Of a stretch of 64,000 nt of DNA, positions 1 through 64,000 are shown in pieces. Made by a program: the position numbers and the translations under genes. This DNA comes from Cornus controversa. Its lineage: Eukaryota > Streptophyta > Magnoliopsida > Cornales > Cornaceae. The DNA lies in the NCBI GenBank assembly GCA_026545225.1, contig CM048849.1, positions 31,010,336 through 31,074,335 of the forward strand, written 5' to 3'. The notes below the pieces were generated by a model. It was not told where the DNA came from. It saw only the letters and a program-made list of their open reading frames with translations, and did no database searches. The stretch's first letter is position 1. Each line of letters starts with the position of its first letter.

Positions 1-1600
1 GTTATTTGGCGTTATGTCAAATCGCTGCAAAAATCTTCTTAACCAAACTGCCTCCTTCACTACAGCTAAACAAGCCACAAACTCTGACTCCATCGTAGAC
101 AAAGTTATACATTTTTATTTCTTACTACACCAAGAAATAGCTCATCCATAAAGAAGAAATGCATAACCTGAAATGGACTTGCGTCCATCCCTATCACCAG
201 CCCATTCAACATCAATGTATCCTCTCAATCTCAAGTCCCCACTTTTATAACATAACATGAGATCGGTGGTACCTTGTAGATATCGAAAAATTCTCTTTTC
301 TGATTTCCAATGAGCAAGTCCAGGATTACTCTGGAACTTACTGACCAATCCGACTGTAAAGTAAATGTCTGGTAGAGTACACAACATAGCGTACATCAAA
401 CTACCAATTGCACTTGCATAAGGAGTTTTGGACATCTATTTCTTTTCTTCATTTGTCTTAGGGCATTGACCAAGATGTAAATCACATCTTTTTTCTATAG
501 GAGTACGTGTCAATGAGCTTGGAGTGATGCATTCAAAATCGTTCAAGGACTCTCTTTTTATAAGTCTCATGAGACAAACAAAGAAGCCTCTTTGAGCGAT
601 ATTGCATGATCTTCACCCCTAAAATAGTACTAGCTAAGCCCATGTCCTTTATCTCAAAAGTAGAGAACAACCACTCTTGAGTGGCGACAATCTCCTTCAT
701 ATTATTTTCAACAAGCAAGATGTCATCAACATACAATGTAAGGATAAAAATACTTTTCTTGGATCATTTTACATACACACAGTGGTTTTCCTCTATCATC
801 TCAAAATGATGAGACAAAATGGTTGTTTGAAACTTTTTGTACCACTATTTAGATGATTGCTTGAGACCATAAATAGAACGTTTGAGATGGCAAACTTTGT
901 GCTTTTGTCCTTTGACTACAAAACCCTCTGGTTGAGTCATATAGATCTCTTCGTCTAGTTCTCCATTGAGAAATGCAGTCTTAACATCAATCTAAAAAAG
1001 TCCTAAATTCATATGTGCAACAATTGCTAGAATAAGGCGAATATAGGCAAATCTCACCATTAGGGAGAATGTCTCTTCATAATCTATACCCTCCATTTGG
1101 GTATAACCTTTCGCCATAAGACGCGCTTTATATCTGTTAATTGATCCATCCATTTTGCGCTTTACTTCTTTAAAAGCCGGTGAAAAGAACGTTTCACGAA
1201 AAGAAGTAGGCTCATCTGTATCCAACGGAGTACATAAAAGTATGTCCCCCTCAATCGCAAAACGATGATAAGGAACTACTCCACGTTCACTACTACAAAT
1301 TTGAGTCTCCTGCGAGTCTAATTGTGGACTCCCACTAGATTTCAACTATGAAATGGATTGAAGATTACTATTATCCTCTTTGGCAATTTCAGGATAAGAA
1401 ATTAATTCCCCACCCTTGCTAAAGGGAAAAAATTTATCTTCCAAATCCACCACCTCGTAGAGTTTAAGATTTGTTTTAGCATTACCAATGCTCGAAAAAT
1501 CATCCTTAATAAAAGTGACATCTCACAACTCAACTATAGTTATTCATTTGTTAGATTGTTCACCATACATCACATAGCCTTGTAAGTGTTCAGAATATCG
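1..1600 (-). pseudogene. Copia (Ty1) polyprotein remnant: integrase tail, RT and RNase H
   Basis: Read on the minus strand, translation runs from the integrase C-terminus (near 1600) through reverse transcriptase to RNase H. The RT start (992-1345) has the KARLMAKGYTQ-type motif and a following DYEETF stretch. The RT active site YVDD lies near 722-733. The RNase H region (142-435) has SAIGSLMY, a YLQGT motif and a catalytic-type WAGD segment. Stops and small frame changes separate the blocks (for example near 440-530 and 980), so no intact polyprotein exists. The element runs off the left edge of the window and stops abruptly near 1600, where CACTA-like sequence begins. The gag, protease and LTRs are not visible. 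The Copia assignment is secure from the RT-to-RNase H order and motifs; the lineage within Copia is not determined. Confidence 0.9.
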
Positions 1601-1609
1601 AATGAAAAT

Positions 1610-1850
1610 CACTAGAAGAAAAACATCTTTTAACGACGAGCCCGTGTGACCCCTTGTGGAAATTAATTTTTTTACGATGAGTAATAATTGCCCCTAGTAG
1701 AAAGAAACTATCTATGACGGAGAAGAAAGGCCCCTTGTGGAAGTAAAAATATGTTTTCTACGAGGGGCCTTGGCCGTCGTAAAAATGTTTATACTTATTA
1801 CGGACAATGCTCGTAATTAAAAGTTAATTTTTTTAACCCCTTTGCGGTCT
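1610..1850 (+). mobile_element. CACTA (EnSpm-type) transposon terminus with subterminal repeats
   Basis: At 1610 the sequence reads CACTAGAAGAAAAACATC, very close to the common plant CACTA end CACTACAAGAAAA. It is followed by repeated, partly inverted motifs of the form TTTTACGA(C/T)G and CCCCT(T/A)GT(G/A)GAA up to about 1800, for example an inverted pair around 1722-1772. Such subterminal repeats are typical of CACTA elements. I did not find the matching right end (TTCTTGTAGTG-like) in the window, and no transposase is readable, so this may be a fragment or a large element disrupted by the LINE. Confidence 0.55.
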
Positions 1851-2643
1851 TATTTTTGATTCCCGCTTATTTTTTCTCACTCTCATCGATCCCTCCATCA
1901 CTTTACTCTCTCCCTCTCTAATCACCATTTCTTACCCTCGTTTTCTGCAATTTTTTCCTCACCTTCTACCCAACTAGTGGAAGTATCCACCATTTTCTGC
2001 AATTGCCTCACGTTCTAGTCTAATCGAAGACCTTCAACTTGGAATGGAGACTCTATAACGTACACAGAGTAATTGATCAAGTGGGGGTTTGTAATTATAC
2101 TATAAAATTTCTTTCGATTCTTCTTAGAATCAACCTAATCTCTCTCACCAATTGAAACCCTAACCCAATTTCACTCACTAATGGACTTCGCCCAATCTTG
2201 TTGATCGATATTTCGTTAGGGTTCATATCAAACGTTATTACATCAGGTATGCTCCCTGTTTTAACTTTGAATTGGCTCTCTCTCTCTCTCTATTTCAATT
2301 TTTTTGCTTGTGTGTGTATGTGTGTGGACTCTCTTGCAACTCAACATGTATTCTTATGTTTGTATTTTGAATGTTCAGTAACCTGATAGAAATATCCAGT
2401 GTGTGATACGCGGAAGCTTGTTTATTGTCATGTGTGTACATTGTAATTTGTATCTGATTCATCATTTGGTATTAGTTCAATCTAGCAAGTTTACTCTCAG
2501 ACAGATTTCTCATTGCTCGGCACTTCTCTTATTCTGGCTTTGCTTTTTTAGAAGTATCGTTGTCTTCTGTTGGTTTTGTGTATTCGGTACACTAAATTGT
2601 GGTAAAATTACAATTTGAACTATAATAGCATCAATATATACTG

Positions 2644-2646
<3 letters not shown>
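1851..2646. other. Non-coding stretch with a UTR-like character
   Basis: Pyrimidine-rich sequence (1860-1990), several CCCTAA-like motifs (2155-2170) and a possible splice donor near 2247 give it the look of a 5' untranslated leader and intron start. No coding exon can be supported, and the short open frames at 2198-2618 resemble nothing I know. It may be internal sequence of the CACTA element that begins at 1610. Confidence 0.3.

Positions 2647-2691
<45 letters not shown>
2647..2691. repeat. (TA)n microsatellite abutting the LINE poly(A) tail
   Basis: About 45 bases of uninterrupted AT/TA dinucleotides, directly followed on the plus strand by a run of about 14 T, which is the poly(A) tail of the minus-strand LINE. 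Confidence 0.95.
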
Positions 2692-2700
<9 letters not shown>

Positions 2701-3171
2701 TTTTTGAGAAAGCAAGCAGTGGCAACATTTTATTCCACAAAAAAAGGCAAAGCCTTACAAGAGTACTTGGGGCATACCCCAAGGAATGCTACAGCTATGT
2801 GGAAGCCCCACACCCACCAAACCAACAAAAACCAGAAATACAACAAAGGATAGAACATACAAATCCTATACACACCATTAGAGTGACTAAAACAAACAAA
2901 ACAGTACAAAACAGGTATACTAAGCCATAAAGACCGGTGGCAATAGTATCTATTCACATCTGTTCTAAACCAGTAGCAATACCAACATAAATCAGCATTT
3001 GGGAGATCATCAACAGACTTCGTCAAACTATTACCATCCTAAATATTAGCAAAAATTATACCAATCAACCTGCTTCCCATTCTCCAACGTAAACAAACAT
3101 AATAGCACACCAGCTAATAGAAATTCAGCCAATCTACTAGATTAGGCCTATTAGACATTAAAATTAATGGA

Positions 3172-4143
3172 TCAGACATCATAAATCTGTTCAGGCAGCA
3201 TCCACTCTATAACCAGGCACTTGTTCTGCATAGAAGCTGAAAATTTTCGAAAAGAGTAGTCTCTCAGTTTAACAATTTCACAAATTTGTTTCTGAATGGA
3301 AACCACATCAGTATACTCATTTGACATAAGTCTCTGATTTCTCTCATGCCAAATAAAATAGACAGTTGCCGAAAAACTTAATTTGTTCAATAGAGATATT
3401 AGAGTTCTGCCCTTTAACACCAAGTTAGCCCAGTTTGTAATGTCCTGCCACTGATTATTTGGCCACTGCAAACCCCCTTTAGCTGCTACAAATGCCCATA
3501 TTCTATATGTAAAAGAACATTTAAAGAATAATTGGTCTCAACTTTCAATATTATCTCTACAAAATACACAATTACTATCAACTGCCGAACCTGTTTATCT
3601 CATTCTATCTTTGGCCCACAACCAGTTTAACATAGCTAACCATACAACAAAAGAGTGTTTAGCTACATTTCCTTTGAACCAAACAAAGTTAGCCCATTGA
3701 ACAACATCTTTCTTAGGCCTCATAGATTCCCAAGTTGATTTTATGGTAAACCTTCCATTTGTTGGGATTCAAATTAGCTGATCTCTAACAGCGGAATTTG
3801 GAAATAAGTTATGAGGCATACTCTCTCTAATTTCCATAAGATCCATTGTATTTGTGCCTGTCCAATTCCATTGGTTGTTTCTAATGATAGCTGAAATTCT
3901 AGCATCCCTGCTGATACCTGAATCCAGAATAACTCTTTCACCCCATTTCATATTAATAGGTCCTGTTGGTAACCAATAATTAAACCATAGAGAAGACTGC
4001 TCACCACTTCCAATCTTAAACTTGAACTTCAATTTGAACTTCTCTTTGAGCTTTAAAATCTTCCTCCAGCTCCAAGTGCAATCATTTGGTATTTTTAAAC
4101 ACCAGAAGTTCCTTTGCTTTATCAAATTCTGTCTAACCCACAC
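3172..4143 (-). pseudogene. LINE C-terminal region with zf-RVT-like domain
   Basis: Block 3769-4143 (W..ILKLK pattern, then GSGEQSSLWFNYWL and later WNWTGTN) and block 3172-3471 (WQDITNWANLVLKG, then FIWHERNQRL) match the region after RT in plant L1-type LINEs. That region ends in the zf-RVT cysteine/histidine domain and a short tail. Stops and frameshifts separate the blocks. These are parts of the same element as the RT and not independent genes. Confidence 0.75.
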
Positions 4144-4507
4144 AGACCATAGTGATTGATTTTCTGGATTAAGTAAAGTCTATATATGTTTCCCTATGGC
4201 AGTTTGATTCCAAGAAAGGATCTACTTGATACCTAGGCCTCCTTCACTTATAGGATAACAAACATCATCCCAGGCCACTTTAGCACCACCTTCTTGATGA
4301 GTAGATCCTTTTCATAGAAAATTCCTTAATACAGTCACAATCTGCTTTATAGTTCTTTTGGAGAGAATAAAGGTAGTTGCCCAATAGACTTGAGTGGAGA
4401 TGAATAGAACAGAATTTATAAGCTGAAGTCTTCCAGCAAATGACAAATATTTGCTACTCCAACTCTTTGCTTTAGAAGTAATCTTCTCAATTAAGCTAGT
4501 ACAATAA

Positions 4508-5207
4508 TCATCTTTTTAGCTTTGAAGTCGATAGAGGCACCCCAAGGCATCTCATTGGCAATGTCCCAAGTTTGAACTTTGTACAATCTATAACAGCTTT
4601 CTTTAAATCATTTGATAACCCAGAGCAGAACACAACACTCTTTTCAATATTAGCCATCAAACTAGAACAAGAGCTAAACCTGCTAATGGTATCAATAAGG
4701 ATAGAGACTGAATGAAGATCACTGGCTGAAAATACCATTAAATTATTTGCAAACATTAAATGGCTAAGCTTCAATTTCTGACACTTCCAATGAAAGCCAA
4801 AATCACCCTGATTGCATCTCTGATTTAACATTCCTGATAAGATCTCCATGGACATTACAAACAGATAAGGGGGCATAGGGTCCCCTTGTCGCAAGCCTCT
4901 ACTACCCTGGAAATAACCTTCTAAGCTCCCATTTATATATATTGACAGAAAAACTGGGAGAAGTAATACATTCCTCAATCCACCTCTTCATATTAGAAGG
5001 AACTTTGAAAGCTACCAAAACTTAAGACAAGAAACACCAATCAACTATGTCATAAGCCTTCCTCAAGTCAATTTTTATGGCTGTTCTAGCAGATTTATTA
5101 TCTCTGTGATAATTGTGCAGCAACTCTTGAGCTAAAAGAACATTATCAGATATGGACCTTCCAGTAATAAATGCTGACTGATTACAACTAATGGAAGAAG
5201 TCTTCAT
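4508..5207 (-). pseudogene. LINE reverse transcriptase remnant with mutated active site
   Basis: Two open blocks (5022-5207 and 4508-4978) encode RT motifs: SAFITGRSISDN and KIDLRKAYD in the first, then RGLRQGDP and LGVPLS in the second. The catalytic F-A-D-D box reads FANNLMVFS, with both catalytic aspartates replaced by asparagine, so the enzyme cannot be active. Just upstream, endonuclease-linker codons ending FNNFLADHEDFF join directly to RT codons. Roughly 1 kb expected between these parts, including the first RT motifs, is missing. Confidence 0.85.
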
Positions 5208-5465
5208 GGTCAGCTAAAAAATTATTAAACCTGAATGGCTTACCTCTGCCTTCCACAACCTATCTATTTTGAAGTTTAAGAATTATACTAGCATGATTTG
5301 AAATGCCTGGTGGGTTAAAGATAGCCTCTGCTACAGGATAAGTGGACAACCATTTGTCATTAACCAAGATTCTATCTAATTTTCTAAAATACTTGCCATC
5401 ATTCCAAGTGAATTTAACTCCAAAAAAAAGCCAAGTCCATAAGCTCAGAATCCTGAATACAGTGA

Positions 5466-6752
5466 ATTTTTTTTATATTGTGAAATTCGGATGGAGCATT
5501 TTAAATAATATTAATAATTTGGCACCAAGTTCAGCTTTTGTATAATTAATAAATAATAATAGAGGATAACCAAGGAGATCATGTGTTTATTCACTCCCAG
5601 AGACACATTTTGTTCTCTTGCAATATGTCTCTTGGTGTTGTAAGGTCATTTAGGTGTCTAGTGTTACCAATGAATTCATTGCTTATTACAAACATATGGC
5701 TTAATATCTGCCTGCGGGTTTATCACTGGTCACTTGTGAAACTGTTCTGTGCTTAACTTTTGCATATTTGTGACAGCTTATTTGTAACTTCTTGTACTCA
5801 CGTCGTCTATTCTCTGACTACTGTTTTGCCCCAGATGTGCTATTTTTCCCAAAACACTTGAGTTTTCTGCAGTTTGGTATTCTTCTAATTGTCTATAACC
5901 TCGGGACCAAATTTATAAAAAAATCTCAAACTATTACAAGGCCTTGCAGATTCTCCTTTATTTTATTCTCGAAAGTATACTAATTCCTGTCGTTTTCTAA
6001 CTTAACAATCACTTCCTGTCCCGTAGAGCTTTGTTTGAAATTTTACTTAATGGCTTGTCTTCAAGTAAGGCAGTTTGTTGACCATGTCATTCACTCTCTT
6101 GGTAGATTGATTACCGTCCCTAGGCCATTGATGCATCATAATATATAGCATGGATTTACAAAGAGCTGTGAACGGAAGTATTGTTATTAGACAACAAATC
6201 CAGTGTTTGTTGGCCCGGCTTTGGTGACTTCTTTAACATGTGGGAGGTTTCTGAGTTAAAGTTGTGATATGGTTGTTTTGGGTCGTCTAGGATGCTCTGC
6301 TACTTGTTTTTGACAATTTGGTGTGTGATTACCTCTATGTTGCTATTTGTTGTGTATTGAAAGTGGGAGCTTTTATTGTAATTTACTTATTCATATCTGT
6401 ATAGAATCGAATATATTTGCTAATTTTTTTTGATGGACTTGGTTTTGCTTTACCATTTGGTGATTTTATTTTTTCAAAACTTGAGTACTCTAAACAACTC
6501 GTCTATCTCTCTCTCTCTTTACACAAATGCAAAGCATACATGGGTAGACAAGCTGGCGGACTTGCTATGCTGCTCCTTCCATCTCTCTGACTTCTTCCTA
6601 CCTTTTACATGAATTTTCCTTGATCATATCTTTCTGTGGAAACTTAATCTTTTGAAGCTAATTTGAGAGACATTTAGAGACATCCATATCCAACAAACAA
6701 ATTAGTATGCTAGTACCTTGACGAGTCTATCTTCGGACGATGGTGTCATTGA
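5466..6752. other. Intergenic sequence between LINE and HD-Zip gene
   Basis: AT-rich, with no supported exon, RNA gene or transposon end. It lies 3' of the minus-strand HD-Zip gene, so its right end probably contains that gene's 3' UTR. Confidence 0.4.
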
Positions 6753-7431
6753 TCAAAGACTAGAGTCCCACCAGTACTGTGAACCACAACCTGAGTAGTC
6801 AGGATGACAACTGGACTCAAAACTGATCCAGTTTCCAGATTCTTCCATGTTCAGAGCATCAAATTCTTCCCCAATTAAGTACTCAACATTTTCACTATCG
6901 CACAACATCATGCCTGTTTCAATGTTGGGCTTCTCTTCTGCTTCACACTTGGTTTCTGTACTCTCCCGGCAATCCATTCTTCCTTGAGAAGGAGTTTCCA
7001 TCAGATTTCTTAATCTCTGCAACTGTCCAACACTAAAACATCTTTGTAAGGGTCTTAATACTATATATATATATATAGAAGATTTGAATGATATATACCT
7101 GTATGAGCAAGCACTGGTTTTCTTTCTTCAAGGAGTTGAACCTGGAAGCTAGTGTGTCATAACTAATTTTGAGTGTTTGGTAGCGTTGCTCAATTTGCTT
7201 GGGCTTGGATCTAGAACGTTTATTCTGAAACCATATAGCAACCTGGCGTGGCTGTAACCCAGTTTTTCTAGCCAGCTCCTGCTTCATCTACAGCTCGGGC
7301 CTCGACTCTGATTCAAACATGGATTCCAATTCATTGATTTGTTCATCACTGAATTTTCTCTTGTTCTTCTTTAGATTCCTAGTAGTACTTGACAAAGTTG
7401 CGCCTGTTGCTGTTGTTGGAGAAGTGAACAT
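6753..7431 (-). pseudogene. HD-Zip class I transcription factor (ATHB7/ATHB12-like) with a stop in the homeodomain
   Basis: Two exons on the minus strand. Exon 1 starts at ATG 7429-7431 and exon 2 ends at TGA 6753-6755. They are separated by a 76-bp GT-AG intron (7023-7098), for about 200 codons in all. The homeodomain begins with KKNKRKFSDEQI, and its recognition helix reads [18 protein letters not shown] leucine zipper follows ([17 protein letters not shown], continuing across the splice into LQRLRNL). The C-terminus is acidic and ends in a Trp-rich tail, as in the ATHB7/12 group. Codon 48 is TAG (plus strand 7288-7290), between helices 1 and 2, and the usual RARW is RSRS. Class I members act in drought and ABA responses. 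As read, it makes only a 47-residue peptide; an in-frame Met directly after the stop could start a fragment with helix 3 and the zipper. Confidence 0.85.
7023..7098 (-). other. Intron of the HD-Zip gene
   Basis: On the minus strand it begins GTATATATC and ends TTGGACAG, and it holds a short TA run. Joining the flanks gives ...CLLIQ-LQRLRN..., which keeps the leucine-zipper register. Confidence 0.75.
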
Positions 7432-8210
7432 TCTCTGTAGCTTGTGCTATATCTATAGGCTCCACATGGAACCTTCCAAACTCCTTCATCAATTGCAGGT
7501 GGCCAATTTGTCTCTGCCTTTACTCAGTTTCTTGGCTGATTCTTGTAGCTTCATATATACACATATTTTCAGGGGTGTGCCAATCAGTGATCTTGTATAG
7601 TTTTCTTTCTATAATATTTACACTATTATCAAATTAAAGAGAGAAAAAAAAAAAAGATGAGTCCCTTCATAGATCATTGTTAAAGATTTACATAGGTAGA
7701 GGCTGAATACATACATGTTTCCAATCTTAGCTGGATGGCAAGTTAAAAATATAGTTTTCCAGTATAATGTTCTTTTTATTATTATTATTTTTCTTCACAA
7801 TTATTCATATAGGATTATGATTTTAGCTTTCTTATTTGCAATAAAATCTTACCTTATGGAAAGAAAAAAACACGTTGCTGATTAGCCACCACAAGTCTTT
7901 GTCGCTCATTTTGTTGATTGACAATTGAATCGTGTTTTTGTCCCACTCATCACACCTAGTTCTATGGGAGTTGTGCGAGTAATATGTAAAAGATTGCTAC
8001 TTGTGGCTGTTAATATAAATTTGTGTATTCTGATCATTTGATTCTCTCTCCTAATTCACTTCATTTGAATTACTGCAAATCATTTCACCACCTAACAAAC
8101 CAAACCGTGCATTTTTTCCAATCCAATCCAAAGGTAGCAATTACCATCTCTTCATTTTTTTTTCTTTTTGATATCTTTTACTGATCTGCCCATTCTTTTA
8201 CATCTGCATT

Positions 8211-8212
<2 letters not shown>
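7432..8212. other. Upstream region of the HD-Zip gene
   Basis: 5' flank and probable promoter or leader of the minus-strand HD-Zip gene. AT-rich with A/T homopolymers. No other coding sequence is supported and no specific promoter element could be assigned. Confidence 0.4.

Positions 8213-8279
<67 letters not shown>
8213..8279. repeat. Compound (CT)n(TA)n microsatellite
   Basis: About 30 bases of CT followed by about 32 bases of TA. The open frames running through it (for example on the minus strand at 8152-8454) are low-complexity artefacts. Confidence 0.95.
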
Positions 8280-8283
<4 letters not shown>

Positions 8284-9349
8284 TTCATAAATTGCATTAC
8301 TTGATTGATCTGATGCAATGGTTAATTGTCCAATTTTAGAAGATTGATCTTTAATTTGGTAATTAATTAAAAGAATATGCATTTCTCTGAGTTTGATTTG
8401 GAAATTATAATAGGAGATCTGGGGAGTGAATGTGGACTTTCGTAGCAGTAACATGGAGAGTAAATGCTAAAATTCTATGTTAGTTCATTAATTCAGTTCT
8501 TTAGTCAAGGGTCTGTGTTTTACATACACAAATTGCCTGTCTGATCATGTTTGAGCTAAAAACTACATTTGATTTATGAGTTGTTTAATTTTGATTTGGT
8601 TACAGAATTCCAGCTTTCATATATTGTTCTATATGATTGATGTTGTGTTTGAATTGGTTTCACCAATCTTTAGTTTTCATGGTTCTAATCTTTGCAAATA
8701 GAGTGGCTTGTAATAGTTTGGATGAGTATTAACTAGATTATGTTAATTGCAATAATACAATGGAATTTCATTTCCAGTGACCAATAATCTCTCTAGTTTT
8801 TTCCTGTGGTCTATGTGAGGAAAGAGTCTTTTCCTGCCCATCCTTTTCACTATCTAGTTTTACATTCTTACCAATTAGGACACCATATATATATATATAT
8901 ATATAGACACACACTTTGTAAAGAAATTTGAGCATACCCTGTTCATTCATTTTGTCAAAACATAGAGGTAATATTGTAGCATAGTGAAGAGCAGTAATGG
9001 ACAGAAAAGAATGATAGTTGAGGAAAGTCATATAGACCATTATGCTTCTAGTATTGGACTTAACTGGTATTCAGAGAATTTGGTGGAGGCATGGTAAGAG
9101 ATAATGTTATTAGATGAGTATATCAACATAATAACATTATCTTTCATACATGCATTTCTTAAAATGGAGTGTGACCTGTCAAATGAGTTGTCAACCTTTC
9201 ACGACACAATTCAATCTCTCATTGAATTGAGTCCATCTTCTTGAGTCTTAAACTATGGGCAAATTAGTAATTTAAACTTTATATTTTGGTAGTTATTTAT
9301 TTGCTACAATTATCCTTATAAGGAAGTACTTTTGAGCTTTGATAGGAAT
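8280..9349. other. AT-rich spacer with one hairpin-forming inverted repeat
   Basis: No gene is supported. It contains a short TA run (8886-8905). A perfect 13-bp inverted repeat, GATAATGTTATTA (9100-9112) with its complement at 9129-9141, has a 16-base loop and could be the core of a decayed MITE or a cruciform. Confidence 0.5.
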
Positions 9350-9555
9350 TGTTAAAAATATAGGAAGAATATATATATTGAATTGATATTATTGATATTA
9401 TGAACACTCCCTTATTTATAGACATATAATCTTGGAAGTTAAGTAAACTTAGGAGATAAGAAATCTTAGTCTTAGATGATTTAGGAGAAGGTGTAAGAAA
9501 CTTATTAAGAAAATATATAATTTCTAATAGGAAATATATAATCTAATAGCCCTCC
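9350..9555 (-). mobile_element. LTR-like repeat, 3' copy of a Copia-type element
   Basis: Starts TGTTAAAAATATAGG on the plus strand. About 55 bases match 10311-10366 closely. It shares a short motif (TTGGAAGTTAAGTAAACTTA) with the Copia LTR at 29124. Read on the minus strand it would be the 3' LTR of an element whose primer site is at 10299-10310. The right boundary is approximate. Confidence 0.5.
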
Positions 9556-9604
9556 GCAAACTCAAAGTGAGTTATATGAAACCAACTTGAGTTTGGAGAC
9601 AAAA

Positions 9605-10118
9605 CTCATGAAAGCAATCTGGTGATATAACCAACTGTGACTGCGAACACATACAAAGAAGCTGCAAAAGAGTCCGAAAGACTGAAAGCGGCTCGTTGGA
9701 GCGAAAATTGATTTGAAAATCAGTAAAGGAGCTCATTGAAATCAGCGACTTTGACACACAGATGCTACGAGTCGTGAAAGCAATCTAGTGATGCTATCAA
9801 CAATGGTTGCAAAACACATACAAAGAAACTGTAAAAGAGCCGAAAAGATCAAAAGCGGCTCGTTGGAGCGAAAACTGATTTGAAAATAAGAAAAGAAGTT
9901 CATTGAAATCAGTGATTTTGATACACATATGTTATTGCTCATGAAAGCAATCTGGTGATGTTACTAAATGTGGCTGCGAAACACATACAAAGAAGCTGCA
10001 AAAGAGCGAACTCGTTTGGAGCGATGGTAAGACCGAAAATTGCTCGTTGGAACAAAAATTAATTTGAAAATCAGAAAATGGGCTCATTAAAATCAGCAAC
10101 TTTGACACACAGATGCTA
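9605..10118. repeat. 166-bp tandem repeat, three copies
   Basis: TGAAAGCAATCT recurs at 9609, 9775 and 9942, giving a period of 166-167 bp. Each unit contains a GCGGCTCGTTGGAGCGAAA-like block and ends with CTTTGACACACAGATGCTA-like sequence. The copies are diverged but align throughout. The array lies between two LTR-like sequences, so it is probably internal DNA of a non-autonomous LTR element. The period is not a multiple of three, which argues against a repeat protein. Confidence 0.85.
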
Positions 10119-10298
10119 GTGGAAGCTGATGAATTAAGGTTGAACTAGGCTTTATATTTTTCTCTTATTATTTGCATAAAATAATATATATATATAAGGC
10201 AAAAACTATTTTCTACGATTGACAGCCGAGGATGAAGCGGATAGTGTCATCTTCGGGGGTGAGGGTGATCAACAACGAAGACTACCAGGAATTGATAG

Positions 10299-10620
10299 GC
10301 TCTGATACTATGTTAGAAATATAGGAAAAATATATATATTGAATTGATATTATTGATATTATGAACAATGCATAAAAAAACAGAAAACTATGGCCGCGCG
10401 TGGGGGCGTGTGGAGGCTCTGTTCGGGCTAAATTTTGCGGCAACTTGATCGTCTTGTCTAGGGCTTCGTTCTGATAGATTCGAAAGATAAAAAGAATTCC
10501 AGAAGATGGAGTTTCGGCACCAAATAGAAAAGAGCTCTCTTTGGGTGATGAGAACAATTAAGTGAGAAAAAAAAAAGGGTTCTAAAACTCTCGTTCTGAT
10601 ACCATGCTAGAAATAAAATG
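10299..10620 (-). mobile_element. LTR fragments with two initiator-tRNA primer sites
   Basis: Two plus-strand sequences complementary to the usual Met-initiator primer site occur next to LTR-like starts. One is GCTCTGATACTA (10299-10310) before TGTTAGAAATATAGG. The other is GTTCTGATACCA (10593-10604) before TGCTAGAAATAAAATGG. Both read as minus-strand 5' LTR/PBS junctions of Copia-type elements. The 225 bases between them include a GC-rich patch (10393-10420). They are best read as overlapping relics; the outer ends are unclear. Confidence 0.5.
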
Positions 10621-11645
10621 GAAAGAAAGAAATATCTCTAAATTATATTAATGAATGGTATGAGAAATAATATACAGTGAAAGCATATATATATAGGAGA
10701 AGGAAGATGTAGGTGAGTGGAGAGCAAATTATCCTATACATGATAAGTCCCAAATCATAGGAATCTTAATTGGATATGAAAAAAAGTTAAATATAAAATA
10801 TACTAATATATTTTAAATGCCATTGTTGATTTCCTTTGTTGAATCAATCACGAATACTTGCAACATTTCCAATTCGTTTTTTGATCCATTGGAGAGAACC
10901 CCTCTCTACTATTTCAATTCGCTTGATATGTGCTTCCTCCATTGTCTTGTTGGTGTCCTACCAAAATTTGTAGTGTCTTGATCAATTAATTTTTTCTCAC
11001 TTCTAATACTCACATTTTTCTCTCACCACAACAATGTGGTAGACCGCACTCTAAGCCACTTTAACACCATTTTTTTTTATTCAATTTTACGATCTGAAAT
11101 AAAAACTAATCAGTCCCAACAAATGACAGGGACATATTATGGACACAAATTTTCACTCTTTAATTAGGGCTTTAGTCTAATACCAAAAATTGTAACGTTT
11201 TAACGATAACTCGTATTTGTTCACCAATAATATATATCCTCTTTAACGAAAACGGACTTTTATGGTTTAAAAATGACTCTTTTATCTAAGTGGTAACAAA
11301 CAGGAACAAATTAATACATACTTTCTTGATAAAACATTTTCATTTAGCAAAATGAATTTGATTCTTGATCGCATACTATCTTGTGATTACATTCATGTCC
11401 AATCAAGTATTTGCATTGAAGGATCATAAAAGTTACACACATATATATTGCATTCTGTTCAAAGCATATATATGGCAATAGTACTTAGGCAATTATGTAT
11501 GCATATTAACGAGGATGGACTAAATAGAACCAGAACCGGAGCTAGTTTGAATCAAAATAGAACCAGAGCTAGCTAGCTACTATATACAACATATATAGTT
11601 TGCATAAACAAGATAAGAACAGAAACAAACAACATTAATTAAAAC

Positions 11646-11720
<75 letters not shown>

Positions 11721-14700
11721 GCCAGGTTCCCATCACCTCCCATTTGAAGGGAAAGTTTCCCATCACTCGGGTACTGCATTATGCTTACAGACATTTTCTC
11801 TCTCTCTAGTTAATGCCTTAATTTCTTTGTAATATGTAATCTGATCAATCTGCTCAAAACCAAAATGGAGGTCGAGGCTCACCTACTTATAGTCTGCCCC
11901 CTCACTACTAAAACTGGAGAGAGAGATATAGAATCTCATACAGTATATATGCATGGTTGGTTATACGTACGTGCATGATATTTTGATACCTTACCTTGAT
12001 ATATTCAGTCATTTAGATCGAACAAACTTAATTTTATCCCTTCCTTTATTCCTTTTTATCTTATATCTTGTGGTGGAGAAAGGTCACACTTGACTTTATT
12101 TATCACTTTAAAAAATACACATATATATTATCCGTTCATGTTAAAAATTTTACGATTTGATTCAGAGCTTCGTTTCTACAAACAAATATAACTATACTTG
12201 CCTGACACTACAATTTTAATACAAAATTACTCCTACCCGTTACTGCAGTCACATCTCTTTTGTTTTGCAAGAAAAAAAACTCCAAACTAAATCATCAAAA
12301 TTATTACATCTAAAGTCAACACTATTCTTTTGAAAAACTTTTTATGCCTACAAATTTATTTAACACGGTTATATAAAAAGAATAATTTAGAAAATGAGAA
12401 AATCCATCTCTTTTTTTCAAGATATTGAAAAGTGAAAGTGACCCTTATTATACCATATACTCCTTTTAGACAATTTATCTTATCTTTTCGATCATTTTCT
12501 ACCTGGCCTATCATCTATATATTGAAACGTACATGGTGCTCACTAATTTGGTTTCTTCTATTAACCTTTACTTTTTTATTTTCATAAAATAAGATGGTAT
12601 ATGTTGCCTAAGGCTGCTTCTTATTGCTCGCTCGCTAGGCTGAGCAAATTGTAAAACTTTTTTGAGCATTTGGATAAGCTTTTTTAGAAAAAATTACAAA
12701 TGCTAATATTCATTAGTATCTATTTGAATTACTTTACCGTGAAGATTGACATGGTATTTTATAGCCACCAAAAGGAGAGAAAATCTACAATCTCATGTTT
12801 GTGCATCGTTTTCATATATAATTGAATTTGATAGACATTAATGGAATTGGATACCACCCAATCAATAAACACCCTTTATTCTCTTTTTTTTTTATCTTAT
12901 CCCTTGTTCTGTGTCACTTTCTCTATCTATGGGTGATTTGTGCATTGAGAAATGAGAATAGTAAAACATCCATGCACTTTGATACAAATATTGTAAAGGT
13001 GGTATGTACATGACAAAAGTGTTACAAACTCCACGAACAATTTTTTTAAAACATAAAATAAAATACTTCAAAGAGTTGTGCTTTGATGATATATACATTC
13101 ACTCCCACTCTAAAAGAGAAGTTTGATCAACGGTGAAAGTTTGTAGTTCTGTAAATATTTTTATTAAAATTTTAATGATTTCTTTCATTTTGGTATGGAA
13201 CTTAGAATTTCGGAATTATTGGCCGCAAAAAATTGTACAAAACGGTAGTTCTTGCTTCCCCAACCAAAAAGAAAGGGAAAAAAAGTTGAATGTCAAACCA
13301 TTAATTATTTACTATAACAAAAATTTCATAAAACTGATTAATTAATGCACTTAAAAACAATAATTTACATATCTAATTTTAGAATTTCATTATGCGAAGT
13401 GGCTTTATTTTCATTTTTATTTTTTCTAAAAGAACAAGCTCATTTTTTCATAAATTTATTATTTCTATATAAGACCATCAAATATTGTTATTTTATTTGG
13501 GAGCCGGGGGAGCACAAGTAAGAGAAATTATATTAGTTACAAAGCAATTTACAAGAGAGGCATTCTTCTCTGTAATTGCCCTCAATTTAGATGGATGATC
13601 TCAAACTAGAAGAGGAAAAAAAGTCACACCGAGAGAAATATAAAACTTAAGCCATAAAAGTGCAGACTGCGTTGTGAATTCTACCGAGTTTGAACACGAG
13701 GGAAATTATGAGATGGTCCTTGGATCATTGATCTTGGGTCAATCACAAGTTGACACACAAGTAATTGTGTTAGTTTTTTTTTTTCATTTTTTTGATGGTA
13801 TATCCACTAGTGATTGGTCGGGGAGATATTATTACGTAATCCCGGGACCATGGTCCTGGGCCAATAGCAACGCGTCGCATGTATTTCCTTTTATTTCAAT
13901 ACTTGTCGTGGTGACGTGTTAGTATTAGCCCGAGACAAGTGAACCCGAAACTACTTAATAATTTCTCTTGGTCGGGACCATGTAACATGAAGTAAAAGAC
14001 GTCATCAATGGAGGGAATAAATAAATATTATAAACAAGAAGGATCATCATCAAGCGGTCTAGGAGGAGGTCTAATGATCGACGACGACAAATTCCAACAT
14101 ACTCAACTGGCACGATGAGTAGCCAAACCATTTTTGAGAGTAATAGAAAGGAGTCTTTATCTGGTTGATGACCTGATCTTTGTCAAAACCAAATCACGAG
14201 AGTTTTTTTATCGATCAATTGGAAGATTCTAGAGTTCCTTTCAGTCTTTCGGCCTTTACATAACATTCTAATAGTAAAATTATAGAAGCTCAATCCATAA
14301 ACTAACTCGTCAATTTGCCATAAAATTACCATTGTCCAAAATTATTCTTTTTTTTTTTTCTAAATGTTTTTTGTCTTTTAGTATAAAAAAGATTGTTTTA
14401 AAATAAGAATCTGGTTATTCTCATTTAGATGAAAAGAGAAAGTGACATATATATATATATTCTTTTATATATAGACAAGTTTAAAGTGAAAAAGTTTGAT
14501 CTAAATAGAAATCAAACAAACCCAAGTGCCGTTGGACAAGGTCTTGTCTACTAGTATCGTCCAGTAATTCATGAAAGCCATCTTTATTCCTCTTTATCTT
14601 ATTTGGGTTGGTTCGTGATTTTATCTTTCCTTTAATTTATTCTATAAATAATTTTACTTGACATGTGTTTGTGAGTTATAGGTGCAAAAGCGACTGCGAA

Positions 14701-15736
14701 AGTTAGATTTAAAAATAAATTTGTGTAATAAATGTGTTACTAAACACTGTTTTTTGTTTATAAAATTGTGAAAACAAGTTTTAATGAAGACTATTCAGAT
14801 TTTTTTTTCCTCAGAAAAATAAAAATATATTTCTGCTTTTTCCTAAGTGCAAAAACATAAAACAAAAACGTTACTGAATACACTCTTAGTATTACAGAAA
14901 GAAAAAGAATGTCTTCATTTTTATTTTATTTTTTCGTCTATTTTTAAATATTTATAACATATTTTTCTCATAAAAATTATTACTTACTTTTAACCCCTCT
15001 CCACTAATGCAACCTGGCTCCGCCCTGATTTTAGACATGAACTATAATTTAGTTCTTTTTCTTTTAAAACTATTTTAATGTTTTAACATACTCAATTATT
15101 GAATTTTTTTTGTTTTAACTTACTCAACTACTTTAATGTTTAAAACAAAACATTTATTTCTTGAATGACACTTGTAATGTATCATTTGTACGTAGTACTC
15201 TTTGCTTTTTCAGGAGAACCGCTAGGTGATGCCAAAATCTTTACGTAATGCATTTAGGTAACAACTGATATTATCAAATATAATAATAAATAAACACAAT
15301 AAAAGAAAATATAACAATAGATAAACACAATAAAAGCAAATATAACAAAAAAATAAATTTTTATAATAAATTGTATGTTCTTTTTGCAAAATATCGATCT
15401 ACTAGTGAAGGCGGTATAATTGCGAAGGAAAAAGTTCATTGATGGGTAAGAGATAAAAGTGCCATCCAAGTTGATAAATAAATAAATAAAAGTCATTATA
15501 ATTTCATTATGCATTTTTTATTTTTATTATTTACCACTTACTAAACCCAATCAATTGGACAAGGACATTGATACACAAGCCCAGAGAACTCACCCAAAAC
15601 TTGGGCTGAAGGCTTTGCAGCCTTTGATTACATGGAAGTGGGATCCATTTCTCTATGGACTTAAATAGCAAAGGCAGTAATTGCTGCTCTTTTTCTTATA
15701 AAGTGGAATGAACAATACATATAAGATGGCATAATA
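10621..15736. other. Long AT-rich intergenic region
   Basis: No gene, RNA or complete transposon is supported over about 5.1 kb. It holds a 70-bp TA microsatellite (11648-11717), many A/T homopolymers, and one 20-bp near-palindrome (13841-13860). The open frames here (for example 12822-13098, 13674-13922, 15254-15514) are short, low in complexity and unlike any family I recognise. Confidence 0.5.
11648..11717. repeat. (TA)n microsatellite, 70 bp
   Basis: Uninterrupted TA dinucleotides, the longest simple repeat in the window. Confidence 0.97.
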
Positions 15737-16560
15737 ATGGTTGAAAAGAGTACTATAGATAGTGATCGACATAATGATAGAAACAAACTAAAACTCTCTT
15801 TTATTTTTTTTTACCAAACAAAAGTTGTGTTATCTCATTCCATTCTATTTCATTCCCTTCCCTTCCCTTCAACCAAAAAAAAAAATGTTCTCTCTCCTAA
15901 GAATTCCTCATCCATCCCTCCTCTTACTTCCATCCAATTTTTTTTTTCCTACCAACTGTTAGTTAAAGGGTTGAAGTTCGATAGGCCAGAAAGGATGGCT
16001 CATCCGTCCATTATTTCTCTTTCCTCCAACCAAACGATAGGAGACATGTTTCCATCCCTCTTCTTCTTTGCTCCCTCCCTCCCTCATTCATCCTTCTCTC
16101 CTACCAAACGAAGGACCAGGACCACTCCTCAGGACCACTCCAGTACACTTTGCAATCCAATGTCATCTAATGTACCTTAAATCGACAATGCAACACACTA
16201 CATTGTAGATACAACACTTGTACAACAACAACGGCATAAATTCAAACACATTAAATCAAGAATGCAACACACTACATTGGTAATGACTCTGATTACATAA
16301 GAGTGGTGAACAATTTCTTCAGCAAACTTTTCATATTAATTGAAATACATTTCTTTTGATAAAAAAAAAAATTGAAAATATCCACCATCCAATTACCAGC
16401 AACTTCTTTCATTCAGTTCCTCTATGTAAAATGTTCCCATCTCATTTTTTTTTTATAGGCATATCAATTCATAAGAAATGAAATCCTCATTCAAAAAGGA
16501 ATGAAATCTCCAAAGAAGATTTATATATACATGTGAAAAGAAGAGGGCAATCTTCAGAAC
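15737..16560. other. Pyrimidine-rich spacer with repeat-like character
   Basis: C/T-rich blocks alternate with ACCAAACAAA-like and CCAAACGA-like motifs (15818-16120), a texture common in decayed plant MITEs. A 147-codon open frame crosses it, but its product is low-complexity Ser/Phe/Pro and is not supported as a gene. The motif AATGCAACACACTACATTG occurs twice (16186 and 16260 regions). Confidence 0.4.
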
Positions 16561-16640
16561 TGGCATGCCTAGATTGAGGCAAACCTAGTAGCAACAGAGT
16601 TGGCATGCCTAGATTGAGGCAAACCTAGTAGCAACAGAGC
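16561..16640. repeat. Perfect 40-bp tandem duplication
   Basis: A 40-bp unit beginning TGGCATGCCTAGATTGAGG occurs at 16561-16600 and again at 16601-16640, differing only in the last base. It lies just outside the left edge of the RPS16-containing duplicated segment. Confidence 0.95.
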
Positions 16641-16969
16641 AACAGTAAGCTAGAAGCTCAATGTTTTATTGATCCACCAACTGAGTACAGGCTCTACATT
16701 CTCTCTTTTTAACTTGAGAACACAGCATCATGAAACTAAATTGACAGTTAAAATCTCCCATAAACAATTTCCCTATCCTATGGAGAGAAGGAAAAACTGA
16801 AGAGTGTTTCAACTTTTGAAGATACAACTTGCCAACATGCTTACCAACCTTATCAATCAAAATACAAATTCAACTTAGCAAGGCTCACAATTGTATTGTT
16901 GGTATACTCTGAAAACAGCTTCACACTTGACATGATTTACATGGACATTATATGAGTATCTACAGCAAG
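16641..16969. other. Spacer left of the first RPS16 segment
   Basis: No supported gene. The sequence is unique to this side of the duplication; the similarity to the second segment begins at about 16970. Confidence 0.4.
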
Positions 16970-19211
16970 CTAAATTAATTTTATAAGAAGAAAATCCAGC
17001 CATGAGAGAGCATGGGAAAACGTATCGCACCCAGCAACAACCAGTACCATAATTCACTTGGTAATCCACAAGTAATAAATAATATATATTTTGCAAGTTC
17101 CTAAATGGGATGAAATACTTGAAAGCTAACTTTCTTTTATGTGTCAAATGCATGCAGATCCAAATTCTTTCCTCTGGGAAGATGATCAAATTGGCAAAAA
17201 ATTAAGCATAGCAACTTGATATTTTCCCCTAATAAAGACTTTCTGTATACAATGTAACTATCTAGATTTGGTCCAGCAGACCAACATGAAGCACAATAGG
17301 AATGGACTCGGTGCAGATATAACATGATAAACAATAAAAATAAAGGTAAAAAAAAACTGGTTAATCCATTTAATAAGGCATGCTTGACTCAACCACAATC
17401 ATCCAACATCATGATCTACCAATATTCAACATTAACCATTACAGCCTTGTCGCTCATGTAGGCAAAACATTAGGCCCCGTTAAGTTTAGGCAAACAAGCT
17501 CTTGAAGGAGCACTCAGTTGGGACTTACAGACCCCCTACTAACTCAAGTATGCTTCAGACCAACCTTCATTCAGCAATCTACAAGTTGAACAAGAAATTT
17601 TGGCTACACATAGAGACACCATAATTACAGCAGTAGATTTTCTACCCCCTAGCCGCCATAGGGATTATATGCGACTGAAGACCAGCAATGAGATCAAAAA
17701 AGCTCATAGGCATCCCTTCAGGTGACCATGTTTTCCTGTGTCACGTTGGATTCTATGGAACTACTAACAAAAACACTAGTTTCTGAGAACAACCGACTTC
17801 AAATTGGTGTTGCAAAAATGAAAACCCACACAAAGAAATGCTAATTTATCATTAAACCTCCTCTTAGAATTCTTGGGAACCAAATATCACCATTTTGCGT
17901 GGATAGAAAATATACTCGAACTAACAGATGGAAGTTTTATAGAGAAGCTAGAATAAGGTGCTGAATCAATGACCATTAGTAGAATATAAAGAAATTTTGG
18001 GTATAGGTAAGGCGAATGTTCCAACAACCTAGCAGAACTGTTAGAATTCTGCCAACCTGACCTCAACCTTAGTCAGATCGGAATCAAGATACCGAAGGTT
18101 GGTATTTATGCACAAATGATTTCCTTTCTCTTCAATTCACAAGGTTTACACGAGGAGAAATATACCAAGTAGGTACTTTTTACAGCAGTGGAATGCTGCT
18201 CCTAAAACCCAAAGATTAAAAAAACAATAAAATACCAAAAACATTATAAGGCAAACAATGTATGAAGCAAGGCTAAAAATGTTATGATCTGCCTCTAAAT
18301 GCAAAGCTACAAACTTGAATACATAATGTACACATCTAAAGATAACTAGAAAATCATATACATTCTTAGAAATGGCCAGGAAGGAGTACTGGCAACAATT
18401 GAATGCCAGCACTAAATGATAGGATGAGCATATGCCAACACCTATCTTACATAGAACTAGCTACGTGCATTGGGTGTGAGCGTATCAATTCACGGTAACT
18501 TAGCCTGAAATCTCCCAACATATAGGTAAACCTTTGCACACGTCCCAGAAGGGCCACAGCCATTGCTGTGCAGTCTCCTATCCACACGGACACCTTGGAA
18601 TAAAGAAGAGCATCCATGTAACATAGGCAACACTACATCATAGTTTCTGACCCCTAATAGAGCAAAAACTGATCTATCTAAAGCAATGAAGATTAATTCC
18701 ATATAGGCTGATACGGTTCTAAACCTAAGAAGATAAGGCTCCCTAGCCAAGACAATTAATAGCATGCACACTATAAATCAAGCGAAACCACAGGATTACA
18801 GAACTCTTCAGGTGGGTCAAGGCAGTGATAAAAAGCATGATGTTCTTCCAATGTTTCAAGCTACACATTGAACCTAAAATTAAGCAATCATATGACAAAT
18901 CATCGAACTCCTATAACAGTCACTTTTCTTAGTACAGTTGGAATAATCCCAAACTCCATACTCAAAATACTGAATCTTCTATCCATCACAAACATCCAAC
19001 AATAGAATTGTGCCACCAAAATCAATTAAAAGGCACATAATCCATAACGATTGGAGCAACCCAATATCCAAAACAAAAGTTCAATCACTTAGCAAAATTT
19101 ATATTCCTAAACAGTCAATTACTCAATCAAACAACAAAAGTCATATATTTAAAGGAGAAGCTTAAAACCAAAACACATGAAGTCATTCTCTCTCTGAACC
19201 TCATGAGCCTC

Positions 19212-19646
19212 TCAACGGTACGACTTCTGGAACCTGGCACGAGCACCACGCCCACCGAACTTCTTGGGCTCGCAACGTCTGGGGTCGGCCACTAGCAGGG
19301 TCCGATCGTAGCGGACGAGGATGTCCTTGATCTCCTTCTTGGACTGCTCGTCGACGTACTTCTGGTAGTAGGCCACGAGGGCTTTGGCGATGGACTGACG
19401 AATGGCGTAGATCTGGGAGGTGTGGCCACCGCCTTTGACTCTGATCCTCATGTCAACGCCGACAAAGCGGTGGCGACCCAGGAGGAGGATGGGCTCGCAC
19501 GCCTTGTATCGGAGGATCTCCGGCTCCACCAGCTCGATGGGACAGCCATTGATCTTGATCAGCCCACGCCCGCGCTTGCAGTAGGTCACCGCCACGGCGG
19601 TCTTCTTCCGCCCGAAGCACTGCACAGACTCGATTGGGGTCGCCAT
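19212..19646 (-). CDS. RPS16: 40S ribosomal protein S16 (uS9), copy 1
   Basis: An intact, intronless frame of 144 codons, about the usual length of plant RPS16. The protein is a structural component of the cytosolic small subunit; its C-terminal tail reaches toward the P-site tRNA in uS9 proteins generally. Visible hallmarks are the N-terminal [13 protein letters not shown], the central [19 protein letters not shown], and the conserved end [14 protein letters not shown]. The start is chosen at the ATG after a CT/GA-rich leader, matching the family N-terminus. It differs from copy 2 at only two residues (His/Val here for Gln/Ala there, in the LLGR.RF.GVDMRI stretch). The gene body is GC-rich compared with its AT-rich surroundings. 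Nothing suggests inactivation. Confidence 0.97.
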
Positions 19647-19812
19647 GATAATCTGCGCTGCCTCTCTCTCTCTCTCTCTTCTCTCTCTCTAGAAAATGAG
19701 GCGAGTGAAAGAATAGGAGTAGGGTTTTTGAAAGGAAGCGAAGGAGAGGTGATTAGGGTTGCTCTGTGAAACATGTCGTTTAGGGTCCGAACCAAATTTG
19801 AATCCGTCCGCA
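19647..19812 (-). promoter_or_regulatory. RPS16 copy 1 leader and promoter-proximal region with telo-boxes
   Basis: On the minus strand, upstream of the ATG, lies a GA/CT-rich leader (19661-19691). Beyond it are AAACCCTA (19720-19727) and AACCCTAA (19753-19760), and a further ACCCTAAA near 19780. Telo-boxes of this kind are typical of plant ribosomal-protein and translation-factor promoters, where they support expression in dividing cells. The transcription start was not determined. Confidence 0.65.
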
Positions 19813-20108
19813 TAAGATCCGATTAAGTGTGCTTTTGGTTTTAGATCTCAAAATCTTACTTTTTACTCCAAAAATAACATTAAAATGGGATAACCTAAGA
19901 ATTTCTTTAATCTTACATAATATATACAAATTTATATTTTAAAGAAATATTTTCTTTTTATAAGATCCGATTAAGTGTGCTTTGTTTTAGATCTCAAAAT
20001 CTTACTTTTACTCCAAAAATATCATTATATTGGAATAACCTAAGAATTTCTTTCATCTTACATCATATATACAAATTTATATTTTAAAGCAATAATTCTT
20101 TTTAATAT
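19813..20108. repeat. 148-bp tandem duplication upstream of RPS16 copy 1
   Basis: TAAGATCCGATTAAGTGTGC begins at 19813 and again at 19961, and the following about 148 bases match with small differences. The second RPS16 segment has only one such unit, which is split by a transposon. Confidence 0.9.
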
Positions 20109-20308
20109 TTATTTGCCTCTCATCATATCTGTTCAAGAGAAGATGAATTGGGCATGACATCTATGAAACTTTTTCAATTAATTTATTCTAATAAACACTA
20201 AATTAGTTCTAGCAAATATTCAAACACTTGACAAATAGTGATTAATTGATTTGTTTGTAAGACAATCTACCTTACAATACAAACCCCTTTAAGTTGAGTT
20301 GTGTATTC

Positions 20309-20754
20309 TGTTAAGAATTGTGTCTGGAATTTTATTATAATTTGATTTTTATTTTAAAGTTGTATTTTAGGTAATTTTTTGTCAGGCAGAGAATTGTAAT
20401 CTTCGTCCAACAAATAATTGTGTGTGACTCTATAAATAGATGTCTAAGGTATATGTCAAGACTTATGAGTTGAGAGAGATGTAACCTCGTGAAAGACTAT
20501 GAATAGAGAGAGTTTACCAGTTGGTAGAGTGGAGAAAACACTGATGGCGAGTAGAGAGTCTGGTGGAGTGGTACATGTGAGAGCTTTAGGATAAGAGCTA
20601 GTTTTGTACATGGTCTAGTGCTTGTACTCTACGGTTGCAATGTCTCTACAGAATTATAATGAATCTCTTCTGATTTGTGGATGTAGGCTGAGTTGTGTCG
20701 AACCACATATATCTTGTGTTTTGTTTGTGGCTAATATGCGATCAATGTTATACA
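20309..20754 (+). mobile_element. Probable solo Copia LTR
   Basis: Starts TGTTAAGAATTGTG and ends near TGTTATACA. It has a TATA-like box (CTATAAATAGA, near 20430) and downstream polyadenylation-like AATAATGAA-type sequence, the usual U3-R layout of a plant Copia LTR. Flanks give only TATTC against CATTC, so a target duplication is not certain and the right edge may be off by a few bases. No internal region is attached. Confidence 0.5.
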
Positions 20755-20776
20755 TTCATGTCCTTTAAGTTGCATT

Positions 20777-22383
20777 TGTTGGTACCTCATTTGCATATTC
20801 TTTATAGTTTTTATGTTATTTTTTGATGTTTTTAGGTTGTTTCTAAAAAATGCAGTCAATTCCGGTGATTTCGAGTGTTCAATGATGATTTTGTATTAGG
20901 CGAACATCACCATTCCATTGGGCCAGCTTTAATTGAAGATTCAATACCATGTGGACCAAGGAAACATTCAGGCCAAGCCATTGGAAGCATTGGGTTAATT
21001 CATAATCCAGCAGAGCATTGCAAGAAATCTGACAGATCTGATTGCCCAATATGATAAATCGGTTAGTCCATTGTGCGAAATCCAATCCAATAGTTCTGAT
21101 TCAGAACTCAAAAGCCAACCTTTGGTACATTGTGCGGAGAAAACAGCCTATAAAGTTACTTGCTTTCCAAAAGTTAAACTCTCTCCTTTTTGGGGGAGTT
21201 GGTATAACAACTCTAGACCTGTTTGGGCATGTTTTTCTGTTCTATGTATGGTCCTGATAGATATATATGATGGGGAAGGATAAAGAGAGGAGATTTTTTT
21301 ACTATTAGAGAGAGAAAAAGCTTCTTCTTGGACACCATTGTTGAAACTTGCAGCTAAAAAATTAGAAGTCTTGTGAATGGAGTTCTCTTCATCCGTTGAG
21401 GTTTTCACCACCACCATGAGGAGCTAAACTTCTTCCTAGGAGATTGATGTAGCCTTAAACAAGCACCATGGTTTGCTGGGTATTATATTTTGCAGATAAT
21501 TCTTATATGTATAATAGTTGTATAATTTTAAGGATTACATTTGTAGTATTTGTGTAATGGTGACAATTGCGAAGATATTCATTTGTGATTGAGTGTAATG
21601 AATGCATTTTCATTCTTAATGTAATACTTACCTTGTCTTAAATATTATTTTACCTTTTGATTGAACTCAAATAATTCCTAGTTTCTATGATTTTTGGAAT
21701 GATGGTTGTATAATGATTCTTACTTGCATATATGATCATATTGCTTTGATAGGTCATGCTTAGAGAATAGGAGTTGTGTTACACCTAGTGTAATGTAGAT
21801 AGGTAGACAATTCATGCCAATTGAAAATGGGTTATAACCTAGCATGTGATTGTATATATCTTCTTGACAATGTCATTGTGTTCATGCATGTATGAGACAA
21901 GAGAGTTGATAGACTATGCCCAGGGAAGACGAGTCATACTACACCCTAGTGTAGTGTAACGTAAATAGGTGGACGATTCTCGCAAACTGAAGATGGGTTA
22001 TACTTGGCTCTTAATTGTATGTTTATTGCTACATGCGTTATATTTATATATATGTTGAATTACCCCCAATGTATTTGCAATTGACATTTGTGTGAAGCTA
22101 ACAGTGATGTTAAGACCCTAGACTTCTCTCTTGAGTATTTCTATCGCTTTAATAGCTTTCTAATTTAGTTCATTTCAATTTCCGCCACTTAGCATTAAAC
22201 AACAAACAAATCTCCATTTTCAAATTAAACTGAAAACAACCTCGACAACTGAACAACGACAACAACACAGTCCTCGTGATTCGACCACCATCTAAATAGT
22301 CATATTCTATAAGGTTCGTTCTATTGCGAGTAATATTTATTATTGATAAATGTTTTATAAAAGTAAAATCTTGGTATACATCA
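20777..22383 (+). mobile_element. Ty3/gypsy LTR (Tat/Athila-like primer site), 5' LTR of a truncated element
   Basis: Begins TGTTGGTACC and ends ...TATACATCA, about 1.6 kb. After it comes TGACGCCATTGCCAGGAC (22389-22406), a diverged form of the tRNA-Asp primer site TGGCGCCGTTGCC used by many plant gypsy elements of the Tat/Athila group. It shares organisation and short blocks (for example TTCTATTGCGA near its end) with the solo LTR at 44551-46070. It contains degenerate internal repeats (ACACCCTAGTGTA-type blocks at 21780 and 21940). The matching 3' LTR is absent. Confidence 0.6.
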
Positions 22384-22388
22384 ATTTT

Positions 22389-23660
22389 TGACGCCATTGC
22401 CAGGACTGTCGAAACGGTTGCATTGTTAAGTTTAAATATTGAATCAAGTTTGATTCTTAGTTTATGACTCGTATATATTGTGTTTTAACTTGTTTCATTT
22501 TTCGTATATTGTGCTATATTTAGGTGCAAGAGCATCCACGCAAAGAGAACTGAGATAAATTCTTCGGACCCTATGTGAGCTTTTGTATTTGAGCTAATGC
22601 ACTTGTGTTATTTTTGCATATACTGTTAGTTATAGTCTTCAGTTTATATACGGTAAGCATTCTCTATCTCTGCCATTAATCCCTCTTGACTTTGACTTTG
22701 AAACAACTCTTAGACAACTTAGAGTGACCGTTAGGAGACCTAATTTGTTAGGAGAGTCTTTCATTGCTAATATGGCTGAAAATAGAGCCGTGCCGCCACT
22801 CGCCGCCACTCGGACTCGTGCCTTAGATTGGAGATAAACTTAATAACGAAGATTCTTACGAACATTTCGATGAATTCCTTGAAATTTGCTTTATTCTAAA
22901 AATGCAAAGCTTTTCGAAAGAGACTTTAAAGATGCTACTTTTCCCATTCTCCCTAAAAGATAAAGTTAAATATTGGTTCAATTCCTTAATGGTTAACACC
23001 GTCACTTCTTGGACTCAACTTCAACAAGAGTTCTTGAAGAAGTACTTTCCAATAGAAAAGACGAATCAAATGCGGCCAACAATCATGAGTTTCTCCCAAA
23101 TTGAGAGTGAACTATTTTATGAGACTTGGAAGAGAATGAAAGACCTTCTTAAGAAGTGCCCGCACCCAAAATGACAGTTTGTGCAATGTTTCTATAATGA
23201 CTTAACTGATCCACATAGGCAAACAGTTGATACCTCATGTGAAGGCATATTTATGCTAAAGAGTGAAGAGGAAGCGTGGCCTCTCTTCGAAAATTTGAGT
23301 AAAAATTCCTCACACTATGCTTCCACCAATCGTTCTTCTAGAACATTCACTTCGAATACTCAAAAATCCGAATGTGCCTTTGAGGTAGGAGCTCAAACAG
23401 ATGTGTCCACCGAAGTGGATGCATTATCGAGGCAAATTGACCAATTTATGGCTATTGGTCATGCTCCTACCCCTTCTACCATTTCTACTCACTCTTCCGC
23501 ATCATTCGAGCCATGTGCATTTTGCTCTAGGGTTTCACATCATATGAGAGATTGTCTCACGCCGGAGCAATTTTTTGAATATTCTCAAGAGCAAGCAAAT
23601 GCTGCTTTCTCTAGGCCGGTGATAAACTGTATTCCAATGAGTATCTACAGCAAAGGATGA
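22389..23660 (+). pseudogene. Ty3/gypsy gag remnant
   Basis: Downstream of the primer site, frames at 22902-23174 and 23181-23660 encode a retrotransposon gag. Visible are the KDKVKYWFNSL and SWTQLQQEFLKKYFP stretches, then FSQIESELFYETWKRMKDLL, and later a CAFCSRVSHHMRDC zinc-knuckle-like segment. The leader 22410-22780 is non-coding, and the gag start near 22773 is interrupted. A stop separates the two long frames at 23175. The gag ends abruptly near 23655 with no protease or RT following, so most of the element is missing. Confidence 0.8.
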
Positions 23661-23740
23661 TAATGAGAAAATAACTTCTACCATGTAGAAACTACAAGAC
23701 TAATGAGAAAATAACTTCTACCATGTAGAAACTACAAGAC
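23661..23740. repeat. Perfect 40-bp tandem duplication at the edge of the gag relic
   Basis: The unit TAATGAGAAAATAACTTC... occurs at 23661-23700 and again, identically, at 23701-23740. Confidence 0.95.
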
Positions 23741-24098
23741 TGCTAGAGAAAAAGTCGACCACAATTACGCTTAACACAACTGAAAATTGACCAAAAAGAC
23801 TTGACTGCTATCCTAAAATGTATTTCCATATTGATAGCTTGAGATATAGTCTCACTGCCATAATTGATTTGATTAGTTTCTGTGACTGGTGGTGCAGTTC
23901 TGCTATGGTTTTCATCTTTTTACAGCAAGAATGCAATACGGCTGGGCTGTGGTTCTGTTTGTGATTGTTCAACTTCTTTTCCACCCAAGTCGAAAATGGA
24001 CTACACAACTGTGTATTCCTGTTCATTCCATTTGCTCTCGCAAAGGAAAATTTCAAATCCTTCCTGTACAGTCAAGAGTGATTAAGAGACTTTACAAA
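23741..24098 (+). other. Spacer with an exon-like open segment of unknown identity
   Basis: Between GGTGCAG (a possible acceptor, ending near 23899) and about 24080, one plus-strand frame encodes a hydrophobic stretch (GWAVVLFVIVQLLF) followed by a basic, Cys-containing segment. It could be a captured exon of a membrane protein. I cannot assign it to a family. It is absent from the first duplicated segment. Confidence 0.25.
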
Positions 24099-24445
24099 CT
24101 AAATTAATTTTATAAAAAGAAAATCCAGCCATGGGAAAAAGTATCGGAAACAAGCAACGCCCAATATCATAATTCACTAGGTAATCCAGAAGTAATAATA
24201 TAGTTCTCAACATAATTCTAACATTTGGATTCTGAATTTATAAGTTACTAAAATGGGATGGTTAAAACTCGAAAGCTCGTCCCCTCAAACTTTCTCTCTC
24301 ATGTGAAAGAATGCATTCAGATCCAAATTCTTTCCTCTGGGAAGATGATCAAATTGGCAAACATTCAAGCAGATATAACATGAGAAACAATAAAAATAAA
24401 GGTAAAATAAAAAATAACTTCATTTAATAAGGCATGCATGACTCA

Positions 24446-24595
24446 ACCACAATTATCCAACTTCATGATCTACCAACATTCAACATTAACCATTACAGCC
24501 TTGTCACTCGTGTAGGCAAAACCACAATCATCCGACTTCATGATATACCAACATTCAACATTAACCATTACAACCTTGTCACTCATGTAGGCAAA
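24446..24595. repeat. 75-bp tandem duplication inside unit 2
   Basis: A unit starting ACCACAAT(T/C)ATCC at 24446 recurs at 24521 and ends TGTAGGCAAA in both copies. Unit 1 has a single copy (17391-17465 region), so the doubling followed the segmental duplication. Confidence 0.85.
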
Positions 24596-26684
24596 ACATG
24601 AGGCCCAAGTCTAGACAAACACAATACAAATCTCATTTTAAGGAATACATTAAGCCACAGTAATTATAAATGAACTCCATTGGTTCTTTTATTTTATTTT
24701 ATGTCGGTACCAAGAACCAATTTAGTCACCACTTGTGAAATGAGTTAGATTCCCCCAAATTAAAAATTACAATAGAAGACGAGAAGTTCAAACAAGTGGT
24801 AAAGCTAGTCCGAACTTTGTAGATTAACTGTCCTTTTACAGGTCTGTTGCAGGGAAATTGCTATCGTAGATAGTGGTGAAGTAAAATTTTGCACCCACAG
24901 GAGTGACACACTACCCATGTCCCATGTTCATGACTAGGAATGGAGACAAAACAAGCCGTAAGGAAACAAATGTTCCCCCATCAAGACAAGCTCTTGAAGG
25001 AGCACTCACGTCCATCTAATTTCTCACATGGTCCCATCCAAAAGGATTTCTAGAGCCACAGTTGGGACTTACAGAGCCACTATCTAACTCAAGTATGCTT
25101 GAGACCAACCGACCATACAGCAATCTACAAGTTGAACAAGAAATTTTGGCTATGCATAGACACCATAATTACACCAGTAGATTTTCTATCCTCTAGCCAT
25201 AGGGATTGGATGACACCAAAGACCCAAAAAGCTCATAGGCATCCCTTCAGGTGACCATGTTTTCCTGTGTCACAATGGATTCTATGGAACTACTAACAAA
25301 AACAATAGTTTTTGAGAACTACTGATTTCAAACTGGTGTCACAAAACTGAAAGGCAACACAAAGAAATGCTAATTTCCCGGGAAACAAATATCACCATTT
25401 TGCTGTTATAGAAAATCCACTCAAACTAACAGATGGAAGTTTTATAGAGAAGCTAGAATAAGGTGCTGAATCAATGGCCATTAGTAGAATATAAAGAAAT
25501 TTTGGGTATAGGTAAGGCAAATATTCCAACAACCTAGCAGAACTGTTAGAATTCTGCCAACCTGACCTCAGCCTTAGTCAGATTGGATTCAAGATACTAA
25601 AGGTTGGAATTTATGCACAAATGATTTACTAATGATTTCCTTTCTCTTTAATTCACTAGGTTTGCACAAGAAGAAATATCCAAACTAGGTACTTTTTACA
25701 GCAGTGGAATGCTGCTCCTAAAACCCACAGATTAAAAAAAAAATAAAATACCAAAAACATTATAGGCAAACAAAGTATAAAGAAAGCTAAAAATATTATG
25801 TCTGCCTCTCAATGCGAAGCTACAAATATGAATACATAATGTACAGATACATGCTGAGAAGTAGTCAGGAAGGAGTACTTGCAACAATGGAATGCCAGCA
25901 TTAAATGACAGGATGAGCATACGCCAACACCTATCTTACACAGAACTAGTTACGTGCATTGGGTGCAAGTGTATCAAGACATGGTAACTTAGCCTGAAAT
26001 GTCCCAACATAGGTAACCCGTTGGACACATCCCATATGGGCCATAGCCATTGCCGTGTAGTCTCCTATCAACATGGACATGGTCACACAGACACCATGGA
26101 ATAAAGAAGAGCATTCATGTAACATAGGCAACACTACATCATAGTTTCTGACCCCTAATAAAGCAAAAATTGATCTATATAAAGCCAATACGGTTCTAAA
26201 CCTAAAAAAATAAGGCTCCCTAGCCAAGACAGTTTATAGCATGCAAACTATCAATCAATCCAAAACCAAGTAAAACCACAGATTACACAACTCTTAAGGT
26301 GGGTCAAGGCAGAGACAAAAAGCATGATGTCCTATGTTTCAAGCTACACATTGAACCTTGAAACAATCATATACAAATCATCGAATTCCTATAACAGTCA
26401 CTTTTCTTGCTACAGTCAGAATAATCCCAAACTCCATACTCAAATACTCAATCCTCTATCTACCACAACCATCCAAAAATAAAATTGTGACAACAAAAAT
26501 CAATTAAAAAGCACATAATCCATAACGATTGGAGCAAAACAGTACCCAAAACAGGCAGAAAAATTTAAAATCCTAAACAGTCAATTACTCAATTAAGCCA
26601 ACAAAAGTCGTATATAGAAACTTGAATGAGAAGCTTAAAACCAAAACATTTGAAGTCATTCTGTCTCCGAACCTCATGAGCTTC

Positions 26685-27119
26685 TCAACGGTACGACTTC
26701 TGGAACCTAGCACGAGCACCACGCCCACCGAACTTCTTGGGCTCGCACCGTCTGGGGTCGGCCACAAGCAGGGTGCGATCGTAGCGGACGAGGATGTCCT
26801 TGATCTCCTTCTTGGACTGCTCGTCGACGTACTTCTGGTAGTAGGCCACGAGGGCTTTGGCGATGGACTGACGGATGGCGTAGATCTGGGAGGTGTGGCC
26901 ACCGCCTTTGACTCTGATCCTCATATCGACGCCGGCGAAGCGTTGGCGACCCAGGAGGAGAATGGGCTCGCACGCCTTGTATCGGAGGATCTCTGGCTCC
27001 ACCAGCTCGATGGGGCAGCCATTGATCTTGATCAGCCCACGCCCCCGCTTGCAGTAGGTCACCGCCACGGCGGTCTTCTTGCGACCGAAGCACTGTACAG
27101 ACTCGATTGGGGTCGCCAT
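26685..27119 (-). CDS. RPS16: 40S ribosomal protein S16 (uS9), copy 2
   Basis: An intact, intronless 144-codon frame, identical to copy 1 except for two residues (Gln/Ala in [14 protein letters not shown]). The nucleotide differences I noticed by eye are few and mostly silent. The C-terminal [14 protein letters not shown] signature and the central [13 protein letters not shown] block are complete. Its leader and telo-box region are also preserved, so both copies are probably expressed. RPS16 occurs as a small multigene family in plants, with members usually interchangeable. The long open frame on the opposite strand (26622-27200) is a GC-rich shadow of this gene. Confidence 0.97.
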
Positions 27120-27300
27120 GATAATCTGCTCTGCTCCCCCTCTCTCTCTCTCTTCTCTCTATCTCTCTCTCTCGAAAAAATGAGGCGAGTTAAAGAATAG
27201 GAGTAGGGTTTTTGAAATGAAGTGAAGGAGAGGTGATTAGGGTTGGGTCTCTGAAACAAGTCCTTTAGGGTCCGAACCAAAATTGAATCCGTCCGGAAAA
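27120..27300 (-). promoter_or_regulatory. RPS16 copy 2 leader and telo-box region
   Basis: Same layout as copy 1: a GA/CT-rich leader (27133-27175 on the plus strand), then on the minus strand AAACCCTA (27204-27211) and AACCCTAA (27237-27244). Confidence 0.65.
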
Positions 27301-27388
27301 GATCCGATTAAGTGTGCTTTTGGTTTTAGATCTCAAAATCTTACTTTCCCCCTCCCCAAAAAAATATCATTGTACTAGGATAATATAA

Positions 27389-28394
27389 GGATGGTGTATT
27401 CAAGTAGAATTTTATAGAATTTTGGAAGATATTTTTAAATGACAAATTTATGTAAATTCATGAATTTTTATACCATTTATTACAGACATTCATTGATTTG
27501 TATAGACAGTTAAAGACTTTGATGAATTTTTATAGATTTGTATTGATTTATTCAACATATTTTATTTATTTGTATATCCTTAATTCTATTTTTGTGTACA
27601 AGTAAACCAATCGCTCAAGGAGAAGATATAATGCAAAATGAATAATTTATCATCTGATATATAATTTTTATATATTGTCTAAAAATTATTGTGCAGTGCA
27701 AATGTCCAAGAAAGAGTGGGGATAATAAAGTAACTCACTTGATGAACACAAATTGCATATCAAACCTTTCTCAAATTTCAATCGCACATTATGAAAAAAG
27801 AGAAAAAAAGTACACACTTTATTTATATGGTCTAGGTTAAACCATTAGATAATTGGAGAACCTTGAACCTAGGTTATATTAGATTATTAATTGAACTTCG
27901 TGATCAATCCTTGTGGCTTAAGGGATTGATCCCTAACAAACAGTGTAGAAGGATTTATCCCTCCCATAGTGCAAGAGATTGATCAACTTGCCTAGAAACT
28001 CGAGTTTTACAAGTTTTCCTAATCTAATAGAAAGAGAGAGAATGTGAGAGGAGAGAGATTTTCTAAGAGAGAAAAAAGGCGTATACCTTGAAATAGAGAA
28101 AAGTTGTTCGTATTTTATAGAAAAAAAGTTCACCAAAATCTATAGGGAAAAAGTTGGATTTGTTATGGGCTTCGGTATTTATATCTTCCTCCCTCAAATC
28201 CATCAAAATTCACCATTTAATGAAAACCTTCCAAATCTATGACTTTTTGAATACACCTGGACTTTTGTAAACTTTTTAAAAATCCTAATTGAATACGGCT
28301 AGATTTGTATGGACTCTTTAAAAGTCTGAATTGAATACACCCAGACTTTTAAAGTCTTTAAAATTCATTAAAATCCTAATTGAATACACCTTCC
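27389..28394. mobile_element. PIF/Harbinger (Tourist-like) non-autonomous transposon, 1,006 bp
   Basis: The ends are inverted: GGATGGTGTATTCAA on the left and TTGAATACACCTTCC on the right, 14 of 15 bases matching as an inverted repeat. TAA flanks both sides (27386-27388 and 28395-28397), the 3-bp target preference of PIF/Harbinger. The corresponding site in the first duplicated unit is uninterrupted (ATAACCTAAGAATTTC), which gives a natural empty site. The right arm has sub-repeats of CCTAATTGAATAC(A/G)-type sequence. No transposase is encoded, so it would depend on a partner element. Confidence 0.8.
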
Positions 28395-28553
28395 TAAGAA
28401 TTTCTTTAATCTTACATTATATATACAAATTTATATTTTAAAGCAATAAATTTTCTAATATTTATTCGTCTCTCATCATATGTATTGCCAAAATAATAAC
28501 CCAAGAGGAGATAAATTAGGTCTTTTGACAACTATAATTTTTTCTCAATTAAT

Positions 28554-29118
28554 AGATGGAGTATATGTGTATTCATACATGTAGCCTCTTAAACAATTAG
28601 ACATATTCTTCATCCATACATGATTAGAAAGAAAATCACAAATATAATGCAAGTACATTGTTTAATTATCCAAGCAAAAAATATATTAAATTCAACCAAT
28701 AAATTTACTAAATCTAAGCATACATCCCATCCTCATCAATTTTGCCAATTTTATTGTGCTTGTCCCCTAAACCAGTTACCGCGAGATGACTTAACGCGAT
28801 AGAATGGTTACGACATTGGCAATAAAAGGGCCTTATGTCCGTTTGCTCGGAGTCTGTTTGGTATTCCTAATTTACATTTGTAAGTGTGAATACAGATTTT
28901 CCTCTTAGTTTAAGAATTTACCCTAACAATCTAAAACTGCTAAGTGGTACATATATATATATATATACGAATTTACTTCTTTAAGTCTACTATTTTCTAA
29001 AACATTCTAAAGTACGTGTGATATGTGACTTTGTACTGTATCTTCATGTTATTATAGCGATATGCTTCACGCATTTTGTGTTGTGTTCATTTCATAACAT
29101 TTGGAAGTATTCTGTTTA
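28554..29118. other. AT-rich spacer with a dispersed repeat
   Basis: No gene is supported. The 76 bases at 28852-28927 match 63546-63619 closely. A short TA run lies at 28951-28968. Confidence 0.5.
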
Positions 29119-29123
29119 TGTAG
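29119..29123. repeat. Target-site duplication of the Copia element (left copy, TGTAG)
   Basis: TGTAG directly before the LTR start at 29124. The same five bases follow the other end at 36808-36812. Confidence 0.9.
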
Positions 29124-29239
29124 TGTTACAATTATGAGAGTAAAATTGATCTCTATTGAATGAATTAATGATACAATGTACACAAGCCTATTTATAGGCA
29201 TATATCTTGGAAGTTAAGTAAACTTAAAAAATAATTGAT

Positions 29240-30900
29240 CAGGAACATTGAATTTGGGCAAAGTATGAAACATTTTTGTGTTTCTAAAAAAATAATATGA
29301 CGAGAGACTTTAAGTTGTCTATCAACTAGATCATGACATCTATACCCCTTTTGTTCAAGTTCATACACAAGAAAGTAACAAAGTTAAGTATGTGATTATA
29401 ATTTAGTACACTTATGAGGTTGGAAAAGAACAAAACATACACACCCAAACACTCTAATATGACTGTAGTCTGGATGTTTTCCATAGAGATGTTCATTGAG
29501 TGTTTGGTTATGGAGAAGTAGTGTGGCTACATGATTCAAGGTATATTCTACAGTGAGATGCTTCAACCCATAAGGAGGAAGGCATAGAGGCAAAAAGGAT
29601 GAGTGAATAAGTTAAATCTAAAATATGGCAAACGTCAGCGCGACCATTCTGTTGTGATGTGTCTGGACAAGAAGTGTGAAAAATAGTGCTATAATGTTGG
29701 AAGATATTTTGAAAATCATTTTGTCTGTATTCTAAAGCATTGTTAGAACAAAATGTTTTGATATGTGTGAAAAACTGAGTGAAAATCATTTTGGTAAAGG
29801 CATGAAAAATACTAAGTAATTCTGAACGATTTTTCATTAAAAATATCCATCTGAATCCGGAAAAATCATCCAGAAATATAACAAAATATTGTGATCCACC
29901 CATGGTAGTTAAAATGAAGACTCCCAAACATCAAAATAATTAATCTCAAAAAGAGCAGAAGCAAAAGACTCACTTTTATTGAATGATAATGCAGGCTGTT
30001 TGCCCAATTGACATGAAATATAATCAAAGACTCATCCTTAACTTGTCCTAACAAACCTTTAGATATTAGGGTTTTGACACGAGATACTGACGCATGACCC
30101 AAATGAGAATGCAATAACTCAAAAATAAGGGAAACTTTCCTTGTAGAAACAACGATGATAATGGAAGTAGGTAGTTGTCAAGATGAGAGTTCAAATAATC
30201 GTCCTGCCTTACAGCCTATCCCAATGATCTAACCTATTTGAGGATCTTGTACAACATAGCCATTGGAAGAAACTGTTATGTTAAAGCCCAACTCAGTTAG
30301 TTAGCCAATAGATAAAAGATTAAAAGAAATATTTAGAACAAGATAAACATCAAAAATAAACAAATGAGACTGAGAAATAGTTTCGACATGACTAATAGCT
30401 ATAATGGAGCCATCAGCTATATGTATGAGATGAGAGTGAGATATATAAGTCTGAGTGGTGGGAAAAGTGTGGTATTGTGTCAAGTTGAATCAAAATACCA
30501 TGAATGATGTGTACCTGGAGTGACCGAGAAAGCAAAGTTAGATGTCTCTTGTTGTCTAGACAGAACCTGGTTGATAATTGTCTTTAGATCAGCAATTGAG
30601 AATGTAGATGAAAGATTTTCAGAAGAATTGGTAGATGATGCTGGAATAGATGGCTGCAGTGATATAGTCTCAGTGTTAGCCAAAGTTGCAGCAATGTAAG
30701 GAGGGAATCGAGCACTAAATGAGTGACAAATCTCAATTGTATGTCCCTTTCATCGACAGAAGGTGCAATAAGGGCGACGTTTATTGTTACCTCCATTATT
30801 ATGAGAAGAAGACTGAGCAGGAACTAACTGTGATGACATGGACTATGAAGTAAAGGATAGTGTAGCCAAGATAGTGAAACTTGACGAAAAGTGAAGATTC
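29240..30900 (-). pseudogene. Copia zinc knuckle, protease, GAG-pre-integrase and integrase remnant
   Basis: Reading down the minus strand there is a zinc-knuckle-like CTFCR..KGHTIE.CH (about 30775-30735), a WYFDST protease entry (30480-30500), then a protease-like LIHIADGS region. The pre-integrase SHLGHAS motif lies near 30110. The integrase core has FVIFLDDFSGFRWIF, NNALEY, and SCPDTSQQNGRA (29508-29927). The integrase tail is CVYELEQKGYRCHD and VSRHIIFLE (29260-29350). Frameshifts and stops interrupt it repeatedly. The block stops at the LTR with no reverse transcriptase. Confidence 0.85.
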
Positions 30901-31467
30901 TGTAGGCGTGTTTCCTAGGGGTGCATAAAAATTCATCCAAATCGGAAAACCAAACCTGACCGGACCGGACCGGATAATTCAGTTTGATTTTTTTGCGGTC
31001 CGGTTAGGTCATAGTTCTATTTTTTTGGAACCGTGTAGTAACGGGCTAGTTACGGTTTCATGTCCCTCAGGACTGGACCGTTTCTATATATATAAATATA
31101 AAATAAAAATATATTATATCTAATATTTAAATATTATACTTATATACTTATAGTATTATATCAAACTATCAGACTTATTAGTCATCCTTTTCTTTCTCAG
31201 TTTCCTTTTGCAACAATGCGCCACTAGGGTTTTTGTTTCAAAAAAAACTTTCAATCGTGTCTCACTGCCTCCTACTCCTAGAGCCTCTCTCTCCTTTGTT
31301 TATAACTTTCTCCGATCTCTCACGTCTCACCTCTATCTCTCTGTATCTCACCTCTTTCTCTCTGTATCTCACGATTCTCACCTCTTGGCTCTCTCTCTGT
31401 AGATCTCAAGAAGGCTCTCTCTCTATCGATCTCAATAAGGCATTTCACGACTCACGCACAACCAACC

Positions 31468-34400
31468 ATGGAGTCGTCATCATCTTTCTCAGTTGAGGTA
31501 AGAGCTATATTAATTTATGGTCAAATGACTAAATATGAACCGATCTATATATATATATATACTGTGTTTGATGAAGAAAGATAATATATATGTTGTGTTG
31601 ATGAAGAAAGATAATATATATACTGTGTTGATGAGTTGAGGTTGTCTAATTTTAGGAAATTAGTGTACTTAGTAAGTTCTCTTCCTCTTCTTCTTTTCTT
31701 CTACTGCCACATTTTTAATTGATAAAACGAGTTTCATAACTTAACATTCAAGCCCAAGAACGAAGCTAGTTCTCTTGCATTTGACACCATAATCAAGAAA
31801 CAGAGACACCCACTAATATATTAATATATGTGTTCTAACTTCTAACTTCTATCATATTATGTCATGTTGCTACTGCTATTTTCAAGTATACTTTGCTACT
31901 TGGTTTCAATTTTTTACTTAAAAAATATCAAACCTGTGTTATTTTATTAGCATTACCTATAAATTACACGTCCTATATTCAAATAATTGTGTAATTCGAT
32001 CTTATTTCAATTATACAAATATATAGAGTATTTATTTGACACAATACAATAGTTTTTTTATATAAAAGAAACACAGTCTCTTCTGAAATCCTTAAAATAT
32101 TAGTGCAATTCCAAGGGCACCCATGAAGTGTCACTTACAATTACAGAACAATATATAATTTTCCAGTACTGCTCGGTATTCGACTAAAAGTTGGTTTCTA
32201 TGTGGCAATTTTCTTTTTTTTTTTGGGTGAAGTAAAAAACTATTGACGCTATAATTAAAATGCCAAAAATGATAGCACCTGCAACCAAAGAATATAAATA
32301 TCATAAGGTTATAACCACTAGCATACAACAACTACCAAAAGTAAGTAAATTCCAGAACAATGTTTATCTATAACAAACTAGGTATCACTGAAGAGGGGAT
32401 ATTATAGAGCTTTGATCACATCAATAATATATTTAGCCCATCCTAAAGGCCAGTCATAGGAGCAGTAAATATTTACTTTTTGTATTAAATTTCTGCTCAT
32501 TCTATAAAAGAACGAACTTTAGAAAAACTATTCTGACTTTCACTATGAAAGGTGGCATGCACATTTTTCAATCTATGCAAAACATTTATCTCCATATGTT
32601 TTTCTCTTTTTTATATATAAATGGAGTGAACAAAGAAAGTAGCAATTGACTATTTCTTTTTTTTATTATTTTTTTCTTTATGCTAGATGTCAAGTACTAG
32701 AGATGGAGATGTTAGTAATCCTTATTATCTTCCGAAAGAACCTACTGAGGTAAAGGTACGTCAAGTTAATAAGAGAAAACGATTTGATGTTTGAGATCAT
32801 TTTATAGAAATTGAATCAAAAGAAGGAGGAGGTGCTAGATGTAAGTATTGTAATGCAACTTATCAATGGAAAGGTGGAAATGAGACTAGTATATTGAGAA
32901 AACATACTATTAAGTGTCGAAAGAGCCCAAATCAAGATAATAAACAAACACTTTTATCCTTTCAATCTATAACAGAAGAAGTTGGTGATAGTACGAGTTT
33001 GGGTGTTTGGAAATTTGACTATGATCTTTGTAGGGAAGCACTTGGAAAAATGATTATCATGGATTAATTGCCATTCAATTTTGTAGAGCATGGGGGTTTT
33101 CATTATTTCTTAATGTGTTGCAACCTAGGTTCAAAATCATGTCACGTACTACAATAGCGAGGGATTGCTTGGTGTTATATGCTAGTGCGAAGAACAAGTT
33201 GAAGGATTCATTTCTTAAATCAAATCAAAGACTTTCCCTCACTATGGATTGTCGGACCTCACTCCAAAACCTTTTTTATATGTGCCTTACTGCCCACTTT
33301 ATTGATAGGGATTGAAAATTGCACAAAAGAATTTTGAATTTTTGTGTGATTTCTAGTCACAAAGGTGAGGCAATTGGTAAAGCGGTGGAGCAATGTTTGA
33401 ATGATTGGGGTATAGATAAACTTTGCACACTTACTGTTGACAATGCAAGCTCAAATGATCTGGCTATTCAATATTTGAGGACAAAGATTATTCAAAAAAG
33501 TGATACTTTTATTTTAGGTGGTGAATTCTTTCACATGAGATGTTGTGCACATATTTTTAATTTAATTGTGAGAGATGTGTTAAGTGAATTGAAAGATTTA
33601 ATAACTCAAATTCGTGGGGCTATGACGTATGTTAGGAGTTCTCCACAAAGAGAACAAATTTTCAAGCAATGTGTGGAGATGGTAAATATAACATCTAAAA
33701 GTTCTTTGTGTTTAGATGTCCAAACTAGGTGAAACTCCAAATATCTCATGCTAAAAGCCGCATTAAAGTTTGAAAATGCATTTGGAAAAATGGAAGATGA
33801 AGACCCACATTTTGTCATAGAACTTAAGTATGAGCCTCCTACTAATAGTGATTGGAATGATGCTCGGGTTTTCACAATTTTTTTTTTAAAATTCTATGAT
33901 GCCACTACTTGTATGTTTGGTTATTTATATGTTACTTCTAATGTTTATTTTTATGAAGTGTGTAGTATTGAAAGAAACTTGTCCTTATGGTCAAAGAGTT
34001 TGGATCCTCGATTAAGTGCCATGGCTATCAAAATGAAGACCAAATTTGACAAGTATTGGGGTAACATTGAGAAAGTGAATATGATGTTAGTACTTGCCGT
34101 TGTGTTAGATCCTCGCTACAAGATGAATTATGTGAGTTTTTGTTACTCTAAATTTTATCCTTCTACCATGGTGAGTGACCTCATTAAAAAAGTAAGGGAA
34201 AGATTGGATCGTATTTATGGTGAGTATCAAAAGTTTGAGTCGGACACTGCATCTTCAACTCAAACTTGTAATGTTATGGAGGTTGATCAACTAAATAGTG
34301 AAAGTATTGATTTAAAAGATATCTAATTGGAGTATTTACAACATTTGGAACAAGTAGAAAGTGGGGGAAACAAATTAGAAGTGGAGAGATATTTAGAGGA

Positions 34401-34710
34401 AGCTTGTGCAAAGCATGATAACTTTGACATCTTGAGTTGGTGGAAGGTAAATAGTTCAAGGTATGAGGTTCTTTCCAAAATTGTACGTGACATTTTAACT
34501 ATTCCTGTTTCCATAGTTGCTTCTGAGTCGGCTTTTAGTACAGGAGGTCGTGTTCTTGACCCATTCCGTAGTTCTCTTACTCCTAAGATTGTGGAGTGCT
34601 TGATTTGTGCACAAGATTGGTACCGTGCCTCACCACTCCCGATTCAAGTTGAAGCAAAAACTAATGAAATTGAAACAATTGAATCAGGTGATTTTCATTT
34701 TAACATATAA
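31468..34710 (+). pseudogene. hAT transposase gene with BED zinc finger and dimerisation domain, several stops
   Basis: Predicted exon 1 is 31468-31497 (ATG, ending SFSVE before GTAAGAG). The intron is 31498-32686, and exon 2 runs from 32687 to TAA at 34708-34710. Domains in order are a BED finger (DHF, then CKYC and H....C, 32790-32920) and the RNase H-like catalytic core with LTVDNASSND, RCCAHIFNLIV, a YVTSN.YF.EVC segment and VLDPRYKMNYV. The C-terminal hATC dimerisation domain follows (ILSWWKVNSSRY, IVASESAFSTGGRVLDPFRSSL, 34430-34600). In-frame stops are at 32792, 33065, 33313, 33730 and 34324, and there is a one-base frameshift near 33111. Three stops are TGA where the family has Trp. 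The gene is dead as read. Confidence 0.9.
31544..31640. repeat. TA microsatellite and about 31-bp tandem repeat in the hAT intron
   Basis: A TA run is followed by nearly identical units containing TGTTGATGAAGAAAGATAATATATA, at 31562 and 31593, with a third partial unit at 31622. Confidence 0.8.
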
Positions 34711-35540
34711 TTTACTTGTAAGTATTTGTTAATTGTTAACCATTTTTATAAGTATATTTGTTAATTGTTAACTCGAATAAAATTATTTACTTTTCTAGCC
34801 ATGAGTTGCTTAACTACTGCATGAGGACGTTTGAGATTGAGTTCGGGTAGCAACATGTCAGAGTTGATGGTAAATCATTTTGTTGTTGATAGATGGTTAG
34901 TAATTTTCTAAATATATTTAACTAGAATTTAGTAATTAACTAAATGCATTTCATTTTTCAGTGAACTTTTGTTTTCTCATTGATGCCAATCAAAGAATTT
35001 TCAGAGGCTTGGAGCTTGGGAATTGTTGTCTTTGTTGTTTGAATTCTAGTTATGAATCTGTATTGTATTGGAATTTTAATTACTTTAAATTTGTGTAACT
35101 TTTGGAAGTTTAGTTTTTGCTTGGAATTTCAATTTGTATAATGTTTGAAGTTTGTTTGATGCTAGATATTATGTTTCCACTGGTTGGATTATTATGTTAT
35201 TATTGTTATTTGTATTACTTTTTAGTAGTTATTTAAAGAAATTATATCATGATTTAATTAGGTTGAAACTTGATGAATAATAGCTTTACAAGAGTTAAAA
35301 TTGATGCTTGAAATTGGTTTGCAATAGGCTTGAAACCGAGGCTTAAAACAGGTTGATACAGGTTAGTGAACCGTGGAACCGTACCGAACCAAATCGGTTC
35401 TTCGCGGTTCGGTTCGGTCTGGTTCTATATGGTCAAATGGTTTGGTTTGGTTCCATTTTTAATGGAACCGGACCACACAATTTGGTTCAAAAAAAGACCA
35501 GAACCGGACCGAACGGACCGTGTACACCCCTAGTGTTTTC

Positions 35541-36157
35541 TCTTTAACAAGCTCATTGAGAGCTTGATCAAGTGATGGGAGAGGAGAGAGATGAAGGAGC
35601 CGACCACACAAAGGCTCAAAATCACTATAAAGACTTATCAAGAATTGTTGAAGGTGAGACTGATTAAGATACTCCAAAAATTTTGTGGCTTCTAAAACGT
35701 GTTCTCATGATGGTTCTGAAAGAGCTAGTTGATCCCAAAGACATTTCATATAAGCAAAAAATTCATTAATGCACTAAATTGGTTCCTATTTGAGATTATA
35801 AAGATGAACCATTAATTGATATTGGCGAGCGCCATCAGAACCAGAGTATAAAAAAACAAGCATATCCTAGACTTCTTTGGCAGTGTCATAACTCCCAAAT
35901 TCCATACAAATGGAAGAATTTGTTTGTGTTACGGAGCCATATGATAATCTTATGATTGTTGTTATCCCAATCTTCAACTCAAGAAATAAAGGCATTTGAT
36001 ATTTCTTCTTTGCTCGAAACTGGTAGCTTACGATCCCCAATTATGTAAGATCATATCTTGTGGCCTTTAAGGAAGCTAGCATTGATTGATTCAAAAAAGT
36101 GTAATTGTCCCCATTAAGGATAACAGAAATAGGATGACTAAGCTTATTTTGTGCCAT
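35541..36157 (-). pseudogene. Copia gag (UBN2-like) remnant, interrupted by the hAT
   Basis: Starts at ATG 36155-36157 with MAQNKLSHPISVILNGDNY, typical of Copia gag. It continues through SYDTAKEVWDMLVFLYSG and SHLQQFLISLYSDFEPL to PLPSLDQALNELVKE. At that point the hAT interrupts the frame, and gag sequence resumes below 30907. Several stops occur (for example after RYDLT). Confidence 0.85.
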
Positions 36158-36631
36158 TTCTAAATCTCAAATGTGAAAATAGACTGAAAATCTGAGATCA
36201 GTGTGAAAAACTGAGCAGGACAGGTCAATTTTAAAATTTTTCAGTACTGATGATGACGTGGTAGATTGCTAATGTGGCATGAAAACCTCATCTAAATCTG
36301 ACGTAGCAGGCTAACAATGGAATTGCTGATGTGGCATATGTGTTGGTGTATGAAAATGATGTGGTGGCGCATGGTAAAGTGTGCAGAGTGCTAGAGACTT
36401 CTGGTAGTGTGTGGGGCCCGTGAAGGTCATTTCCAATTGATTTTGGTGGCGTCATATTCGTCTTGGCCTGAGCTTTCGTCTGATATGATCGGATTAGTGA
36501 AAGAACTTCAGGAGACCTATTTTCTACATCGGATAGAATGATGTGTGATCCTTGATGGGTTATTGTAACATCACCAAGGAATTAATCGGCAAAAACGAAA
36601 GAAGGTTTTATAAAACCTAGCTCTGATACCA

Positions 36632-36807
36632 TATTAGAATTATGAGAGAATGAAAGAGAGAAAAATTGATCTCTGTATTGAATGAATTTATTATACATTG
36701 TACACAAGCCTATTTATAGGCATATATCTTCGTGGTTAAGTAAACTTAGGAGATAAGAAATCATATGTAGTTTAGGAGAAAGATAATATTAAATAGATTA
36801 TCTAACA
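36632..36807 (-). repeat. 5' LTR of the Copia element
   Basis: 176 bp. It matches 29124-29230 over their shared part, including GTACACAAGCCTATTTATAGGC with a TATA-like core. The primer site is adjacent at 36620-36631, and the target duplication TGTAG follows at 36808-36812. Confidence 0.9.
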
Positions 36808-36812
36808 TGTAG

Positions 36813-37141
36813 AAATCTCTTACTTGCATAATTGTGACATATTATATATATATCTAGAGACATTTTATGAAATTCTTGAACTAGAATTACTGTTTCACAC
36901 TGCTTAGAACGTTTTACCTACTGTTCAGATCAAATAGAATTATTGTACAGTTCTGAATTTTGTCATATTTCTTATTATTTTTTTTCATTTAAATCATTGT
37001 GTTATTTAGATTTGTTGTATAAATTTACTTGTATCTAAATCATTGAATCTTATAGTGACATTTTTTATTAGAATTTTACAGAAAGTTAGATTCAACTTTG
37101 TCTTTAAGGATTTAACTTTAAATAAAATAAAATTATGTTGA
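36813..37141. other. Spacer between two Copia elements
   Basis: AT-rich. No LTR ends or primer site for the following plus-strand Copia element could be recognised here. Confidence 0.4.
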
Positions 37142-39240
37142 ACAAATTTGATGAGGCCAATAGTGTTAAACCCAATAAATTTAGCGGTAAAAAACTTTAG
37201 GCGTTGGTAGAACAAAATGAGGTATTAGCTAACTATTTTTGGATTTATATCGGTTATTAAATAACCTTAAACTACTGCCTCAACTAAAATTGTCTTAACT
37301 ACATTAATTATTGAAACCTCAACCGCAAAAGAGTCCACCACTCTGTCTATGGCTAAGGAACAAATTGACTACCATTGTCACAATAAAATACTTAGTGCAT
37401 TATCCGACCATCTCTATGATATCTACCATAATACCTCTAGTGCTAAGGAATTATGGAACGCTTTATAAACTGTGTATGGGATTGACGATGCTAACATAGA
37501 GCGATTTGTGGTGTCTAGCTTCAATAATTACAAAATGGTAGAAAATATTACCGTAAGTGAACAAATCCATGAATTTCAAGAATATTTGAGGAAAGTAAAG
37601 AAAAATGACACCAAACTTGGTGAAGATTTTAAAGTGTCAAGTCTAATAGAGAAACTTTCTTCTAGTTGGTTTGAGCTTGCTAGATCTCTTAAACACAAGT
37701 AAAGAGAGTTGACCTTGACCCAAGTTATTAATTCCATTTGAATTGAAGAAAGTCATCGGTCAAGAATCAACCAAAATAATAAGTCAACTAAAGTGAATCT
37801 AGTTGAAAACACTAAAAATTCCAAAAATTGTAACAATAGAGGTCGTAACTAACCTAGAGGGAAACACTTCAAAAATAATAACAAAAAGAACAACCATCAT
37901 GCCAATCAAAACTTTTACCACAATAATAATAGTCATAATAATAACAAACCCAAAAATCCTAAAGGCAAAGGCAAAAATCATGTTTTGTTTGTAGGAGGAT
38001 CAATCATGTGGCGAGGGATTGCTACTACAAAAAGACTTAGCCATAGAAGCCTAAGATAAATTTGAATGAAAGAGGTCCAAAAGATCATGTAATATGTTGA
38101 TGGATCAAGAAAACTCATGCAAACCTTCCATAAGAACTCAAGTTAAGGAAATGTAACTTTAGGAAATGATACAATAGCACAAGTATACCATATTGGAGAT
38201 GTAAACTTGAAGGTTACATCCGAAAATATCATAACTTTAAGGGTAGTACGACATGTTCCTAAAGTGAGGAGAAATCTAGTTAGTGGGTTATCCTTAGTTC
38301 AACAAGGATATAAAGTTGTTTTGGAATCTAATAAAGTTGTTATTACAAAAAATAATATTTTTATTGGAAAATGATATATCAGTGAAGACTTGTTCAAATT
38401 GAATGTTATTTTGGAAATCAATATCAATTCTTCTCATGTTTTTATTGTTGAATCTTGTGGTGTATGGCATAAGAGATTCGGACATATGAGCTTGAAGAAA
38501 ATTAAAAGAATGATGGATCTCAATTTAGTACCCAAACCCATGTTGATTTCAAGGATAAGTGTCAAGTATGTGTACAAGCCAAGTAACCTAGGAAACATTA
38601 TAAGTCCATATAAAGAAATACTCACCTCTTAGAACTCATACATAGTGATGTGTGTAATTCTAATAGACCTCTAACTAGAGGTGGAAATAAATACTTTGTG
38701 ACATTTATTGATGATTGTTCCAACTATTGGTATCTATACTTGACAAAACTAATGATGAGGTATTTGAAAATTTTAAAGTGTACAAAAATGAAGTTGACAA
38801 TCAGCTAGAGAAGAAAATCAAAAGACTTAGATCCGATAGAGGTGGTAAATACGGCCTTAATGATCTTATATATTTTTGCGATGAACATGAAATCTTAGAC
38901 GAAGTAATTCCTCCATATTCTCCATAATCCAACGGGGTAGACAAAAGAAATAATATAACTCTTTTGGATATGATTAACTCAATGCTCTTAAGTTCTAGTG
39001 CACTTGAAAACTTGTGGGTGGAAGCAATGCTTACTACATGCTTTATACACAATCGAGAAATTGTGGGTGATAATAATAAAACTCCATATAAGATATGGAA
39101 ACATAGAGCTCCTAATATCAAAATCCTAAAAGTGTGGGGGTGCTTAGTCAAAGTGTTTATATTTGAACTTAAGAGGAAGAAGATAGGTTCTAAAATCATA
39201 GATACCATCTTTTTAGTATATGCCTAAAATAGTAGTGCCA
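37142..39240 (+). pseudogene. Second Copia element, gag-protease-integrase half, heavily decayed
   Basis: The gag begins near 37132 (MLNKFDEANSVKPNKFSGK) and continues to FEL ARSLKHK at 37700. An Asn/Lys-rich stretch (37790-37980) follows. The zinc knuckle (about 37990-38030) can be read only across a frameshift. Then come a protease-like segment ending VVRHVPKVRRNLVSG (38230-38290) and pre-integrase WHKRFGHMS (38464-38492). The integrase core follows with RLRSDRGGKYG (38826-38858) and a GVDKRNN motif in place of GVAERKN (38934-38955), then LENLWVEAM and VWGCLVKVF. Stops are frequent. No LTRs were found. Confidence 0.85.
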
Positions 39241-40680
39241 ATAGATTTTTAGTAATAAATTCTGAAATAAGCAAAATTTCTAATAATACAATTGTTGAAT
39301 CTAGAAATTCCATTTTTCCGTATGAATCAAAGATTCTTAAACAAGTGATTGATAAATCATTTTCTAGTGGAATTCCATCTACTAGTACTCCTTTAGAGGA
39401 AGAATCTGAACCACAAGAACTTCCTACTACTTATAAAGAAGTCATGACTTCCATAGATGCTTCATTTTGAAAGGATGCGATAAACAGTGAGTTTGAATCT
39501 ATAATTTAAAATAATACATGGGTATTAACTAACTTGCCTTTCAAAAATAAAGCCATTGGATGTAAATGAGTCTTTAAAAGAAAACTAAAACTTGATGGGA
39601 ATATAGACAAGTATAAAGCTAGGCTAGTAGTTAAGGGTTTTAAACAAAATAAGGATATAGATTACTTTGACACGTATTCACGTATATATAATATTACTAC
39701 CATTAGGATCTTAGTAGCCCTAGCGTCTTTACATAATTTAGTTATTCATCAAATGGACATTAAGACTGCATCCTTAATGGAGACCTAGAATATATATGGA
39801 GCAACTAGACGGTTTTATAGTTAAAGGCCAATAATATAAAGTATGTAAGTTAGTTAAATCATTATATGGCCTTAAGCAAGCTCTGAAACAATGGCACAAA
39901 AAATTTGATAGAGTAATACTAAAATATGGTTTTAAGATCAATGAATTCGATAAATGCATATACTTTAAGGAGAATAATGGACATCATGTGATATTATGCC
40001 TATATGTGGATGACATACTTATTTTTGGAACCAATTTGGAGATAGTAAATGATCTTAAATCATATCTAGCTAGGAATTTTGACATGAATGACTTGGGAGA
40101 AGTTGATGTAATCTTAAGTATGAAAATAGAAAGAAATTATCAAAGGATTACATTAAACCAATCTAATACCATAGATAAAATGTTGAAGAAATATAACTAC
40201 TTTGATAGCAAGCCAGTGTCGACTCTTTATAATCCTAGTGTACACTTAAAGAAAAATGATGGAGAACCCATTTCTCAACTGAAATACTCACAGATAATTG
40301 GATCCTTATTATATATTGCAAATAAAACTAGGCCTAATATTGCATATGCTGTTGGGAGACTTAGTAAATACACACATAACCCTAATAAAGATTATTAGGA
40401 TGCATTAAAGAGAGTTTTTAAATATCTTAAAGGCAACTATAAGGAATTCACTAAGTTATCAAGGTTTTCCTAATGTAGTTGAGGGGATATATTGATGTAA
40501 ATTGGATAACTGATAATGTATATATAACATCTACTAATAGTTATAAATTTATTTTAGGTGGAGCTGCAATGTCTTTGGGTTCGAAGAAACAAACTATAAT
40601 ATCTAAAAGTACTATGGAGTCCGAGTTTATAACATTAGACACACCTGTACTAAAACAGATTGGGTTAAAAACTTAATGTT
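39241..40680 (+). pseudogene. Second Copia element, RT-RNase H half, decayed
   Basis: Codons for KYKARLVVKGFKQ (39610-39650) and the following YFDTYS mark the RT start. A frameshifted stretch (39780-39960) precedes LYVDDILIFG (from about 40000), where the YVDD active site is intact. RNase H-region motifs follow: IIGSLLYIANKTRPNIAYAV (40297-40356), YLKGN, and in a shifted frame [10 protein letters not shown] (40600-40635). The element breaks off near 40680 within the RNase H tail. Confidence 0.85.
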
Positions 40681-40689
40681 AGACATACT

Positions 40690-41923
40690 GATGCACGTGG
40701 TTAACTACTATCAATTAAAATACCACACTTCATAATATAACGAATCCTCGTAGGATAAGGCTATTGAAAAAGAGGTTATCGATCTTATACGACTTGCGTA
40801 AATACGATCGATTGTGCCGCTAATTTTCAAGTTCAATTCCAATTAAATTCAAGATTATTTGATTGTTGTTATTGTAATTGAAGGCTAAATGAAAACTAAG
40901 CAAACTACAATTAAACCAAGTAGATTGAGATTTAATCAAGGAAAGAAATCTAGGAAAATTGACTTCACCACCAACTTCTTAACATTGGACAATTGTATTC
41001 AAATTGGGGAAATTACTATACGCATTATTGAATTGGTTGTTTACAAGCTCACAACAAATCATTACTAAAAATTAATTCAAAATTAGATCAAGCATAATTC
41101 ATATTTGGTTGACAGGAATTGTGGAACTAACTACTTCTAAGCTAAACCATACTAATTTGTAATGCAATTTATCTTCCATTAGCATGAATTATCAAAGTCC
41201 TAATTTAGAATGTCTAATTAGTCCCAATTGCATGATTTTTCCTTTATAACCTTAAGAAACGAAGAAGGAATTGAGATCAATCACAGTACGATTTCATCTA
41301 AGACAAGAATAAAATCACATTGAAATTGAATTTGAATCATTAAATGCCCCAATTCATAGTACAACTATTGAATCAAACCCTAATCATGCAATTCATACAT
41401 AGATAGCAAAATCTCTAATTCAATTTGCAATTGAACCAATGAAAGAGAGAATTAGGGTTATATTATTTCCCTAGATAAATGTTTAGCCTCTCATGATATG
41501 GATTGAAGTCTTCATCAATGTGAAATTCTCCATCTTCATAGCTCTTCAATCTCCAAGAGAAAACCCAAAATCGCCCCTATGGCTCGCTCTCTAAGACTAC
41601 AAAAAAATGGCTTCAATTCAACTTTATATAGGCTTTAAGTCATACCTTCGGGTGCAAGGGTGCACGTGCACCCTTTAAAAGGTGCATGTGCACCTTTTAC
41701 TTAGAATTGGCAAATTGGGCCTGATTCAGCCCAATCCTTAATGTAAAACTGATGAACCTAAAGGGGGAGGGAGTGAATAGGTTCTTCAATTTTTCTTCCT
41801 AATATTGCAAGTTTTGCTGGCACATGCAATCACACAATTAATGAACACACAGATTTACAGAGGAAAATCCCAGGGTGGGGAAAAAACCTCTTCGAACTGA
41901 GCTCCACTATGTCTAAAGGGGTA
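40690..41923. other. LTR-like or leader-like non-coding sequence with stacked palindromes
   Basis: No gene is supported. A purine block AAAGGGGGAGGGAGTG (41759-41774) could be a polypurine tract of another LTR element. The most notable content is the pair of palindromes at 41656-41698. Confidence 0.35.
41656..41698. repeat. Two adjacent palindromes with GGTGCA(C/T)GTGCACC cores
   Basis: A perfect 20-bp palindrome AAGGGTGCACGTGCACCCTT occupies 41656-41675. One base later AAAAGGTGCA (41677-41686), a 2-base spacer and TGCACCTTTT (41689-41698) form a second. The first contains the G-box core CACGTG. Confidence 0.95.
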
Positions 41924-42139
41924 GTACATGTCACACCCCGATTTCTGATACCAGGAAATCGATAGTGATTATGTAAGAAATCATACTCCCAATCACACTT
42001 CCTCTTTGATATCATGCTTGATATCGTCACATGTCACTTAATCATCTCACATTATTATCGTGGAACATACATCATACCCATAATCTCATAAAATATAACT
42101 CAAGGTGTTCAATAATACATATAACACTCTCATTCAAAT

Positions 42140-42370
42140 TTCGGTCGACTGAAAGCTAGGCAATTCATCGGCTGAGTGGTCCTCAGCTTCGGTCAACTGA
42201 AGGAAGTCTTTTAGTTGACTAAAAGGTTGTTTTCGTTGACTGGAGGATCTTTCGGTCGACTGATGAAATGTTTCGGTCGACCGAAATAGGTCCCTGTAGA
42301 CCCTACAAATGCAAATTCTAAGTATCTCACACTTTCGGTCGACTGATAGGGGCATCAATCGACTAAAACT
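42140..42370. repeat. Array of GTCGAC-centred palindrome-like motifs in solo LTR C
   Basis: Exact GTCGAC cores at 42144, 42255, 42276 and 42338, mostly inside TTTCGGTCGACTGA-type contexts. One perfect 16-bp palindrome TTTCGGTCGACCGAAA lies at 42271-42286. At least four variants (GTCAAC, GTTGAC, TTGACT, ATCGAC) lie between them. The array starts 211 bp from the LTR 3' end in the retroelement sense. Confidence 0.9.
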
Positions 42371-43926
42371 CCCCAGATCCTATTTTCCTCTGTTTCAAAT
42401 CCTTAATTTGACCTCCTTAAGGTTCATGCTTCAAAAGGTGATTCTATATGCAAGTTTTTCATTATTCAATACTTATCATGTATAATTGAAAATTGTATTT
42501 ATCATTTATGCAACAATTACCCAATCTCATGCACCTTTATATCTATCGTTCTCTATTAATATCCATACATACATAGAATTTAAAGAAAAACCAACTCATC
42601 ATGTTCATTATCTAGCATTCAACATATTCATACAAATTCTCAAGTAAGAAGAAATAACGTAATAGGTCTAAGCTCTCATACACATGTCAAGTGCACTAAG
42701 TCCACATCCCGGACGTACCAAATAACAAAATAACTAGAAAAAAGGGTTCAATGACCCCATATCCATCTCATGGATGATCACCCTCAAGAACTTCCTTGCC
42801 ATGTCTTGAAAATGTTAATGTATAGAGATGAACAAGTTCAACAGCTCAAAGTAATATGTTGTGCAATCCATTCAAGTCCACATTTCATATCACTGCATAA
42901 AGGCAATTCAACGTGTATAATCATGCTAGGTGTCATGCTTCCTAGTATTCTAGTCAATTTATAATGTTTATTTCCATGACATACTCATCAAATACATTTA
43001 ACAACCATAAAGTTCACAACATGTTTCATTGTACAAATCATCATATCTATAACATATGACATAACCAAATTTATTCATAATTCCACTTAATCCACATAAG
43101 TCACATTATCTCATATAATTCAACATAAGGTCACATTGTATACTTAAAATTTCAAGGACACTCTCGGAATTGGCATCACACTCACACATATCCCGGATAT
43201 GTGCCGAAGCCCCATATCCCATTTCCTAATTATTTTAGGGCTACTAACCCACCAGTAACCAACCCTCTTGTACAAGTTCAAGGTCTTACAACCCCCAGAG
43301 ATATACTCTACGTCTAATTTTTACATGAACCATCTCTGAGTCTCACACTCAGTCACACAAAACATATCACATTTTGCATATACATTCACTACTCTTAATG
43401 CATTACATCTAATTCATGTCCTATGTCCATTCTAGCGTGTCATGCAATGATTCATAATAACACAAGTATACATTCAAATTTCAAAGTCATGCTTTCCAAT
43501 AAACTCATCAAAACTCAACATATGCAATCTATATCTCAATTTGCACATCTAGGCAATTCAAGCATTCAACAACCTTTATAAATCATTTCCAATTCAATGA
43601 GACATATATCATCAATTTAAATCAACAATGAATCCATAGGATGTCATATCATTATATGTAATATAATTACATCAATTTTATACTAAAAAAATGAAATTAA
43701 ACTTGAAATGTAAGACACAACACATACCCTCTACCTCAATAGCTATAGTTTCAAGTTATTCCTCACTTCACTCAAAAAATTAATTTTCTTGAAAATCAAT
43801 TTCGGACTGATCAAACTTGATCCCACGTCACGTAGATCGTTTCTTCCTTCTTCGGCGAACTCGAATTCTCACTTGAAGTCCCTCTAAATTGATGAAGAAG
43901 GAAAGAAGAAGATAAAGCTACATATG

Positions 43927-43975
<49 letters not shown>
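43927..43975. repeat. Compound (TA)n(GT)n microsatellite
   Basis: About 19 bases of TA followed by about 30 bases of GT, inside solo LTR C. Confidence 0.95.
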
Positions 43976-43979
<4 letters not shown>

Positions 43980-44550
43980 TACAGCTGCTGGAAATTCAGA
44001 ATGAAGAGATGAATCCTCTTTTTGCTATTTGTAGCAAAATGACCTACTCTTAATTACAACAATGCCATTACTTTTCCCTAAATCTTCCCGGACTCATTTT
44101 CGGAGTTTCGTAACTCCGATTGACACGAAATAAATTTCGTAGTGGGTCAAATACTTTATTTAAACTACCCTCCAAATTTAGAGCCATTCCAACAATTTCG
44201 GATTTTTTGGACCCGTGGGGCTCGTATCCCTTGGTCAACCGGACCCAAAAAAATCAAATTTGGTCAAACGCTCCGAAAATTTCTCCAAACCTTAAGTATG
44301 TTATCTAAACATGTATTTCACCTTTAAAACACATAAACAATCATTTAAAACATTAATATGACAATTAAATAAAATGATGAAAAATGAAAAAAAGTGTTCA
44401 CGGTTCTTACGGTACAGTAATTCCCCAATCACTTTCTCACTCACCCAATTCACAACATAATCGCTTCAGCACTCAACCCAGTTCACAGCCTCCCTAGCCC
44501 TGAATCACTCTCACCAAATCTCACAACAACTTTTTCGCTCTCAACCCAGC

Positions 44551-46070
44551 TGATAGGCGTTGAATGTTACGCATTCTAGCCTCTTAACTTATGTATTTTA
44601 TTCTCTTAGTGATAGATTATTTTGTTATTTTACTTTGTTTTAGTATTTTCTGTATTTTCAGGGCCTTAATGATTATTTCAGTTAAAACCAAGCTTTTGGG
44701 CATTTAAAGAAGACATCCAAGATGGTGAGATGAAGCCTACATCAAGGAGATTCACTCAACCATTTATTTTAACTCAAATCAGCCCAAGGAAGAGGTCCAA
44801 GAGAATTACAGCTGCTTAAGAAGGTTTCGGGCCTGAAGCCCAAATCTGCGCATAATACAGTCTTAATCCCGTTTTGGAAAATGGACCAGAAGTCTTATTT
44901 TCGAGCCTCAAATCGACATTATTTTTACGTAAGGTTGAACGAAATTTGATTCTGCACACTTTTGTATTTCATGAAAATTCCGTAAATCGAACTTCTAGTG
45001 GGTCAAAAGTTGGGCCGAAGTCAGCAGGAAAAACCCACCTGATTAGTGCTGCGGGAAACCCTAATTTATTCCTAATTGGATTAGGAATTTGGTGTATTCT
45101 CTTGGGGAATAAAGTAAAGACTTGGAGGCTGAATTGAGGAGAGATTAGATAGAGAGAACAGAGCTTGGAGAGTCTGAGAAGGCTGAGAAGAGAACAGAAA
45201 CATATTGCAGAGCCATTGGAGAACAAAGTCATACGCGTAATTCAGAAAGATGATGTCTTCTTCCTCAACAGTTGAAGCTTCTTCTTCTACCATGAGCGGT
45301 TAGTTCATCCACTAGGTTTTAATGTAGCCCTAACAAAGCATCAATGGTTTGATTGTTTTAATTATTGGGGACCTTTATATACATGCATAGATTGTGTAAT
45401 TGAGAGGATTCTTATTATAGAATTGAGCAATAAAAGTCTTGTAAATTCAATCTCAATGATTTCTTATCTTGTCTTAGATATTTTAGTTGTTGTTATTGAA
45501 CTCAATCTCTCTTATTTTCTGTGATCATGAGAGAGATTATTACACAATGGTAATCACTGAATATATTGTTATGAGCTTTGACGGATTATGCCTAGAGAAG
45601 ATGAACCATACTGCACCCTAGATTAGAGTAGTTAGGCAGATGGCCCATGCCAATCGAAGATAGTCCATGGCTTAGCCTTAATCATATGTTATCTTCTTGA
45701 CGGATGAAGGTGAGCTTGTAGCCACCGACACCACTTATGCATGATGTAATTCCCCTATAGTTGATTCAATTGACCATTGATTGTGGAGTTAGTGGTGAAG
45801 TCAAACACCCTAGATTTCTCTCTTATTATCTTCACTATCTTATTTATCTTTGATTTATTTTATTTTATCTTTTTAATTAGTTTAAAAATTAAAATTCTTT
45901 TCTCTTAAATTTAATTAAAGTTAATTCCGTATTCCAACTCATCAGACCATAATCCCTAAGGTACGATACCCCTTCCTTTCGATAGCCCTATTCTGCAAGG
46001 AATTCATTCTATTGCGAAGTGTGGAAATTTTTAATTGATATATTTTTGAGTCACACTCACACACGAATCA
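44551..46070 (+). mobile_element. Solo LTR of a Ty3/gypsy (Tat-like) element (type D)
   Basis: Ends TGATAGGCGTTG (44551) and ...CACACGAATCA (46070), with perfect target duplications CCAGC at 44546-44550 and 46071-46075. Removing one duplication and the LTR restores a smooth sequence, CTCTCAACCCAGCCCAAGC. It shares blocks with the LTR at 20777-22383, including TGTAGCC(C/T)TAA, TTGTCTTA(G/A)ATATT and ATTCTATTGCGA. No internal coding region is attached. Confidence 0.8.
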
Positions 46071-46075
46071 CCAGC

Positions 46076-48479
46076 CCAAGCTTCCCAAAGCCTAAGTTAT
46101 CTTACACCAATCTCACCACAATCACTCACACTCCCCCTGTCCAAAGTCTCCCAATACTTGGACTATACATAGTAATAGTAGAGTCAGTTCGATGTAATGA
46201 GAAGCAACTCTTCAAGCTTTGATAGTATGTCTTTTCAAACTCTGATAGTTAGTCTTCAAGGTCCAGCATGATAATGACACGGTCACTAGTCTTCTTGGCA
46301 GATCATGACACTTGAACTTCTTTAAAGATAGGCTTCAATAGGTACACCATTAAGGTGTAGCTGCAACGGTCTTGTAGAAGAACTCTCTTTCAAAGATTTC
46401 TGTTCTCAGTTTCTTGAACAACCATTCAACTTAGAATTCACTTTAAACAATGGTCCGTGTATTTCTTTGTCTTTGTACCTGTTCTTAAAATAGATACAAC
46501 TGCAATTAGAGTAGAAATTATTAGCACAAGCAGTTCAAAATATAAAGAGCATGAACACAATTCAGGAAAGCATTTTTCAACAATTAAAATTCAACAATTC
46601 AGCAATTCCAACCCAACAAACTGTAATTCCAAATCAGCAATAATCGAATTCCAACTTAGCATATGGTAATTCCAAATTAGCAATATTTAAGTTCCAAAAC
46701 AACAATATTAAAATTTCAGAATCAGCAACATTAGAATTTCAGAACAGTAAACATTAAAGACCCAAATTAGCAATTAACTCAAAATCAAGATAGTAACATG
46801 ACATTTAGATAATTCATGCCACTTAAACATTTGATTTCAGCATATTAGAGTTTCAGACAACATTAAATAGAAACAGATTTTCGAAAGCCAATAAACCGAC
46901 AACATAAATCTTGTAGAAACAATTTGATCAACATAAACTCAGATTTTGAAAACTCAATATGGCTAGACAAGATACATGTATTAAGAATTAAACCCAACTT
47001 CAAAAAACAAGATAATAGAGGCAATTGATGTCATAAGTATAGACCATGATATGTAGAGGCCATGAGATACATGAATCATATAGAGATCATAAAGTGTCCA
47101 CCTGTGATTTGTGAGTGAATCAATAAGAAAACCACAAAAGGTGAACTGTGCTCGTGAGCATGCATATTTAAGATATTCTAACAACAGTGCATTTTTAGAG
47201 ATGTGTAGGAGAGAAAATTAGAAAATATTATAGAAATATTTGTGAGCTAAGATGAACCTCTAGATGAACCGAAAAGAACCAAGCATGAATCAGACAGAAT
47301 TCGTCAAAAATGAAGCTCACAGAACAGAACGTTAGAGATAGATTGATGAAGACCAGATTAGAAATTTCAGGTTCTATTCATTGAAGATGAAGAATAGGAG
47401 CTCAAAGAAAAATAGAGGATCATACTCACAGCACAGTAACAGCTAGACAACAGCTGAATCGAAGATGAGGAAGACTTCACAAAAGTTTCAGATCGATGAG
47501 ATATAGAAGCTAGAGATGGCAATTCTAGAACAGTAGAGGTTCTGCTCTCTAACCCAGCGCCGAATCATGCCCTCTACTGTATCACTATTCTTACAGTCCC
47601 TTTCTCTCTATCTTCTCTCAGTTTTTTCAATGTTCTTCATATAAGACCCTTTTTGTCTATCAGCGCCTCACCTCATTGTCTTAATTGACCTAATCTTTTT
47701 CTAAATATATGTGTATACCATGCCACCTCATCTTAACCTATACAAATATATATCATATATAAGATAAATATCATATATATTGATCCTTTCAACAATCAGC
47801 AGAAAAGTGGGTTTATCCAACACCTTTTCTTTTTCAATTTTCTTTTCAATTACAAAACTACCACTCTTTTTTTTTTCTTTATGTAATACTAACATATATG
47901 TATCTATTATGCCAATGCATATGTGCCGCCCCCATCAACTAGCAATTTTTTCTCTTTTTTTTTTAAATGAGAAACCCTAATGACACAAATTCCCAAAAAT
48001 ACCCTTAGGACATCTTTGCTTTAGCATTAATTTACAAATCGTCCTTTTTTGATAAATTCACTAAAGTTTCCCTGCAATTTCGTTAGTGCATAACATGAAA
48101 AAACATAATAGAGCAGGACAATTAATTAAATCATAAGATTATGTGAAATGACACCAATGCCCCTACAGATCCTTTTGACATTAAAACTTGGGCAAACATG
48201 TTCATGGGCTTCCCGGACCATCATAAACAAACCCACTGTCAGTTATCTTCAATAAAACTTGCTATTGGGATACTTCTTTGGTCTATTTAGCTTTAAATCT
48301 TCAACTTAAGATCTCCAAATGGGTCATATTGCACCTTCACTTAATGACCCAATTGCACTAAATAGTGTAGATTTATGATTAAGGACTTGCAAACGAAGAA
48401 AACTAAAAACTAATATTAAAAATATCAAATAAATCACACTAGGGAATTACCATATGCAATATTAAGGGCCTGAATGTGA
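46076..48479. other. Non-coding sequence, probably remains of an older LTR element
   Basis: No gene is supported. The flanks of the two solo LTRs join into one continuous sequence that extends through here, so this is older DNA into which they inserted. About 46586-46770 holds a degenerate repeat of roughly 26-32 bases built around AATTCCAA(A/C)TTAGCAAT. Its origin is unresolved. Confidence 0.35.
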
Positions 48480-48850
48480 AACATTCGGTGCTTATCACAT
48501 GGCAATAGTAAACAAGCCAATACCAGCTATATCTACACATTATGATTGTATAACTGTTATAGACCTAGTGAAACAATCTCATACAAATAAAAAGATGAAT
48601 TGGCATATTCAAGTAAGATACAATCATGTAAGAAGCCTATTGAGTAAAGACATTGTCTCGTGAGAATACATTAAGTTAGAAAAGTATATAGCCGACCAAC
48701 TGACCAAGGGTCTATCTATAAGTGATGTCCTAAACATGTCGATGGGGATGTGCCTAATCCCATAAGGGAGTGAGTTACAGAGGTAACCCATCCTTTGTGA
48801 TTGGAGATCCCATGAAAAAATGTTCAACGGGTAGAAATAATCTGCATTGC
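48480..48850 (+). pseudogene. Copia RNase H C-terminal remnant
   Basis: The plus-strand frame reads KPIPAISTHYDCITVIDLVKQSHTNKK in pieces, then a VRYNHVRSLLSKDIVS segment and IADQLTKGL, the standard end of Copia RNase H. One stop lies after KDIVS. Upstream parts of this element are missing. Downstream, a purine tract and an LTR start follow in the same orientation. Confidence 0.85.
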
Positions 48851-49377
48851 ATGACTCATTTACAATCCTATTTTCTTTGGGAGGTTTCTTATAAAGATTT
48901 TCTCCGACCCATCCCTATAACATAGTTCTTTGTTATGTGACGTTAGGAAGGGCATTTTCGTAAATGAATCTGAGGTGGACATATTCTCGTAGGGTATAGG
49001 TCATATATATCCTTGGAAAATTCACCTAAGTGGAAGCTATCGTGAGGTTACGACTATAAAAATTGAGCCGTTCTTTAGAAACTCTCATGAGAATTAGGGT
49101 ACAAGCGCATTGCCATTAATAGTGCTAACCCACAAAACTAAGTCAATCATAAATATTATGTGTGTGACATGCTGAAATTTGGCTCAGGGGTCGAGTTCAA
49201 GACCTAGTCTCTCTAATCCCTCAAATGGAAGTAGTAAACACTAAGTGTAGGTTCAAGTTCGAAAGATTGCTACACCTATTACATAGTATAAAGTTGCCCC
49301 AATTTTATTATATATATATATATATATATATATGTTTTTGATAATTTTTAAGAGGTTCAGAACCCTTGTGGGGGGAT
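48851..49377 (+). other. 3' untranslated region of the Copia element, ending in a polypurine tract
   Basis: Non-coding, between RNase H and the LTR. It contains a TA microsatellite (49306-49333) and ends with GTGGGGGGAT immediately before TGTTAAGC, the usual polypurine tract to 3' LTR junction. Confidence 0.65.
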
Positions 49378-49629
49378 TGTTAAGCATATAGTAAGGTATC
49401 CAAATCTCTTGACCTATTCAATAGTGGAGTGATTTAATATTGATTTTTCTAACATTTTCTGTTGTTATTTTTGGTTGATTTTATGAATGTGACATCTGGT
49501 TTTTCTTATAATTTGTTTTATACCATTAGACTTCTAACCTATAAATACTAGGAGTCAATAGTCTAAATAGGTATAGAAGATGAAAATATACTTTTTTTTT
49601 CTTTCTCCTTGTTCTCTCATCTTTCATCT
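49378..49629 (+). repeat. 3' LTR of the Copia element, interrupted by the gypsy insertion
   Basis: Begins TGTTAAGCATATAGTAAGG right after the polypurine tract. It has a TATA-like CCTATAAATACTAGG near 49540. At CATCT (49625-49629) the gypsy element begins; the LTR or its flank would resume at 63237. Confidence 0.65.
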
Positions 49630-49858
49630 AATCACACCCTAATTAGGACTCTTGGGAATTGGAGGTGATATCTGGCCATCAAACCCTAATGGACCATTTT
49701 AACCTTTAATTTACCGTGGAAGCTTAATACTCGTAGTGCACATGTATGTACACAATTCAATATCATCCTACCCATAATGGGCCCTATACATTATTCCATA
49801 CTCTACATGCCCAACCTAGTGAGTGGATTCCATTTCTCACAATTGAGACATCATTTTT

Positions 49859-50127
49859 GTACGATCAAAATTGTGTTTTTACATGATTGAAAGTATGATT
49901 TTGCATGATCAAAATATTTGATCATGTGAAGTACTTGTGAAATACTATCAAAGATTGTTGGCCTCTCGGGACTTTTGACACTACATAACTCTGCAATTTT
50001 TTGCACAATCGAAATATGTCAAAAACTCCCTGGAATTTGACTTAGCTTCTATCAGAAATCTCGATACCATTTCGTGCAATCGAAGGCATTTCGATTATCC
50101 AAAATGGGGATTTCGCACGATCAAAAC
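49859..50127. repeat. Array of CGATC(G/A)AAA palindrome-like motifs, LTR copy A
   Basis: Repeated TTTCG/TTTTGCA(C/T)GATC(A/G)AAA-type motifs, for example near 49861, 49905, 50010, 50073 and 50111. The array starts 229 bp from the LTR 3' end in the retroelement sense. Confidence 0.8.
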
Positions 50128-50877
50128 TATCTTCGGCAGAATTCCCTGATTCATCATCCTTAGTCATACTTATACACAAAATTCGTTCTAACATCCTAAG
50201 ATCGACCATACGACCTTCAAATATAAATGAAGCATAATATCACCATATATACATTTAACCTCATGCATTTAATCTAAATCATATATTCATCCTAAATTCT
50301 TCTCATAATTGAACATATTTCCAAGTTCATAAGCAATCCTCACATAAATGCGCATAAGGTCCATCCACACTTTGAATCCAAAATCATATATGTCATAAAT
50401 GTGGTCCTCTAAGTTCATAGTCTTTAATAAATTACATGTGTGTTGTCCAAAAAATCAATAATTCAACTATGACTACAACAATAGTAAAATCAGCATGCCA
50501 CAATCCGACATGGATAGCCACATATAATGTATACAAAAATATGTCCAAAAAGCCAAAAGAGAACTCCACTTGGGCGTTCACATTCCATCCGCTATTAGCG
50601 CCTTATCTGTAAAAAGTTTAGGAGGGGGGGAGAGGGGTGAGGATACAATTACACTCAGTAAGGACACCCCAACCCACCTAGGTATCGACTCGACACCAAC
50701 TTACATAATATGCAACTATGATGTCGCTACACTCTATGTCCTATACCAATGTTCTCATGCTCAACAATTCACAATTGTAATTCAAGGTCATGCATTTAAA
50801 TCATGCAACATGCTTAACAATTAAAACACATAAGCATCAAGATAATTACACGTTATTCAGTCATAATCCGATACATA

Positions 50878-51062
50878 GGCATGATTGGTCCATTCTGACG
50901 ATTATGTGGTGTTGGGCCACTCTGACGACACTCGTGTGATGGGGCAACTCCGATGGTCAGACAATCAAGGCATTATATAAGCCTTGCACTAGTGATGGGG
51001 AAACTTCGATGATAACTGTACTTAGGGTATGATTAGGCATCTCTGACGATCATCCCATTGGG
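50878..51062. repeat. Degenerate about 35-40-bp repeats in LTR copy A
   Basis: Units built on GG(T/C)CACTCTGACGA(C/T) and GGCAACTCCGATGGTCA recur about five times. The corresponding region of copy B (59185-59390) has the same type of repeat. Confidence 0.7.
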
Positions 51063-52313
51063 AGTATTCTCACTAATTCAAACACATGGTTGGTCAACTT
51101 TAAATTCCATGTACATCATACTTGGACAATAATCCGATATACATATGTACATATTCATAAGAAACATACATTTCACAAAGCATACAATTTTCATGCTCTT
51201 CAATGAACATTCTTGCTATATTAGTTCTAGCATGCATTCTTCTACATAATTCTCATATAATCACATATATGCTACAATTCATGCATATCCAATACATATG
51301 CATACATTTCAATTCATATAAATCATGTTCACATCTCATATACATTACATGTCTAAACAAACAATTCACCACATATCATGAAGTGGACAACTCTAGCATG
51401 AATAATTAGGCAATATAAAGGGGAAGGAATAATCTACTCAAATCCCACCACTCACCCATACATGGTAGCTCACTTAACACAATCCTAACTTTACCCAAAC
51501 CCTAGAATTGACAACTAAGAGGGAAGAAACACCCCTACCTCAAGTTTGGAGCTCTTCCTAGCAAGCCCTAGAATTCACCAAACTTCAAGTTCCTCCAAAG
51601 TGCAATCTCTTTTTGTAGAACAGTAGATCGGGACAAAGAGAACACACTTTCCTTCTTGAACTAAGCCCAAATCCACACTCCAACAACCCTCAAATTTTAG
51701 AACTCTCCAAATGGGAACCTTGAAACTACCAAAGTGAAGAGGAATGTGAGAGGAATGACTTTCGCTCTTGGAGCAAGCTCCAAATCTCACTCAAATGTGC
51801 TTAAATCAAAGGAGGAAAGTTGGAGAAGAAGGAGAGCTTGAGAGCTCTTCAATGGTAGATTTCTATCTTTATAGAATCTGTCCCAACAATATACACTAAG
51901 TGTATAGACACCTCACTAAGGGCAAATGACCATTTTGGCCCTAAGTCACTTAACGCACCTCCCGAGCTCCGTTTTATATTTCAAAAGTGGCTACAGTTTT
52001 GAAATCAATTTCTTAACTCATTTTCATCTAGCTCAAAACCAAAATAAATATTTTGAAAAAAATTTCCAGATTCTCGAGCCCACCCGGGGCCCTACTGACC
52101 CAAAAAGTCAAACTTCTCCAAATGTTTCAAAAATTTACCAAACCCCTAAAAAACTTTCCAAACATGTTTTCCATACTTAAAACATGTTAAACATCATTAA
52201 AAATGCATTTATGGCAATTATGATGAATAAAATGTATACCGGCCAAAATTGGTCCCGGTCTCTACAACCTCCCTAACTTCAAGGAATTTTGTCCTCGAAA
52301 TTAGAGACATACC

Positions 52314-52586
52314 TCATGTAGTGAATAGTTGGGGATACTTTGAATGGACTTCTTCTTCCTGTTCCCATGTTGCCTCCTCAATTCTGTGATGCCTCCAAAA
52401 CACTTTAACCAAATGAATGGTTTTACCCTGAAACACCTGCTCTCTAGAGTCCAAAATCTGTATCGGCCTCTCCTCGTAAGACACGTCCTCCTCTACCTCA
52501 AGATCCATCCAATCTAGCATGTGTAAAGGATTCGACTCATACTTTCTCAACATAGAAATGTTGAAAGTATTGTGCACACTTGACAA
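52314..52586 (-). pseudogene. Chromodomain-like C-terminus of gypsy integrase
   Basis: The frame contains VHNTFNISMLRKY, then SYEERPIQILD and VFWRHHRIEEATWEQEEE, the pattern at the integrase C-terminus of plant chromoviruses, where a chromodomain guides insertion. It is separated from the integrase core by stops. Confidence 0.8.
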
Positions 52587-53500
52587 TTATAGTGGTAATG
52601 TCAAGCAATATGTAACCTCACCTATATGATCCAGTATCTCAAACGAACCGATAAATTGTAGGGCTAGCTTCCCGCTATGCCTGAACCTCATCAAACCTCG
52701 TCATGGAGAGACCTTAAGAAAGACATGGTCTCTTACCTCAAATGCCAAAGGCTGCTGCCTTCTATTGGCATAGCTTTTCTGACGACTTTAAGCAGTAAGC
52801 AACCATTATCTTATAATCTTTATCTTTTCTGTAGTCTCTTGGACTATATCTGGCCCTAACGCCACTGTCTCTCCAACCTCTGTCCAATAAGTGGGTGACC
52901 TACAAGGTCTACCATATAATGCCTCGAATGAAGCCATCTCAATACTAACTTGATAGCTATTATTGTATGCAAACTCCACCAATGGAAGGTGATCCTCCCA
53001 ACTACCATGGAAATTGATCGCACATGCCCGAAGCATATTCTCAAAAATTTGTATAATATGCTCAAATTGACCATCTGTTTGAGGATGGAAAGTCATGCTA
53101 AAATGGAGGTCCGTATCAAATGCCACTTAAAAACTCTGCTAAAATTGTGACGTAAACCTCGGATCTCTATCGGACACAATGGAAATTGGAACCCCATGAG
53201 TCTCAAAATCTAATTGATATTAAGCCGACTAAGAGTATCCATGTCATCTTTCACTCGAATTAGAAGAAAGTGGGCCACCTTGGTCAATCTCTCCATAGTG
53301 ATGTGCTCCTACTTTTACATAGCCACCTGTAATGGCTGTAATAAACCTACTGGCCTCTGATGCTTGGCTTTCACTTATTGACAAGTGAGGTACCTCGCCA
53401 TAAACTGTGCGATGTCCTTTTCATACCCTTTCACCAATATTCCTACACAAATTGTGATACATCTTGGTGCCACCGGGATGCACCGCAAGTCTAGAGGTGT
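52587..53500 (-). pseudogene. Gypsy integrase remnant
   Basis: The block 52806-53126 encodes FHPQTDGQFEHIIQ, LPLVEFAYNNSYQ and EALYGRPCRSP, the second half of a gypsy integrase core. The N-terminal integrase part (53130-53500) is recognisable only in broken pieces. The catalytic Asp region upstream could not be read in one frame. Confidence 0.85.
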
Positions 53501-54740
53501 GGAACTGTAGGAACTTCATTTTTATAAGCCAATGGTACAACTATTTTGCCTTTGACCCTCATGCCTCCATCGGAATGTACACTCCAAATCTCTACCACTT
53601 CGCCACCCAAAATTCGGATGCGAATGCTCTCCATTTCACTATCAAGCCTTTGCTCCTCAACCTCTCTACTCACTAGAGTTGGTTGTGCGATGAACGTGAA
53701 TAAAGATGTTGGTTCACCACCCTCACTAAAGTACAATCCCATTTTTGAGATGTCTTCCATCATCTTCCATTCTCGAATGACGATACTAGCTAAGGTACAA
53801 TGTGATTTTATACTCAAAGCATCGACAATCACATTAGCTTTCTCGGGAGATATTGAAGATCAAAATTGTAGTCTTCCATGTACTCCACCCATCTCCTTTG
53901 CCTCATGTTCAAGTCCCTTTGTGTAAAAAGGTACTTTAAGCTCTTGTGATTAAAGAAAACTTTAAACTTTTCCCTGTACAAATAATACCTCCATATTTTC
54001 AATGCAAAAATTATCGCCACTAACTCCAAGTCATGAGTTAGGAAATTTTGCTCAAGTGTCTTCAATTGTCGGGAACCATATGTAACAACCCTCTTGATTT
54101 GCATTAGCACACATCTCGTAAAGCGTTATAATAGATGAAATAACCCAGACCACATTCGGGTATTATCAAAATTGGAGCACTAGTCAATCTACTCTTCAAT
54201 TTCATAAAAGAATACTCGCAAGCATCATTCCATACAAACTTAACTCCTTTGCGAGTAAGCTTTGTCATCGACGTTGCTAACTTTGAAAAGTCTTTCACAA
54301 AATGTCGGTAATAACCTGCCAATCCCAAGAAGCTACGTATCTCAAATACATTCTTTGGCCTTTCCGAATTCATTACTGCCTCAATCTTGGGAGGATCTAT
54401 GGAGACTCCTCCTTCCGACACCACGTGTCCGAGGAATTTCATCTCCGTTAGCCAAAATTCACATTTTTTATATTTGCCATACAAATGGTGCTCCCTCAAA
54501 ATTTGTAATACAATCCTCAACTAAATCTCATGGTCCTCCATAGAATAAGAATACACAAGAATATCTTCGACGAATACCACCACAAATCTGTCCAAGCATA
54601 CACTGAATACTCGATTCATCAAGTCTATAAAAGCTGCTGGTGCATTCATCAAACTGAATAGCATCACTAGAAACTCATAGTGGCCATATCTAGTCTGAAA
54701 AGCTATATTTAAAATATCCTCTTCCCTTACCCTCAACTAG
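53501..54740 (-). pseudogene. Gypsy RT and RNase H remnant
   Basis: RT frames at 54521-54736 and 54104-54520 contain [65 protein letters not shown] and KLTRKG. The RNase H frame 53829-54110 has VVTYGSRQLKTLEQNFLTHD and FNHKSLKYLF, and its tail continues into 53491-53832. The RT active-site motif reads VEDI where VFIDDI is expected, so one catalytic Asp is replaced by Glu. Confidence 0.88.
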
Positions 54741-54844
54741 TAATACCCCGACCTTAAGTCAATTTTTAAAAAATAAGTTGAACCCTTAAGTTGATCAAAC
54801 AAGTCATCTATCCTTGGCAAATGATACTTGTTCTTAATAGTTGC

Positions 54845-55093
54845 TGTAGTAACCCTTGTGGACGGGTGTGAGTGGGCGGATGCGAAGACAGACACTGGGC
54901 TGAGCTACCACACTGACAGGGTATAGGGTGTTCAATCCCACATCGACTGGGTGTAGAAAAGGGGATGTGCTTATATGTAGTATGCTCTTTTCAAATGGTA
55001 TGAGGCCTTTGGGGTAAAACACAAGAGCAAAATCGTACGGGCTTAGGCCCAAAGTGAACAATATCATACCATGTGTTGGAGCGAGGTATTATA
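54845..55093 (+). mobile_element. Solo LTR of a TRIM retrotransposon
   Basis: 249 bp, from TGTAGTAACCC to GAGGTATTATA (the final ACA mutated to ATA). Perfect target duplications GTTGC lie at 54840-54844 and 55094-55098. It is clearly the same family as 55914-56483, and splits the gypsy RT. Confidence 0.92.
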
Positions 55094-55099
55094 GTTGCT

Positions 55100-55913
55100 T
55101 GGTTCAACTTTCAATAAGCTATGCATAACCGTAGAGGTCTGTCCTCCTTCTTAACAAAGGGGACTAGAGCTCCCCAAGGTGACGTACTAGGCCATATAAA
55201 TCCCTTATCGACTAGCTCTTACAATTGATCCTTCAACTCCTTTAATTATGCCAGAGTCATACAGTATGGTGCCATGGAGATGGGAACAGTATCAGGAGCT
55301 AGATCAATGCTAAACACTATATCCCTCATCGGAGGTAACCCTGTCAAGTCCTCCGAAAATACATTTAGGAAATCACATACCATCGGTGGAAACCCTTCAC
55401 GCGTCACAATCTCATCATATTCCCGAGAACTAGAACTAAGTAATGACGGTATGTAAAAGTCATCACGTTCTCCTACAAAATTAAAGCAATCACCCTCGGC
55501 TGTGCACACTGTCACTCTTCTACAGAGACAATCAATTATGGCTCTAAACGTATACAACCAATTCATACCTAGAATGACATCAAAAGTGGTCATATCTAGT
55601 AGCACAAAGTCAAACACTAGTCAACATCTCGCAACCTCGATCTCGTAAGACTGACACACTCTACCCAAGGTAAATCTACCCCCAATAGGTGTATCAATGG
55701 ACAATGGTGACTCCAGTGATAACAAATCCAGCCCTAAGGCACAAGCAAATGCAGTAGATATGAATGAATGAGATACACCTGAATTTATCAACACCCTAAT
55801 CCACGAGGTAGAAACTAGGAATATACCTCTGACCACTGATGATCCTGGAACATCCTCTACCTGAGCAAGCATGAAAACATGGCCCTGAGTCTGTTGACCA
55901 TGTAAGCCAGTCC
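55100..55913 (-). pseudogene. Gypsy protease and RT N-terminal remnant
   Basis: The protease region (55621-55905) has VLINSGVSHSFIS where VLIDSGASHSFIS is expected, so the catalytic Asp is Asn. It continues through the FDVILGMNWL segment (55540-55590) to the RT entry LTGLPPMRDIVFSIDLAPDT (55300-55350). A TRIM interrupts the coding region directly upstream. Confidence 0.85.
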
Positions 55914-56483
55914 TGTAGTAACGCTTGTGGACGGGTGTGAGTGGGTGGGTGCAAAGATTGACACTGGGCTGAGCTACCACACTGACAGGGTACAGGGTGC
56001 TCAATCCCACATTGCCTGGGTGTGAAAAAGGGGATGTGCTTATATGTAGTATGTTCTCTTCAAATGGTATGAGGCCTTTTGGGGTAAAACCCAAGAGCAA
56101 AACCGTGCGGGCTCAGGCCCAAAGCGGACAATATCATACCATGTGTTGGAGCGGGGTATTACAATTGGTATCAGAGTCTGAACCCAGCCGGAAGTGTGCC
56201 GACGAGGACGCCGGGCCTTGTAGGGGGGTGGATTGTAGTAACCCTTGTGGACGGGTGTGAGTGGGTGGGTGCAAAGACTGACACTGGACTGAGCTACCAC
56301 ACTGACAGGGTACAGGGTGCTCAATCCCACATTGCCTGGGTGTGAAAAAGGGGATGTGCTTATATGTAGTATGTTCTCTTCAAATGGTATGAGGCCTTTT
56401 GGGGTAAAACCCAAGAGTAAAACCGTGCAGGCTCAGGCCTAAAGCGGACAATATCATACCATGTGTTGGAGCGGGGTATTACA
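55914..56483 (+). mobile_element. Complete TRIM retrotransposon, 570 bp
   Basis: Two 250-bp LTRs (55914-56163 and 56234-56483) run TGTAGTAAC...GGTATTACA. They flank only 70 bp, which consists of a primer site TGGTATCAGAGTCTG (from 56166), a short middle, and a polypurine tract AGGGGGGTGGAT (56222-56233). Perfect target duplications AGTCC lie at 55909-55913 and 56484-56488. By eye the LTRs differ at about six positions. It encodes no protein and needs enzymes from an autonomous partner. The LTR resembles the widespread eudicot TRIM type with CCCAAAGCGGACAATATC. Confidence 0.95.
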
Positions 56484-56489
56484 AGTCCC

Positions 56490-57660
56490 CTAAAACCCTG
56501 ACTCCTAGCTAGAAGTAGGCGTAGAACCCCTCGTTGTTTGAGAACCTTGAACTAAATGTGCTGGCTGAGGTAGTGGCAACGCCTTATGGCCAGACTGAAC
56601 TATGGAAGTCAGTACGATCTTCTGCTAAGACCCAAAACTACTATGTGTACCCTGCCTCTGAGGGAAGTTCACTCTAATATGTTCGAGCTATCGATAATGG
56701 AAGCATGTTCGCTCCCCTTTCGCTATCATTGGCACTCTCGCCATAACCTCCCTCTGATGGCACTTTGATCTGTAATGACTAGACTGTTGATAGTGATAAC
56801 ATACCACTGTAGACTGTGGGGGTCTGGTAGATAGAGTCGATGATGGTGCCGGCCGAGCCTGATGTTACCCTTGAGAAAGTGATGCACTATCTCTGTTCCT
56901 CTTCCTCCCTTAACCATTAGAAGATGTCTTGGAACCCTTTGCCTGGTTCCTTACTTCCTTAGTCCTCTGATTTTCATTACTGACTTCCTCTACCACCAAG
57001 GCTCTCTTCACTACTATAGCGTAGCTCGTCAAACCCAAAACTGTAATCCGATCCCTTATGAAGGCTTGGAGACCTCTCATGAACCTTTTTACCTTTAGTT
57101 CCTCAATAGGGATCACTTCAGGTGCAAAATGAGCTAAGGATGTGAACACGATCTCGTATTCCATTGCCGTCATGTTGCTTTGTTGCAACTCATAGAATTC
57201 CTGCCTTAAACTGTCTTTCACTATTACCAGAAAGTATTTCTCAAAGAAGAGCGCTTGGAACATGCCCCAATCCATTGCCTCGACGTCATGGTAGTTCTAA
57301 ATAAACTTCCACCAATGGTTGGCCTCACCTGTGAGATGATGGGTAACCACTTTCACTTTCAAGTCTTCCTCTACCTCTAGAACAGTAAGGAGTTTGACTA
57401 TGTCGTCTAACCAATTCTTAGCCACCATGGGATCAGACCCCCAGTATATGATGGCATATTATGTTTCTTAACATTGTTCAACGCCACTATCATTCTACTA
57501 GGAGCGGCTCTTGGTGGAGCCTGATTCTCCACTTATGTTTCCCTCATAATTTGCTGCATAGTAGTGACCATGTCGTGCATAAACTATTTTCCATCAATTA
57601 GAGCTACAATGGCTGCTCCCCCATGAGCTCTCCATGGCGGCATATTGCTATATATAGATA
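56490..57660 (-). pseudogene. Gypsy gag remnant
   Basis: Translation starts near 57646 (MPPWRAHGGAA). It continues with frameshifts through a KNWLDDIVKLL segment and ANHWWKF, and then the open block 56910-57275 with FFEKYFLVIVKDSLRQEFYEL, SLAHFAPEVI and FMRGLQAFIRD. The zinc-knuckle region (56720-56900) is broken. This is the capsid-like part of the chromovirus-type element. Confidence 0.85.
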
Positions 57661-58119
57661 ACAAGAAGATTCAATATTCAAATACACATGCTTATGTAGT
57701 TCTCATTATGTTATCTCTTCCTCACGCTAAGTTATTTTATAATTAGCATGTTATCAAGACATATACAAGTAATTCATGTTCCATATAAGAAATTCATAAA
57801 CCTCAACTTTAAATCCTTAGCCTCAATTAAACATATAATTAAATTTCACCATTTGTCCCAAGGTATTCAGACCTAATGTTCTGATACCATGTTGTCAAGC
57901 CCCAATTTCTGACTTCTAGGAACTGGAGGTGACATCCGACCATCAAAACCTCATGGACTGTCTTAACCTTTAATTTACTGTGGAAGCTTAATACTCGTAG
58001 TGCATATATATGTACACAACTCAATATCATCTTACCCATAATGGGCCCCACATATTATTCCATATTCTGCATGCCTAACCTATTGAGTGGATTACCATTT
58101 CACATAGTTGAGACATCAT

Positions 58120-58431
58120 TTTTGTATGATCGAAATTGTGCTTTCGCATGATCGAAAATATGATTTCACATGATTGAAATATTTGATTATGTGAAGTACT
58201 TACAAAATACTATTGAGGATTGTTAGCCTCTCGGGACTTCTGACACTACACAACTCTATAATTTTTTGCACGATCGAAATTAGAGTTTCGTACAATCAAA
58301 ATTCTCAATCGATCGAAGTTCTATCAAAAACTCCTTGGAATTTGACTTAGGTTCTATCAAAAATCTCGATACCATTCGTGTAATCGAAGACAATTCAATC
58401 ATCCGAAATAGGGATTTTGCATGATCAAAAC
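58120..58431. repeat. Array of CGATCGAAA palindrome-like motifs, LTR copy B
   Basis: Motifs such as TTTCGCATGATCGAAA (58142-58157), CACGATCGAAAT and CAATCGATCGAAG recur with mutations. The array begins 230 bp from the LTR 3' end, as in copy A. Confidence 0.82.
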
Positions 58432-59616
58432 TGTCTTCGGCAGAATTCCATGATTCAGCATACTTAGTCATTCTTATACACAAAATCCGTTCTAACATCC
58501 TAAGATCGACCATACGACCTTCAAATCATAAATGAAACATAATATCACCATATATACATTCCAACTCATGCATTTAATCTAAATCATACATTCATCCTAA
58601 ATTCTTATCATAATTGAACATATTTTCAAGTTCATAAGCAATCCTCACATAAATGCGCATAAGGTCCATCCACACTTTGAATCCAAATTCATATATGTCA
58701 TAAATGTGGTCCTCCAAGTTCATAGTCATTAATGAATTACATGTGTGTTGTCTAAAAATATCAATAATTCAACTATGACTACAACAATAGTAAAATCAAT
58801 ATGCCACAAGCCGACATGGATAGCCATATATAATGTATACAAAAATATGTCCAGAAAGCCAAACAAGAACTCCACTTGGGCATTCACGTTCCATCCACCA
58901 TTGACGCCTTATCTGTAAAAAGTTTGGGGGGGGGGGAGAGGGGTGAGCATACAACTATGCTCAGTAACACGCCCCAACCCACCTAGGTATCTACCCAACA
59001 CCGACTTACATAATATGCAACTATGATGTCGCTATACTCCATGACATATACCAATGTTCTCATGCTTAACAATTCACAATTGTAATTCAAGGTCATGCAT
59101 TTAAATCATGTAACATGCTTAACAATTAAAATACATAAGCATCAAGATAATTACACCTTATTCGGTCATAATCTGATACATATGCATGATTGATCAACTC
59201 CGACAATCATGTGGTGTTGGGTCACTCTGACGACACCAAAGTGTTGGTCAACTCCGACAACACTCATGTGATAGGGCAACTCTGATGGTCACACATCAAG
59301 GCATTATATAATCCTTACACTAGTGATTAGGCAACTCCGATGATCACTATACTTAGGGTATGATTGGGCGTCTCCGATGATCATCCCATTAGAAGTATTT
59401 TCACGAATTAAAACACATGATTGGTCAACTTTGAATTCCATGTACATCATACTTGGACAATACTCCGATATACATGTGTATATATTCATAGGACACATAA
59501 ATTTCACAAAGCATACAATTCTCATGCTCTTCAATGCACATTCTAGCTATTTTAGTTCTAGCATGCATTCATCTACATAATTTCCATATAATCACATATA
59601 TGCAACAATTCATGCA

Positions 59617-62280
59617 TGTAGAGACCGGAACGAAATTTAACTGGTTTTCAAAAAATTTTATCATTTTTGCTATAAATGTGTTTCGAATGATGTTTTGGAT
59701 GTTTTGAGAGTGAAAAACATGTTTGGAAACATGTTATGAGATTTTTGGAAGTTTTCGAAACTTTTGAAAAAGTTTGACTTTTTGGTCAACGGGAGCCCCG
59801 AGATGAGGTTTAATGAGTTCGAGAATTTCAGAAAAATTTTAAAAAAATTTATTTTTGACTATGGACTAAAGGAAATGTTTAGAGTGTTAAAGAAGTGATT
59901 TTAAGACCAAGAGAGTTTTCAAAATCAAAAACTGAAGTTAGGAGGGTACCTTAATTGGTCCGGCGGCAAATCTGTCATTTTGCGTCCCGAGGAGTGAGAT
60001 AAATATCCCAAGATCTGAGATTTTTCACTTTTAGAAATCTCTTTCTCTCTCTTTCTCACCCACTTCATCTTTCTCTCTTCTCTCTAGATTTTGGAGCACT
60101 TAGGGTGATTTGGAGGTTCCTAAAGAAGGGAAATGCGTAGGGGACAACAAGGGCATTGGTTCGAACCGATCAAAGTTTCTGTCTCATGAAGTTGAAAAGG
60201 CTGCAATTTTCAAAGTTGATTTCCAAGCTTGAGATTTGAGGTAGGGGTGTCTTCTCCTTCCTTTCATCGGTTCTCTAGGACCTTTTGTGATATATGGTTG
60301 TGTTAGCATGGTTTAGGAAGGTAAAAGGTCTTTTCTTGACTTCCTTTGATGTTTAAACATGCTAAAAATGTTCATTGTATAATTTATGTGGTGTAAGAAA
60401 AATATGTTAGTCCTATACATGTTAAAAATTGAGTTTTGTGGTTATATGTGAGATGTATGATGCAGGTGACTTGTATGAATGTCATACATGAAAGATTGTG
60501 TGCTTAACATGCTAGTTATAACTTAATGATATTTTTCACATGTTATGACTATTGGTTGAGAAGCATGAGGTTCATTAGGCTTACCTTGAACCATGACTTG
60601 AATTATGTGATCTTGAATGCCATAAGTTGAAAAATGCATCAAATGAGTGATTTTCTAGGTTAATGCATTTGGTGATTATTGTGGGTGAAAATGCATGCAA
60701 TATTATGCGTATGTTAGGATTGCTTAGCATAGGTTGCTCTTGGTGGAAAGTGGGATGGTTGTTGGAAATAGAATGAGTATTAAGGAAGTTGGACTTTAAG
60801 AATGGATGCACACGGAAGGTGTGATGAGCTAATATTTTCAATTGGTGAAAAACGGACTCCTCTCATTCAATTGGTAGTTTTCAATTGAAGGGGATCTGTA
60901 GTAACAATCTTGAGGTTGACGGGTGTCAACATGTGATAATCTTGATGGTTGTGAAAATCTTGGGTTATGACGTTGAAAGGATTTCGGTTGTGACATTTAG
61001 AGAATTTGTGGAGTTGAATACTTGGAGATAGATTGAGTTTGGTTCATGAATTGTGAATTTATGTAAAGATTGTGGTTTGTGAAATTGAGAGGCGTATTGT
61101 GTTGTTTCATGTTCATGTATGGTTGAGTGAGTAATTGCTATTTGTCACATTGTTACTTTGCTGATAACATGAGTATTAAGCATGCCATGTAACATAGGGA
61201 TGACATGAGACATATCATGTAGGTCTGCGTCGACTTGATGCTTAGGTGGGATTGGTCATCTCTATTGAGCCGCCGTGGTGCTCACCCCTTTTCCCTCAAA
61301 TATTTTTACAGAAAGGCACCAATGGAGGATGATGCATGATTGACTTGATGGAGTTTTGAAGTTCCTTTGGATTTTTGATATATAGATAGATGTCCATGCC
61401 GGCTTGTGGCCTGTGGACTAAGTTGAAAGCATTGTAATATATTATGTTGAACTATGTTAGTAGGCTCTTGTTTCAAATGTAATGATTTTATATATGTGGA
61501 TCATATGTGACTTTTGGATTCAAATGGAAAGATGTTGGTTTCTTTTCCGTTATTATAGTTTTTGGATATGAATGCTTGGGGCGTGATGATCATGAGTATG
61601 ATATAATGCCTGTGAATGATGTAGGTTCCTTTCTTGTATGATTTTAGAGTTGTATGGACTTATTATGATGATAGGAAGGACTTAGAATGCCAAGAATGAC
61701 CAATAGTTGAGCTGCAGGATTTTCTCAAGGTGCATCAATCCGGGCACTTCGATGCATCGAAATACCCACTTCGATGCATCGATCCATTGATGCATCGAAA
61801 TGGAAAGAACGATGCATCAAAAAACCTGTAGGATTTTGAGAACCAAAAGTCCTGAGAGTTATTTTTGGACGATACTTGTGAGATGTATCGAACAATCGAT
61901 GCATCGAAATTATCATTTTGATGCATCGAACCTAGAATGCATCGAAACCGTCATTTCGATGGATCAAAATGCACGCCAGGCAAAAATGTTGAAATACCTT
62001 AAGATGGACACCGGGCGCTATGTATTGACTTTAATGAAACTTGTTGAGTCTACAACCCATGGTCGTATGTATGTGCACACGATTTAAGCTTCCGCAATGA
62101 GATTGATGATGACATTAGTGAGGTGATTGAGTCAGTGACAACACAGTCACCCTCAGTTTTCGTAGAATGCAAATCGGGGTGTGACAAACATGGTATCAGA
62201 CCGTGGTACCATAATGAGATAGGTGAGATGATAACACAGCTCACCCTCAGTTTTCGGTGAACAAAAAGTCGGGTGTGACA
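59617..62280 (+). mobile_element. Gypsy LTR remnant (type E): LTR, primer site and a second LTR tail
   Basis: Inserted in the opposite orientation to its host LTR, with perfect duplications ATGCA (59612-59616 and 62281-62285). One LTR runs from TGTAGAGACCGG (59617) to GGGTGTGACA (62186). It is followed by AACA and TGGTATCAGACC (62191-62202), a primer site. After a short piece, a second copy of the LTR tail (about 62210-62280) ends GGGTGTGACA. Nearly all internal sequence and most of the second LTR are therefore deleted. LTR ends match the host family, showing a shared lineage. No coding region remains. Confidence 0.9.
61731..61970. repeat. Array of GATGCATC palindromes in LTR E
   Basis: Exact GATGCATC at 61751, 61773, 61789, 61811, 61898 and 61920, mostly as TTCGATGCATCGAA-type palindromes. 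Variants lie near 61731, 61882, 61936 and 61957. The array ends 216 bp before the LTR 3' end. Open frames across it give repetitive peptides (FDASM, MHRS) with no sign of being a gene. Confidence 0.93.
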
Positions 62281-63236
62281 ATGCATATCCAACACATATG
62301 TATACATTTTAATTCATATCAATCATGCTCACATCTCATATACATTACATTTATAAACACACAATTCACCACATATCATGAATTGGACAACTCTAGCATG
62401 AATAATTAGGCAATATAAAGGGAAAGGAATAATCTACTCAACTCCCACCACTCATCCATTCATGCTAGCTCACTTCACACAATCCCAGCTTTCCCTAAAC
62501 CCTAGAATCGACAACTAAGAGGGAAAAAACACCCTACCTCAAGTTTGGAGCTCTTCTTAGCAAGCCTTAAAATTCACCAAACTTCAAGTTCTTTCAAAGT
62601 GTAATCTCTTTTTGTAGAACCGTAGATCAGGACAAGGAGAACACACTTTCCTTCTTAAACGAAACCTGAATCCACACTCCAACAACCCTTAAATTTCAGA
62701 ACTCTCCAAATGGGAACCTTGAAACCACCAAAATGAAGAGGAAGGTGAGGGGAATGACTTTCTCTCTTGGAGCAAGCTCCAAATTTCACCCAGAGGTGCT
62801 CAAATTAAAGGAGGAAATTTGGAGAATAAGGAGAGCCTAAAAGCTCTTCAATGGCAGATTTTTATCTCTATAGAATCTATTCTAGCAATATACACTAAGT
62901 GTATAGACACCTCACTAAGGGCAAATGACCATTTTGCCCCTAAGTCACTTAAAGCATCTCCCGAACTCTGTTTTTGATTTTGAAAGTGGCTATGATTTGA
63001 AAATCACTTCCTTAACACATTAAACATTTCATGTAACTCAAAGCCAAAAATAAATATTTTTCAAAAAATTTCTGAATTCTTGACCCCACTCGGGCTGCGT
63101 CCCAAAGCCTCGTTGACGCAAAAAGTTAAACTTCTTCAAATGTTCTGAAAATTTTCCAAAATTAAAAATGCATTTATGACAATTATGATGAATAAAATGC
63201 AAACCAAGCAAAATTGTTCCCGGTCTCTACACATCT

Positions 63237-64000
63237 ACTATAAACATTTTCTTATATTTCCTACTTTCATTATTATTTAATCTTTTGGACAACTTTTTGA
63301 GAGACTTGGTACTGTACTTCCTGTCAGTGTGCTGATAGAGGAGTAGTGGCTGAAAGTGATTGTGTTGTATCTTGGAGCTGTTATAGCCATCATCACCACC
63401 TACACGTGGGGAGAAAATAATAGCTTTAGGACAGTGCTTTACATGCCTCTTCATATCCCAGGCCACATCTTTTTCCTTATCCTATTTGTACTTCTTTTAT
63501 TCTTCAGCAATTAAATAATTTATGTTTGCGTTGATAATTTTTTATTCTGTTTGATATTCCTAATTTACATTGTTAAATGTGAATATAACTTTTCCTCTTA
63601 GTTTAAGAATTTACCCTACCGGTCGCCACCTACCATTGAGTTATGGTGTCTTAAGTCATCCAAGGTTATCTATGGATGTGTGTTAGTGCTTGTCTTTCCT
63701 TAAATGCTTATGAGATCTAATTGTGGGCCTTTAATGTATTTGATTACGATCAGGACTACATGAACCGGATTAATGGACTTAGGGGTTTGGTTATGCATGG
63801 GGAAAGTGTTCGGCACTCCAAAACATCTATGCCAAGCATAATTGCATACTTTATTTTCCATGTTGTGAATGTGGGTTACAATGATATAGTACTCAAGAGT
63901 ACTTGATTTAATGTTAGCTTAGGCTAGATCAAACCAATGAGTGAAAAGATCCAATTCCCTAGCAGACATGAACTTAAAAGTTCATCAGACTCGAGAAGGG
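63237..64000. other. Right flank of the gypsy element, with an unidentified coding-like frame
   Basis: The minus-strand frame 63466-63237 continues from an open reading above it (about 63481) and has non-repetitive, charged composition (WDMKRHVKHCPKAIIFSPRVGG, then DRKYSTKSLKKLSKRL). It could be an exon of an unknown gene or older element, ended here by the gypsy insertion. 63546-63619 matches 28852-28927. The remainder shows no supported feature. Confidence 0.3.

Follow-up and report, generated by a model that had tools for sequence, protein, structure and literature searches.

The window analyzed here, a 64-kb stretch of the Cornus controversa genome, contains LTRs of a single Ty3/gypsy lineage, three of them independent, that carry repeated units of about 16 bp. 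The initial annotation had recognized four such LTRs; their starts are indeed homologous (that of LTR C matches those of LTR A and LTR E with z of 21.9 and 23.5), but A and B are the two LTRs of one element, so that the number of independent arrays is three rather than four. LTR C (41929..44411, minus strand) is a solo LTR of 2483 bp flanked by the TSD GTACA at 41924-41928 and 44412-44416. The A-B element (49630-63231, minus strand), with the TSD CATCT on both sides (49625-49629 and 63232-63236), has LTR A (49630..52266, minus strand) as its 3' LTR and LTR B as its 5' LTR, the latter being split by the insertion of LTR E into a part that adjoins the internal region (57893..59616, minus strand) and an outer part past the insertion (62281..63231, minus strand). 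LTR E itself (59617..62280, plus strand) is bounded by the TSD ATGCA at 59612-59616 and 62281-62285, which moves its end from the previously assigned position 62186 to 62280; the former belongs to a second, internal copy of the LTR end that is followed by a copy of the PBS (62177..62200, plus strand). The PBS of the A-B element, TGGTATCAGA, lies beside LTR B (57880..57889, minus strand), and the minus strand of this element shows the gypsy order of a gag fragment (56910..57296; PF03732, E 1.9e-10), protease fragments in two open stretches (55246..56112; PF08284, E 3.3e-20 and 2.1e-11), an RNase H-like stretch with a score under the cut-off (54104-54520) and, at the end of pol, a probable chromodomain (52314..52586; PF00385, E 0.0016). 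Pfam recognized no integrase in the element, and a Gag search yielded no homologue at E 0.001. Judged by domains and their order, the lineage appears to be chromovirus-like Ty3/gypsy, with a chromodomain match (18.8 bits) under the Pfam cut-off of 25.1.

Repeated short units are present in these long LTRs where they had been reported: array C (42139..42367, minus strand) consists of six units of the TTTCAGTCGACCGAAA / TTTCGGTCGACCGAAA kind, array E (61735..61971, plus strand) of nine units of the TTTCGATGCATCGAAA kind with center gaps of 22, 16, 22, 71, 16, 22, 16 and 22 bp, and arrays A (49855..50126) and B (58120..58430), both on the minus strand, of one type of unit with an asymmetric core (ATYRTG type). 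The earlier description of the units as mostly palindromic applies to E and partly to C but not to A and B, in which symmetric arms surround the asymmetric core; moreover, exact palindromes outnumber those of dinucleotide shuffles in E alone (P 0.009, as against 0.125 in C, 0.71 in A and 0.56 in B), so that an excess of palindromes over chance in every array is not borne out. A strict scan for 16-mer palindromes was rejected as an array detector, the arrays not being singled out by it (two hits in C, one in E, none in A or B). The cores differ between types, as had been noted, but the swap is incomplete in that the frame TTTCG-N6-CGAAA, derived from the same data in which it was counted, is common to the three types; pairs of this frame were found in 6 stretches of a viral and 67 of a bacterial collection, the record titles of the latter being microbial. 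The likeness of arrays B and E is equalled by no window outside the arrays, that of C and B is top as seen from C but is reached by 84 of 696 windows as seen from B, and that of C and E is ordinary (159 of 703 windows); a MAFFT alignment of the four arrays was poor and is the basis of no claim. The spacers between units are near chance likeness in the window arrays; when CpGs are counted in windows of 250 bp, E and C, with 16 and 13, belong to the rich ones (mean 3.8). An Rfam search with E up to 1 gave five matches, none near the gathering score, and the unit strings matched in the literature three papers that, by their titles and abstracts, concern other subjects.

To assess the arrays beyond the window, we used the junction of LTR end and PBS, of which the 772-Mb host genome has 405 occurrences. 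The 98 copies analyzed, located on the two contigs C1 (80) and C2 (18), are the first listed of the 405 junctions rather than a random draw, two of 100 having been dropped, each of which lay 95-97 bp from another. At least four copies of one palindromic 12-mer are present in 39 of the 98 copies, as opposed to 3 of 1,176 shuffles, after removal of the AT-rich L134 from 40 copies with at least four units; these 39 fall into 15 best motifs. The arrays are real and more widespread than the window alone showed, although 59 of the 98 lack one under the palindrome rule and about half lack any array recognized by the rules applied. Unit types were assigned to 49 of the 98 copies, including ten typed on weaker evidence (L082, L086, L096, L104, L139, L159, L113, L114, L149 and L172); L121, one of the 39, whose best motif was AT-rich and came to four units in its own shuffles as well, was relabelled as asymmetric type for the trees. 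Across the 98 copies, palindromes are in excess in a zone near the LTR 3' end, most strongly at 200-700 bp, with a 4-fold maximum at 300-400 bp. This is a zone and not the fixed offset of 211-230 bp originally proposed: the nearest unit lies 183-543 bp from the end (median 339, n=39). Within the window, the nearest unit centers lie at 217.5 (C), 210.5 (a weak unit) or 232.5 (A), 234.5 (B) and 224.5 bp (E) from the 3' ends as first drawn, and array E starts about 311 bp from the TSD-defined end of LTR E. Of the idea that the place is kept while the motif is swapped, the survey thus retains a symmetric array in a zone, in preference to any one fixed sequence, but not the narrow offset.

Within the arrays, 91 of 220 center-to-center gaps are exactly 22 bp and 15 are 21 bp, none falls at 23-26 bp, and 39 are short gaps of 16-20 bp; the 22-bp spacing is common to different motif types. 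The helical phase of the longer gaps was set aside as evidence, the low Rayleigh values notwithstanding, since the members of one type cannot be treated as independent and the gaps other than 22 bp are off the 22-bp phase. Units are alike within arrays at 0.74 and the 6-nt spacers at 0.43, compared with 0.27 by chance. In 62-64% of 259 units, dyad pairs outside the seed used for searching also match, a share that drops to 44% and 37% at more distant positions. One closely related pair (L091 and L126) differs in most units by changes to both half-sites that leave the symmetry intact, and 13 of 14 half-sites fall into two networks of single-letter steps, a count made without a null. These observations suggest that no one fixed sequence is as important as symmetry and spacing. 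No association was seen between the type of unit and the backbone of the LTR 1.1-2 kb upstream (33 changes, 33.8 in shuffles), and the association with the nearer flanks is weak. Trees, the second of which leaves out the three wrongly cut short rows L171, L172 and L178, indicate that LTRs of the lineage are mosaic; the mosaic claim is drawn from these trees alone, since pairwise tail identities and profiles come from gap-permissive alignments that overstate identity.

We propose, with a probability of roughly 0.4, that the observed repeats, symmetry, spacing, zone, turnover and reshuffling relative to the distant backbone reflect an array of sites with dyad symmetry that turns over quickly, most likely binds a dimeric factor and serves as a multivalent landing pad. 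Under this proposal, the last third of the LTR would hold a cis array whose letters change rapidly but whose symmetry, likeness of units, 22-bp center spacing and zone persist. Each unit would bind one dimer, one subunit per half-site; the 22 bp, about two helical turns, could hold adjacent dimers together; and the array might promote expression of the element or counteract its silencing. Specificity would shift when both half-sites change symmetrically and the change is passed on to most units, and arrays would move between backbones through recombination. Binding, the dimeric state, cooperation between units, the partner and the benefit to the element are what we infer here. Consistent with the proposal are the independence of type from backbone, the lack of sense-strand bias discussed below and the precedents of Sireviruses and VANC; against it count the stretches of the A-B element examined, in which no VANC-like gene was seen, the 16-20-bp gaps, which misfit two turns, the partial constraint on spacers, the 59 copies without a palindrome-rule array and the capacity of concerted repeat turnover to mimic part of the pattern. 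Furthermore, at least 14 specificities in one genome would need either many partners or one tolerant partner.

The main rival explanation, which we regard as rather unlikely, is that the array lies in the RNA leader upstream of the PBS, where its palindromes pair between genomic RNAs for dimerization or packaging, or fold together, with the letters as family barcodes. Ty3 and retroviruses dimerize through palindromes near the RNA 5' end, several of them in HIV-1 (PMC11381356 and PMC5874298, in the parts available), and in 16 hand-picked copies of 13 types array folding is far stronger than in shuffles (mean z -5.9, against 0.0 for the flank); the antisense strand, however, folds equally well (-5.4). 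Among the window arrays, E (z -9.5), C and A fold far below shuffles and B weakly; in a scan of the window, E and C windows rank 6, 7, 11 and 12 of 320, with five other places scoring equal or better and A and B absent from the best 25. Nor is GU favored over AC (164 and 138 in the 98-copy survey, 117 and 114 between neighbors), and AC exceeds GU in the window arrays; this comparison, which decay after insertion blurs, thus gives no clear indication that the sense RNA is under selection. A TATA-like site near LTR position 360-395, which with a CT-rich tract occupies 360-490 in A, B and C, would, if used, place the array in the transcribed 5' leader, but each LTR has better TATA-like scores elsewhere, and the site of E near 380 is outside its nine best. 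The 22-bp spacing could also be read as a 16-nt stem plus a 6-nt loop; this variant is weakened by the same lack of strand bias and by the mixed orientation of asymmetric-core units 21-22 bp apart, 23 of which have the same and 13 opposite orientation among nine related sequences. Symmetric arms combined with such mixed orientation are more readily explained by a protein touching the arms than by whole units pairing with one another.

Neutral concerted turnover, in which short palindromes appear, multiply through slippage or through template switching as the element is reverse-transcribed, give way to others without being of any use to it and are shuffled by LTR recombination, would account for units that are similar inside and dissimilar between arrays, for the partial similarity of spacers and for the mosaic LTRs. 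Yet the copying of 22-bp blocks should leave spacers as similar as units, and symmetry in many unrelated-looking types, a shared 22-bp gap and zone limits are unexpected without constraint; we consider this explanation improbable. Conflict over silencing as the sole cause, whereby array hairpins feed small RNAs and changed letters let families escape the small RNAs of their relatives, seems still harder to credit. The strong folding of both strands and the CpG richness of E and C agree with it, as do reports, in the text available, that palindrome regions of maize Sireviruses attract small RNAs (PMC5311732, PMC10760457) and that VANC targets overlap RdDM targets (PMC10398659); nevertheless, escape alone leaves the kept symmetry and spacing unexplained.

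We also raise the speculative and on balance unlikely idea that the arrays are exchangeable specificity cassettes, a code of self and non-self for a large retrotransposon lineage inside a single genome, in which each family has one palindromic word at 22-bp pitch that changes symmetrically in concert and recombines between backbones. Each family's word would then be read by a partner of its own, which may be a host factor or come from the family itself (RNA, Gag or integrase), and silencing aimed at relatives would be evaded. The arrays bear on why LTRs evolve fast and on how an element distinguishes its own kind among hundreds of relatives; a single genome offers many natural versions of one device, with zone, symmetry and spacing constant and letters variable.

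With respect to known systems, clustered LTR palindromes, familiar from Sireviruses, are now extended to a gypsy lineage. The repeated-motif boxes of Sireviruses (PMC2829016, as far as its available text goes) likewise form CpG-rich clusters of LTR palindromes with one kind of unit per element and different kinds between elements, and the Vitis box CGGTCGACCG is contained in the window type C unit TTTCGGTCGACCGAAA. In contrast, Sireviruses are Ty1/copia, whereas the present lineage is gypsy by domains and order; their CGG-CCG core appears here in TCGGTCGACCGA, the motif of window C and of one of the 39 copies, and is absent from most other motifs; their boxes occupy the upper LTR half, upstream of the TATA box, whereas the present arrays occupy the last third, in LTRs with candidate TATA-like sites at more than one position; and the 22-bp center spacing and the number of best motifs, 15 among 39 copies within a single genome, set this lineage apart. 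Retroviral and Ty3 dimerization sites share self-complementary words but comprise one or a few palindromes, as opposed to the 4-10 units at 22-bp spacing seen here. In LTR length (2.48-2.67 kb) and PBS, the lineage fits Tekay-clade chromoviruses such as Beta Bongo, a resemblance that is not proof of clade; Bongo has LTRs of 2561-3000 bp among the complete ones listed, a Met-tRNA PBS, a 5-bp TSD and a chromodomain ending pol, and the main text of that paper contains neither "palindrom" nor "tandem" (PMC3605345, in the portion available). The VANC targets of Arabidopsis VANDAL elements (PMC5735166, PMC10398659, in their available text) are short non-coding motif repeats that stay similar inside each family but diverge from one related family to the next, and tandem short motifs with such divergence make up the present arrays. 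VANDALs, however, are DNA transposons with a VANC gene, whereas ours is a retrotransposon; the word palindrome is absent from the available text of PMC5735166; and no VANC-like gene was seen among the open stretches of at least 100 aa in 36-64 kb, six of them scanned with Pfam, those of the decayed A-B element showing gag and pol parts only. Taken together, the palindromic boxes of Sireviruses and the VANDAL/VANC motif arrays appear to be the closest precedents.

The window holds three independent long LTRs of one lineage, in a host genome of 772 Mb. The solo LTR C (41929-44411, minus strand) is flanked by GTACA; a decayed element (49630-63231, minus strand, flanked by CATCT) carries LTRs A and B, which are 86% identical over their largest aligned piece; and LTR E (59617-62280, plus strand, flanked by ATGCA) is inserted in B. 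The initial annotation had ended E at what proves to be an internal duplicate of LTR end plus PBS (62177-62200), and the ATGCA flank carries E on to 62280. Because gag and protease fragments of the A-B element are clear and its chromodomain match is weak, the lineage is assigned to Ty3/gypsy and is probably a chromovirus. The LTR starts are homologous across types (z 21.9 for C-A, 23.5 for C-E and 47.9 for A-E, with C-B reaching 6.2 only); on the 3' side of the arrays, the flanks show only weak likeness from type to type (z 3.2-6.6). A (49700-49740), B (57980-58010) and E (62080-62100) have in common a block around TTAAGCTTCC(A/G)C, which is better kept than anything else from the array to the LTR end; its presence in C (42050-42070) is not clear-cut. 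Other repeats in the window are a ~250-bp repeat in three copies (90-98% identity) in the A-B protease region (54844-56484), a 2.4-kb direct repeat (17515-19902 and 25059-27392, 85% identity) and a tandem repeat with units of ~170-180 bp (9605-10121).

Near its 3' end each LTR carries an array of repeated ~16-bp units. The claim of the initial annotation, that palindrome arrays are kept in place while the motif is swapped, is partly right as stated, and the phenomenon itself is stronger. Exact palindromes exceed dinucleotide shuffles in E only (P 0.009, versus 0.125 for C, 0.71 for A and 0.56 for B), and the palindromic label holds for E and in part for C. The repeated units share the frame TTTCG-N6-CGAAA, itself derived from these data, which at up to two mismatches has 3 matches in C, 6 in A, 8 in B and 4 in E, with 31 more in the remaining ~63 kb. 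The likeness of arrays B and E is matched by no window outside the arrays; that of C and B is top from C's side and is reached by 84 of 696 windows from B's side; that of C and E is ordinary among the windows compared. Units, which had been chosen for likeness beforehand, score 0.73-0.80, and the adjoining 6 nt 0.22-0.36 (chance 0.26-0.28). Centre gaps in E run 22, 16, 22, 71, 16, 22, 16, 22; under random placement, at least four exact 22s have P 0.0004 and any one value four times P 0.006. Array B has 22 in three of five gaps (P 0.00001, or P 0.0009 for any one value recurring that often); A gives P 0.003 and C P 0.14. Folding dips mark arrays E (-8.6), C (-5.0) and A (-4.3), against -2.8 for the lowest value elsewhere in these LTRs; B reaches -2.6 only. 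Five 200-bp stretches of the window (11601-11800, 1601-1800, 35401-35600, 2601-2800 and 27401-27600) fold at least as strongly as array E relative to shuffles.

Across the genome, the junction of LTR end and PBS, GGTGTGACA-N(2-5)-TGGTATCAGA, has 405 matches and, read backward, none; 98 of the 100 first-listed places, on two contigs, were read. At least four sites of one perfectly palindromic 12-mer lie 100-700 bp from the LTR end in 40 of the 98 copies versus 3 of 1,176 shuffles; one AT-rich copy was dropped, leaving 39. A symmetry-free search finds a 14-mer at four or more sites in 65 of the 98 (a count without shuffle control), with symmetry 0.69 versus 0.51 in letter-shuffled motifs, and symmetry of at least 0.9 in 11 of the 65 versus 0.4%. 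In the remaining copies neither rule recognises an array, and these therefore count against universality; some look decayed or of kinds that the rules miss, and others may belong to different lineages. The LTR-end duplication of E recurs in this sample: an LTR end with PBS is followed ~94-97 bp on by a second LTR end in E (62177-62280) and copies L118, L119 and L157, and an extra GTGTGACA stands 20-160 bp before the LTR end used in 6 of 98.

The 39 copies have 15 best motifs, including ACGATGCATCGT (11 copies), TCGATTAATCGA (7), TCGATGCATCGA (5) and TGAGGCGCCTCA (4); GTCGAC-centred motifs take six forms in 7 copies, and one of the 15, the AT-rich motif of L121, stands in for the asymmetric type, whose units, as in A and B, have symmetric arms and an asymmetric core. 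Two networks of single-letter steps, for which no null was made, take in 13 of 14 half-sites. Beyond the 12-mer seed, dyad pairs match in 62-64% of 259 units, and the outermost positions in 44% and 37%, all versus ~27%. Among 220 unit-to-unit gaps, 91 are of 22 bp, 15 of 21 and 39 of 16-20, and none is of 23-26 bp. The unit nearest the LTR end lies 183-543 bp from it (median 339). Palindromes of at least 10 bp per copy, observed versus shuffled over the 98 copies, number 0.18/0.12 at 200-300 bp from the LTR end, 0.41/0.10 at 300-400, 0.28/0.13 at 400-500, 0.22/0.12 at 500-600 and 0.17/0.08 at 600-700, with a ratio of 1.2 closer to the end and at 700-800 bp. The excess is not confined to one zone: the 1300-1600, 1700 and 2600 bins, which rest on 80 copies with 3 kb read, show 0.18-0.25 versus about 0.10.

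Changes of the 15 type labels on four flank trees, compared with 200 label shuffles, indicate that the array type is tied, if loosely, to its near flanks but not to the distant LTR backbone. The flank 1.1-2 kb from the LTR end (49 rows) shows no link to type (33 changes versus 33.8 shuffled, equalled by 81 of 200); the 0.75-1.7 kb flank (50 rows) has 31 versus 34.2 (9 of 200 do as well), the 640-900 bp flank (53 rows) 32 versus 36.1 and the last 185 bp (53 rows) 30 versus 36.1 (0 of 200 in both). With many weak forks and some long branches, single placements are unsure, the label counts to a lesser degree. LTR E itself is a mosaic: its far flank groups with L113, L118 and L133 (support 100), which are of three other types, and its tail with L152 and L088 (support 99), of its own type. 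Copies L107 and L108, with nearly identical flanks (branches 0.004 and 0.001) and a shared array type, are probably a recent copy pair.

Symmetry, spacing and zone are kept while the letters turn over. We tentatively propose, at a probability of roughly 0.4, that the units are putative dimer sites. Self-recognition of the RNA is a less probable reading, neutral turnover of the letters is unlikely, and silencing conflict alone is more doubtful still. Over 16 hand-picked copies of 13 types the arrays fold with mean z -5.9 in the sense and -5.4 in the antisense strand (first flank 0.0). Wobble counts show no clear sense-strand preference within units (GU 164, AC 138) or between neighbours at 21-22 bp (GU 117, AC 114), and across the arrays of the window AC outnumbers GU by 23 to 9, with A and B each included; the test is weak because post-insertion decay may account for most of these mismatches. 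Neighbours 21-22 bp apart in the asymmetric type share orientation in 23 cases and oppose it in 13 (nine related sequences). TATA-like sites, scored with a matrix, stand at LTR positions 393 (A), 359 (B) and 378 (C), each with the CT-richest tract, or one of the CT-richest, after it; that of E is outside its nine best, and better-scoring sites stand elsewhere in each LTR. If those of A, B and C are used, the array would lie ~1.7 kb downstream, in the leader.

The 6-nt spacers that separate units 22 bp apart in one copy have a likeness of 0.43, versus 0.27 by chance and 0.74 for units. L091 and L126, closely related in both flanks, differ by a paired change of both half-sites, with TTTCAG...CTGAAA in four of five L091 units and TTTGAG...CTCAAA in most L126 units; one mixed unit, CAGGCGACTCAAAC, is common to both, and the change therefore affects most units, not all. 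Gap patterns such as 22,18,22 and 22,19,22 recur across different types. In the open-access literature, covered mostly by title and abstract, we found no report of such arrays in a gypsy lineage, of the 22-bp unit spacing or of a unit type unlinked from the LTR backbone. Sirevirus LTRs are known to hold clustered palindromic boxes that are specific to the element; these lie in the upper half of the LTR, upstream of TATA, mostly with CGG-CCG, and the Vitis Sirevirus box CGGTCGACCG falls within the type C unit of the window (PMC2829016). VANDALs carry family-specific, diverging motif arrays, which are read by an element-made protein (PMC5735166).
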